Assembly (NCBI RefSeq): GCF_041381155.1
Contig: NC_091135.1
Span: forward strand, 69,676,418 to 69,740,417
Source of the DNA: Argopecten irradians
Lineage: Eukaryota; Mollusca; Bivalvia; Pectinida; Pectinidae
Direction of reading: 5' to 3'
DNA length: 64,000 nucleotides
Part shown: positions 1-64,000 of the stretch, one piece after another
Layout: every line of letters begins with the position of its first letter
Numbering within the stretch: position 1 is the first letter of the stretch
Position numbers and translations under genes: made by a program
Notes under the pieces: model-generated
Seen by the model: only the letters and a program-made list of their open reading frames with translations
Database searches by the model: none
Told to the model about the DNA's origin: nothing

Positions 1-1460
1 GTCTTGTCTATCTCTGTCAGAAGTGGTTTACAGCATGTCTTGTCTATCTCTGTCAGAAGTGGTTTACAGCATGTCTTGTCTATCTCTGTCAGAAGTGGTT
101 TACAGCTTGTCTAGTCTATCTCTGTCAGAAGTGGTTTACAGCATGTCTTGTCTATTTCTGTCAGAAGTGGTTTACAGCATGTCTAGTCTATCTCTGTCAG
201 AAGTGGTTTACAATGTCTTGTCTATCTCTGTTAGAAGTGGTTTACATCATGTCTTGTCTATTTCTGTCTGAAGTGGTTTACAGCATGTCTTGTCTATTTC
301 TGTCAGAAGTGGTTTACAGCATGTCTTGTCTATTTCTGTCAGAAGTGGTTTACAGCATGTCTTGTCTATCTCTGTCAGAAGTGGTTTACAGCATGTCTTG
401 TCTATCTCTGTTCAGAAGTGGTTTACAGCATGTCTTGTCTATCTCTGTCAGAAGTGGTTTACAGCATGTCTTGTCTATCTCTGTTAGAAGTGGTTTACAG
501 CATGTCTAGTCTATCTCTGTTAGAAGTGGTTTACAGCATGTCTTGTCTATCTCTGTTAGAAGTGGTTTACAGCATGTCTTGTCTATCTCTGTTAGAAGTG
601 GTTTACAGCATGTCTTGTCTATCTCTGTCAGAAGTGGTTTACAGCATGTCTTGTCTATCTCTGTTAGAAGTGGTTTACATCATGTCTTGTCTATCTCTGT
701 TAGAAGTGGTTTACAGCATGTCTTGTCTATTTCTGTTAGAAGTGGTTTACAGCATGTCTTGTCTATCTCTGTTAGAAGTGGTTTACAGCATGTCTTGTCT
801 ATCTCTGTTAGAAGTGGTTTACAGCATGTCTTGTCTATCTCTGTCAGAAGTGGTTTACAGCATGTCTTGTCTATCTCTGTCAGAAGTGGTTTACAGCATG
901 TCTTGTCTATCTCTGTCAGAAGTGGTTTACAGCATGTCTTGTCTATCTCTGTTAGAAGTGGTTTACATCATGTCTTGTCTATCTCTGTCAGAAGTGGTTT
1001 ACAGCATGTCTTGTCTATCTCTGTTAGAAGTGGTTTACAGCTTGTCTTGTCTATCTCTGTTAGAAGTGGTTTACATCATGTCTTGTCTATTTCTGTCAGA
1101 AGTGGTTTACAGCATGTCTTGTCTATCTCTGTTAGAAGTGGTTTACATCATGTCTTGTCTATTTCTGTCAGAAGTGGTTTAAGGCATATCTTGTCTATCT
1201 CTGTTAGAAGTGGTTTACATCATGTCTAGTCTATCTCTGTCAGAAGTGGTTTACAGCATGTCTTGTCTATCTCTGTCAGAAGTGGTTTACATCATGTCTT
1301 GTCTATTTCTGTCAGAAGTGGTTTACAGCATGTCTTGTCTATCTCTGTCAGAAGTGGTTTACAGCATGTCTTGTCTATCTCTGTCAGAAGTGGTTTACAT
1401 CATGTCTTGTCTATTTCTGTCAGAAGTGGTTTACATCATGTTTTGTCTATTTCTGTCAAT
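1..1460. repeat. 36-bp minisatellite, about 40 copies, cut by window start
   Basis: A 36-bp unit (core AGAAGTGGTTTACAGCATGT followed by CTTGTCTATCTCTGTC) is repeated head to tail with few differences, mainly C/T in TCTGTC/TCTGTT and CAGC/CATC. Because 36 is a multiple of three, several reading frames stay open across it; these are artefacts of the period and not genes. The array runs off the left edge, so its true length is unknown. It does not hold an AG|GT junction, unlike the arrays inside the gene further right. Confidence 0.95.
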
Positions 1461-1680
1461 TGTTCGTTATTATACCCCTGCAACAAAGTTAAGGGTGGGG
1501 GGTGGTGGGTACTGGAATCGGGTTGTCTGTCTGTCCTTCCATTTGTCTATCCTTCTGTCTGTCTGCCTGTCTGTAGACAGGAATTTGTCTGGTGAACTCA
1601 TCTTAAACTACCTGACAGATTTTGATGAAATTTGGTACACAGATACCTGGCATAAAGGGGAGTTTTAAAGTAAACAATAA
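1461..1680. repeat. dispersed-repeat remnant with CTGT-rich tract
   Basis: Directly after the minisatellite comes a G-rich stretch, then an interrupted (CTGT)n tract at about 1525-1575 and a sequence reading TTTGGTACACAGATACC. The mix of a G-rich lead and a CTGT tract looks like part of an interspersed element, but I cannot name the family and see no coding domain. Confidence 0.4.
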
Positions 1681-2008
1681 AGGGTTCTGAATCTGCAATG
1701 TTCCCTATTAATGGAGTTATTACTTTATTTGTGCAGTGGTGTATATTAGTCGTCCTGTCGGGTGACAGTTCTAGTTTTTAGTTTGCTGTAGTACATCTAA
1801 AGATTATGTAATTGAGAACTTTAGAGATAATTTTTAGGACTCACAAACGGTGTATGTATACAAGTACAAAAGCTGCAATTGTACTGTTTCACTCATAGGA
1901 ACTTTAAGAACCTGATACAATGTATATCAGTTATGATTATGAAACATTAGAAATGGAACTGACTAGAAATCAGTAATTTGAAATAAACATTAATTGTACC
2001 AAACAATC

Positions 2009-4338
2009 TTAAAGTGTACACGGAATGGTTTGGTATATAAGGCTAAATAAATGTGTCATTGTATAAAATTTAGAATGGAGAAAGTACGAGTTTCATAGCG
2101 AATACGGTATTAGAGATAATGCGACTTTTCTCTAGAACACACCTGAAGCCCAAAGCCATTGACCCCGATTCGGGACCCCTGACCTGTGATGTCACGAGGA
2201 CAACGGGACCTACTCTACTCGCATAAGATAAAGTGGCGATTTTCTGTGTCTGCCATCTAATATAAACAATCTGTTTGTAAATATCGATTTTTACAGACAC
2301 AAGTACCTGTGTACATGTTCGATACCTATTTAATATTATCCTCAATCACAGATATGAGTTTGGAATACGCTTAAAAATAGGGATTTATACCATGCATGTA
2401 CCTGTCGTAGATAAATGAACATTTCTGCGCGATTTCTGCACAATATTATACAACATAATGTGTATAATAATCCACGTACGTTGTAAATCTACGGTTTTAG
2501 GAACCACATATACATGAATATTATGTAAAGGATTCTTGACTATGTTATCCAAAACCCGACTCGGGTCGTTGTACTGGTCAAACCCGCTTCACAAATTTCT
2601 GACTTTTTCATATAACCTACCCATACGAATTAAGTTATGATTCTAAACAGAATTTTTTGCATATATGTAAATGCATCTACTAATTGCCTTATATCTGAAA
2701 TCGATCCATTTTTTTTGACGAATTTATACATTCAGCTTTCATATAGTACAATACATCCGACGACTTGTTGATATTTCGCTCAAATTCATTTATTAGTGTC
2801 TTCAATTGAAAAAATAAATCATGCACGAGTCAGACAAAAAAAAGACTGAAGATGTCTATGTATAATCCAAGTTGCAGATATCAAGTACAGAACAAAATCA
2901 GAACTGTACTTCCGAATAGCCAATGTCGTGCTGCGTTTATCTCTTTACCTGTATACTGCAGTAACTAAAACGCGTGGTCAACCGAGACTAATGAGGGGGC
3001 TAATAACCAGATTACGTAAGAAAGGTGTTTAGTGACCTGTCACGCTTCGTTGATTAGCTCACGTCAGGTGTCAAAAGTAAGATCACAGGTAAGTTAGCGA
3101 TGGACCATCATTTAATTGTTGTATAATGTCATATTTGTTTACACTTATAGATCCTTGGTTTACAGTAAAATATACCGTTCGAACATAACATATAACAAGA
3201 GTATAAATCACTAGATGTATACATAATTGTATATTTCAGAATGACCAATGTATACATTTGTCTCGTATATATATTTCTAGTTATGTATATGTATTCTTAT
3301 AACAGAAACTACAAAATTATTTACAAATGGCATGTCGAGAAAGAACAATGCAAATATGATGCACAATGTCAGAATTTTGATATTTCTGGTAGTTGCTAGA
3401 TTTTGGATATCCAATTCTTTGTGAATTTTGGTCAATATCGATCATTATATAATACTAATAATGATAATCTATATGACCAATAAATGTACTGTTGAATATT
3501 GTTAAAATAACACATGTTCTCATACATGTACTCGTACATGTAGCTATAAAAGGAAGATAGACTCGTTACAGCTATAAATGAATTATGTATTTTAAATTCA
3601 ATTTCTCAAATGGTTTATTTTTTTACCCCCTCCCAATTTATGTCTATGATATTTACGTGTATTGAACTATGAAATACATTTAACACCTTTTCTTTTCGTT
3701 ATGCTGATTCTTGAAATCCATAGGCCAAGTGAATTTTTATTTATACAGAAACATATTCAAATGGATAATTATATGACCATCATTTTTCAAATTCGTCTCT
3801 TTTTATATGACATTATGAAAATTGAATATTCCCCAGGTTTGAAAATTTAGTAAGCTGTTAAAACAGAGATAAGATCTCTACTTAAAAGTTTTTACACAAG
3901 GTACACCTGGCTTATACCAGAAACATAAATAACTTATAATTTCCGCTAATCTGCTTATGTATTTGGCATGATTTCAGTTGCAATATTTCCTATTTTATAT
4001 ATAATTAAATTTTCACCATAACTGTATACTGTATATATATCTGTAAAATTCTCGTAACCCCATTTTAGGAATACATATGTCCACCTTTGTGCTATAACCC
4101 CACTACCAAACACCTCACTGCCGTTGTCCTCGTGACGTCACATCCGGTTATTCCCCAAATCAGCGTGAGCGGCCGATTCCCTGATTAGCAGTTGATATAC
4201 AGGTAAAAATCGAGCACTTCAGAGGGCGGTATCTCGGTACTGAAGCGGCCGATTTTGATGCGGTTTTCAACATTCTTGTCAGGAGATCAAACAGAATAAC
4301 ATATCTAAATATCATTTTCCATTCCGTGTACACTTTAA
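2009..4338. mobile_element. TTAA-flanked inverted-repeat element, non-autonomous DNA transposon candidate
   Basis: TTAA followed by AGTGTACACGGAATGG at 2009-2028 is matched exactly in reverse complement at 4319-4338. A second inverted match lies inside (GTCACGAGGACAACGG near 2190 against CCGTTGTCCTCGTGACGTCA near 4122). TTAA target duplication and a short terminal repeat fit a piggyBac-like element. No transposase-sized open frame is seen, so it would depend on another copy. Between the ends the sequence is AT-rich with no gene I can support. Loss of similarity between the inner arms suggests it is old. Confidence 0.55.
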
Positions 4339-4698
4339 AACACTTTGTCTAGCATAAATGTACATTTTTGTTTTATTGACATAATTTGAAACGTTGTGAT
4401 TCACATTCAACATTAAGCAAGTTGACCACTAAATATGATTTATGTTTTTCTTACCTACTCTTTCATCTAAAATGTTCTTCACAATATATCATATACTATT
4501 TTATCGGTGCTTACAACATTGTTAGATTGTGAGAAATAGAAGTGGATAAAATTTGTCTTACTGCTTTATTATTATATATGAACTGTACTGTACTTGAATC
4601 TATAACTTCTGCTTTTAATGTGTCACTTATAATACAAAAAACTTATCAGCTACATGTTTACTGAAAGCAAAACAAACTAAATAACTTTATTGTTACAG
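4339..4698. other. AT-rich interval before the first visible exon
   Basis: Probably intron of the DUF5054-type gene. It ends in a usable acceptor (TTATTGTTACAG, 4687-4698). I see no exon encoding the expected N-terminal part of the protein here or anywhere from 1461 to 4698. Confidence 0.4.
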
Positions 4699-4900
4699 TG
4701 TCCGAACAATACCATGAAGGCAAGGTTTATAGATGCAGTGAAGAGTGGAGTTATCACGTGGCATGCTGGTCCAATGAATATGCAGTTTGAGACATTAGAG
4801 CCCTCAATAGTCAAGTTTGGTTTACAACTCAGTTCAGACCTGGATAAACGCTTCAACATCACCAGGAAACATCGCACACTTAGCCAGAGGGATGTCCCAG
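4699..4900 (+). CDS. DUF5054-type gene, first visible exon
   Basis: Opens at TGTCCGAAC after TTACAG and ends CCCAG|GTAGGT, phase 1. It encodes AVKSGVITWHAGPMNMQ and FGLQLSSDLDKRFNITRKH, the front of the GH38-like fold. Its last 22 bases (4879-4900) are the seed of the tandem array that follows in the intron. Confidence 0.85.
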
Positions 4901-7900
4901 GTAGGTGTCAGTCTTAGTCAGATCCCAGGTAGGTGTCAGTATTGGTCAGAGGGATGTCTCAGGTAGGTGTCAGTCTTAGTCAGAGGGATGTCCCAGGTAG
5001 GTGTCAGTATTGGTCAGAGGGATGTCCCAGGTAGGTGTCAGTATTTGTCAGAGGGACTTCCCAGGTAGGTGACAGTCTTAGTCCTAGGGACATCCCACAT
5101 AGATGTCAGTCTTAGTCAGAGGGACGTCACATATAGGTGTCAGTCTTATTGTCAGAGGGACATCCCAGGTAGGTGTCAGTCTTAGTCCGAGGATGTCCCA
5201 AGTAGGTGTCAGTCTTAGTCCTAGGGATATCCCATGAAGGTGTAAGCCTTAGTATGAGGGATGTCCCAGTTAAGTGTCAGCCTTAGTCAGAGGGACGTCC
5301 TTGGTAATTGTCAGTATAGTCAGAGGGACATCAGAGGAGGTGTCAGTCTAGTCAGGGAATCAGAGCAACGTGCAGGTCCAGATCGTAGTGTCAGTCTTAG
5401 TCACAGCGTAGTTTAAGGGAGTCCAGTAGTGTCAGTCTTAGTCAAGGGACGTCCTAGGTCAGTTTAGGGTCCAGGTAGGTGTCAGTCTTAGTCAGAGGGA
5501 CGTCCCAGGTAGGTGTCAGTCTTAGTCAGAGGGACGTCCCAGGTAGGTGTCAGTCTTAGTCAGAGGGACGTCCCAGGTAGGTGTCAGTCTTAGTCAGAGG
5601 GACGTCCCAGGTAGGTGTCAGTCTTAGTCAGAGGGACGTCCCAGGTAGGTGTCAGTCTTAGTCAGAGGGACGTCCCGGGTAGGTGTCAGTCTTAGCCAGA
5701 GGGACGTCCCAGGTAGGTGTCAATCTTAGTCAGAGGGACGTCACATGTAGGTGTCAGTCTTAGTCCTAGGGACATCCCATGTCAGTGTCAGTCTTAATCC
5801 TAGGGATATCCCATGTAGGTGTCAGCCTTAGTATGAGGGATGTCCCAGTTAAGTGTCTGTATTAGTCAGAGGGACGTTCTTGGTAGGTGTCAGTATAAGT
5901 CAGAGGGACATCAGAGGCAGGTGTCAGTCTTAATCAGAGGGACGTGCCAGGTAGGTGTCAGTCTTAGTCAGAGGGACGTCCCAGGTAGGTGTCAATCTTA
6001 GTCAGAGGGACGTCCCAGGTAGGTGTCAGTCTTAGTCAGAGGGACGTCCCAGGTAGGTGTCAGTCTTAGTTAGAGGACGTCCCAGGCAGGTGTAAGTCTT
6101 AGTCAGAGGGACGTCCCGGGTAGGTGTCAGTCTTAGTTAGAGGACGTCCCAGGTAGGTGTCAGTCTTAGTCAGAGGCACTTCCCAGGTAGGTGACAATTT
6201 TAGTCAGAAAGACGTCCCAGGTAGGTGTCAGTCTAAATCAGACGGACGTCCCAGGAAGGTGTCAGTCTTAGTCCTAGCGACATCCCAGGAAGGTGTCAGT
6301 CTTAGTCAAAGGGACATCCCATGTAGGTGTCAGACTTAGTCAGAGGGACATTCCACATAGGTGTCAGACTTAGTCAGAGGGACATCCCAGGTAGGTGTCA
6401 GTCTTAGTCAGAGGGACATCCCAGGTAGGTGTCAGACTTAGTCAGAGGGACATTCCACATAGGTGTCAGACTTAGTCAGAGGGACATCCCAGGTAGGTGT
6501 CAGACTTAGTCAGAGGGACATCCCAGGTAGGTGTCAGACTTAGTCAGAGGGACATCCCAGGTAGGTGTCAGACTTAGTCAGAGGGACATCCCAGGTAGGT
6601 GTCAGACTTAGTCAGAGGGACATCCCAGGTAGGTGTCAGTCTTAGTCAGAGGGACATCCCAGGTAGGTGTCAGACTTAGTCAGAGGGACATCCCAGGTAG
6701 GTGTCAGACTTAGTCAGAGGGACATCCCAGGTAGGTGTCAGACTTAGTCAGAGGGACGTCCCAGGTAGGTGTCAGACTTAGTCAGAGGGACATCCCAGGT
6801 AGGTGTCAGTCTTAGTCAGAGGGACATCCCAGGTAGGTGTCAGACTTAGTCAGAGGGACATCCCAGGTAGGTGTCAGACTTAGTCAGAGGGACTTAGTCA
6901 GAGGGACATCCCAGGTAGGTGTCAGACTTAGTCAGAGGGACATCCCAGGTAGGTGTCAGACTTAGTCAGAGGGACGTCCCAGGTAGGTGTCAGACTTAGT
7001 CAGAGGGACGTCCCAGGTAGGTGTCAGTCTTAGTCAGAGGGACATCCCAGGTAGGTGTCAGTCTTAGTTAGAGGACGTCCCAGGTAGGTGTCAGACTTAG
7101 TCAGAGGGACATCCCAGGTAGGTGTCAGACTTAGTCAGAGGGACATCCCAGGTAGGTGTCAGACTTAGTCAGAGGGACATCCCAGGTAGGTGTCAGACTT
7201 AGTCAGAGGGACATCCCAGGTAGGTGTCAGACTTAGTCAGAGGGACGTCACAGGTAGATTTCAGTCTTAGTCAGAGGGACATTCCACATAGGTGTCAGTC
7301 TTAGTTAGAGGACGTCCCAGGTAGGTGTCAGTCTTAGTTAGAGGACGTCCCAGGTAGGTGTCAGACTTAGTCAGAGGCACTTACCAGGTAGATTTCAGTC
7401 TTAGTCAGAGGGACATTCCACATAGGTGTCAGTCTTAGTCAGAGGGACATCCCAGGTAGGTGTCAGTCTTAGTCAGAGGGACGTCCCAGGTAGGTGTCAG
7501 TCTTAGTCAGAGGGACATCCCAGGTAGGTGTCAGACTTAGTCAGAGGGACATCCCAGGTAGGTGTCAGTCTTAGTCAGAGGGATGTCCCAGGTAGATGGC
7601 AGTCTTATAGTGGGAGGAACGTCAAAGATAGGTGTCAGTTTACCATTTTATATTTAAACTTGCCTGCTTGATTTGTTTACTCTTAACCCCAGGTATGAGC
7701 CAGGCCCTAATATACCTCTTTTTGATTTGTTTACTGTTTACCCCCAGGTATGAGCCAGGCCTTCATACCTCTGTTTGATTTGTTTACTATTTACCCCCAG
7801 GTATGAGCCAGGCCCTAATATACCTCTGTTTGATTTGTTTACTTTTTACCCCCAGGTATGAGCCAGGCCTTCATACCTCTGTTTGATTTGTTCACTATTT

Positions 7901-10900
7901 ACCCCCAGATATGAATCAGGCCCTTATACCACTGTTTGATTTGTTTACTATTTACCCCCAGGTATGATCCAGGCCCTAATAACTCTGTTTCATTTGTTCA
8001 CTATTTACCCCCAGGTATGAGCCAGGCTCTAATACCTCGATTTGATTTGCTTACTATTTACCCCCAGGTATGAGCCAGGCCCTAATACTTCTGTTTAATT
8101 TGTTCACTATTTACCCCCAGGAATGAGCCAGGCCCTAATACCTCTGTTTGATTTGTTCACTATTTACCCCCAGGTATGAGTCAGGCCCTAATACCTCTGT
8201 TTGATTTGTTCACTATTTACCCCCAGGTATGAGTCAGGCCCTTATACCTCTGTTTGATTTGTTTACTATTTACCCCCAGGTATGAATCAGGCCCTAATAC
8301 CTCTGTTTGATTTGTTCACTATTTACCCCCAGGTATGAGCCTGGCCCTAATACCTCTGTTTAATTTGTTCACTATCTACCCCCAGGTATGAGTAAGGCCC
8401 TAATACCTCTGTTTGATTTGTTTACTATTTACCCCCAGGTGTGAGCCAGGCCTTCATACCTCTGTTTGATTTGTTTACTATTTACCCCCAGGTATGAATC
8501 AGGCCCTAATACCTTTGTTTGATTTGTTCACTATTTACCCTCAGGTATGAGTCAGGCCCTAATACATCCTCGATATTCCAGGGCTTCCGATCACTTACGA
8601 TCTCTACACCCCTGGACTATCTCATAGTGAAATTGAAGGCAGTTCAGCCGAAAACATTTGACCAATCACAGGCCAGCAAAGATTTCCTTTGAAGACTACA
8701 GAGAGAGCGATGACTAATATCAAAGCCACACAGTCGACCACAGTGTACCGTTATACGCTCTTTTGATGTACATCAAATGACTAAATTACATGTTCTATTC
8801 TGTTGCCTCCAGTTTTACTATGAGATGATCCAGGGGTGTAGAGATCGCTAGTGATCGGAAGCCCTAGAGTATCGAGGATAGCCCTAATACCACTGTTTGA
8901 TTTGTTTACTATTTACCCCCAGGTATAAGTCAGGCCCTAATACCTCTGTTTGATTTGTTTACTATTTACCCCCAGGTATGAGCCAGGCCTTCATATCTCT
9001 GTTTGATTTGTTTACTATTTACCCCCAGGTATGAGTCAGGCCCTAATACCTCTGTTTGATTTGTTTACTATTTACCCCCAGGTATGAGTCAGGCCCTAAT
9101 ACCTCTGTTTAATTTGTTCACTATTTACCCCCAGGTATGAATCAGGCCCTTATACCACTGTTTGATTTGTTCACTATCTACCCCCAGGTATGAGCCAGGC
9201 CCTAATAGCTCTGTTTGATTTGTTCACTATTTACCCCCAGGTATGAGTCAGGCCCTAATACCACTGTTTGATTTGTTCACTATTTACCCCAGGTATGAGC
9301 CAGGCCCTTATAGCTCTGTTTGATTTGTTCACTATTTACCCCCAGGTATGAGCCTGGCCCTAATACCTCTGTTTGATTTGTTTACTATTTACCCCCAGGT
9401 ATGAGCCAGGCCTTCATATCTCTGTTTGATTTGTTTACTATTTACCCCCAGGTATAAGTCAGGCCCTAATACCTCTGTTTGATTTGTTCACTATTTACCC
9501 CCAGGTATGAATCAGGCCCTAATACCTCTGTTTGATTTGGTCACTATTTACCCCCAGGAATGAGGCAGGCCTTAATACCTCTGTTTGATTTGTTTACTAT
9601 TTACCCCCAGGTGTGAGTCAGGCCCTAATACCTCTGTTTGATTTGTTCACTATTTACCCCCAGGTATGAATCAGGCCCTTATACCACTGTTTGATTTGTT
9701 CACTATCTACCCCCAGGTATGAGCCAGGCCCTAATACTTCTGTTGAATTTTTGTTTACTATTTACCCCCAGGTATGAGCCAGGCCCTAATAGCTCTGTTT
9801 GATTTGTTTACTATTTACCCCCAGGTATGAGCCAGGCCCTAATACCACTGTTTGATTTGTTCACTATTTACCCCCAGGTATGAGCCAGGCCCTAATAGCT
9901 CTGTTTGATTTGTTCACTATTTACCCCTAGGTATGAGCCAGGCCTTCATATCTCTGTTTGATTTGTTTACTATTTACCCCCAGGTATGAATCAGGCCCTA
10001 ATACCTCTGTTTGATTTGTTTACTATTTACCCCCAGGTATGAGCCAGGCCCTAATACCTCTGTTTGATTTGTTCACTATTTGCCCCCAGGAATAAGCCAG
10101 GCCCTAATACCTCTGTTTGATTTGTTTACTATTTACCCCCAGGTATGATCCAGGCCCTAATAACTCTGTTTCATTTGTTCACTATTTACCCCCAGGTATG
10201 AGCCAGGCCCTAATACCTCTGTTCGAAGAGATGGGAGTGGAGGCTGTTAGTGTGGGTGTCAACACAGTTACCTCCCCTCCTGCTGTTCCACCTATCTTCC
10301 GATGGATGTTTAAGAACTCAAGTGTCATTGGATTGTGGCACCCAGGTAAGTTGTTTTTATATTTTATACACATATGTTCTGTGTTGAGCAAACTTGTACA
10401 TATCTAAGATATGCCAAAGCTTATATGTATAGCTGCTGTTGGAAAAATATTTTTTAACTTTTTGTTGATGCTGTGAAACAGCATTCTTAGGTTTGCTCGG
10501 CGAGCCTGTGCACATCAAAACAATGAAACCACTCTGCGATGAAAATTAAAAGTTGTTTTGTTCATTTCACGTAATACTTGATGGTATGAAAAAATAAAAC
10601 CCCAATATTCAAAACCACAGACATAGAATTTGTACATACATATACACCATGGATGGAGTGTTTTAAGTGTTCAGTTGAGACTCTATGATATTTGTATTAG
10701 TCCGAGATCAGTAGTCTCCCGAAAATCACGAACAACGCGTTAACGCCTTCTTCGCTGTCTTCCACCGCGGCAGACTTTCGGTGGATTTTTGATTGTTGAT
10801 ATGTTTATATAAATTTTATGTAATTCATGCTACTGATCGATTATTGTAATCAAATGTTAGTAAGGTAACTGCAAAAGACAGTTCTTATAATGCTTATAAA

Positions 10901-13900
10901 AAATGTTTGTGTTGGTTGCATTGACGAACTATATCTGATGATACTATTACGCTGTAAAAGTTAATAGTTTTGAGTATGTGTTTCCTCCCTTGATCTGTCA
11001 CTGGGAGTTGTGTCTTTTGTTTATCGACAACTGCGTTATATAAAGGGAAAAGTACAAAAACTTACAAAATATAATGATAATATAGATCTATATATGTACG
11101 AGCAACTTAAAGTGACAAATGAACTTATATTGCCGTGTAATGTACGGTAACCTTATGAAGACTTGCTAAAGTCCGATGTATTGCATGAAGTTTTCTTGAT
11201 GTCAGCGTTCTTATGAGTTCAAAAAAAATTTGAGTGTTATAAGTAACCAAATAATGTACCTTTTACTTGGCAAAAGTATATAGCCATGTTTTGTTATAAG
11301 TCCAAAGTCAGCAAACCAAAACTCACCATAAAATGTTATAATATCTCGCCAACCAGGTGCTGTTAGGCTTGGGCTTACAAAGACTTGCTATCTGGCCACG
11401 ATTTATTAGTCAAAAGTCGTCAAAGCAACCCATGTTAGTTTTCTAAAAAGGAAACCAAAACATATTCGGAAATGGTAATATTTCTAATATTATATTTTTC
11501 TGAAAATATTCTGAAATGTTAAGTGGATATCAAGATACGGATATGTTAGCTTATTTTTTTTTTGTCTTTGAAGAGACATTGATGAAGTTGATAATTTAGT
11601 AATAAATAAAGAATTATAAAAAATGATACTCAGATTCTGAACGGTTTCATTTGTGTTGAAATCATTATTTCAGAAATAATTTAAATATAAAATTTATTGC
11701 AGTTATTTCAGGAAAATAAGTTATTCAACTTATTGTTCTTGAAAATTTTAAAATATCCAAAAAAAAATACGGTATACCGTTAATATATTTTGTTAAATTC
11801 CAAAATTCAACACTGCACACTTAGCATGTACTAAATTCAATATTAAAATGAAAAACCAATTTCTTTATTCCTTTGTTTGAGTCTTTCATTCACAGCATCT
11901 ATGAGTGGCCTTTGAACTTTGATTATCTCCTGATATGGTTGTTGAAGGTGCTGGATACCCAGAGAACCCCGGTCCTTTCCCCTTGTATGTATTTTTGTTG
12001 TAGATGGGTACCCAGAGAACCCCAGTCATTTCCCCTTGTATGTATTTTTGTTGTAGGTGGGTACCCAGAGATCCCAGGTCCTTACCCTTGTATGTATTTT
12101 TGCTGTAGGTGGGTACCCAGAGATCCCAGGTCCTTACCCTTGTATGTATTTTTGTTGTAGATGGGTACCCAGAGAACCCAGGTCCTTTCCCCTTGTATGT
12201 ATTTTTGTTGTAGGTGGGTACCCAGAGAACCCAGGTCCTTTCCCCTTGTATGTATTTTTGTTGTAGGTGGGTACCCAGAGATCCCAGGTCCTTACCCTTG
12301 TATGTATTTTTGTTGTAGGTGGGTACCCAGAGATCCCAGGTCCTTACCCTTGTATGTATTTTTGTTGTAGATGGGTACCCAGAGAACCCAGGTCCTTTCC
12401 CCTTGTATGTATTTTTGTTGTAGATGGGTACCCAGAGAACCCAGGTCCTTTCCCCTTGTATTTATTTTTGTTGTAGATGGGTACCCAGAGAACCTGGGTC
12501 CTTTCCCCTTGTATGTATTTTTGTTGTAGGTGGGTACCCAGAGATCCCAGGTCCTTACACCTTGTGTGTACTTTTGTTGTAGGTGGGTACCCAGAGATAC
12601 CAGGTCCTTATCCTTTTGCCCCTGGAGGACTTTCTCGACATGATTGTGCTACCTTCCCTGGTTTTGACCACGCTCTGTGTTTTGGATTCCGCACTGATAA
12701 CAGTGGACCACCCATGGATATCGCTGTAAGTCACACAAAAAAAAAAGATAATGATTCTAACAGAATTTAATTAATATATTAAAATGGACAGCTGGCAATT
12801 GTCATAAATAGATTACTTTTCAGATTATTTATAGAATAGTTAACTTAAAAGTGTCAAAGTCCCACTTTTGCTGTAAGGGCATATTTATAAGTTACTGGCT
12901 CAAATTGACAGACTATACCAGTTGGTATTTTCTTTTGTTTCTGCAAAAATGTTATCCATCCTCAAAAATCATCTTGACTACACAATGTCTGTTGTTTTTT
13001 TCAACACATTTTTTTTTTCATCTTCAGGAAGTTTTAAGATTGTATGAGATTGCAAGATCACAGTTTCCTGGAGCGGATGTGCAAGCATCAACATTTGAAG
13101 ACTTTGTTGCAAGTTTAGAACCAATCAAATCCAAGCTGCCAGTGGTAACTAAGGAGCTGGGAGACACCTGGATACAAGGATCAGCGTCCGATCCTAGGAA
13201 AGTCGCTGAGATGAGAGCCTTGATGAGAGTCAGAGCTGCATGTCTGGAAAATACTGGTAAGGCAGTGATAAATCTTAGTGAAATAGAAAATCACCGGAAC
13301 TGCATATTATATCGTGTTAATATAGATGAACTAGAAAATCCTTACTACAAATAAATCAGCTAGCAATAGTCTCCCTCCCCTATCTAGATATAAATCAGTA
13401 TTTTAGTGGGAAATATATGTAGCTAGGATGGAAAGATTTGACTAACCTATTCTTTCTCCGGGGATAGACATCGGCTATAGACATCGCTAACCTATTCTTT
13501 CTCCGGGGGTAGACATCGGCAAGCAAATTATTTCCTTAAGGAAACTGTCAGAATGGGACAGAAATGTATAAAGAAGTGCAATTTGATTCTCTCCTCTAAT
13601 GATCTTATATGTGTATCTTTTGCAGGCTGTTCCTTGTCAGATGACCGACTGTACAACTCGAGCCGTTTCCTGCTGAAGCTCGGTGAGCACACCTGGGGAT
13701 TGGACAGTGTGTTTGACCGTATACACTGGACAAATGAACAGTTCTATAAAATGCTGGATAATGGCAGTAAGTATACTAATATATATTCAAAATTATATGA
13801 CATAAAAATCCATTATTTAAGTATTTGTGATAATAAAATCAGATTTTTTTTTTAAATGAAATTGTTCAAGTATTAATACATATTGAAGAGTTCAAATAAT

Positions 13901-16900
13901 TTCATTTTCGTTCCAGTTTCCACAAGTCAAATATAAAAAACCACTTTAATACCCAGTAACTATAAGAGACCTAGGAAATTGAGCTGGTAAGCAGCTGACA
14001 TTTTAACAATTCAGGATAGTCAAGTATCCTGTAATGGATGTTGTTTGATTTAGCCCAGAACTTTGTGAATGGAGTGTTGTCCTGGCAGGAACAGAGAGCC
14101 TTCTCCTACATCGGAGTAGAGGCCCTGGGAAATCAGCCCCTCGCCAAAAACATGATGGCCGAACTCTCTCAGATTCCTGCAACCAGACCAGATATGAAAG
14201 GTAAGTTATGTTAATATAGCTCCTAAACATGGCAGATCTGAATATAACTCCTTAACAACAGCCACAAACACAAGTCCTAAACATCAGTCCTAAATATAAC
14301 TCCTAAACATCAGTCCTAAATATAACTCCTAAACATGGCAGTCCTAAATATAACTTCTTAACAACAGCCACAGACACAAGTCCTAAACATCAGTCCTAAA
14401 TATAACTCCTAAACATGGCAGTCCTAAATATAACTCCTAAACATGGCAGTCCTGAATATAACTCCTAAACATCAGTCCTAAATATAACTCCTAAACATGG
14501 CAGTCCTAAATATAACTTCTTAACAACAGCCACAAACACAAGTCCTAAACATCAGTCCTAAATATAAGTACTAAACATAATATATTTATTAATTCCAGTA
14601 TGAAGCTTCAATATGCTTCTGGAGGTTTGATGGCAGATATAAAGTAAAGGGAGGTAACCCCTCAAGTAAAGTGATTAAAATATTTGATTAATCTTCAATC
14701 TACTGTTTATGTTGTAGACTACGATGTGGTCAGTTCCATGCTGGACATACAGAGTTGTAACAATGGATTCCAGTTCCAGTTTGACAGAGAGGGATCCTTG
14801 ACAAGACTTGTACTACCAGGCAATACTGAAGAGGTAATATTGTGATTATATACTGTTTAAGTAGGTCCTTTTCATTCTGTGTTTGCAACATTATTTTCTC
14901 CATTCATCTGATATCATTTCATATACCAGAATAAGGCATGCTTTTTAATAAATATGTCTTTTGAACATAAGTATGTTGCTATTCATTGCATTGTGGCAGG
15001 GACAAATAGACTGTAACATTGCATGGTATTTTATTGAACTAAACCTATTTCAGTGTGTATTCTTGATCTGTGCCTCTAAAAAGCATACTTGAAATAAATA
15101 TTTACAAAGATAGTTTTATTTTGCCTTGGGTTCCCTAGACTTGGGCCACACCTACAAATCCACTGGGCAAGTTTATCTACCAGACTCTCAATCAATCAGA
15201 CTTCGACTACTTCAATCTGAATTATCCCTATGGCAAGAAGTTTGACCTTGGCATTGGCAAGTTCAATATCTCCAAAAATGCTAATGCCTCTAGTCAGCTA
15301 TGGGAAGTGAGGCTTGTACAGTTATACAAATCAAAGCGTAAGTAAGAAACTCATTATAGCTTAACTGACATATGTATTTACTCCTTTATGGAAAAGACAC
15401 ATAGGTATTTTTACTTCATTTACAAATATTGAATTAAACATAGATTACAAGTGTGTTTAGCCTTTTGTATTTCTCACCTGTACAGATAAAACGTGTGAGT
15501 ACATGTTACACATGGAGATGTCGGACGCTATCACCCTACAGCAATATGGAGCTCCAGCTATAATATTCCTGAAGTATGATGCTGATATTCCCAAGGCTGC
15601 CACTCCAGGTAATTCTCAGACACTTCGATAATATTCCTAAAGTATGATGCTGATACCTCCAAGGATGTCGATACAGGTAATTCTCAGGCAGTTTGATAAA
15701 TTTACTGAAGTATGATGCTGAGATATCCAAGACTACCGTTACAGGTAATTCTCAGACACTTTGATAATATTCCCAAGTATGATGCTGATATCTCCATGAC
15801 TGCTGCTCCAGGTAATTCTCAGACACTTTGATAATATCCCTAAAGTATGATGCTGATATCTCCAAGACTGCTGCTCCAGGTAATTCTCAGACGCTTTGAT
15901 AATATTCCTAAAGTATGATGCTGATATCTCCAAGACTGCCGATACAGGTAATTCTCAGGCACTTTGATAATATCCCTAAAGTATGACTGCTGATATCTCC
16001 ATGACTGCTGCTCCAGGTAATTCTCAGACGCTTTGATAATATTCCTAAAGTATGATGCTGATATCTCCAAGACTGCCAATACAGGTAATTCTCAGGCACT
16101 TTGATAAAATTCCTAAAGTATGATGCTGATATCTCCAAGACTGCCGATACAGGTAATTCTCAGGCACTTTGATAATATCCCTAAAGTATGACTGCTGATA
16201 TCTCCATGACTGCTGCTCCAGGTAATTCTCAGACGCTTTGATAATATTCCTAAAGTATGATGCTGATATCTCCATGACTGCTGATACAGGTAATTCTCAG
16301 GCACTTTGATAATATCCCTAAAGTATGACTGCTGATATCTCCAAGACTGCCGATACAGGTAATTCTCAGGCACTTTGATAATATCCCTAAAGTATGACTG
16401 CTGATATCTCCAAGACTGCCGATACAGGTAATTCTCAGGCACTTTGATAATATCCCTAAAGTATGATGCTGATATCTCCAAGACTGCCGATACAGGTAAT
16501 TCTCAGGCACTTTGATAATATCCCTAAAGTATGACTGCTGATATCTCCATGACTGCTGCTCCAGGTAATTCTCAGACGCTTTGATAATATTCCTAAAGTA
16601 TGATGCTGATATCTCCAAGACTGCCGATACAGGTAATTCTCAGGCACTTTGATAATATCCCTAAAGTATGATGCTGATATCTCCAAGACTGCCGATACAG
16701 GTAATTCTCAGGCACTTTGATAATATCCCTAAAGTATGACTGCTGCTCCAGGTAATACCAAATATCAGGTGACCGTTAAGGCCCATTGGCCTCTTGTTGA
16801 GATTTTGTGCTGCATGTCATTTTTTGAAATAAAAAAATGTTTTAATCATCAAATTAATAAGTTTTGGTGGTTTGGAAAATTTGGAATACTTCAAGAAAAT

Positions 16901-18361
16901 CTTTCTACAAAGGCCAGTGTATCACAAATCTGCCAAATTGATGCAGAACTCACAACCATGTTGTGTTAGTACATGTATCTGTTCACTTGCCAATCACATA
17001 TGGCATTGTTACTAGCCACAATACCTCTCAACTAGAGAAAACTTCTCTTTAGGTCGTTCAGTTGAGCATCAGACTAGTAATCCAGAGGTCCTGAGTTTGA
17101 TCCTTGGAAGAGGGCATGATTTCATTTTATATTCACATGGAGCTAAATAATGATAATGTTTCCATTTATCTTATAGCGGTTAATGTAGAACTCCAATGGT
17201 TTAAGAAGCCGCCCACCCGTATGCCTGAAGCTTACTATTTATCGTTTGAGCCGTCACCAAGACAGGGCCACCAATGGCGACTACACAAGTTAGGACAGCT
17301 GATTGATCCACTGAACGTTATACAGAATGGCAGTCAGCGACTTCATGGTGAGGATTCACAATGCTGCCACAAGTCATAATATAAAAATAGCCTGAAATAA
17401 GATTGTTGATAAATTATCACTTGACTTTGGTACTTTACATGCTTAAAGGCCCATTACCTTTCCGGATCAAAATTAAAAGTTTCTTAAAGAGAATACATAT
17501 CGATAGCCTAAGATGAGGTAACAACACCAAACATATGCAAGATTTCCTGCGTAATATAAAATAACTGTGGAGATTTAATTCGCTGTTTTGCCGTCTGGGG
17601 CAGTGAAAGTCAATACTGCGCGGTATTTAGGATGACGGTGCGAAACATAAGATGACCCACGTTATGGAAATTACCATTTTATTTATTTTAATCAAATTTT
17701 TCAGAAGATGATGATGAGTGTAATATAACAGTAATTTAATAACTTTTGCGACTCTACAAAATTATCGATCTTGTTTTACATTCCCAATTTAAAAATTAAA
17801 AAGCTGTCTTGGAAAGGCAGTGGGCCTTTTAACATTTACTGTAATTTGAACAAAAATATCATGAGTACTGCATTAAAATGTGGTATCTTGCATAAATAGT
17901 TGACTGAGCTAAAATTTTAACATTTAATTGTTAAATTTACGTTTGATGTGCAGTAATACATTGTAATCATAGTAATATTTGATATCATTCCATCTATTAT
18001 AAGAAGTGTTTGTGGATGATTTACCTTACCTTACAGTTTCTCTTTTGGGATAGTAATAAGACGTTGTTGTCTCATTACTGTTTGTTGTGTATTTTTAGTG
18101 GTGAATAACGGCGTTTTCTATCTGGATGATCGATCCTCTGGTATGGAGATACTGTCACGTGACGTAGGGCTGGTGAACGTCCTGACATCAGACGATTATG
18201 TAAGCACACTACCTTTACCGCTGTCACCAATTACTGATGTCACCGGGATGGCATTCAATCTCTATAACAATATCTGGGACGTCAACTATATATTCTGGTA
18301 CCCATATCAAATGTCTGATACCGACTCCAAATTTAGATTTACTCTTAACTTTCCTCGGTGA
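4699..18361 (+). CDS. GH38-like DUF5054-family protein, C-terminal 627 residues in 11 exons
   Basis: Eleven exons join in frame with GT-AG introns: 4699-4900, 10196-10345, 12583-12725, 13028-13256, 13626-13766, 14054-14200, 14718-14833, 15139-15337, 15486-15608, 17177-17347, 18099-18361 (stop TGA at the end). The protein reads through WHAGPMNM, FGLQLSSDLDKRF, DVPGMSQALIPLFEEMGV, PPIFRWMF, DNSGPPM, EVLRLYEIARSQFPGADVQA, VVTKELGDTWIQGSASDP and GEHTWGLD, blocks I associate with the DUF5054 family, a set of proteins resembling glycoside hydrolase family 38 (alpha-mannosidase type). The later half (DIQSCNNGFQFQFD, WEVRLVQLYKSK, FWYPYQMSDTD) would be the beta-rich C-terminal part. Family members start with a KTHLDxGFTD-like segment; that part is not in the window, so one or more upstream exons are missing from view. 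Substrate and activity are unknown. Large minisatellites sit on four of its splice junctions. Confidence 0.85.
4879..7637 (+). repeat. donor-junction minisatellite, 34-bp unit, about 80 copies
   Basis: The unit is CTTAGTCAGAGGGACGTCCC then AGGTAGGTGTCAGT. The first copy is the real exon end plus its donor: exon bases 4879-4900 (CTTAGCCAGAGGGATGTCCC then AG) and the intron start GTAGGTGTCAGT. The same exon-intron junction is then repeated through the intron, nearly always keeping CAG|GTAGGT. Variants include GACATCCCAG and CCACATAG. Units are 34 bp, not a multiple of three, so use of a decoy donor would shift the frame. Degenerate copies lie near 5300-5460 and at the right end. Confidence 0.93.
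7653..10195 (+). repeat. acceptor-junction minisatellite, 53-bp unit, about 42 copies
   Basis: The unit reads GTATGAGCCAGGCCCTAATA, CCTCTGTTTGATTTGTTCAC, TATTTACCCCCAG. The final copy runs straight into the real exon at 10196, whose first bases GTATGAGCCAGGCCCTAATA are the same. Each unit therefore carries a pyrimidine-rich tract, an AG and the start of the next exon (which itself begins GT). Most junctions read CCCCCAG|GTATGA; a few read CAG|GAATGA or similar. It is interrupted by a MITE at 8566-8880. Confidence 0.93.
8566..8880. mobile_element. MITE inserted in the acceptor array
   Basis: A 315-bp element with inverted ends of about 64 bp: ATCCTCGATATTCCAGGGCT on the left against the reverse complement of GGAAGCCCTAGAGTATCGAG on the right, with ATCTCTACACCCCTGGA shared further in. 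It is flanked by GCCCTAATAC on both sides (8556-8565 and 8881-8890), which may be a 9-10 bp target duplication or simply the repeated array unit. No coding capacity. Confidence 0.85.
10196..10345 (+). CDS. DUF5054-type gene, second visible exon
   Basis: Starts GTATGAGCC after CCCCCAG and ends GGCACCCAG|GTAAGT, phase 1 at both ends. Encodes MSQALIPLFEEMGVEAVSVG and PPAVPPIFRWMFKNSSVIGL. The split codon G|GT gives the glycine of DVPGMSQ across the 5.3-kb intron. Confidence 0.9.
10346..11946. other. intron without recognised features
   Basis: AT-rich intron sequence. Only a short palindrome (GCTCGGCGAGC near 10497) stands out. No repeat family, ORF or RNA gene could be supported. Confidence 0.6.
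11947..12582 (+). repeat. acceptor-junction minisatellite, 52-53-bp unit, 12 copies
   Basis: The unit reads GTGGGTACCCAGAGATCCCA, GGTCCTTACCCTTGTATGTA, TTTTTGTTGTAG. The last copy ends at the true acceptor of the next exon (12583), which begins GTGGGTACCCAGAGATACCA. Of 12 unit borders, about seven read TGTAG|GTGGG and five read TGTAG|ATGGG. Open frames across it (PEIPGPYPCMYF-like) echo the exon's own GGYPEIPGPYPF and are not separate genes. Confidence 0.93.
12583..12725 (+). CDS. DUF5054-type gene, third visible exon
   Basis: Starts phase 1 (G|GT gives glycine), ends phase 0 at GATATCGCT|GTAAGT. Encodes GGYPEIPGPYPFAPGGLSRH and LCFGFRTDNSGPPMDIA. Confidence 0.88.
13028..13256 (+). CDS. DUF5054-type gene, fourth visible exon
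   Basis: Acceptor TTCATCTTCAG, donor ATACTG|GTAAGG. Encodes EVLRLYEIARSQFPGADVQA, LEPIKSKLPVVTKELGDTWI and MRALMRVRAACLENTG, among the most family-like blocks. Starts phase 0, ends phase 1. Confidence 0.9.
13626..13766 (+). CDS. DUF5054-type gene, fifth visible exon
   Basis: Acceptor TCTTTTGCAG, donor ATGGCA|GTAAGT. Encodes SDDRLYNSSRFLLKLGEHTW and GLDSVFDRIHWTNEQFYKML. Phase 1 at both ends. Confidence 0.88.
14054..14200 (+). CDS. DUF5054-type gene, sixth visible exon
   Basis: Acceptor TTTGATTTAG, donor ATGAAAG|GTAAGT. Encodes QNFVNGVLSWQEQRAFSYIG and NMMAELSQIPATRPDMK. Phase 1 at both ends. Confidence 0.87.
14225..14575. repeat. irregular intronic minisatellite, about 24-26 bp unit
   Basis: Repeats of TCCTAAATATAACTCCTAAA and CATCAG or CATGGCAG, with interspersed longer blocks starting CTTAACAACAGCCACAAACA. 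It begins about 25 bases after the donor of the preceding exon but does not itself contain the exon-intron junction. Confidence 0.85.
14718..14833 (+). CDS. DUF5054-type gene, seventh visible exon
   Basis: Acceptor TTTATGTTGTAG, donor GAAGAG|GTAATA. Encodes YDVVSSMLDIQSCNNGFQFQ and SLTRLVLPGNTEE. Ends phase 0. Confidence 0.87.
15139..15337 (+). CDS. DUF5054-type gene, eighth visible exon
   Basis: Acceptor GGTTCCCTAG, donor TCAAAGC|GTAAGT. Encodes TWATPTNPLGKFIYQTLNQS and KKFDLGIGKFNISKNANASS. Starts phase 0 and ends phase 1. Confidence 0.87.
15486..15608 (+). CDS. DUF5054-type gene, ninth visible exon
   Basis: Acceptor ACCTGTACAG, donor ACTCCAG|GTAATT. Encodes KTCEYMLHMEMSDAITLQQY and IIFLKYDADIPKAATP. 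Its last 49 bases seed the array that follows. Phase 1 at both ends. Confidence 0.87.
15560..16751 (+). repeat. donor-junction minisatellite, 68-bp unit, about 17 copies
   Basis: The unit is about 49 bases of the preceding exon's 3' end (TTCCTAAAGTATGATGCTGA, TATCTCCAAGACTGCCGATA, CAG) plus the first 19 of the intron (GTAATTCTCAGACACTTTG). The first copy is the real coding junction at 15608/15609; the rest lie in the intron with CAG|GTAATT kept in essentially every copy. Two length variants (one with an extra C in AGTATGACTGC) alternate in a higher-order pattern. Minus-strand open frames here are by-products. Confidence 0.94.
16783..17130 (+). repeat. tRNA-derived SINE piece in intron
   Basis: 17051-17110 resembles a tRNA gene body: GTCGTTCAGTTGAGCATCAG (A-box region), an ACTAGTAATCC anticodon-like stretch, and GAGTTTGATCCTTGG (B-box region). 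It does not fold as a clean tRNA and is followed by AT-rich sequence, so a decayed SINE head is more likely than a functional tRNA. 16783-16802 (GGCCCATTGGCCTCTTGTTG) may be part of the same or another element. Confidence 0.55.
17177..17347 (+). CDS. DUF5054-type gene, tenth visible exon
   Basis: Acceptor TTATCTTATAG, donor CTTCATG|GTGAGG. Encodes VNVELQWFKKPPTRMPEAYY and GHQWRLHKLGQLIDPLNVIQ. Phase 1 at both ends. Confidence 0.88.
17443..17832. mobile_element. TTAA-flanked MITE in intron
   Basis: TTAA then AGGCCCATTACCTTTCC at the left is matched in inverse at the right by GGAAAGGCAGTGGGCCTT then TTAA. About 390 bp, no coding capacity. The TTAA flanks suggest piggyBac-type mobilisation. Confidence 0.7.
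18099..18361 (+). CDS. DUF5054-type gene, last exon
   Basis: Acceptor GTATTTTTAG; ends at TGA (18359-18361). Encodes VNNGVFYLDDRSSGMEILSR, ITDVTGMAFNLYNNIWDVNY and SDTDSKFRFTLNFPR. The in-frame stop after a full exon and the match of the join to the preceding G (valine) support it as the terminal coding exon. Confidence 0.88.
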
Positions 18362-19864
18362 TGATATCTGTGATCACTCTACGTGAGTATGGGAGTGCTA
18401 TTATTGATGTCTTTAAGTCGAGATAGGTGATAATGTTAACCATCTGAACTTGTAATGTAATATGTTTTCTGTACATGTATCTTGCCAAATTTGGAACTGC
18501 CAAAACACAACCTATAACATAATCACATATACATAGTGATGTGTCTTAATCCTAGATTTATCACTGTAATCATAAAAAAATGAGTTATTTGGGAACAAGT
18601 TTTGTTTCTCACCGTGTTAGGAATTTATTACATCGTTGAGTATAATGCATAATTGTACTTTTGGAGCTTCCTACCCCTCACAAAAGATCCCCACCCCATA
18701 TAACATTTTTGATCCCGAAACTTCATGTAAAAATGCCATACCCTTAATTTCTTGTTCAAGTACTTTATGTTATTTGAGGTAATTTCTCACCTTTCGAATC
18801 GTATAGCTTCGCTTGGCTTCAAAAGATATCAAGAATCATGATGAAAAAATGTTCCTTTGAAATATCGATGCTGCATATTTAAAACATGCCTTTGGAAATG
18901 TAACGATCCCCATCTCATATCATATACCGAGAAGTTGAATGACTGAGCTGCATGTTTGAAATGTGTTAGAAAACCATTATATTCCTTGTATAATCATACT
19001 ATGGTTAGCAAATCATGTTAGTAGTACAGGCCCTCTGGACCTCTTCTATCTCTTTTAGAGAGATTAAAGTATGTACAAGTGTTGGGAATGACAGTATGAA
19101 GTTTTGAAAATGTTACAAGTGTGTATGTCAATAAGCTACCATTATTGTCAGGGTAGAATTAGTAATTACAGATTTGTGAACTAGAACTAATGAACGAGAA
19201 TGCTGTTCTGGAAGTGATGAGATGTTAAGATAAATATTATTCTATTTTTAGTACTAACATGTTATTACTAGCTAAGGATAAAGTTTTGATGGTATCATTG
19301 AATATAAAGAACTATCACATAGTTCCGAGTGTGGTACTGGTTGCTCTAATGCAGTACACTTGTGTTGTCCGAGGATGTATTTCATTGCTAACCCCCTTAC
19401 TCGTCAAATTTTCGTCAAGATCTGAACAAAGGAATTTGTATGTGTATTAGCTTATTCCTAAATTGATAAGTTGATTTGATCTGAATATCGTTTTACAAAG
19501 TTACAATCGTAGATAACTTATTATATAGATGTACACTATATAATTCTGATAATGTTATGTCAGTGTCCATTATTTATACCATCTAACAATAAACACTTAT
19601 ACCCTTATGTTCATGATGGAGATATTGAAATTATATCACTAAACTATAAATAATGCATTCAATATGATGGTTGTATTACGTTCCTATTATATCTGGATTT
19701 ATAAGTTTAAATTCGTTACAATATCATGACTAGTAACGTACTATTTGGATGTTATGTATATTTAGGATCCGTACAGTCATTTAATTGACTTGATTTATCG
19801 ACAACTTGCGTTTTGTTATCCTACTTTAGGATGCTTTAGAAAACGCTATTTATGTAGGTACATG
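18362..19864 (+). other. 3' flank of the DUF5054-type gene, probably UTR in part
   Basis: No further coding exon seen. A canonical AATAAA lies at 19588-19593, a possible poly(A) signal but 1.2 kb past the stop; ATTAAA near 19064 is an alternative. Otherwise nothing recognised. Confidence 0.4.
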
Positions 19865-20673
19865 TGTCGCGGTGTTTAAATTCACCATATATATAATATG
19901 TATTATATATGGTGTTTTAACTACATGCGCTGTGTATTGTCTGAATTTACATGTCCCTGTGTCTGTCTGAATTTACATGTCCCTGTGTCATGTAATGTCC
20001 TGTACATGTAAATCTGTGTGTGTAAGTTGTTATGATGACGTATGAGAGGCGAGTGAATGGATTGGTTGAGTGTGTCACATTGACCCTGCATGACCCTGTC
20101 CTTGCACGTGCACGCCCACCCTTGAGGAAGCGTGTCCGCACATTACGTGGAAATAGGCACTGGACTGTACATGTGTGCTTTACGGCCACATTACTAAAAG
20201 GTATGTTTATTTAATGAATAATTAGAAATAAAGTAATTAACTTATTCTTCACTGTGCAATATAATTAATATACTTTATATAATTAAAACTTCTTTAAATA
20301 ACTTGTCCATAAAGCTTTATATTATGTATAAAAAAAGGACCGCACGTGGTCGGTGAGGTTAGGGCAATGCATAGAGTCAAGTGACTGTAAATTAAATGTT
20401 ATTTGTAAATATATGTAACTCGGAAATTAAAATACAATTTAATATTATAATATATTAAATAGATACCTGTTTATATTTTATACCTTACAGTATAAATATA
20501 GAAGATATAGTAGTCTGTTCATTTATGTGTCCCTATATATTGTCAGGTATTGTTCTTTTTATTTCAGGGTTATCTGTCTCCGTTTTTGTGTAAATAAACT
20601 TTCAACTGTTTATAGCTGTTGGATTATATTTATATATTCGTGAACCAACCCACATACTATCACTCTCGTGACA
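19865..20673 (+). repeat. left LTR of Ty3/gypsy element
   Basis: 809 bp, TGTCGC...GTGACA. Contains a strong palindrome near 19887-19916 (ACCATATATATAATATG and its inverse), and an A-rich region with AATAAA near 20593 that would serve as polyadenylation signal. Confidence 0.95.
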
Positions 20674-23646
20674 TTGGCGCCCAACGTGGGGCCAATGTCA
20701 AAACCTTGCGTTCTTTTCTAGGTTTTACAGGGTACTACAGGAGGTTCATTAAGGATTATGCTAAAGTCATAAAACCTTTAAACGATCTCCTTGTTGGACA
20801 CTGTACCCACAAAAATGTTAAGGGGCCAAAGAAAAAGATTCCCTGGGTATGGGGGGATAGTCAACAGAAGGCTTTTGATACCATTGTTGGTCTTCTATCA
20901 TCTCCACCAGTGTTAGCATATGCAGACTTTACTAAGCCTTTCATTGTTAACACGGATGCCTCAATAGAAGGTTTAGGTGCTGTACTGTACCAGAATCAAG
21001 GGGGCCATGAACGGGTAATAGCGTATGCTAGTCGAGGATTACGTCCCAGCGAGAAGAACTACCCAGCTCATAAGTTGGAATTTCTTTGTCTCAAATGGGC
21101 CCTCACTGACAAGTTCCATGATTACCTGTATGGCAACACTTTTGAGGTACGTACAGATAACAACCCTCTAGCCTATGTGACGACCACTGCAAAGCTGGAC
21201 GCAGCAAGCCATAGGTGGTTAGCCTCACTCTCAAACTATAATTTTAAATTAGTCTATAGAGCGGGCCGTCTTAATGGGGACGCTGATGGGTTGTCAAGGC
21301 GACCATATCAGCTAGAGGAAGTTTTCCCAGATGTTGTGAGAGCAGTTTCCTGTGCTTGTTTGACTACGAGAGAGGAATTGCCATTAGCTGAAACTGTGGT
21401 ACTCTCAAACACATCATCCCTAGAACCAGAGAATGATACAGAGAATGGCACTCTAGATATGGGTAATGTAAAACTCTCTGGTGTGGATTGGGAAAAACAA
21501 CAGTCCTTAGATAAACATCTCAGGAGGGTTATACATTTTGTCAGGGAGGGGGTTCGACCTGATAAGAGTGTTCTGAGACACGAACCTGAGGAAGTGCGGC
21601 AGTATATGCGGGAGTGGCGGCTGTTTGATCTGCGTAATGGTGTGTTGTATAGAAACACCACCATTGATAATGACCCTATTCAGCAGCTAGTCATTCCTGA
21701 GGCATATAGAGAGAAGGTCCTCAGGGGAGTGCATGAAGATGTCGGTCATCAGGGACGTGACCGGACAAACTGGTTGGCAAAGCGTCGGTTTTTTTTGGCC
21801 TGGCTTTGATGCCAAGGTAAATAGATGGGTCGAAAGCTGTGGTAGGTGTATTCGTAGAAAAACCCCTACTGTCCCAAAAGCAGAGTTGGTTAACATCCAA
21901 AGTTCTCGACCAATGGAACTACTCTGCATTGACTATTTGACCTTGGAAAGGTCAAAGGGGGGCTACGAAAATGTGCTGGTTATCACTGACCATTTCACCC
22001 GCTATGCCCAGGCAATTCCAACCAGGAACCAGTTAGCGAGTACCACCGCCAGGGTGTTGTACGAACAGTTCATTGTCCACTACAGCTTTCCTGCCCGAAT
22101 CCATAGTGACCAGGGTAGGAATTTTGAAAGCAAAGTTATCAAGGAACTTTGCAAGATAGCTGGAGTGGATAAAACGAGAACTACCCCTTACCATCCTATG
22201 GGCAATGGCATGGTCGAACGGTTCAACCAAACTTTGCTAAAAATGTTAGGTACAATGGAGGAAGAACAAAAATCCAATTGGAAATCTTACGTGGCTCCTC
22301 TTGTTCACGCATATAACGCTACAAAACATGAAACCACTGGATATTCCCCTCATTACCTAATGTTTGGTTGGCACCCAAGACTTAGTGTAGATGCATTTTT
22401 AGGCATCGATACAGATTCTAAGACTGTAGGGAGTCGCCAGAATTATGCCCAAAAGCTTAAGCGTCGGTTAGACTTTGCCTACAAAGCTGCCTCAGCTGAA
22501 AGTGATAGGAAGGGTAAGAGGTACAAAGATAGGTACGATAGGGGAGTTAGGGAAGCTACTCTAGAAGTAGGTGACCGGGTTCTGATGAGGAACGTAGGTA
22601 TATGTGGCAAACAGAAATTAGCTGATAAATGGGCTAAGGATCCCTACATTATCCTTAGTATACCAAATGCTGATATGCCCGTATACAAGATCCGGAAAGA
22701 GTCGGGACAGGGACCTATTAAAACTGTGCATAGGAACCTGCTCCTCCCTTTCATGTGGCTACCTAGAACTCAGGGTGCTGATGAACCAAGGGAGACAACT
22801 CAGAATCAGAATCCCGGGATACAGTTTGACGAGAGTTCCTCCTCCACTACTGACTCTGATAGCTCAGATGATGATGGAAGTCAATCACCCAGGTACGTCA
22901 TTCCTGCGAGGAGACCCAGGCGCACTGTCGCTGGCGCGCAACGACCAGTGCAACCAAATACTGTTGGTACAGGGAATTCTCCGAAACAGGGTACCAACGG
23001 TGTGTGTCGAAATTCTAACGCTGCAGGCATGCGCAGTGTTGGTCAGACACAAGACTCAGTTCCAGCTACAAGGTCCAGACGAGCCTGTAAACCTCCTAAG
23101 TTGTATGGAGAATGGCTCATGGAAACCTTGGTGCCATCAAATTCTGGGTCCGAGGTCTACGTTTAGACATTTAGAGCAGTGGGAGAATGTCATAGTGAGC
23201 AAGACCACTCCTGATTGTGAAAATTATATTTAATCTCTACAGCTACTAATGTGTATTACCTTATGGTTTACCATTTATTAAGTAGAATTGTAGCATAATT
23301 GCAATTTACATTCAATTATAATAAATGTTAGATTATATTCGCATCAGGAATGTTTTGTTTCACTTGGCAGAGGAGAAATTCTAGTTAAGCTATAGATGCT
23401 GGATATTACCTTGGGACACTGGCCAAGGTGATAAATTTTGTAAATATTGATTTCTAATACTGTATTGGTAAAAAAAATTTCTGTTCAGTGAGCAGTGATC
23501 CTTTAATCCTTGTAGGTAGGGATTGCCCCAATCACTTGGATACTGGATACTGTACTGCTCATTGATTTTCCTATGAATATTTTAACTGTGATGTTTAACA
23601 TTAGGTGATTTAAATGCCAGGAGTCATTTTCCTTTGCAGGGGAGAA

Positions 23647-24454
23647 TGTCGCGGTGTTTAAATTCACCATATATATAATATGTATTATATATGGTGTTTT
23701 AACTACATGCGCTGTGTATTGTCTGAATTTACATGTCCCTGTGTCTGTCTGAATTTACATGTCCCTGTGTCATGTAATGTCCTGTACATGTAAATCTGTG
23801 TGTGTAAGTTGTTATGATGACGTATGAGAGGCGAGTGAATGGATTGGTTGAGTGTGTCACATTGACCCTGCATGACCCTGTCCTTGCACGTGCACGCCCA
23901 CCCTTGAGGAAGCGTGTCCGCACATTACGTGGAAATAGGCACTGGACTGTACATGTGTGCTTTACGGCCACAGTACTAAAAGGTATGTTTATTTAATGAA
24001 TAACTAGAAATAAAGTAATTAACTTATTCTTCACTGTGCAATATAATTAATATACTTTATATAATTAAAACTTCTTTAAATAACTTGTCCATAAAGCTTT
24101 ATATTATGTATAAAAAAGGACCGCACGTGGTCGGTGAGGTTAGGGCAATGCATAGAGTCAAGTGACTGTAAATTAAATGTTATTTGTAAATATATGTAAC
24201 TCGGAAATTAAAATACAATTTAATATTATAATATATTAAATAGATACCTGTTTATATTTTATACCTTACAGTATAAATATAGAAGATATAGTAGTCTGTT
24301 CATTTATGTGTCCCTATATATTGTCAGGTATTGTTCTTTTTATTTCAGGGTTATCTGTCTCCGTTTTTGTGTAAATAAACTTTCAACTGTTTATAGCTGT
24401 TGGATTATATTTATATATTCGTGAACCAACCCACATACTATCACTCTCGTGACA
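23647..24454 (+). repeat. right LTR of Ty3/gypsy element
   Basis: 808 bp, over 99% identical to the left LTR by eye, same TGTCGC and GTGACA ends. Confidence 0.95.
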
Positions 24455-24458
24455 CATG

Positions 24459-25560
24459 TACCAAGTGAATGTTAATCAATGCATACAGAGATATTCTGTG
24501 TGTTAGAAATGAAATGTTTATATACTCTCCTAGTTTTGTATTTTGAAGAAATGAGCTTCATGTATATAAGGCTACACTTTATGACGTTTATAATTATATT
24601 ATATAATTATCTACATTGTTACATCAATGATTTACTCGAATGTGACAATGCATATTCCTTGTAATATTATACTATACATTGAAGCATTCCATGCATGATC
24701 TGAATATGTTGATTATCTTACACTAGACATGTTTATGAGTTTGTAAAATTATCATTGTCTACGCCTAATTATGCTGAATATACCTTTAATATTTCTTTTA
24801 TTTTGAGTAACATTTCTTTTATTTTGAGTATTTTGGTGGGTTCCATTTACAAAAAACAATTATCTTTAAACATGAATACATTAAGGAGAAATTTTAATTG
24901 TTTACTAATTTCTCAAATTATGTTTTGTGTTTTTCGTTACTGATTTTAGTGGATTTCAAACCTTTTTATCCGACTGCATACAACGTCTATTTCACATTAA
25001 TGAAACAAAAGAGATAAAATCAAACTAGAGATCTAGTTATTTACAAAGACAAAAGACAGTTAAGGTAAACACAAAACGTTAGTTGTATTTTATTTTGGTT
25101 GTTGAACATACAGTTATACCATAACATCTAGAATCATGATGAATGCATGCTAAGGTCTATTCAAATGTTGTTGTTTTTAAATACTTATGTATTAAATCTT
25201 AGGGAAGTTACTGGACGATTTGAACATGACATACGTTAACTGTGTATAACGTCCACTTTACCATTATTATAATATTAATTATGTTCTAGTCACATATAAT
25301 GCATTTCATCGATAGTGCTTATCTACCTGCTGCCATTGTTTTTACTCTACAACGATCACATTTAAAGATCGATTTTACACAATAAAATGTCATTTCTTAC
25401 TTTGTTTGTATTTTGTTTTGTTGGTCATAAGAACAATTTGAAAAAACATGACTATATTATACGTTAAATAATTCATAGATTATTTTTCTGGTTTGGATTG
25501 ATTTGTATAACGTCCTATTAACCGTCAGGATCTTTAAGAACGTGTTAGTTTTAGTTGGAG
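24459..25560. other. AT-rich intergenic stretch
   Basis: No gene seen. 25490-25560 (AACGTCCTATTAACCGTCAG and what follows) is a decayed tail of the SINE family found complete at 60868. Confidence 0.5.
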
Positions 25561-25976
25561 GAAAATGTTCCCTTATAATAGTGAGAAACTTGTCCCATTT
25601 TAGTGTTATCCCCTTATAATAGTGAGAAACTTGTCCCATTTTAGTGTTATCCCCTTGTAATAGTGAGAAGCTTGTCCCATTTTAGTGTTATCCCCTTATA
25701 ATAGTGAGAAACTTGTCCCATTTTAGTGTTATTCCCTTATAATAGTGAGAAACTTGTCCCATTTTAGTGTTATCCCCTTATAATAGTGAGAAACTTGTCC
25801 CATTTTAGTGTTATCCCCTTATAATAGTGAGAAACTTGTCCCATTTTAGTGTTATCCCCTTATAATAGTGAGAAACTTGTCCCATTTTAGTGTTATCCCC
25901 TTATAATAGTGGGAATCTTGTCACATTTTAGGTGTTATCCCCTTATAATAGTGAGAAACTTGTCCCATTTTAAGGA
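25561..25976. repeat. 41-bp minisatellite, about 10 copies
   Basis: Unit TTATCCCCTTATAATAGTGA then GAAACTTGTCCCATTTTAGTG. Copies are almost identical. It abuts the end of a decayed SINE tail on the left and a dispersed repeat on the right. Confidence 0.95.
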
Positions 25977-26290
25977 TTGGTGTCACGATTTTTAAAAATT
26001 TTATCGGGTTATAAAAAATGTTTGCAAACTTTTGTGAGAATCTGCTACGCGCATTTACGCAGTTTGTCACATTTTAAAATTTATCGGGATATGAAAAAAA
26101 CTATTTTTTCACATACCCAGATAAAATTAAAAGAAATAGTGACATCAGTGCTTAAATGGAAACATAAATAATAAGAATTCCTTGAAAAAGTAATAGAATG
26201 GTATATTTAAACATACTTTATTTCACCAGATAGTTTATGAAAAATTAGTGAAATCAATGCTTAAAATTAATTTCATAATTTAAGTTTTAA
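25977..26290. repeat. dispersed repeat, copy 1
   Basis: Contains TTTATCGGGTTATAAAAAAT, GTGAGAATCTGCTACGCG and the inverse-related TTTTTTCACATACCCAGATA. Related sequence is seen at 38566-38930 and, in opposite orientation, at 58180-58560. No coding capacity; class not determined. Confidence 0.55.
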
Positions 26291-26610
26291 GCAAAAATGT
26301 CTGTAGGGCATTAAGTCTAATCAACCAACCAGTGTAACTTAGCTTATCAAATCGAAATGACAAAGGTTTCAGTAACATAAGAAATGTTTGAGGTAATAAC
26401 GAATGGTAACATTAAGTTTTTACCTCGATTATTATCTTCCTCGTGGTTTATTTGATACGTTCACTCATTAAGGAAACAAAACGTTACCGGGAACATCAAC
26501 GGTGATACGTTTTCTTAATTATCAACAAATACCAATACACACGGAAATGATATAACTGTTAGATATATTATTCTTTGCATGTAGTTGCAATTTTAACAAT
26601 CGTTCATGAA

Positions 26611-27858
26611 GATAATACAAGTGTGGAGATTGTTATTTTAATTAACAAGACCGAAATAATAGAATTGTGGAGATTGTTATTTTAATTAACAAGACTGAAA
26701 TAATAGAATTGTGGAGATTGTTATTTTAATTAACAATACCGAAATAATACAAGTTTGGAGATTGTTATTTTAATTAACAAGACTGAAATAATACAAGTTT
26801 GGAGATTGTTATCTTAATGAACAAGACCGAAATAATACAAGTTTGGAGATTGTTATTTTAATTAACAAGACCGAAACAATACAAGTTTGGAGATTGTTAT
26901 CTTAATTAACAAGACTGAAATAATACAAGTGTGGAGATTGTTATTTTAATTAACAAGACTGAAATAATACAAGTGTGGAGATTGTTATTTTAATTAACAA
27001 GACCGAAACAATACAAGTTTGGAGATTGTTATTTTAATTAACAAGACTGAAATAATACAAGTGTGGAGATTGTTATTTTAATTAACAAGACTGAAATAAT
27101 AGAAGTTTGGAGATTGTTATTTTAATTAACAAGACCGAAATAATACAAGTTTGGAGATTATTATTTTAATTAACAAGACCGAAATAATACAAGTGTGGAT
27201 ATTGATATTTTAATTAACAAGACTGAAATAATACAAGTTTGGAGATTGATATTTTAATTAACAAGACTGAAATAATAGAATTGTGGAGATTGTTATTTTA
27301 ATTAACAAGACTGAAATAATAGAATTGTGGAGATTGTTATTTTAATTAACAAGACTGAAATAATAGAAGTTTGGAGATTGTTATTTTAATTAACAAGACC
27401 GAAATAATACAAGTTTGGAGATTGTTATTTTAAAGAACAAGACTGAAATAATACAAGTGTGGAGATTGTTATTTTAATTAACAAGACCGAAATAATACAA
27501 GTTTGGAGATTGATATTTTAAAGAACAAGACTGAAATAATACAAGTGTGGAGATTGTTATTTTAATTAACAAGACCGAAATAATACAAGTGTGGAGATTG
27601 TTATTTTAAAGAACAAGACTGAAATAATACAGGTGTGGAGATTGTTATTTTAATTAACAAGACCGAAATAATACAAGTTTGGAGATTGATATTTTAAAGA
27701 ACAAGACTGAAATAATACAAGTTTGGAGATTGATATTTTAAAGAACAAGACTGAAATAATACAAGTGTGGAGATTGTTATTTTAATTAACAAGACTGAAA
27801 TAATACAAGTTTGGAGATTGTTATTTTAATTAACAAGACCGAAACAATACAAGTTTGG
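26611..27858. repeat. 44-bp minisatellite, about 28 copies
   Basis: Unit GTGTGGAGATTGTTATTTTA, ATTAACAAGACCGAAATAAT, ACAA. Variants alternate GTGTGG/GTTTGG/TTGTGG, GACCG/GACTG and TAATTAAC/TAAAGAAC, showing higher-order runs. Confidence 0.95.
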
Positions 27859-28554
27859 GCAAATTTCTATTCTTTCGAAGTAATGCTTTTTGTCAAGCTG
27901 ATGTCGGCCATCGTACAATTAATTTATTCCAAAAATATTTCATTGGAAAAGTAGGTTTTAACTGATCTAATTTTAAAAAAAAAATCCTGAAAATCGGTTA
28001 ACATTTACTATTCTGCAAATAAGACACCAAGGTTATACATTAAATTACATGTATTACTGTGAAATAATATTATAATCATTAAACATATCATGATACACTT
28101 TTTTCCTTATATGTAGGCAATGTAAATCAGCAAAATAGAAAATAAGGATGAAAGTATTTTTATTCTTAGTTATCAAAATCTGTGACTATTTACTACACAA
28201 TACTGATGTGCTAAGTCTCATACTGTTCATTTAATTGGAAAAAAAGACATTTATCAACTACACTTTATCGGCTACTTAAAGCTCTGGAAAGTAACTAGAC
28301 ACCTGCTTGTAAACAAACACCCGGCCGCGCATTAATTCGACCCAGGTTGTGTGTGTATCAGAGCTGTATTTCAAATTACGCATAGGTAGCTACAAAACCA
28401 TTTATTGATTTATCTTCAATATTCAAGAACTTTCCCTAACATTGGATAGCACTTGGTACACGAAATAACTTTAAAATCACTAAATAGACGGGGACTATTT
28501 CCAGCACCGCTCTGATTTTTTGCAAACGCTTGCTGTACCTATAGTCATGCATTG
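27859..28554. other. gene-free flank of the Gmr1-like element
   Basis: AT-rich with no recognised exon. Despite lying downstream of copy A of the eight-cysteine family, it has no match to that family's third or fourth exon. Confidence 0.5.
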
Positions 28555-29260
28555 TGTTACATTAACGAATAACAGAAAGGAGAAACCAGCAGCTAAATTC
28601 AAAACACAATTTAATTATATATACAATATTATACAGAGATGGTTTACGATATCTAAAGTAATTGGTGGTGGTACAAGACTAGTACGATGATTTAAAGTGT
28701 TACTTATCTGTATGCGAATGTCCTGGTATAATCCTTGATCCTTCCAGGTTTCAAATTAACAATAATCACAAATCCACAAGGAAATTGAATGTCCACCGAT
28801 GATTTGTAAAGTTCCAGGCAATATGAATAAATCCACACAAAGTGTTGTAATAATCCACAGATAAAGTCACAATAGCTCTCCCAATAGAATCTTATATGGC
28901 GCTGTACAATTCTTGGTATGTCTTATTACAGGTCTCATTACAGTTCTCATTAGCCTTGGGCAGCTGGAGTATATATAGCTTAACCCTAATTCAAGAATAT
29001 TGGAGAACCTTCTACTTCTAGAAATATCTAACTAAAAACAGTAAACAAGTAAACACACATAACTTTCTGGAAATAGATCATTCTAGATCTCTACTTAAAA
29101 TCAACATGTTTACAAACATATTTGTTTATACATGATTATATTCTAGAAAGTTCTATAACCTAAATCAATGATATGACCTTCATAGCATGTATTGATAAAA
29201 AAGCTATAGGAGTTATCTCCCTTATCTCATAACTACATGTATTTAGTGTCATACATAACA
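28555..29260 (-). repeat. 3' LTR of the Gmr1-like element
   Basis: 706 bp; nearly identical to 34274-34981, with about one substitution and two single-base length differences seen by eye. Confidence 0.95.
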
Positions 29261-29325
29261 CACCCCTCCTTAAAGAAAAGAAAGTTTTCTTGAAAAGGAA
29301 ACTTTCTTGACATATCAAGTAATAT

Positions 29326-32300
29326 TTAAATCCTTGATAAAGCATCTGCTAGAATATTGTCTTTCCCTTTGATATGTTTGATGTCAAGATTGTATTCTTG
29401 CAAAGTCAAACTCCACCTGAGAATTCTTTGGTTTTTGTTTTTCATTTTCCCAATGAATGTCAAAGGGTTGTGGTCGGTGAAGACCAACACAGGCACAACT
29501 GTAGTGCAGAGATACACATCAAATTGGTTCAAGGCCAAAATCAACGCTAAACATTCTTTCTCAATGGTGAAATAATTTCTCTGGTGTTTGTCAAACTTTT
29601 TCGAGAAATAACAAATTGGATGGTCAATTTGTTCAGTACCTTCTTGCATCAAAACAGCACCAACACCTACATCACTGGCGTCAACAAACAGTTTAAACTG
29701 TTTATTAAAATCTGGAGCAGTCAGAACTGGTGAGTTTGATAGTATGGCTTTCAATTTCTCAAATGCAGACTTACATTCGTCTGACCAAACAAATTTGACA
29801 TTTTTCTTTAACAAAGCAGTAAGTGGAGCTGCTATAACAGAGAAATTTTGACAAAATTTTCTGTAGTATCCAGCCATACCAAGAAACCTCATCAGCTCTC
29901 TCTTGCCTCCAGGAGCTGGAAAATCTATAATTGATTCTACTTTGGCCTGAACAGGTTTAACTTGCCCCTGTCCTACAACATGGCCTAAAAATTCAACAGT
30001 TGCATGACAAAATTCACATTTCAATAAGTTTACAGTCAATTTCATGGTAGTGAGTCTTTCGAAGAATTCACGAATCCCGCGTAGATGGTCTTCCCACGTG
30101 TCGTGGTAGTTGATGACGTCATCAATGTATCCATCACAGCCTTCCAGGTCTGATATCACGCTGTTAAGAAGACGTTGAAATGTTGCCGGGGCATTCTTCA
30201 TACCAAATGGCATAACTTTGTACTGGTACAAACCTTGCGAGGTTACAAATGCCGACACTTCTTTAGCTCTTTCTGTTAATGGCACCTGCCAATATCCTTT
30301 CAACAGGTCAAACTTGCTTACGTACTTGGCTTTGCCAACTTTGTCAATACACGAGTCAATCCTTGGAATTGGATAAGAGTCTGTTTTACTGACAGAGTTT
30401 ACTTTTCTGAAGTCAGTACAGAACCGGTATGTCTTGTCTGGCTTTGGTACCAGAACACATGGAGAGCTCCATTCACTTTTGCTTGGTTCAATAATATCAT
30501 TGTCCAACATGTATTGAATTTCTTTCTTTAAGTGTTCTTCTTTCAAAGGATTGACACGGTAAGGATGTTGCTTGACAGGTGGCGCATCGCCTACATCCAC
30601 GTCGTGATAGATAGCATCTGTTTTGCCTGGTGTATCCGGAAACAAATGTTTATACTCAAGTATCAAATCTTTAAGTTCATTGCGTTCCTTTTCTGATAGA
30701 TGACACAGTTTCTTGTCCAAGTTCGCGAGCACATCTGAGTTCCGTAACTTAACACCACAGTCTAAACCTACATCTTGTACACCACCATCTAAGTCTAATT
30801 TACAAATATCAGCTGTACTTTCACTTTGTGATGGTACAGAGGCCAAAGTAGCAATAGGTTGAGAGGTCTTGCTCTCTTCTCTATCTACATATTCCTTAAG
30901 CATATTAACATGACATAATTGAGTTTTCTTGCGCCTCCCTGGAGTTTGTACAATGTAGTTAACATCATCGACCTTTTTCTCAACAATATAAGGTCCAAAA
31001 TATCTAGCTTGCAAAGGCTGACCCGGTATTGGTAATAGAGCCAAAATTTTGTCACCTGGATCAAAACGTCTTGCACGAGCATCTTTATCATACCATGTTT
31101 TCATTTTGGTTTGAGTAAGGGCCAAATTTTCTTTTGCCAATTCACATGCCCTTGTCAACCTTTGCTTAAAGTTACACACATAATCTAAGAGATTCACTTT
31201 AGAATCTTCGTCCAAAATTTTGTCTTTCAAAATTTTCAAAGGACCACGTACAGTATGTCCAAACACAAGTTCAAAGGGACTGAAGCCAAGAGATTCTTGT
31301 ACAGATTCTCTAACGCCAAACAACAACATGTGTATACCTTCGTCCCAATCTCTTTTGTTTTCAAAACAATAAGATCTCATCATATTCTTCAATGTCTGAT
31401 GAAAACGTTCTAAAGCACCCTGAGACTCTGGATGATAAGCACTAGACTTATACTGCTTGATCTGGAGCTGGTACATGACTTGTTGAAAAATACTAGACAT
31501 GAAATTCGAACCTTGGTCCGATTGGACAGCTTTTGGAAGACCAACCAGTGTAAAGAGTTTAACCAAAGCCTTGACTATGTTAGGGGCTTTAATATTCCTG
31601 AGTGGAATGGCTTCAGGAAAGCGTGTGGAAGCACACATAATAGTTAAAAGATACTCATTCCCAGACTTAGTTTTGGGTAGAGGACCTACACAGTCTATAA
31701 TGACTCTACTAAATGGTTCCTCAAATGCTGGAATGGGGTGCAAAGGTGCAACAGGGATTTTCTGATTAGGTTTCCCTACCACCTGACAAATATGACAAGA
31801 CCTACAAAAATCAGCCACATCCCGTTTCAACTTGGGCCAAAAGAAGTGATCTAAGATCCTGTTATAAGTCTTGGTCACACCTAGATGCCCTGCCATAGGT
31901 ACGTCATGAGACAAACTTAGAATATCTTGCCTATACCTCGGTGGGACAACTATTTGATTGACAACCTTCCAGTCTTCCTCGGGAGACACATCAGGGGGGC
32001 GCCACTTGCGCATCAACACACCTGACTGACGAAAGTAACAAACCGGGACTTTCTCAGCCTCTTCCTCACTCAAAGCCCGATTACACAATAAGGAGATTTC
32101 AGGATCTTTCTCCTGTTCTACTATAAGCTCCTCTCTAGACAAAGATGATTTACTCATCATGTCAGACAAAGAAGTACCCTTGTTAGGAACAACTCTATCA
32201 CTATCAAAGTCTACAGGATTGCTCAAAAGATCACACTTGCTCCCGACATCCTCTATATCATGAGCCAAGAAAGTGTCACCTAACCCTGGACTATAATGAT

Positions 32301-32460
32301 CCTCAACTACTGCAACATCAGAAACCTTCTTACTCATTGAACGAGTTACAGCACAAGAAGGGAAAATACCAGGAAATTCCTGTTGAATAGTCTCAGCATC
32401 ATCTGTTTTATCAGGGATACTGGACACTAAGGGATCTACCCTAACTTTCTCTCCAGCCAA
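29326..32460 (-). CDS. pol frame of the Gmr1-like element: integrase, reverse transcriptase, RNase H
   Basis: About 1044 residues. Integrase zinc finger H185, H192, C222, C225; integrase core D256, D315, E351 with 35 residues between the last two; a GPYIVEKK-type integrase C-terminal module near 489. Reverse transcriptase runs from about 630 with FDLLKGYWQVPL and catalytic YIDD at 778-781. RNase H runs from about 923 (LFVDASDVGVG, FTDHNPLTF) and ends DALSRI. The frame abuts the gag-protease frame in another phase and shows no ATG at its border, as in elements that make Pol by frameshifting. No chromodomain is seen. Confidence 0.93.
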   Translation of the reverse strand: MAGEKVRVDPLVSSIPDKTDDAETIQQEFPGIFPSCAVTRSMSKKVSDVAVVEDHYSPGLGDTFLAHDIEDVGSKCDLLSNPVDFDSDRVVPNKGTSLSDMMSKSSLSREELIVEQEKDPEISLLCNRALSEEEAEKVPVCYFRQSGVLMRKWRPPDVSPEEDWKVVNQIVVPPRYRQDILSLSHDVPMAGHLGVTKTYNRILDHFFWPKLKRDVADFCRSCHICQVVGKPNQKIPVAPLHPIPAFEEPFSRVIIDCVGPLPKTKSGNEYLLTIMCASTRFPEAIPLRNIKAPNIVKALVKLFTLVGLPKAVQSDQGSNFMSSIFQQVMYQLQIKQYKSSAYHPESQGALERFHQTLKNMMRSYCFENKRDWDEGIHMLLFGVRESVQESLGFSPFELVFGHTVRGPLKILKDKILDEDSKVNLLDYVCNFKQRLTRACELAKENLALTQTKMKTWYDKDARARRFDPGDKILALLPIPGQPLQARYFGPYIVEKKVDDVNYIVQTPGRRKKTQLCHVNMLKEYVDREESKTSQPIATLASVPSQSESTADICKLDLDGGVQDVGLDCGVKLRNSDVLANLDKKLCHLSEKERNELKDLILEYKHLFPDTPGKTDAIYHDVDVGDAPPVKQHPYRVNPLKEEHLKKEIQYMLDNDIIEPSKSEWSSPCVLVPKPDKTYRFCTDFRKVNSVSKTDSYPIPRIDSCIDKVGKAKYVSKFDLLKGYWQVPLTERAKEVSAFVTSQGLYQYKVMPFGMKNAPATFQRLLNSVISDLEGCDGYIDDVINYHDTWEDHLRGIREFFERLTTMKLTVNLLKCEFCHATVEFLGHVVGQGQVKPVQAKVESIIDFPAPGGKRELMRFLGMAGYYRKFCQNFSVIAAPLTALLKKNVKFVWSDECKSAFEKLKAILSNSPVLTAPDFNKQFKLFVDASDVGVGAVLMQEGTEQIDHPICYFSKKFDKHQRNYFTIEKECLALILALNQFDVYLCTTVVPVLVFTDHNPLTFIGKMKNKNQRILRWSLTLQEYNLDIKHIKGKDNILADALSRI

Positions 32461-32461
32461 G

Positions 32462-34147
32462 TCATTGCCTAAAAATGAGCGACACGCCCTCTATGGGAAG
32501 TTCCGGTCTAACACCAATGGTGACAGGCCCAGTAACCAAATCTGACTTTAAATAAACACAATGGAGAGGCACATTAACAAAACCTAACTCTACACCTTGA
32601 AGCAAAACACTACTACCAGATGAGGTCTCCTCAGACAAAGGCACTACGCCATCTAATATCAAAGAATGAGAAGCCCCAGTATCTCGCAAAATCTTCACAG
32701 GTTTCAAGTTGGTAATATCACTAGTAAGTGAAACAAAACCTTCAGAAATGAAGGGAGAGTACTTCTCCAAGACACTATCAGACTCTGAGCTCTTAATCTC
32801 AACAGACACTTTAGAATCTTCCACAATATCACTAAGTTTCTGACTAGGCTTTGACATAGCTAACACAGAAGGAACTGACTGTTTACGCCTTTGCTCCTTA
32901 CGCTGGAGAGAATAACATTCAGACATAACATGCCCTACTTTCTTGCAGTAATTACAAACAGGACCAGAAGGAGACCCCACACCTACCCTATCATCTGTTT
33001 TAGAAGCAGACTTAGTTTTATCACCTAATTTAGGTTTGTCGTTGGAAGGGCCACTAAAGGTTGGGTTCCTAGGCTGACCAAATTTACTAGTACCTGTGGT
33101 ACTGTTTTTGTCTTGAGAACTGTTTTTAACAAATGAGCCTTTGTGGGTGAGAGCGTAATCATCAGCCATTGTAGCTGCTTCACTAAGTGTTTCAACTTTT
33201 CTCTCATCTAAATGAGTTTTTATGTTTGTGTGGACACAACGTTTAAACTCCTCTATCAACAATAATTGCCTCAATTTACCAAAATCGTCATCAATTTCTT
33301 TAGAATCACACCACCTATTAAATAATTGTTCTTTTTCTCTGGCAAATTCTACATGAGTTTGTTCATCTCTCTTTCTCGAGTTTCGAAATTTCTGGCGGTA
33401 AGCCTCAGGAACTAACTCATAAGCTTTCAAAATAGCTTTCTTGACTACTTGGTAATTTGAAATCTCATCTACAGATAAAGAAGAATAAATGTCTCTAGCT
33501 TTACCAATCAAGACACTTTGAAGAAGCATTGTAAGCTTATCTTCAGGCCATTTCATACTATCAGCTATTTTCTCAAAATGCAGAAAATACTTGTCAACTT
33601 CTTTCTCTTGAAAAGGAGGAACTAACCTAATGTTTCTACTGACATCAAAACCTCTGTTTCCTTGTAAACCCCTAAAAGTTGGACTACTTGAACTGTCTTG
33701 AGAAGCTAGTTCTAATTCTTTAATTCTAAGTTCTGTTTCAGCTTGAATTTTTTGCTTCTCTAGCTCTAACATCTGATCTCTCTCTTTTTCTTTTAATTCT
33801 TTCTCAATTTCTTTTTCTCTTAACTCCTTTTCTATTTCTCTTTCTCTCATTTCTTTCTCTTTATCTATTTCCATTTGTCTTAGTTTCATTTCATGTTCAA
33901 GTTCCATTTGTCTAATTTGAATTTCTGAACTGACTGTTTCCTCTATACTATCTAATGCACTAGAGTCAAATTTGCCATTGTCAACAAAATATCTTATAAT
34001 TACATTCCTAATTTCAGCTTTCCTCAAATTAGTTTTGATAGTAAGGCCTAAATGTTTACCCAATAACAGTAAATCCTTCTTACTAACTTGCAAAAGAACT
34101 TCCAGGGATGGCGCTTTAACAAACTGTTCTACCTGCATAGTAGTCAT
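32462..34147 (-). CDS. gag-protease frame of the Gmr1-like element, with SCAN-like capsid domain
   Basis: 561 residues from an ATG (MTTMQVEQFV). Residues 75-145 are a charged coiled coil rich in E, K and R. Residues 178-335 (YFLHFEKIADSMKWP, AYELVPEAYRQKFRN, HVEFAREKEQLFNRWC, FKRCVHTNIKTHLDERK) look like the capsid region from which the vertebrate SCAN domain is thought to derive. A CCHC zinc knuckle lies at 398-411 (CNYCKKVGHVMSEC) and an aspartic protease motif DTGAS at 489-493. Confidence 0.9.
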   Translation of the reverse strand: MTTMQVEQFVKAPSLEVLLQVSKKDLLLLGKHLGLTIKTNLRKAEIRNVIIRYFVDNGKFDSSALDSIEETVSSEIQIRQMELEHEMKLRQMEIDKEKEMREREIEKELREKEIEKELKEKERDQMLELEKQKIQAETELRIKELELASQDSSSSPTFRGLQGNRGFDVSRNIRLVPPFQEKEVDKYFLHFEKIADSMKWPEDKLTMLLQSVLIGKARDIYSSLSVDEISNYQVVKKAILKAYELVPEAYRQKFRNSRKRDEQTHVEFAREKEQLFNRWCDSKEIDDDFGKLRQLLLIEEFKRCVHTNIKTHLDERKVETLSEAATMADDYALTHKGSFVKNSSQDKNSTTGTSKFGQPRNPTFSGPSNDKPKLGDKTKSASKTDDRVGVGSPSGPVCNYCKKVGHVMSECYSLQRKEQRRKQSVPSVLAMSKPSQKLSDIVEDSKVSVEIKSSESDSVLEKYSPFISEGFVSLTSDITNLKPVKILRDTGASHSLILDGVVPLSEETSSGSSVLLQGVELGFVNVPLHCVYLKSDLVTGPVTIGVRPELPIEGVSLIFRQ

Positions 34148-34253
34148 ATTTATCTAGCTGTTGGTTTCAAATGTAAACTCAAAGTTTGTACACAAATTTT
34201 GAAAATTTCTTAATTAATTTTTCAAAGTTAGATTTCACAAATTGAATATCGAT

Positions 34254-34271
34254 CCCGGACGAGCCCCCAAT
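34254..34271 (-). promoter_or_regulatory. primer-binding site of the Gmr1-like element, tRNA-Pro type
   Basis: On the minus strand reads TGGGGGCTCGTCCGGGAT, two bases after the 5' LTR. This is the same 18-base site used by gammaretroviruses primed with tRNA-Pro. Confidence 0.85.
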
Positions 34272-34273
34272 TC

Positions 34274-34981
34274 TGTTACATTAACGAATAACAGAAAGGA
34301 GAAACCAGCAGCTAAATTCAAAACACAATTTAATTATATATACAATATTATACAGAGATGGTTTACGATATCTAAAGTAATTGGTGGTGGTACAAGACTA
34401 GTACGATGATTTAAAGTGTTACTTATCTGTATGCGAATGTCCTGGTATAATCCTTGATCCTTCCAGGTTTCAAATTAACAATAATCACAAATCCACAAGG
34501 AAAATTGAATGTCCACCGATGATTTGTAAAGTTCCAGGCAATATGAATAAATCCACACAAAGTGTTGTAATAATCCACAGATAAAGTCACAATAGCTCTC
34601 CCAATAGAATCTTATATGGCGCTGTACAATTCTTGGTATGTCTTATTACAGGTCTCATTACAGTTCTCATTAGCCTTGGGCAGCTGGAGTATATATAGCT
34701 TAACCCTAATTCAAGAATATTGGAGAACCTTCTACTTCTAGAAATATCTAACTAAAAACAGTAAACAAGTAAACACACATAACTTTCTGGAAATAGATCA
34801 TTCTAGATCTATACTTAAAATCAACATGTTTACAAACATATTTGTTTATACATGATTATATTCTAGAAAGTTCTATAACCTAAATCAATGATATGACCTT
34901 CATAGCATGTATTGATAAAAAAAGCTATAGGAGTTATCTCCCTTATCTCATAACTACATGTATTTAGTGTCATACATAACA
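34274..34981 (-). repeat. 5' LTR of the Gmr1-like element
   Basis: 708 bp, nearly identical partner of 28555-29260; starts TGTTAT and ends GTAACA when read on the minus strand. Confidence 0.95.
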
Positions 34982-34985
34982 ATTG

Positions 34986-35426
34986 CCTAAAGGCATGCCT
35001 GACTGAAAATCAAATATATATTGCATATCGCTTTAGAGGGTCCCATTTTTCAAACATGTCGAAGTTAGCCGACACTGTAACATAGTTGCCGAGAACACCA
35101 TTTGACTACCGAAACTACGTAATGTTTTTCCGAACTTTTCTGAGAACGGGTCGTGCATCGTACAATAACGTCTAAGGCGACCAGTTTGAAATGGAGGCAT
35201 GTTTACAAATATCGACTATCAACAACTGTGGTACCAAAGGTATTAAGAAATCATTACTAATATCTTTTGATATAACCTAATTTCAACTACATTTGCAAAT
35301 ACTAACAATATCGGGGCCAAATCTAACTTGACATTTTGCTGCGAGTTACGTATAGTGTGCCTTTGAGGGTTCGTGCTAAATATGATAAAATCACGGGCAA
35401 AGACAGACGTACGTAAACATACTTAC
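34986..35426. other. gene-free flank between LTR element and copy A
   Basis: Expected position for exons 3 and 4 of copy A, but no matching coding sequence is seen. Confidence 0.5.
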
Positions 35427-36761
35427 AGTCCTCTAATAAGGATGTCATTGTGGCATTTGCCCAGCACAGTCCACTGAAGACATTCATTATTGACATCACT
35501 TCTCTTTCATTCGAGCAGCTCCTCAGGTCAGCATGGGATAGTCTGGCCTGGGCAGCGATATCCCTGGAAACAAAAACGAACACAGAAATGAAGAATACTT
35601 ATGCATATTTTTCAAACAATTTAGTAGACTTGCTCCATGGTTCATAAAATATTTTTTAGCTATAGTGTCTACTGAATTCTGGATTGCATTTAGATGAGAA
35701 GCATTTACCCTTTGAGCTCACAAATACCAAGGTCATGTCCTGCAAAACAATAGTAATAACAATTCCTTTCGTGCCAAGGAAATTGAAAGTAACTAATGTT
35801 TGCAAAAGCGTAACTTAAGAAATGCATGTAAATCAGTTTTGATACTATTTATGAAAAATATATGAATATTAGTTTATGGATACTTTGATAAGAAAAAAAT
35901 ATTTCACAAGATAAATACACGAAGAACTCATTTAAATTATGAAACTACAAAAATGTACGTTTGGGAGCCGCATAACATCAGAATATTTAGTATTAAGACA
36001 GAGATGTTGACGTTATCAACAAATTTTTTTAGGAATATAAATAATGTGAAAGACATGTTGATAGTGCAATAACAAAAACACACTCCATTGATGACAGTAG
36101 CTTAATGATGCTCCACCGCTGACAAATGGCATTTTTTCGCTATCAAAAAGTACTTACTTTACACCATTACCACCATTGAAAAGTTTGAACTTTCTAATTT
36201 TATTTCAAGACAAAAATACAGAAAACAATGCAATTAATTGCATCCCGAAAAAAATCCATAACTCTATGTTCTATATGGAATGAAATATTGATAGCGCAAG
36301 CACCAAAACCAAAATAAATTACTTCATATTATTTTTCGTGTTAATTATTGTTAAATTGATGAATATCGTTTATGCTCTGTCGACAGTGGAGCATCTTTAT
36401 CACATATCCTTAGTGGGATAAAACAGCATACCTGCACATTCCTTCAACAAGGGAATACATAACGTCATGCGTCACGATCGTGCTATTCTCAAAAAGACTT
36501 CTGGTTGCTATCGATGCTACTCCATATACATTGTAAACGTTGTCCAGTACCCACTGTAATTCAGCATATGACGTACAGGCCAATGGAGTCATCTCTGGCC
36601 TATACGGACCAATGGGCAGTGGGTGTGCTGACGTATACACCAGCAGGAGGACTCCAGCGATGGGATAGAATGGGTTTACAGAATCACATAGCCCAACATC
36701 TACAAAAACAGGAAGATTTTTATAGATAATATAACTCACCAACCAGTCTAAACCTGTCCAT
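35427..36761 (-). pseudogene. eight-cysteine secreted family, copy A, first three exons only
   Basis: Exons on the minus strand: 36740-36761 (start ATG at 36761, MDRFRLV), 36432-36699, 35427-35563. They join in frame with phases 1 and 2, and the last ends at a good donor (GACT|GTAAGT). The N-terminus is a signal peptide (core IAGVLLLVYTSA). Cysteines in ACTSYAEL and EGMCR (exon 2) and RSCSNE and SGLCWA (exon 3) match copies B to D. The family's last two exons, each with two cysteines, are not found between here and the gene at 18 kb. The Gmr1-like element lies about 450 bp beyond the last exon. Copy A is therefore 3'-truncated, or uses distant exons I cannot recognise. Closest to copy B. Confidence 0.7.
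36114..36400. mobile_element. MITE, family 'GATGCTCCAC', copy in copy A intron
   Basis: Left end GATGCTCCACCGCTGACAAA, right end GCATAAACGATATTCATC-like in inverse followed by GACAGTGGAGCATCTTT. About 287 bp, no coding capacity. The same family occurs at 53711-55403, 60323-60545 and 61709-62013. Confidence 0.7.
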
Positions 36762-36829
36762 AATGATGTTCAGTCGGAATATAATTCTGTCAGCATTCTT
36801 CTCTGGTTTATCATCAAGCTAAACAGGCA

Positions 36830-36958
36830 ATTTGGTGAACAATAAATAAGTCATGTGAGGATTACAGTTTGGTGAACAATAAATCAGTCATGTGAGGATT
36901 ACAGTTTGGTGAACAATAAATCAGTCATGTGATGATTACATTTTGATATTCGACAACC
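36830..36958. repeat. 41-bp tandem repeat, three copies
   Basis: CAGTTTGGTGAACAATAAAT then CAGTCATGTGAGGATTA, three times, about 70 bases upstream of the copy A start codon. Confidence 0.9.
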
Positions 36959-37250
36959 TTTACTATGTTCCGTCTCCCACACAAATTACCGTAAATGTTG
37001 AAAATCTCAGTAAGCATTATGTCGTTTGAGAACATTTTTCTATTGTAACTGAAATTGTATATTAACTCATTCGTGATCATCTAAACTGTCGTAAACTACT
37101 TTACATGTTGGATATCGGAGGGCATGAATTATGCCCATGTTTATGTACATTTGTACTTACAATATGTATTATATCTGATTTTACCTAAATGAAATGATAT
37201 TAAGACGTGGCATTTCGCTGAATACCGTAAGATGGATACATAGCTTCATT

Positions 37251-37407
37251 TAAGCATTGAACGTCCTTCAGTTGGCATTCATAGCCAATATGAATGCAAA
37301 CTGGATAGAGGCAAAATTCCATGAAGCGCGCTTCATGTTGAATTTACCTCTGTCCAGTTTGCATTCATATTGGCTATGAATGACTACTGAAAGACGTTCA
37401 ATGCTTA
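37251..37407. mobile_element. long-hairpin MITE
   Basis: Arms of about 65 bp: TAAGCATTGAACGTCCTTCA and CATAGCCAATATGAATGCAA on the left are matched in inverse at the right, with a loop of about 25 bp. Nearly perfect, so relatively young or under gene conversion. Confidence 0.8.
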
Positions 37408-38353
37408 TATTTACATTTGGTTACAATTTTATGATGAAATCCCAAGGAATTTTACATCTATAATGAATTAATCATTCGTTATCGTCATGGATGGAACAGC
37501 CATTTGAACAGCCGTCTTCCGTGATCGCTGGCACGACAATGTGACGTCACAATGATAATGACGTCATAATAATCGCTTGAAGTGCATGGTCTATATGACT
37601 GCCAACTGCGCTTGGTAAGGTTACATAGTGGGACTGCAGTGAAAATGTAAATATTTAACAATGTTAAATTTGGTGACTAACATGTTTCTCCATTAATGAA
37701 ACGATTTCACGATGTAAATGTTTTGTGATTATAAGACATCTGTGGACGGGTATATCTATGAAGTAGAATGGTAAATCTTTACGAAACGTCAACACTTTGA
37801 CCAAGACTTGAACGCCGAGGGATATCTCAATGCTGGTAATCGTCGTTGTTTTCCAAAGCTCCACCATTGCGAATAAATCCTATTGACATACGTGACACGC
37901 ATACAACAGAGGATGCTTTTGTTACACACTATTCAAAGCAGCGCTCACTGCATCAATGACTATTTATTTACATTAGGTATAAACATCAACATACACACAG
38001 CTCAGTCAGCTAGAGTTTCTCCTGTTCTGGAGCATTCTTATGTTCGAATGGCTCCCGACAGAAGACCTTGAATTGTTCAAACTAGCTCGATGTCCGCTAT
38101 TACACATTGTGGTTGAACGTCATGCATGCCGAACCCAGGCCCATGCTAGAGGAGTAAAGTAAATTTTGTCTAGAACTACTCAATTCGCTCATACAGTAGT
38201 GGGTTTACCTGACAATGTGCACGTATTTGTCTAAACAATAATTTCATCAACACATCAGTGGTTATGTATAACATTTATTTAACGTACGTAGGGTATGGGT
38301 ACAGGGTACATATTCTACCTGCTAATCGTATTGCTATACGAATAACTTAACTC

Positions 38354-38440
38354 TGTTTGTTTGTTTGACTAATTAACGTCCTATTAACTGCTATGGTCAT
38401 GTAAGGACGGCCTCCCATGTATGCGGTGTGTTGCGTGTAT
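38354..38440 (-). repeat. SINE tail fragment
   Basis: AACGTCCTATTAACTGCTAT and GGTCATGTAAGGACGG match the tail of the SINE at 60868-61035, same orientation. The body is missing. Confidence 0.6.
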
Positions 38441-38565
38441 GTTGTGCGATGTGCGTGTTTTGGGAGTCAACATTTTATAAGGGATATAGAGCAATGCACT
38501 AATGCCATGTTTTGCTTCGTTGTTATAGAACAGAATGAATCTCACTGAATTGTCCCTTTAAGCGT

Positions 38566-38930
38566 TGATGTTACCATCTTTTATAATTTATCGGGTTATG
38601 AAAAACAGTGTTTGCACACTGTGTGAACCTGTAAATAATTGTTTTTCATAACCCAATGAAATTAAAACAATAGTTATACATCAATGCTTATAATTAATTT
38701 TAGCCTATTTAATAAAATAAGATAGTTTTAATGTACGATTTCATTGGATTTTGCAGGGATTATCAAATCAATACATAATGTCAATGTTTCTATTTTGACA
38801 TCATGATAATGTCGCAATTTTCATATTTTGTTTTCAATAGTGATTCTATAAAAAGGAATTGACCAATCAGAAAGCCAGATTAAGTATGAAAACAAAGAAA
38901 AAATAATGTATTAATTTATTAAATTGTTGG
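38566..38930. repeat. dispersed repeat, copy 2
   Basis: Shares TTTATCGGGTTATGAAAAAC with copy 1 (25977-26290). Its right part (GACCAATCAGAAAGCCAGAT, AAGTATGAAAACAAAGAAAA) is the inverse of 58215-58260. Confidence 0.6.
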
Positions 38931-39492
38931 TAAAAACCTATGCGCTTGTTAACATACAATTTATATTATATACCTTGATTTTTTTGCTGATGGCCCCTTA
39001 TCACTTTACAGAAAATAACACTGCAGCAAGGTCGCTTATGTAAATAAAAACAAAACTGCTAATTGCAGCCTATCGTTTCAAGGAACAACGCTACACGTTC
39101 ACAAACAAAAGTACATATTACTTTTAGAAATAGACAGAAATATGATAACATGAAATCCCCCATGGACCATTTGCTTAGTACTTTTAAATACTATTTCATA
39201 ATATTGTACTGTAATGTATTGAGAGATTATCAATTATCTTTTGTTTCGTAAAGTGGATTTGTTGTCATTTTTGTGTCTGCTTCATTGCCCTTTATTATAC
39301 GATATCAGATACAATGTCTCGATCAATGCCTCATATTAGTCAACATAAAACACTGTTCCATGTAAGTGGTACCTTAACTTGAAATACTCGTCTTTCACTT
39401 TACAAAAATAACAAACCATTATCAGCGATTGGCATCTTTACTTTATATTATTCAGTCATCAAATCATGAGGAAGCCAATAAAGCTTCGTGTT

Positions 39493-42400
39493 TTATCGTG
39501 TTAGTCCGAAATCGGAGAGTTCGAATGTAACGCCAGGTCCGAGTTCAAAGAATAGATTCAAAATATGAGCGAATCTTTTAAGGCTACCGACGTCTCCACA
39601 TGCAGCACCAACGGACTCCACAACATCAAATTGGTTCGAAATGCAGGTTTCCATTTCAATCATGACCCTGAAAAGAAACAAATAAAAAACGTAGATCCGG
39701 TTAGTACTCTTTCTATTAAAAAATCTTGATTTAAATTTGTATTCTACTGGTGTTTTATTTAGAGAGCGTATCAATCAAGCCATTGAATAAAGTGTCTGAT
39801 GGGGTATTTTGGTCACACTGTTTGTAAGTTTTATACATACAGACGGGGAAACCAATATTCATCTAATAAAATATATCCATTTAATCAAACGTTTAAGAAC
39901 ATGACAAAGAATTAAGGTTGACAATTATATTTTCCAAAACAGATAAATAAATCACAATGTCATACTTATTCATGCGAATGCACCATGTAGCAGGTATCAT
40001 AGCGCTTGTAACATGTCCTTACAGTGGGACCAATAGTACTGACCTATATCTTGTTGAATTGAAAGGCGAGATTCGGTACAACACAATGTATATGTAAATA
40101 GTAATTAAATTCCATTATCGTTATAAGAATATGTGCTAATGTTGTCCTACGTTATCAATCTAACGAATTGATTAATCATATGGAATAAACCATAAACGGA
40201 TAGATATAAAATAAATTATTTAACTTTTCATAAAACTATCGGACTTTTTATCACTTATCATTACAAAGTAGTATTTACAAACACTCTTTAGATATCCTCA
40301 ATGATCAGTCTACTCCTAACGTATACCTCTTTTGGCAGTTGATCAGTCTACTCCTAAGGTATACCTCTATTGGCAGTTGAATGTTTATATTATTTGATAT
40401 ACTTATTATTCAATTTCTTTCCTCCAAAAGTGCGAAAATTTCATAAACAGAATCATTTACATAAACAATTAAATCAAACATGCATGCTAAATTCAAAATT
40501 CGTTATTTGAAGGTATATTATATACAATGTGGGTATGTCGCTTTTATTACCTTTTGTATACTTTCGGACCTGCTATCATGTCTTTCGATGGATCAATGGG
40601 TTCCTGTTCGCATCTTCGCAAAATCGGTGTCACCTGATCGGAACAACTGGTGTGCCAGCCATAGTTAACGGCGGTGAATCCTGAAAGTACTACATGCATT
40701 GTTTTCTAGTTAATAATGTCCTAACAAGGATAGATGATATTGTACGAACAGGTCGGTTTATTAGTGTATTTCTGCTATCTAGCTAGTGTTATTTTTTTTC
40801 TTTACATATAGCCATATTAATATCAATGATTTATATAGGATCTTAAATGAGTGCTCATTTCATATGACATTTTATGAAACGAATCTTAGAAGATGTTTTT
40901 GCCAGCTTTCGAGACAAGTTTCATAAATTATCATATGAAATGAATACACATTTAAGATACTTTTTATCGCATAATTACTGCAGCCTTCATTTTGAAGAAA
41001 CATATATTGTGAAAAGCTAGTGGTGGCCCCAATTTTGTCTTGTTGTATTCGAATCCTGACGTCACGTCATTTTTCCTGACGTCATTTTACTATTTCTGTC
41101 ATGACGTCACAATAAATTTCCCACCAATGACAATAGCCCAAGGTCATATAACACTAGTGACCGGCACATATTGTGATAATGTTATTAAAAGTGCTATACG
41201 CTCTCAATTTCAATTCGATCCAAGTCAATGAATGTATTTGAACTCACCTATCAAAAATATGAATAATGTTATGTTATCAATGGAAATGAATTTTTCTTTA
41301 AATTAATACATACAGTCTTGAAGAAAGGGTGTCATCGTTCCAACCGCCCAGCACAGTCCACTGAATATGCCCATATTTGATATAACTTCATTCCTATTGG
41401 GACAATCTGCCACGTCATCAATAATCCGATTGATTTCGATAGGGATACTCCTGTATAAAAGTGAGTATGTTTACCACAGACCTATAATTACATGTAACGA
41501 AAGCAATCATATGAATTGTATTGAAGTTCATTATTCATTTTTGGGTCATAGTCTCTAATGTGAGTTATCTCCCTTCCAATATTTCCCCTGCGAGACGTTG
41601 ATAAATAATTCATGAATTATTCATGAATAAAATCCATCAATATTTTTTTAATTATTCATGAATATTTTCATTCAATTCATGAACTTAAAACTTCATGGAT
41701 AATTTAGGACAAAAGATGTTGTGAACATTTATGAAACCTTTCATTTGTGAATTCATGAACATTCATGAATCTTTTATTCATAAAATAATGACACATTCAG
41801 GAATCACATTTATTCATGAAATCATGAACATTCATGGACAATATATTCATATGAAAATTATTCGAAGATTATTCTTGAACTTAAAACCATCATGAATGAT
41901 CATAAATGTTTATTCATGGTAAGTCATGAGGTATTCATGAACTACAACTCGCGCAGCTGTGGTGACCTTACATAAAATTTCGTTGGATTTCCACTTAATT
42001 CCAGTGAAATTTCCAGTAGAATTTCAGTGGTATTTTCCGTGGAACTCTAGTGGAACAATGGTAAAATTTGCCAGATTTTTTATTGGATGGAATTCCACTG
42101 GTTTCTTGTGATATTTTCAATAAAATTCAAATGGTAAATTTCTATGGAATTTTCTATCAATCCAATGGAAATGCTATTCAAGAATTCTGAAATTCTTACT
42201 CAATTCAATATTTTGATGAAACAAATTGTGATGGCAATATGTATAATCCAGGTATTAATACACACTCAAGCAGACACAGCAGCCATTTTGGATTGTGACT
42301 GTTCTGGTGAGAAAGTTAACTAGAAGTCATTTTAATTCATTTTGAATATCAGTTATGCATAAAACTTCATGAATAATTCTTGACACATTGGTCTCAGAAT

Positions 42401-45400
42401 TCAACAATCAAGAATGTTTTATGAATTCATAAATTGAAGAGTTCATGAGAGTCATTTGATGAATATTCGTGAATTTTTCTCCATGAACCACAATCTGCTT
42501 ATATTCTTGAAAGTTCATGAATCATTCATGAACATTCATGATGCCATGAATACCATCTCGCAGGGGTTTTGTAATTGTATGTTATTATTACGTAATTTCA
42601 TTTCAACTATAATCTCAAAAATACTTATCTTACATAGTGTATGACTCTTGTAACCCATTTGTGACATCTGTGGAGAATAGTTGTGTAGGTTTTGTCTGCT
42701 ATTTAATCCATTTGATTGTATCTTAACTGCTAATATTATTTAAAATAATTCTTATTGCAAATACTGATAGTGACCCTTAGATAAAACAATGTCAGGCAAT
42801 TAATAGAGGATATTCCTTGTATCTTGATGAACTACAGTTATATTTCATTTCAAGAGATGACATATAACTGTTATTCATCAAGAAACAAGGAATATTCTAT
42901 TTATTAGCGCTCGATTTATTACATTTCTTTACATTTCCATTTTAGGTCTAACCTAGGCCAACTGGTGCTTGGTTTAATTTTATAATTTTATGTAATTAAT
43001 TAGTTATGTTCTGATTGGTCAAAAATACCATATATATATTCTCACCATAAAACCTTTTATTTCACTCTGAAAATGTAATAAAGAAAAAACAATGGCGGAA
43101 AACAAGAGTGATTTGCAGACAAATTCCTTGTTTAGAGCACTTTTACATTTACGTTGATTTAACTGCATGGGTGCGGATAACAAAATGTACTTTGATTGTG
43201 GCACTTCTGTTTACTCGCCGACGGAAAAAGACCCTTTAAATCTAGAGTTTATTTAGATGTTTTTTTATTAAATAAATCAATCAGAGAGTTACATTCGACC
43301 CTTATTATGTTTATATATCAAAAGTCATAAATTCCAGTACTTTTTAACAAGGGACATGTTCTAGAGAACAAATTAAAGGCATACCTGCACATTTCCTCAG
43401 CAAGTGAATATATGTCATCATGTGTCACGACTGTGCTGTTCTCAAATTGAAGTCTGGCTTTTTCCCCCGCAGTTGAACGGAACCTAAGTTGCAACGCCAT
43501 CTGTAGCTCAGTATACGAAGTACAGAGAGGCGATGGAATTGGAACTTGTTTCCGAAACAGAAAGCTAGACCATGGTGTACGCTTCGCTGATGTAGTCACC
43601 AACAAGAAAACCGCAGCTATAAGAAAAATGGTAGGCATTTGTAGCATGGAATCGGAAGATTCGCAACGTCATATCGGATAAAATAGCAGAGACAACATGG
43701 TATTGTGAAATGGACTAAGACTAAAACTACATACTTCCGGTTTTTAGTACCAACGAATTTTATCCCTTCAGAAATGTATTTTATGAAAAACAAACAAACA
43801 CACATTGAGAAAATATGCCAATAATGCTGGTTTGAAACTCTCAATATTTGCTCCTCGGGTGTTTACCTTGACCAGGCTAGATGGAAACTTGTCGACGAAA
43901 TTTTAGGAACTTCTCACGAATTTAAATGTTACAATGAAAGTTGAGCGGCGAATTAGTCATACTGTCATGGTGTTGAAAACTGCTCTGCACTGGAATATAA
44001 ACTGTGCGTCTTGACGTAGTCTCTAAGTCGCTTGTACATCCCTTCTGGCCTACAGAGGGTGGTAGAACTTGAAGGGCAGTGCGAAAGCATCGCATGTATT
44101 GTTGGCACCGCATATTTCAATGTCACAACTTCAATGTGTAGAATAGATTTTTTCGATCCTGTCTTATTTCCCATCTTTGTTTTTGACATATAGAGAGAAG
44201 CAGACTAATGTGGAGTTTTCGGTGTATTTTGAGGCTATTTTAGACATTATTCAGTTGCACGACATTCGAACTAGACGCCATGTTTGATTTCCATAATTAT
44301 CATGAAGTGGGAGTTTGTAGTCTCCAAACCCGTCAATGTGACCACTGGGCAATCTGAATCACGGGAACATTGTAACCACTGGGCAATCTGAATCACGGGA
44401 ACATTGTAACCACTGGGCAATCTGAATCACGGGAACATTGTAACCACTGGGCAATCTGAATCACGGGAACATTGTATCCACTGGGCAATCTGAATCACGG
44501 GAACATTGTAACCACTGGGCAATCTGCATCACGGGAACATTGTAACCACTGGGCAATCTGAATCACGGGAACATTGTATCCACTGGGCAATCTGAATCAC
44601 GGGAACATTGTAACCACTGGGCAATCTGAATCACGGGAACATTGTAACCACTGGGCAATCTGCATCACGGGAACATTGGGAGTTTGTAGTCTCAAAACCC
44701 GTCAATGTAACCACTGGGCAATCTGAATCACGAGAACATTGTAACCACTGGGCAATCTGAATCACGGGAATATTGTAACCACTGGGCAATCTGAATCACG
44801 GGAACATTGGGAGAGTGTAGTCTCAAAACCCGTCAATGTAACCACTGGGCAATCTGAATCACGGGAGCATTGTTGCATTATGACAACGCCCCTTGTCCGT
44901 ACGACGATCGTGACGATACATGTCTATGACCATTTGTTTCGCTAAAACAAGTAAACTAAAACAGATTTGTTAAACCTTTCAATTCCAATCACGGATAGGT
45001 TTGAATGGTTTATCAAAATCTAAAAGTCAAGTACAAAGGTAAATTTGGAGTTGTTAATGTCATAGTGATGAAATGAATCTCCTAATATTTTGCACAAATA
45101 AAAAAAGTAGATAATAAAAAGAAAAAAAAATGTTTTAATTTATCATTTTAATTTAAGTAGTAAAGTTATCCACTAAGGGACAACCGTAGCTACAACCAGT
45201 CAAGAAAATCAAGAGGCATCACCACAAGCTAATACTAGCTTCCTTCGATGCGAAGTTCAGCCAAAGTTCAGCCAAAGTTGATTTTTAATCAATATCACAA
45301 TTGGTAATCAACAGTTTATTTTTAAAAAATAATCTTTCTATTTGATTCTCAAGTTTAATGAAAACATTTTGTTACATGTAACTAGTGTGAAACCATACAC

Positions 45401-48400
45401 CAAAACCAGTTTATTTACAACATATTAAATAGAGGCCTAACCTCCAAATAATTGCAACAGAATTTGTTTTCTGCTTTTTGGGTTGGAGGATCTTAGTATT
45501 TTACTATGAAAAAGGTCGCCAAAAATTATATGTTCGGAAAGTCGTTTTTTCAACACCCGAAAAATAAGAAAATATAAAGAAATCACACTTTTGACCACTT
45601 TTAAAGTACAATATCTGCTATTTTTGCAATACTTGAAATATGAAATCGGGTATATAGTAAGACAAACTTTAGAAAAGTACAAATAAGTTGAAATGATACA
45701 ATAATTACAGTCAATCCAAGAAATAAAGAAGAATGAAAACGGTTCAAAACCTTTGAATTTAGCTGGCAATACCGTTTTTGTTCTCTTTAGATGCAAACAT
45801 TTATAAAATTTTACCCTGAACTATATCAGTTAATGTTTTATGTCTTAAAGGATTAATTACTTTTTCTTTGATATTAAAGCATGATCAATGATACATTAGC
45901 TAGAAATTAACTAAATATCAACCCGTCAAGTTGACTGATCGTGCCAATTTGAAGAGTTTTTATACTTAGATTTTTGGAAAACTCCCATTTTGGTAGTTAA
46001 TATTTCGGAAAATACTTGTTATTTTGATAATTTATTGTAAGGCAGGATCGGACTTTAAAAAATCAGGATCGGACTTTAAAAAGGCAGGATCGGACCTTCA
46101 AAAGGCAGGATCGGACTTTAAAAAGGCAGGATCGGAATAATGTCCAATCCTGCCTTATTAGAGTCCGATCCTGCCTTTTTAAAGTTCCGATCCTGCCTTT
46201 TTAAAGTCCGATCCTACCTTTTTTAAGACAGATCCTGCCGAAATAATGTCCGATCCTGCCCTTTTAAAGCCCGATCCTGCCGAAATAATGTCCAATCCTG
46301 CCTTATTAGAGTCCGATCCTGCCTTTTGAAGGTCCGATCCTGCCTTATTAGAGTCCGATCCTGCAGAAATAAAGTCTGATCCTGCCTTTTTAGAGGCCGA
46401 TCCTGCCTTTTTAAAGTCCGATCCTGCCTTTTCAAAGTCCGATCCTGCCTTTTTAAAGTCAGATCCTGTCGAAATAATGTCCGACCCTGCCTTTTTAAAG
46501 CCCGATCCTGCCGAAATAATTTCCAATCCTGCCTTATTAGAGTCCGATCCTGCCTTTTTAAAGTCCAATCCTGCCTTTTTCCGATGATCCTGCCTTTTTA
46601 AAGTCCGATCCTGCCTTTTTAAAGCCAGATCCTGTCGAAATAATGTCCGACCCTGCCTTTTTAAAGCCCGATCCTGCCGAAATGATTTCCAATCCTGCCT
46701 TATTAGAGTCCGATCCTGCCTTTTTAAAGTCCGATCCTGCCTTTTGAAGATGCGATCCTGCTGTTTTAAAGTCCGATCCTGCCTTTTTAGAGTCCGATCC
46801 TGCCTTTTTAAAGTCCGATCCTGCCTTATTAGAGTCAGATCCTGCAGAAATAAAGTCTGATCCTGCCTTTTTAGAGGCCGATCCCCCCTTTTTAAAGACA
46901 GATCCTGCCGAAATAATGTCCGATCCTGCCCTTTTAAAGCCCGATCCTGCCGAAATAATGTCCAATCCTGCCTTATTAGAGTCCGATCCTGCCTTTTGAA
47001 GGTCCGATCCTGCCTTATTAGAGTCCGATCCTGCAGAAATAAAGTCTGATCCTGCCTTTTTAGAGGCCGATCCTGCCTTTTTAAAGTCCGATCCTGCCTT
47101 TTCAAAGTCCGATCCTGCCTTTTTAAAGTCAGATCCTGTCGAAATAATGTCCGACCCTGCCTTTTTAAAGCCCGATCCTGCCGAAATAATTTCCAATCCT
47201 GCCTTATTAGAGTCCGATCCTGCCTTTTTAAAGTCCAATCCTGCCTTTTTCCGATGATCCTGCCTTTTTAAAGTCCGATCCTGCCTTTTTAAAGCCAGAT
47301 CCTGTCGAAATAATGTCCGACCCTGCCTTTTTAAAGCCTGATCCTGCCGAAATGATTTCCAATCCTGCCTTATTAGAGTCCGATCCTGCCTTTTTAAAGT
47401 CCGATCCTGCCTTTTGAAGGTCCGATCCTGCCTTTTTAAGTCCGATCCTGCCTTTTGAAGATGCGATCCTGCTGTTTTAAAGTCCGATCCTGCCTTTTTA
47501 GAGTCCGATCCTGCCTTTTTAAAGTCCGATCCTGCCTTATTAGAGTCAGATCCTGCAGAAATAAAGTCTGATCCTGCCTTTTTAGAGGCCGATCCCCCCT
47601 TTTTAAAGTCCGATCCTGATTTTTTAAAGTCCGATCCTGCCTTTTTAAAGTCAGATCCTGCCGAAATAATGTCCGATCCTGCCTTTTTAAAGCCCGATCC
47701 TGCCGAAATAATTTCCAATCCTGCCATATTAGAGTCCGATCCTGCCTTTTTAAAGTCCGATCCTGCCTTTTGAAGGTCCGATCCTGCCTTTTTAAGTCCG
47801 ATCCTGCCTTTTGAAGATGCGATCCTGCTGTTTTAAAGTCCGATCCTGCCTTTTTAGAGTCCGATCCTGCCTTTTTAAAGTCCGATCCTGCCTTATTAGA
47901 GTCAGATCCTGCAGAAATAAAGTCTGATCCTGCCTTTTTAGAGGCCGATCCCCCCTTTTTAAAGTCCGATCCTGATTTTTTAAAGTCCGATCCTGCCTTT
48001 TTAAAGTCAGATCCTGCCGAAATAATGTCCGATCCTGCCTTTTTAAAGCCCGATCCTGCCGAAATAATTTCCAATCCTGCCATATTAGAGTCCGATCCTG
48101 CCTTTTTAAAGTCCAATCCTGCCTTTTGAAGGTCCGATCCTGCCTTTTTAAAGTCCTATCCTGCCTTTTTAAAGCCAGATCCTGTCGAAATAATGTCCGA
48201 CCCTGCCTTTTTAAAGCCTGATCCTGCCGAAATAATTTCCAATCCTGCCTTATTTGAGTCCGATCCTGCCTTTTTAAAGTCCGATCCTGCCTTTTGAAGG
48301 TCCGATCCTGCCTTTTTAAGTCCGATCCTGCCTTTGAAGGTCCCATCCTGCTTTTTTAAAGTCCGATCCTGCCTTTTTAGAGTCCGATCCTGCCTTTTTA

Positions 48401-51400
48401 AAGTCCGATCCTGCCTTATTAGAGTCAGATCCTACAGAAATAAAGTCTGATCCTGCCTTTTTAGAGGCCGATCCTGCCTTTTTAAAGTCCGATCCTGATT
48501 TTTTAAAGTCCGATCCTGCCTTTTTAAAGTCAGATCCTGCCGAAATAATGTCCGATCCTGCCTTTTTAAAGTCAGATCCTGCCTTTTTAAAGTCAGATCC
48601 TGTCGAAATAATGTCCGACCCTGCCTTTTTAAAGCCCGATCCTGCCGAAATAATTTCCAATCCTGCCTTATTAGAGTCCGATCCTGCCTTTTGAAAGTCC
48701 GATCCTGCCTTTTTAAAGTCCGATCCAGGCTTTTTAAAGTCAGATCCAGCCGAAATAATGTCCGATCCTGCCTTTTTAAAGCCCGATCCTGCCGAAATAA
48801 TGTCCAATCCTGCCTTATTAGAGTCCGATCCTGCCTTTTTAAAGTCCGATCCTGCCATTCGAAGGTCCGATCCTGCCTTTTTAAAGTCCGATCCTGCCTT
48901 TTTAATGTCCGATCCTGCCTTTTTAATGTCCGATCCTGCCTTTTTAAAGCCCGATCCTGCCGAAATAATGTCCAATCCTGCCTTATTAGAGTCCGATCCT
49001 GCCTTTTTAAAGTCCGATCCTGCCTTTTGAAGGTCCGATCCTGTCTTTTTAAAGTCCGATCCTGCCTTTTTAGAGTCCGATCCTGCCTTTTTAAAGTCCG
49101 ATCCTGCATTATTAGAGACCGATCCTGCGGAAATAAAGTCCGATCCTGCCTTTTTAGAGTCCGACCCTGCCTTTTTAGAGTCCGATCCTGCCTTTTTAGA
49201 GTCCGACCCTGCCTTTTTAGAGTCCGATCCTGCTGAAATAAAGTCCGATCCTGCCTTTTTAAAATCCGATCCTGCCTTTTGAAGGTCCGATCCTGCTTTT
49301 TTAAAGTCCGATCCTGCTTTTTTAAAGCCCGATCCTGCCTTTTTAAAGTCCGATCCTGCTTTTTTAAAGCCCGATCCTGCCTTTTTAAAGTCCGATCTTG
49401 CCTTTTAAGAGTCCGATCCTGCCTTTTTAAAGTCCCATCCTGCCGAAATAAAGTCCTATCCTGCCTTTTTAAAGTCCGATCCTGCCTTTTTAAAGTCCGA
49501 TCCTGCCTTTTTAAAGTCCGATCCTGCCTTATAAGAGTTCGATCCTGCCGGAAAAAAAAAATCCGCTCCTGCCTTTTTAAAGCTCGATCCTGCCTTATTA
49601 GAGTCCAATCCTGCGGAAATAAAGTCCGATCCTGTCTTTTTAGAGTTTGATCCTACCTTGTTAGAGTCCGATCCTGCATATAAAGGAAACAAATTACATC
49701 TCACACTGTCCTGCTTAACTATAATGGAAACTATTGAGTAAAAGACATAATACAATGTAATAATATTAATTATAATTGATATATAAACGTAGAAAATATA
49801 GTACAAAGAAAAGTCCGTTTCTGCGCAAATTTGTATACCGTTTTTTTTTTTTTTTTAATTCAAGCCACTTTACTTTTATCTTTTGTAGTACATTAAACTT
49901 CTCCTCATAGTCCATACATACCGGTATTGGTTGTATAAAATAAGGTGTAATAGACGTAATAACTAAGGTTTTCATATAATATTTTACATTTCGGTAAAAA
50001 CTATAAATCAAAAAGTCTATTTCTGCCCGATCCTGTAAATCGTCGTTTTGGACCATTTAACACTTATCTAAGCTAGCGCAATGTACATTGATAAATTTTC
50101 CCTTTTCAGTTCATACATATATCAATTAGTTTAACTAATAATGATATAGTTATTCTTATTAAATCTAATTAAAAGTAGAGCACGATTTATGAATGTTTAT
50201 ATGTACGAAAGACCTATCCTGCCCGGCCGTATATATAGAGTCTATTTTATCCGAACTGCAAATTGCAATTGATCTTTGCGCCGTAAGTATTACGTGGATT
50301 TTGTGAAAATACCTATATATTTCACATTTATTTATCAAGATCATATTCATATTAACTATTTTGAATATTTTTCTCTGATTTAAATTAGCAATCAGTTTTA
50401 GAATTAACCGATCCTGCTCGGTAATTTTCTGTCCGACCATGCAAGAAAAATATTATTTTTCATACTTTTTTTGTCAAATCGGTAATTAATAAAACTGATA
50501 TCTACACTATAATTTAATACATATTTATCATTTTAACGACTATTTTGTACTCCGATTCTGCCCGATTCTGCCCGATCCTGCCCGATTCTGTCCGTTTCTG
50601 CCCGATCCTGCCCGATCCTGTAAATCGTCGAAACCTAAAAACGGTATAAATATGCGCATCTTATTTAGTAGTAAAAACTTCATATAACGTTAATTTGGCT
50701 GAATATCAAAATATGTCTAAGTCAATAAATTTGCAATACAAAAATCTTAATTTTGCGAATATGCTTTATTCGTTTGTCATAAAATTTTGCCAGTAAATAA
50801 ATCAGAACTGTGATGATTTTCAGCTATAACATTGAAATTGAACATTTATTTTATTCCTTTATCTCATTGAAAATTATGTAACCCCCCATACGGTTCCATT
50901 ATGGAAAAATGAAAAACTGACCTATTCAAATATTTGATCAAAAATCACTTCAATTTCACTTTATAAGAACGTTCCATTATGGTGGTAATATCTGCCAAAG
51001 GATTTTGCGATCTGATTAGTCACAAAATAGATATTCACATTTTTGATATTTCAACTTAAGGACTTAGCCAATTAGAGAAGTTTAGCCAAATTGGCACTAA
51101 ATGAGGATTTGATCGACCTCACGTCTTTTATTTTTGGGGATATCTTGATATAGTTGTCTCTTTTAGGTGAGTTTAGTCTACATATAATCTGAATTAATAA
51201 CTAACTAAACACTTGAGACAGTACTTACTGAATAATTCTTGAATAAAAAAGACATATTATTCAATTTGGACTTTGGAAAAGGCCAAAATACCAACTTTGA
51301 GCAACCATGTTATCTCAGGTAGTAAAAGTAAAATGTTTTACTTTTAAAGCCTTTAATCAACAAGTTTTATTTAAAAAGATTCCACCAAAATGAGTATCAA

Positions 51401-52145
51401 TGGTATTGTTGATAATAACAATTGTTTGTCTTAACAATCCAACAAAAGCATATTTGGCTGTTACAAGGACATAATTATGCAATTTTCATGCTGTCATACG
51501 TTTTCCCTGTGTTGATTTCAACTTAGATTTTTGGCAATCTGTGCTGTCCTTATAACGTTCTTGCAATACAGTAATTTTCTAGTATCTCATGATAACCATG
51601 TAAGTTTACATTTGGCTTTAAAGTTGGCAAATTATGCAAATATCCCTTCTTTTTGACTTTTTGGGGGTCAAGAAAAACACTTTCCCAAATTTTTATTCGT
51701 GGCGACTTTTTTTCTTGAATTAAACAAAGTCAGATCTGTATGAAAAACAAAGAAAAAATTTTGTTGCAATTATTTTGAGGTAACACCCTATCTTTACTGG
51801 ACTAATATAGTATCTGCACGACTGAAGGAAAAAAAACTTTCATTATATGTTATGATGAAATGTTTGTTGATATACTGGATATTTTTAATTCATAGAATGT
51901 GTTAGCAGATTGAACTAAACATCCTAGATATATGATAAATTAATCTTTCTGTTTACAATATATGTACGTAACCTTGGACGTGGTGTTTTTACATTTTCTT
52001 TTAAACAAATACTTTCGAATCTAAATCAAATTGTGCATTCAATAATATGTACATCCTTTATGTGAGCAAATGAACGCTATCGGTACGACCGGTATGCGTA
52101 TAGGCAATGAAATAACTCACCAAACAGTCTGACGCTGACGTCCAT
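39493..52145 (-). CDS. eight-cysteine secreted protein, copy B, complete, 235 residues
   Basis: Five coding exons on the minus strand: 52121-52145 (MDVSVRLF), 43385-43616, 41314-41450, 40551-40689, 39493-39667 (stop TAA). Together 708 bases in frame with intron phases 1, 2, 1, 2. The N-terminus joins to MDVSVRLFAAVFLLVTTSA, a clear signal peptide, so the product should be secreted. Eight cysteines fall two per exon: PLCTSY, EEMCR; ADCPN, SGLCWA; HTSCSD, RRCEQ; ETCISN, AACGD. An acidic-aliphatic tail GPGVTFELSDF is shared with copies C and D. I do not recognise the family. The first intron is about 8.5 kb and holds two minisatellites. The acceptor chosen for exon 4 (ATGCATGTAG) gives LLSGF, matching LLTGY in copy C; the alternative TTTCAG would give a stop. 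An AATAAA (minus) lies at 39291-39296. Confidence 0.8.
40298..40382. repeat. 42-bp direct repeat, two copies
   Basis: TGATCAGTCTACTCCTAACG then TATACCTCTTTTGGCAGT, repeated with three changes, in intron 4 of copy B. Confidence 0.85.
40840..40959. mobile_element. hairpin MITE in copy B intron
   Basis: Arms of about 43 bp: ATCTTAAATGAGTGCTCATT and CATATGACATTTTATGAAAC on the left, matched in inverse by GTTTCATAAATTATCATATG and AATACACATTTAAGATAC at the right. Confidence 0.75.
41585..42566. mobile_element. inverted-repeat element rich in TTCATGAA palindromes
   Basis: Ends CCCCTGCGAGA (41585) and TCTCGCAGGGG (42556-42566) are exact inverse repeats. Inside are dozens of ATTCATGAA/TTCATGAAT palindromes, mostly in the outer thirds, around a middle part with runs like CCAGTGGAATTTCCACTGG. 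No open reading frame of note. It lies in the intron between exons 2 and 3 of copy B. Probably a non-autonomous DNA transposon; family not known to me. Confidence 0.7.
42808..42897. mobile_element. hairpin MITE in copy B intron
   Basis: Arms of about 42 bp: ATATTCCTTGTATCTTGATG and AACTACAGTTATAT on the left, inverse at the right ending AAACAAGGAATATTC, with a very short loop. Confidence 0.8.
43385..43616 (-). CDS. copy B exon 2: signal-peptide end and first cysteine pair
   Basis: Acceptor TTTTTCTTATAG, donor TGCAG|GTATGC. Encodes AAVFLLVTTSAKRTPWSSFL, CTSYTELQMALQLRF and FENSTVVTHDDIYSLAEEMC, closely resembling copy A (FENSTIVTHDVMYSLVEGMC). Confidence 0.85.
44335..44873. repeat. 34-bp minisatellite, about 15 copies with a higher-order insert
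   Basis: Unit AACCACTGGGCAATCTGAAT then CACGGGAACATTGT. Three times it is joined by a longer segment, GGGAGTTTGTAGTCTCAAAA then CCCGTCAATGT, so the array grew in blocks. In intron 1 of copy B. Confidence 0.95.
46030..49680. repeat. 21-bp minisatellite, about 170 copies, 3.6 kb
   Basis: Unit TCCGATCCTGCCTTTTTAAA then G. Because 21 is seven codons, frames of hundreds of residues stay open on both strands (for example KRQDRTL and KAGSDF repeats on minus, CLFKVRS on plus). Variants with CGAAATAATG, TTATTAGAG and TTTTGAAGG recur in blocks repeated at about 660 and 360 bp, so the array expanded by higher-order duplication. In intron 1 of copy B. The long frames are not supported as genes: no start context, splice signal or domain, and all phases are alike. 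Confidence 0.95.
49800..50640. repeat. isolated copies of the 21-bp array motif in the right flank
   Basis: The motif CGATCCTGC recurs, scattered, at about 50027-50040, 50214-50222, 50409-50418 and, as a short run of CCCGATTCTG/CCCGATCCTG units, at 50556-50630. CCCGATCCTGTAAATCGTCG occurs twice (50027 and 50610). Confidence 0.7.
50641..52120. other. rest of copy B intron 1
   Basis: AT-rich, no recognised gene or repeat family. Confidence 0.5.
52121..52145 (-). CDS. copy B exon 1: start codon and signal-peptide front
   Basis: ATG at 52145, MDVSVRLF, then G|GTGAGTTATT. The sequence around the donor (GACTGTTTGGTGAGTTAT) is close to copy A's first exon (GACTGGTTGGTGAGTTAT), and the joined product is a good signal peptide. 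The assignment to the exon 8.5 kb away rests on this; it could instead be a stray first exon of another copy. Confidence 0.68.
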
Positions 52146-52782
52146 GGCGACAATGACAGGGAAGCGCATATGTATTCGTGGACGCTTTAGTACCAACGGA
52201 TATTCTCCGATATATCAACCATATTTATATTCTCTAATGCTATTTTATAATGACAGTTTACAATTTTGTCTCCGTACGGTCTCTCAATTACGTTTCAGTT
52301 TAGGGACTATAAGTGGACAATCATCGACATACAAGGACGATTATGGAAATGTAAGATCATATAGAAGTGATAAATGATCTGAAATGTCAAAGCTGTATAT
52401 TATTTAAACATCTGAGTGTTATTACAAACAAACTCCCGTACACCGATGTAAGGTTGGCATGTGTAGAAAAAAAAACAATTGTCAATACATGTACGTATTG
52501 ATAGTTTGATGGTGGGAGAATATACTGTATTGCTTCCTCTAAAATATAAAACAAAATGTCTTCTTTGAGATGTTGTAAAGCGCACATGTGACAAAGATAC
52601 GGTTTTTGAAGATCTTGATCGAAACAGATCCACGGATAACAACAATACCGGCAAAATCTCCCCTTCCGATTGTACAACAATAACAGATGAAGCGCAAACT
52701 GTCAGTTTGTTACTTATCGCAAATTTAAGTAATATTTAAACCAAAGTAGCGAGTCGTGAATTAGCGGTATAATAAACAATTT

Positions 52783-52862
52783 ATGTCCCCGATGGCAGTG
52801 TGATATGAAGCTTTATTACACCTTCGGGTAAATAAACCTCCATATCACACTGCCACCGGGGC
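52783..52862. mobile_element. short hairpin element
   Basis: CCCCGATGGCAGTGTGATAT is matched in inverse by ATATCACACTGCCACCGGGG around a 35-base centre. Confidence 0.65.
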
Positions 52863-53040
52863 CTTTCAATATGATTTAATACGATATATAATGGATGCAG
52901 GCTGTTAGCCTCTATATCCATATCAATATTACAAAAATTTCAATAATACATTGATTACTACTTCTGGTAAAACTTGTTGTTTAATTGTTCTTTGTTCTAC
53001 ATTCTCTTTCTATATAGTATATATATAAATTTTATACAAA

Positions 53041-53174
53041 TATAGCATTTTGATGAGGTCGATACAAGGTTATATCGACCAAAGAAAAATATTGACAGAG
53101 GACGTAGTCCGAGGTCGATATTTTTTAATCTGTGGTCGATATAACCATGTATTGACCGAAATCAAAATGCTATA
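53041..53174. mobile_element. hairpin MITE
   Basis: TATAGCATTTTGAT at the left is matched by ATCAAAATGCTATA at the right; inside, GGTTATATCGACCA and TGGTCGATATAACC also pair. About 134 bp with a 50-base centre. Confidence 0.8.
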
Positions 53175-53710
53175 ATTGTTTTATTATTTTTCTGTTTTTT
53201 TTTTTTTTTTTTTTTTTTTACATTTTGAAATTGAAATGACTGTGAAACCAAATAAGCATCGCATTGTAAATTCTGCTTCGTGATGAGCCCAATGATGTAA
53301 ATGACCATAATTCTTTAAATGTCTGCATTAATAACAATATTTGTTTTGCTATGAATTGTCCAAACATCTAAAATGTTAATTGCTATCTGTCAAATGTACT
53401 AAATTGCTAAGTTCCCGTGACAGCTGAAAGCCCATGAAGTTTTTTCATTTTAAAATCACCATTTCTGGGACATTTTCTGAAACAAATCACAATTTTAGTA
53501 CTGTATTTTATGTTAATATAAAATTAAGCCATAGAGACCAGTTTTCGTCCTGCCTACAGCACCGAACTAGTGACTATGGTGACACCTTGCGTGGATAGAT
53601 TATAGATGGTGTATTTAGTGTAAAGGACATAACAGTCATCATGTTGATAGTTTTTGATATTTTTTTTAAAGATGATGTTATTGATTACCCGAATCGGCAG
53701 TAAAATTAAA

Positions 53711-55403
53711 CATGCCCCTCCGACAGAGCATAAATTATATTCATCATTTGAACAATAATTGGTGTTTAATCGTGTATGTATATGCCTAATTTACACAAAA
53801 AATAATATGAAATAATTCTTTATTATATACTAGGCAGGGGGGGGCAACTGTCCCCCCGTTCCCCAGGACGGGGGGGCAAACATGTCTTTTTGCCCCCCCA
53901 TTTTCGCCGACTGAAATTTTCTAAAAAAGCTTATTTGAAAGAAAAAAGGGTCCTCCTGCACATTTTTCGTACTTCATTCTAGAAAATTTTCCGCTGCGCG
54001 GCGCATTTCCTAAAAGGTTCAAGCACATAATGTCAAACCATAAATTGTAAAAATTCAATACACACAAACTAGACTAAAAATGTCCATCAAGGTATTCTAT
54101 GTACTATTTAAACATGCCCCTCCGACAGAGCATAAATGATATTCATCATTTGAACAATAATTGGTGTTTAATCGTGTATGTATATGCCTAATTTACACAA
54201 AAAATAATATGAAATAATTCTTTATTATATACTAGGCAGGGGGGGGGGGGCAACTGTCCCCCCGTTCCCCAGGACGGGGGGGCAAACATGTCTTTTTGCC
54301 CCCCCATTTTCGCCGACTGAAATTTTCTAAAAAAGCTTATTTGAAAGAAAAAAGGGTCCTCCTGCACATTTTTCGTACTTCATTCTAGAAAATTTTCCGC
54401 TGCGCGGCGCATTTCCTAAAAGGTTCAAGCACATAATGTCAAACCTTAAATTGTAAAAATTCAATACACACAAACTAGACTAAAAATGTCCATCAAGGGA
54501 TTCTATGTACTATTTGAAAAAATGTCTCTTAAAAGATCAATTTGTTTATATGTCTTAGCGAGACAATTAATTCATTTTTTTTCTGTTACACAACAATGTA
54601 CCGATGGTGTGAAGCCAGTATATTCAGATCGAGTAGGGTTCCATAAGAACGCTTTATAATCATTAAACTTTATCGTAAAACTCATCTCAGCCATTCTAAA
54701 TCGTAATTTTTTTCCCGGGGGAGACCCCCCGGACCCCCCCCCCCCTAACACCGAATTCTCGCGCCTTTGGGCGCTTGCAAATTCATCAAAATGCATCGTA
54801 AAACTCATCTAAGCCATTCTAAATTGTAATTTTTTCCCGGGGGAGACCCCCGGACCCCCCAAACACCAAATTTCTCGTGCTTTCGGGCGATCGCAAAATC
54901 ATCAAAATACTTAAAACTCATCCCGGGGGTCACCCTCAGACCCCTAATAAAACACCAAAATCTTGCGCCTTCGACGCCCACACGCTAATTTGGCCAATTT
55001 GCGTATTCGTTAATTTCCTTTTAGCGACCCCACTGTCTATAAATGTGTACAAGGATTAAATTTAGTGATATATGAAAAATGTACATAAAGCATATATTAT
55101 ATGGTTTGGGAGTTGAATTAATCTCCTCCTGTAGGTGTGGCGGGGGGGGGTACAAAATATTGAGGACCTTTGCCCCCATGACGTTTCATCTTCCTACGCC
55201 ACTGTAGTGCCACGGAATGTTTTCGGGATGCAATTAATTATTTTTCATATTTTTAACTTGAAATAAAATAAAAAGCTCGAACTTTGCAATGGTAGCAATG
55301 GTGTAAAGTAAGTATTTTTTGTAACTGAAGAAAAATACTAAATCGTCTGCTCCTGTTTTTGATAGTGAAAAAATACCATTTGTCAGCGGTGGAGCATCTT
55401 TAA
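53711..55403. mobile_element. MITE family 'GATGCTCCAC', enlarged copy with internal duplications
   Basis: Left end CCCCTCCGACAGAGCATAAA and right end ATTTGTCAGCGGTGGAGCAT match the family at 36114, 60323 and 61709, but the copy is about 1.7 kb. It contains a 402-bp direct duplication (53711-54112 and 54113-54514) carrying G/C homopolymer runs, then three tandem units of about 115 bp (54672-55000, core CCCGGGGGAGACCCCCGG), then a piece at 55085-55205 also found inverted at 63895-64000. Confidence 0.6.
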
Positions 55404-55982
55404 ACTGTTTCGAAACGTTGTGAATGCGTTTATTATTAATAATATAGCGATAATGGTGAAAAGAGAGAAATGGATTTATCTGTTCAAGACAAACAATTTT
55501 GGGCGTAAATACATTGGACCCTATCTTACGTAAATGAAAGTATTGACAGTACGTCTGTTGTAATCACCACTCATATCACCGTACCGTTATTGTACAAGGA
55601 TCCAGAAAACAAATCACATGCCTTAAATACATAACCAGCTCTCAGAGTTCATTAGTTCTCCAGAGATGTATGTTCTTTTACGTTCTATTAACAGTCATGG
55701 TTATTAAGTGGATAAAACCTGGAGTATTTAGAGAAAAATCGCCGATCTACTGTCAACGTACATGTATATGACAACACATGTGATTCGAAACCGCAACTCA
55801 GAGCTACATAACCAGAATAATATAATATGAGAAATATGTGACCATTTTTACGTCATTAATAATAACAATAATATTAGAAACAATTTGCTTTCTCAATTTT
55901 AATAGCAATTATAGACTACATAATAAAACTGCATTTACATATGAACTCACATGCGCGAATGATCGAACACTCAGGCTCTGTT

Positions 55983-58663
55983 TTACAGTCTGAAGTTAGA
56001 CAGTGTAAAAGTGACACCCGGGCCTGGATACGTCAAAAGTTCAAATAATACAGCCATTCGCTTCACACTACTAGAGGTACTGCCACAGAGCGGCACGTCA
56101 CCCAACTTGTCTATATCTGTTAACCAACAGCTGATATGTTCCGGCATGATCCTGCAATGTACTTAAATTGTTTCATTTGTAACAGATATAATGTAATGAA
56201 ACTAGTGAAAAATGTGTACAGCTTGATCAAAATATTTAATAACAATGGAATATTGCTTATAAAAACTGTAATTTAAACAAGTATACATGTGACATCAGCG
56301 GTCAAAGTATGATGTCAGCGGTTAATGTATGGTAAAAGTGTGATGTCACCGGTTATTATTTATTTGACAAGAGTTGCTATTGTGTAATGATACGACAACG
56401 ACCACTGAGCACTATGGTGACCCTATCGGTCTCAATATAAAGTGACCGTTTCGGCTTCCTAGTTCCGTTTATTAAACGGAACTAGGAACTAGGAACTCGC
56501 AACCAACTTCAGCCCTCCGTTTCGGCTTTAGTATATTGTGACCATTTCGGCTTTAGTATTTTGTTACCATTCCGGCTTTATTATATTGTGACCATTCCGG
56601 CTTTATTATATTGTGACCATTCTGGCTTTAGTATATTGTGACCATTTCGGTTATTGAACAGTGTTTACATTACCGGCTGTACTCTCTCCGTCCTGCCAAA
56701 ATGTCCATGTCTTTAGAGATCTCCTCCCTCTTGCATTTCCACAAAATCGGATGTAAGTTAGGTACGCATGCACTCACCACATGGTCGTATCCAGTAAGCA
56801 CTATACAAAATTAAAATGTGTCGGTTAAATACTTTTCCACAACAAAGATTTAATCAGTCATTTAAGTTTCATTTTCTAAATGGCCTATCTGCACTAGATG
56901 GTTCACCAAGACCTAAAATCCCCCAAAATGATTAAAGTATAAAAACAAACGACATAAACAGATTAATTAGATAGATATATATATAATTGAACGACTAAAA
57001 TATATGGTTTAAAAGACATACACGACTTCTATCTTTTCAAATAAACGGACAGCTTCCTTTATATCTTCTCCTGTTGTAGATAGAAATCCCGTATCAACAA
57101 TATAAATGTGAAATACTGACAACTTGTAGAAAACAACATTTTTCACGTTGCACTTATTAGATTTGTTTTATGTTGACAATAATACTGACGTTCCTTTCCA
57201 AGCGATGTGACCGATCCATTGTCTGTACAAATACCCCCAAACACATGCATGTTGGCCAATGTCATCTCCATGTCTGTGCATATCAATCTCACATCGTCCA
57301 TCAGCTGCTTCACATTGTTGGCCATAACCCTGTAGGTCATCAAAAGAGTTATAACAAAAATGGCCTCCCATATTGCACTTTGTTCGTTTTAATTTGAATT
57401 CGCTTCACGCGCACCAACTGACCTTCTCGGCCTCAAAGTCTGCAAGGCTGCCGATGTATATAAATACAGGAAAGGGATATAACTTTGTAGGATCAAAATG
57501 ACCATCACGTGACTTCATTTCAAATTGTATTCGGTACATGCAATAAGACTGCGATTATCTTGGCAGACGGTGATAAATGAAGATATCAATACCGAAAAGA
57601 ACATTGTCCTAATTGCTTGCTGTTATTGATATGTTCCACAAACAATGATGTTTTCGTCGGGCTTATCATTTTTGTGAAATAAAATATTCGAAACCGAACA
57701 AAATACCATGAAAAAACTAATTCAGTCAGGAGTTCTAAAAATTCTTAAACAGCGAAAAAAGTTTCAATCAAACTATAAATTGAAATAATCAACAATAACG
57801 ATGGAGATTGAAAACTTACGCGCATGTTGTTTGTACTTCCTTAATAATTGCAGATTTCAGGACTTTCTCCGGCTTATATATCCGATCTGCAGTATCACTT
57901 ATAGTATCTTCCATAGACTTGGTTATCTTGTCTGTAAAGACGGCGTACGAGTTACACTCTGTCCTGACTGAGGAGTCGGGTGTTACTGTTTCTGTTGGAA
58001 TCCCGGATGTCATAAACACAACATTGCTCACGACCCATAGCACTAAACGGAGAAATACATCGTTTTATCTATAGAATCGTTAATATGTCCTGAATTGAAC
58101 AAACAAAAAAACAAAAAAAAAACATCACGACACGGCAAGTCATCAAATAGAAATGATACAGTTGTAAAGAGTGAATAGCTCATTCTAATTACTATACGCT
58201 CTCTATTTTTTATTAACAATTTTCTTTGTTTTCATACTAAATCTGGTTTTCTGATTGGCAAATTATCTTTATTCATACCACATTGAAATAAAAATCAGAG
58301 AATGGCGTGAAAACCCGATGTTATCGTGACTTTGACGATGAGTATTGATCTGAAAAAAAATTGAGAAAAAACCAATGGAATAGTGCATTTAACTGTATTC
58401 TATTTTATCAAATAGTCTACAAAAATAATTACAAACATTGGTGTCACTGTATTAGTTCCAATGGTTAATGAACACGATTTTTGTCAAAATTCATTACGCA
58501 GATTCTCATAGTGGTTTTTCATACTTTTATGAAATTAAAAGGTAACAGACAAGCGACACTGTATCTGATCGGTGTGGCTTGATCCGTACCGAACAAAACT
58601 TAATGATAGATATAACAAACCATTCGTAACTTACTTACTCCGAACCTTGGAAGCAAAGCCCAT
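55983..58663 (-). CDS. eight-cysteine secreted protein, copy C, complete, 227 residues
   Basis: Five coding exons on the minus strand: 58639-58663 (MGFASKVR), 57820-58042, 57190-57329, 56674-56800, 55983-56151 (stop TAA). The sum is 684 bases, in frame, intron phases 1, 2, 1, 2 as in copy B. The first two exons join to MGFASKVRMLWVVSNVVFMT, a signal peptide. Cysteines, two per exon: TECNSY, TTCA; LICTD, GGICTD; SACVP, WKCKR; ISCWL, PLCGST. The tail is LTYPGPGVTFTLSNFRL. The mature part (about 205 residues) is probably helical in exons 2 and 3 and disulfide-bonded. Function unknown. It pairs with copy D as a subfamily, while A and B form the other. Confidence 0.82.
56405..56655. repeat. 25-bp minisatellite beside copy C exon 4
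   Basis: Unit GTGACCATTCCGGCTTTATT then ATATT, about six readable copies, ending some 20 bases from the donor of copy C exon 4. On the minus strand the unit core AGCCGGAATG resembles the exon end and donor AGCCG|GTAATG, without the GT. Confidence 0.75.
58180..58560. repeat. dispersed repeat, copy 3
   Basis: TTTGTTTTCATACTAAATCT and TTTCTGATTGGCAAATT are the inverse of 38840-38900; ACGCAGATTCTCA is the inverse of a block in copy 1. In intron 1 of copy C. Confidence 0.6.
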
Positions 58664-58739
58664 TGTAGAAGTCAAACCAAACATATTTCACATCAATGTC
58701 AAACGTTCTCGTATTGTTCTATCTGCTAGTTTAAATATA

Positions 58740-60320
58740 TACTAACATATACGTAATTTTTTTATTAAAAAAATAAATCTGATTAATGAACTCACACCAT
58801 CTGTTTGAATAACCAGAGGCGTTTGTCTACATGTATGCCTGATATATTTGCAATTGCGTGGTATATTACCATATAACCTAACTAAACCGAAGTATCACCA
58901 GGCAGTAATTGACAGCCTAAATGTGGCCATTTTGACGTCACTAAAGTTGAGATGGAAACCTCAACTGATCACTATGAAATTGCTATTCTATCTTATTGAT
59001 TATCGAGATCAGGGAAAATAAATTTATTTGTTATTATTAAATGTTATTATCTTAAAACAAAAAAAACTAAAGCGCAATATGAAGATTGTCTGCAAATATC
59101 TTGCATCTAAACCATAGATGCCACATACGGATTTTTAATACTTTAATGAGCAAAATGATATGTTTAAAGTTATATGTGGTGTAACTGGGCAAACATTTTC
59201 ACTTGTTTTTTTTTCTCGGTAATCTATTGAAAACTATAAGGTTTAATGAATTAAGCTGTGGAAATCCTTCAAATAGGCAGACAAACATGTATGATGCCTT
59301 ATAAACGTTAGTTACAACGCAGAAATTATACACTGTAAACGTCTATATAAATGTTTATGTCTTACTTCCGTTTAGATGGAAACATACCTGTAGAAATCTC
59401 TTTACAATTACTAATGAAACTGTAAAAATGTGAAATGAATTTGTAGACCACTGTACTGGTTCATTTGCTGCACTGAAGATGTAAGTATGTTTTTTAAAAT
59501 TATTTTAGCTCTTATTTGTACTTGAAATTAAGACATATGCATCGATAGTATTGTAATTCTCAAAATGCTGGTAAGTTTTGTTGGTAACATTTCAGAAACT
59601 TTTCTTGATTCATGAGTATGAACAATAAGGCATATTTAACTTTATGTTATTTTTATCATTTCCATTGTTATCGTCACAACCAATGAACAAGATAATTCAG
59701 AATATATATCCGGTCCTATGTGCTGTCTCCTCTCTTGTCGTGACTACTTATTACGGTTGATGGTGACTACTTATTAGCAGACGGTTGATGGTACAATGAT
59801 AAGTACATTATAGATAATTACAACATTCCCGTTCTCCATCTTCTATAAACATTTTATCATGTTAATGAGCCAACCATTATCTCAATAAACTGTCACAATA
59901 ATTATTCTTAAGTGTATTAACATTTCAGTTTGGCTTTATGATTCATAACAGCAAGCAATTTAAAATTATCCAGTGTCGGCTCAAAACTTCCCAATTTCAA
60001 TATCTCGCTATCCTACATGTGTATAATAGATGATGACACTTACACGTACCGTATATTAAATATTATTCTATAGTCGAAAACGACATGGTCCTTTTTTCAG
60101 TTGAAATGAAGCCAGTATTTTCTTGGTAAAAATGACTGTAAACTTTTAAGTTAAACATGTCACAGTTTTCTAATGAGTGAATGACTACATGACACAAAGA
60201 GTGCCCCCCTATTCATTATCATTATTCCAAGTCGCTCTCTCTCTCTTTAATTTCTTATGAATACAAATCAACATCAAGTCCTGATAGACATACTTGAATT
60301 GCTATTATATAAGATTTAAA
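58740..60320. other. intergenic stretch between copies C and D
   Basis: AT-rich; no exon, tRNA or named repeat could be supported. Confidence 0.5.
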
Positions 60321-60322
60321 GA

Positions 60323-60545
60323 TGCTACACCGCCTACATAGCATAAACGATATTAATTATTTTGACAATAAGTTATGATTACTGGTGTAAATTAATTTTT
60401 AATTAGCACAAACAATCTTATAAGATAAAGAGTTTTGCCCGTAGTGTATACGTACTCCGTATATCATGCCATATGGGGCCAAGTACCTTAGCTTTTTTTC
60501 CTGTCTTTGACGGAGAAAAATGGCATCACTAGGTGGTGTAGAACC
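60323..60545. mobile_element. MITE family 'GATGCTCCAC', short copy
   Basis: GATGCTACACCGCCTACATA and GCATAAACGATATTAATTAT at the left, AAAATGGCATCACTAGGTGG then TGTAG at the right. More diverged than the copy at 61709. Confidence 0.55.
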
Positions 60546-60867
60546 GGTAAATATATTTGTTTTGATGTTTATGTAATTATTTGAGATATATTGGCTTATA
60601 TTTACTGTGGTAAATAATCTGGAACACGTCGGGTTTTGAAAGCTACTATTTTTATATCACTTGCATGTTTATAGCATTTTACATAACGTGTTCTGAGCAT
60701 GAAGCGGTGACTAGGGTTTATCTTTGAGCAGGAAATGTAACCAATCATTGATATATGAGAGGGTCTATTATCGTGATTCTTCTCGTGGTATCATGAGAAA
60801 GGTTGTCAAAGGGTTATATCAATTGCTTCATGAAATTATGTTTGAATCACGATACGAGGGTGGGTTT

Positions 60868-61035
60868 GGGTTTGTTAGTTTAACGTCCTATTAACAGCCA
60901 GGGTCATGTAAGGACGTGCCAGGTTTGTTGGTGGAGGAAAGCCGGAGTACCCGGAGAAAAACCACCGACCAGCGACCAGAACCTGGCAACTGCCCCACAT
61001 GGGATTCGAACTCGCGACCCAGAGGTGGAGGGCTT
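60868..61035 (-). mobile_element. tRNA-derived SINE, 5'-truncated
   Basis: Read on the minus strand: B-box-like CGCGAGTTCGAATCCC, then CAGTTGCCAGGTTCTGG, a central block GTGGTTTTTCTCCGGGTACT followed by CCGGCTTTCCTCCACC, and a tail CCCTGGCTGTTAATAGGACG then TTAAAC. The A-box half is missing. The central block and tail match, from memory, an abundant bivalve SINE of the broad MetaSINE type. Tail fragments also occur at 25490, 38354 and 55676. Confidence 0.75.
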
Positions 61036-61708
61036 GTGGTAATATGTGGAGACATCTTGTTACGATGTAATCAACCAAAGGAAACAAATATTATAATAAA
61101 GAATATATTTTATAATACATATAAAAGCACCAACCCCTCCAGATCCTGAGAGCTGCGTGTCTGTTTTGGTCATTTCAACTCCAATCACATCTGCATAGCT
61201 ACCTTAATGATTGTCCAGGATTGCAATAAATATATAAATGATATCAACTCATATTATTTAATTAAAACATTTTATATGATCAGCAAATGTTAAATATACC
61301 ATTGCAGTTAGTTCTGATGGTGAGTATCAAAACTCTCAGTTCTTCATGAAAGATGGTTTTGGATGTTAACATTCTATAACTAATAATGTATTTTATTTTC
61401 GTTAAATCTACAGTAGAGAACAGCTGCATTGAGTAGTTGTTTATTTATGATTATATTAGTTGATTTAAATGTGTTTATTCCCCATTCTTTTGGTAAAAAT
61501 GTTTATACTCAATTGTTTGTCATATACCAAAACCGGTATTTAAATGCAAAAAAAAATTGTCATTTATTGAAAAACGTCTATAAAATGTTCTCATATATCG
61601 GAATCAATGGCATGATTATGTTCCAATATTTATCCAAACGTAAATAACGTATATAGCTAAACTTTGATAAAACAGTTAAGCAAACTAAAGACTTGTTTTA
61701 TTCTATTT

Positions 61709-62013
61709 AAATATGTTCCACTCCCGACAGGGCATAAACGATACTTATCATTTAAACAATAATTGGTGTTTAATCGTATATAAATATGTCTAATTAACAC
61801 AAAACATGATATAAAATAATTTATCTAGCTTTCAGTACATGCGCAATTAGTACTTCATTCCACATAGAACATAGTGCCACGGATTTTATTTGGTGGTAAT
61901 GATGTAAAGTTAAGTAAGTAGCTTTTTATAACTGAAGAAAAATACTAAATTGTCTGCTCCTGTGTTTTTGATTGAGAAAAAATACCATTTATCAGCGGTG
62001 GAACATCTTTAAT
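61709..62013. mobile_element. MITE family 'GATGCTCCAC', full copy
   Basis: Left end ATGTTCCACTCCCGACAGGG and GCATAAACGATACTTATCAT; right end ATTTATCAGCGGTGGAACAT then CTTT. About 305 bp, inverse orientation to the copy at 36114. Confidence 0.7.
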
Positions 62014-62079
62014 AAACAAATATAGAATACATAGATAACCTCCATTTTCATCCAAACTCCGAATTGAGAATAAAATATT

Positions 62080-63741
62080 TCATTGCAGTTTAAAGTTTGA
62101 TGGTGTGAAGGTCACACCCGAGCCTGGATACGTCAAAAGTTCAAATAACACGGCCATTCGCTTGAGACTAGGGGTGCTACCACAGATCGGCATGCCGCCA
62201 CGTTTGTCTATCTCTGAAAACCAACAGTTGAGATGCTCCGGCATGATCCTGAAAAATAAATACATGTATACTACATCATTAATTTCACGCTATACAATGT
62301 ACACAAATTTAGATGCACGTCATACAGCGCGCAAAAGGACTTATAATGAAAGTAATGAAACGGCGAACGTTTTGTTATTATTATTATTAGTATTTGTTCA
62401 CTTAGAGGACCATAACCTCGTAAGAAGGCAGTTTAATGCTTAAATAAAACCTTACCAGCTATAGTATATCGATACTTGACCGACTATAGGAAGTCATTGC
62501 CGGCTATAAACATTCCGTCCAGGCCCACGTCGTTAGGGATGTCTCCCCACCGATACCAGATTCATGTCCTGTGGGCAGGCACTCACTACGTGGTCGTATT
62601 TGGAAAGCACGACTTGAAAAAGTATCATGTATATAAAGCATTGTTAATATTTTAAATATGATTCGTCAAAAAGGTGATGAGAATGTCTTAAAGGTTAGAC
62701 AATGGCGTCACCGAGGAAATAGGACAATCAACAGTAACCAAACGTGTCGTGTAAATAGACGTTAAGTTAAATGATTGTAAATCCACAGATAAACGAGAGT
62801 TCAACCTATGTCTTTGGCTTTCTTTCCTAATTCACTAACGTAAAAAACTGAGATGGTAACTACCGGTACAATACTAGTGCTATAGTGCTATAGTTATAAC
62901 GCTTACGTGATTGGATGGATACTTGATTCTTGACATTAAATCTTACGTTCATTAACAAACGTTGTAAGAGACCCTTTATCTGTACATATACCACCAAAGA
63001 CGTGCATTCCAATTAAATCAATCTTTAAGTCTGCGCAAACCAATTCAATATCATCCTTAATTCGTCTTACGTTCTTCGCCAGAACCCTGAAAATAATCGC
63101 AAATAGTTTAATTCGTTAGTTTGTTTGTTTAACACCTTCGAACAGAGAGGTTTAATTTGTGTATGGGTGGTACAAAATTGATGTGGACGGTCAGACGTCA
63201 AGACTGGGGTATATTTCTGTTCTCTCGTGTGCTATATTGACAACTAACACCTACTTCACAGTTTGAACACTGGTACGTATACAACATGACAATTAATACC
63301 CGTTATCCATACCACCCATTTCCCTCACGCCACTGACACAATGCTATGTATTAAATCCCTTGTTATTTCTTTCCATTTTGCATAAATGTCTAGACTTTCA
63401 AGTGTATAGTATCATGCTTTTTATATGAATGTATGCGGGATGCGACCAAATGCTAAAATATTTCAAACGGAATGTTGTTCTGTAGTCATTTGATTACTGA
63501 TAACGAGGGAAAACTCACGTCCACGTTGCTTGTAATTCCTCAACGACTGTAGAGTTCAGAATTCTCTCCTGTTTGTGTATTCGTTCGCCAATCCCACTTA
63601 TAGTTTCTTCCATTGACTTGGTTATCTTGTCTGTAAAGACGGCATACGAGTTGCACTCTGTCCTGACTTGTGTGTCGGATACTAGTCTTACCGTTGGAAT
63701 CCTTGATGTCACAACCATCGTAATGCCCACAAGCCAAAGTA
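62080..63741 (-). pseudogene. eight-cysteine secreted family, copy D, decaying; first exon outside view
   Basis: Exons on the minus strand: 63519-63741, 62947-63086, 62481-62612, 62080-62248. Three have the same lengths as in copy C (223, 140, 169). Matches include VRTECNSYAVFTDKITKSME (identical in C), NMHVFGG-like GMHVFGGICTDKGS, YDHVVSAC and KRMAVLFELLTYPGSGVTF. Signs of decay: the second cysteine of exon 2 is tryptophan (QATWT against QTTCA, TGC to TGG); exon 4 is 132 bases against an expected 130, shifting frame after SACPQDMN, and a further TAG lies in the continuing frame near IAGNDFL. The start-codon exon was not found in the last 259 bases, so it may lie beyond the window. A functional variant using other splice sites cannot be excluded. 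Confidence 0.68.
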
Positions 63742-63894
63742 CTAAACATGGACAGATCTTATCAAGCCTAGATATCACTTGTATATTGCACCATGGTAAC
63801 GGCACAAACCAGGCTAAGCTAGGGAAAACATATAACATGAAACAAACTTAAAACTAACAAGCATGAAGATATATTGAGTATACTTCATTGGTGA

Positions 63895-64000
63895 TAGGCA
63901 GTAGCGTAGGAAGATGAAACGTAATGGAGGGAGGGGTCAAAGGTCCTCAATATTTTGTAAATCCGCGCCCCGCACCCATAGGAGGATATCAATTCAACAC
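63895..64000. repeat. dispersed repeat, inverse of 55085-55205
   Basis: CAAAGGTCCTCAATATTTTG and GTAGCGTAGGAAGATGAAAC are the inverse of CAAAATATTGAGGACCTTTG and GTTTCATCTTCCTACGCCAC at about 55150-55200. Cut by the window end. Confidence 0.7.

Follow-up and report, generated by a model that had tools for sequence, protein, structure and literature searches.

Intronic minisatellites built from a gene's own splice junctions in the scallop Argopecten irradians

Within a 64,000-nucleotide stretch of the Argopecten irradians genome (contig NC_091135.1, positions 69,676,418 to 69,740,417; hereafter the window, whose own numbering we use), a DUF5054-type gene carries long intronic tandem arrays whose units are copies of the gene's own splice junctions. 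Such a locus raises two questions: which of the many copies joins the exons, and whether the arrays are there through chance and neutral slippage, through a process seeded by junctions, or as stepwise splice sites.

Gene model and exon joining

In the window the gene comprises 11 coding exons (A-K, 4699-18361, all on the + strand) that form a single open frame in the exon model, and its product is matched by PF16477 (E = 2.3e-31). Exon A (4699..4900), delimited by its open frame and the protein P0001, ends GATGTCCCAG|gtaggtgtcagt. The exon model places exon B at 10196..10345 (starting GTATGAGCC), C at 12583..12725 (starting GTGGGTACC), D at 13028-13256, E at 13626-13766, F at 14054-14200, G at 14718-14833, H at 15139-15337, I at 15486..15608 (ending GCCACTCCAG|gtaattctcaga), J at 17177-17347 and K at 18099-18361. 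P0001, a protein of 707 amino acids encoded on a public, mRNA-like contig no longer than 4,738 bases, agrees with the gene at 625 of 627 residues across the window's ten introns, which bears out the exon borders proposed in an earlier note on this DNA, the mRNA-like support being one protein cluster of 7 member sequences from 4 contigs. P0001 shows that, despite the copies, splicing connects the exons through their exon-proximal junctions. A PF16477 search of the scallop's own genome gave no match, in our view owing to the spread of the domain across several exons; a query with the protein did match.

Anatomy of the arrays

Array 1 (4879..7639, + strand, by TRF and unit decomposition) consists of 78 units of 34 bp, each a copy of the exon A donor that takes in 22 nt of exon and 12 nt of intron. 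A single-copy spacer of 24 bp (7640..7663, +, by unit decomposition) separates it from array 2 (7664..10218 by decomposition, to 10223 by TRF, +), whose 42 units of 53 bp copy the exon B acceptor (30 nt of intron and 23 nt of exon), the authentic copy standing last. The 325-bp gap between units within array 2 (8568..8892, no strand assigned) is an insertion with inverted-repeat ends that looks MITE-like by eye. Array 3 (11952..12604, to 12609 by TRF, +) holds about 12 units of 52-53 bp (13 by decomposition, the first divergent or partial) that copy the exon C acceptor with 31 nt of intron and 22 nt of exon, and array 4 (15560..16745, +, by TRF and decomposition) about 17 units of 68 bp (18 by decomposition, the last partial) that copy the exon I donor with 49 nt of exon and 19 nt of intron. 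Upstream of the window, at L002:3168-5812, the exon 1 donor carries a fifth junction array, of about 77 units of 34 bp, that reaches 12 nt across the junction, bringing the gene's junction arrays to three on donors (exons 1, A and I) and two on acceptors (exons B and C).

By TRF and the exon model, all four window arrays straddle coding junctions, as the earlier note had described, their outermost units taking in 22 (A), 23 (B), 22 (C) and 49 (I) nt of coding sequence, and the copy counts given there (80, 42, 12 and 17) lie close to the 78, 42, 13 and 18 of the decomposition, the ends of arrays 3 and 4 being partial or divergent. The accompanying reading of the units as GT...AG segments was rejected as independent evidence, since any unit that contains AGGT can be rotated into that form.

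Both ends of intron A/B are amplified until the arrays fill it. With each array collapsed to one unit, the affected introns, at present 1.6-5.3 kb long, measure 66, 214, 450 and 1,637 bp; intron A/B, at about 66 bp the shortest, has apparently grown to 5.3 kb by amplifying both of its own ends. Array copy numbers could be wrong through assembly. That an assembler inflated or garbled the long arrays as such is very improbable: an irregular stretch at about 5310-5470 in array 1 would fit such an artefact, as would an exon 2 that is out of frame relative to P0001 near a 36-bp array, but the arrays hold many distinct unit variants, with neighbouring units identical in 27/75, 16/76, 1/40, 0/11 and 2/15 cases in the five arrays, and the same kind of array occurs in unrelated loci.

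Placement in the gene and in the genome

Five of the seven arrays in the gene straddle a junction, against 2.0 of 7 expected under random placement (P = 0.007, for overlaps of at least 8 nt, with arrays taken as independent and one of the seven intron lengths estimated). Because the introns were short before their expansion, straddling is likely by geometry in most cases; in intron B/C, with its pre-expansion length of 1,637 bp, the chance is just 0.053, which counts against a chance origin. The excess of five over 2.0 likewise counts against chance, and would fit splice junctions being preferred seeds of tandem duplication beyond the effect of intron length, for example via transcription or RNA-DNA hybrids. 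A paralogue of the gene (C4), in which an unrelated array of 25-bp GT...AG units directly abuts the donor of the homologous exon, is consistent with such seeding, as is the genome-wide count of triple occurrences of the donor word AGGTRAGT, 5.6-fold that of the reversed word (10,758 against 1,927; single words in the masked sample give counts of 10 and 7, respectively, too few for calibration).

We nevertheless regard preferred seeding as rather unlikely. The gene was chosen for its striking look, and the 5.6-fold excess was rejected as proof because other control words reach triple counts of 5,041, 5,905 and 11,705, a range that encloses the donor word; the junction-seeded process suggested earlier is thus favoured weakly within the gene and not by the genome-wide word counts. 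The genome is rich in minisatellites, 32 arrays making up 55,683 of 200,000 sampled bases (28%). Donor enrichment among these arrays was likewise discarded (a donor-like motif in 9 of 32 against 6.7 expected from unit shuffling), and arrays did not prove to be drawn to exons in general, the coding-like flank of 5 of 57 sampled array ends exceeding the 95th percentile of random places (scored with a codon table of 1,203 codons, in which one TGA, the gene's own stop, was counted). At least two of the 32 arrays straddle junctions in other genes; a DDX42 gene has a donor junction array of 86 copies on a junction reading CCG|GT, and a membrane-protein gene an acceptor junction array on AG|GT.

The AG|GT bias

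All five arrays of the gene lie on AG|GT junctions, which account for 8 of its 23 resolved junctions (probability 0.0017), a bias that counts against a chance origin. Two of 12 acceptors (exon 2 included) have an exon starting with GT, and these are precisely the two with arrays. The earlier remark that the affected junctions all read AG|GT is therefore better founded than was argued there, although of the two junction arrays met elsewhere the one in DDX42 departs from it. The donor consensus favours AG|GT anyway.

The bias could reflect survivorship, a 'fail-safe' filter under which junction copies persist just where the junction reads AG|GT: as a zero-length exon, each copy would then serve as acceptor and donor at once, and a second splice could undo mis-splicing into the array and yield normal mRNA. 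In addition to the counts above, this account is favoured by the acceptor arrays met so far, 3/3 of which are AG|GT (the membrane-protein gene among them), and by the exon B acceptor copies of array 2, which also score as donors (median 8.1). It is distinctly unlikely all the same, given the CCG|GT junction in DDX42, the loss of GT from 6 of 12 copies in array 3, the expectation from the donor consensus itself, and the genome-wide finding that triple occurrences of TGGTRAGT are no rarer than those of AGGTRAGT (11,229 against 10,758). We hold it quite improbable that amplification into long arrays is confined, wholly or for the most part, to junctions reading AG|GT, each copy being a self-cancelling zero-length exon; were this true, each such gene would hold dozens of working, never-selected recursive sites, and there would be thousands of them in scallop genomes.

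Strength and conservation of the copies

Most copies are near the true sites in strength. With approximate weights, and with copies gapped at the site excluded, 67/72, 48/75 and 16/16 donor copies and 38/39 and 11/11 acceptor copies score within 1 bit of the authentic site or better. AGGT is intact in 71/76, 52/77, 37/41, 6/12 and 16/16 of the non-authentic copies in the five arrays, where its conservation ranks 10/31, 26/31, 18/50, 43/50 and 1/65 among unit 4-mers. Conservation of the splice dinucleotides thus does not consistently exceed that of other unit 4-mers, AGGT ranking top in one of the five arrays; that one is array 4, where complete retention counts against a neutral reading.

These ranks speak against the array of stepwise splice sites that the earlier note had offered as one reading, namely a functional ratchet in which the arrays serve obligate stepwise (recursive) intron removal. 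The AG|GT copies do share the form of recursive sites, and those of the exon B acceptor unite a good 3' site with an adjacent good 5' site. Against this, the affected introns are of merely a few kilobases, AGGT lacks consistent conservation, and the donor arrays 1 and 4, the two scored in this respect, make poor acceptors (-0.5 and 2.1 for their authentic units), so that such a function is extremely unlikely.

Origin of the arrays

We consider it probable that these are ordinary intronic minisatellites of the 'mirage' kind, which straddle junctions, and that they arose by chance duplication and expanded neutrally while selection kept the copy nearest the exon. We infer that a short chance duplication in tandem would first have spanned the border between exon and intron, for four of the five arrays within an intron of about 66-450 bp, and that the unit would then have multiplied into the intron by slippage or unequal exchange. 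Selection would hold the exon-adjacent copy alone, and the remaining 12 to about 77 copies would drift as intron filler, mostly still resembling good splice sites. The spliceosome picks the exon-proximal junction, which is the foremost site where donors are repeated and the hindmost where acceptors are, a choice for which exon definition may be the simplest basis. Of the readings put forward earlier, slippage tolerated only just outside exons fits best; that the arrays copy the gene's own junctions is borne out as well.

Comparison with known systems

The phenomenon is already known from amphioxus, which answers the earlier remark that no description of such a gene had come to the reader's notice; here it occurs in a mollusc and at higher copy number. 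The published accounts, as far as we draw on them, describe 'mirages' as exon-intron boundaries duplicated in tandem after the manner of minisatellites, in the genes Adh3, the globins BflGb6 and BflGb9, troponin C and PGBD5 (PMC3087553, PMC3902484). On those accounts, mirages and the scallop arrays have in common units that take in the splice site together with the edges of exon and intron beside it, an effect on donors and acceptors alike, AG/GT kept in many copies, unit variation within arrays, and normal mRNA (reported in amphioxus; here one protein cluster). They differ in host (cephalochordate against mollusc), in copy number (6 and 3 units in BflGb6 haplotypes, PMC3087553, against up to about 77 in the DUF5054 gene and 86 in DDX42), and in that the scallop gene has five arrays and one intron filled from both ends. 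Duplicated AG|GT segments also figure in the Rogers model of intron gain through tandem duplication of an AGGT-containing segment (as described in PMC3087553); the scallop copies, in contrast, lie within pre-existing introns, and no new intron is seen. With recursive-splicing ratchet points, as these are described from long introns of fly and human, the copies share the AG|GT zero-length-exon form, but they are the gene's own junction in tandem, in introns of 1.6-5.3 kb, and are not consistently conserved within arrays. An abalone intron minisatellite is on record, with no statement in the account drawn on that it spans a junction (PMC6905558), and among the matches listed in the open-licence literature no mollusc junction array was found.

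The extension of mirages to a mollusc suggests that they may be common in minisatellite-rich genomes. Because most copies are near the true sites in strength, the gene is a natural experiment on whether splice sites are chosen by position and exon definition or by sequence, and it lets one ask directly if arrays become tolerable through AG|GT.

Other arrays in or near the gene

A 26-bp array in intron F/G (14213..14580, +, by TRF and the exon model) is non-straddling; it begins 12 nt past the exon F donor and is free of exon sequence. The 36-bp array mentioned above enters the window with its 3' end (1..1458, +); the whole array spans about 5.1 kb from L002:6363, and this start lies near the end of the disturbed exon 2.

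Exon joins and junction arrays of the DUF5054 gene

Eleven coding exons of the DUF5054 gene lie within the window (C2:69676418-69740417 of an 846 Mb genome), at 4699-18361, and form one open frame when joined, with a Pfam DUF5054 match at E = 2.3e-31 and the scallop Ylistrum balloti as the closest named relative among the matches listed (87% identity). The database protein P0001 (707 residues) agrees with the gene at 625 of 627 residues, and, given that its source contig has no more than 4,738 bases while the gene spans more than 20 kb, we infer that it must be the product of a spliced transcript; its source tag 'lgn' presumably denotes assembled public reads. This agreement, together with the spliced origin, supports the exon joins predicted from the sequence. 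Exon 2 (L002:6005-6290, in a stretch upstream of the window) adjoins the start of a 36-bp array, and its 3' half is out of frame relative to P0001, with several small differences; this may reflect damage to the allele, faulty assembly or a further (sixth) event at a junction.

Four minisatellites in this gene had been described as crossing splice junctions, and coding exon sequence is indeed present in every outermost unit (22 nt of exon A, 23 of exon B, 22 of exon C and 49 of exon I). Copy numbers first put at about 80, 42, 12 and 17 are close to those from TRF limits and unit-by-unit decomposition, which give 78 units of 34 bp at the exon A donor (array 1, 4879-7639), 42 of 53 bp at the exon B acceptor (array 2, 7664-10218, with a 325-bp insertion), ∼12 of 52-53 bp at the exon C acceptor (array 3, ∼11952-12604) and ∼17 of 68 bp at the exon I donor (array 4, 15560-16745). 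A fifth array, of ∼77 34-bp units, lies upstream of the window at the exon 1 donor, ATGAACCACCTAG|GTAAGTAC (L002:3168-5812, C2:69669585-69672229). Arrays 1 and 2, separated by 24 bp, fill a single intron, which would measure ∼66 bp with each reduced to one unit. Within array 1, positions 5310-5470 form an irregular, degenerate stretch, possibly poor consensus sequence.

Chance placement and AG|GT junctions

The genome is minisatellite-rich: 20 places of 10 kb (period ≥ 12, copies ≥ 4, the best of overlapping rows retained) held 32 arrays covering 55,683 of 200,000 bases. We placed units at random in introns of pre-expansion length (214, 66, 66, 1,637, 175, 450 and ∼3,300 bp, this final value being guessed), counting junction overlaps of at least 8 nt as straddling and treating the two arrays of intron A/B as independent. 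The junction-seeded amplification suggested as possible in the earlier note is thereby weakly indicated: 5 of 7 arrays straddle junctions against 2.0 of 7 expected (P = 0.007), a modest excess in a gene chosen for its striking look.

All five arrays sit on AG|GT junctions, a form found at 8 of the 23 resolved junctions (P = 0.0017), and exons start with GT at only two of 12 acceptors, exactly the two that were amplified.

Arrays elsewhere in the genome

Of the 32 arrays in the sample, at least two cross splice junctions of other genes; the figure is a lower bound, as the search for exons at array ends scored 57 of 64 ends and listed stop-free flanks. One, on the minus strand at L008:1412-9790 (97 bp x 86), starts 46 nt within an exon ending ..EIIVATP that matches DDX42 (E = 4.9e-13) and, below the curated cut-off, the Pfam DEAD domain (E = 1.4e-4); its donor, CCG|GTATGT, is not AG|GT. 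The other, in the stretches L044 and L016:1-1772, has a 77-bp unit, with ∼62 units over the part that was read, and terminates at an AG|GT acceptor, TTTTAG|GTATATTGG. The exon that follows reads ILVGVLCSIAAIVVVVGFIFYFK; it is a membrane span, for which a Pfam search gave nothing near a cut-off. Because all five arrays of the DUF5054 gene and this membrane-protein acceptor are AG|GT, a fail-safe filter is possible, whereby AG|GT copies allow mis-splicing to self-correct. L007, in contrast to these two straddling cases, has a 54-bp array that sits ∼50 bp past the end, as placed by eye, of an exon that is probably Nup214-like (E = 0.006, under the cut-off), and does not reach it.

Extrapolated from two per 200 kb, straddling arrays would number in the thousands genome-wide, though the uncertainty is wide; by our rough hand estimate from gene numbers, ∼0.8 would be expected by chance in such a sample, so two are no clear excess. 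Nor did whole-genome counts of triple words (three copies spaced 12-42 bases; matches, not arrays) show a clear excess of donor-bearing arrays. AGGTRAGT gave 10,758 against 1,927 for the reversed word, TGGTRAGT 11,229 against 5,905, and ATGGRATG 5,041 against 11,705 for its reversal GTARGGTA, a word that has AGGTA or GGGTA within it; counts thus differ several-fold between control words. A donor-like motif occurred in 9 of 32 sampled units (6.7 expected). The parts read of the DUF5054 paralogue on C4, which leave out 2.2 kb of the gene, contain one array (C4:33144711-33145058, in L039), unrelated in sequence, whose 25-bp unit reads GT...AG and which begins ∼8 nt past the donor of the exon A homologue and includes no exon sequence.

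Splice-site copies and a proposed origin

Copies of AGGT are neither purged nor consistently kept. Among non-authentic copies it is retained in 71/76 units of the exon 1 array (ranking 10th of 31 unit 4-mers), 52/77 of array 1 (26th of 31), 37/41 of array 2 (18th of 50), 6/12 of array 3 (43rd of 50; divergent first unit counted) and 16/16 of array 4 (first of 65). Conservation is thus perfect in array 4 (n = 16 copies), and from the upper third to below average in the others. Scored with approximate weights and excluding copies gapped at the site, 67/72, 48/75 and 16/16 donor copies and 38/39 and 11/11 acceptor copies come within 1 bit of the authentic score or better. Strength can therefore hardly explain the choice of the exon-proximal junction; position can.

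The anatomy of the arrays points most likely to a chance duplication over the junction, which would leave a good junction beside the exon and the protein unharmed, followed by multiplication of the unit into the intron through repeat turnover. In short introns a junction is likely to be straddled. Exon definition would then pick the donor closest to the upstream exon and the acceptor closest to the downstream exon. As no unit length (34, 34, 53, 53 and 68) is a multiple of 3, splicing to a wrong copy would in most cases alter the reading frame.

In the one assembly examined, the gene shares three features with mirages, the junction-spanning minisatellites of amphioxus: a junction-spanning unit, location on the donor or acceptor side, and regular mRNA. 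Mirages are also marked by length instability. Further mirages include those of PGBD5 and troponin C (PMC3902484). Among the matches listed in open-licence literature none reports a mollusc mirage; what is new relative to mirages is the host, scale and density, not the kind.

Other features of the window

By eye, two Ty3/gypsy-like LTR retroelement regions with pol-like open frames lie at 19857-24083, which has repeated terminal blocks, and 29326-34153. The minus strand carries a pair of small, related open frames (36410-36769 and 43318-43668) that have the motifs CTSYxELQ and FENSTxVTHDxxYSLxExMCRYA in common and are perhaps a small duplicated gene. A 21-bp array of ∼169 copies (46039-49677) follows a short array whose own unit resembles the reverse complement of the 21-bp one, the two forming an inverted array boundary.
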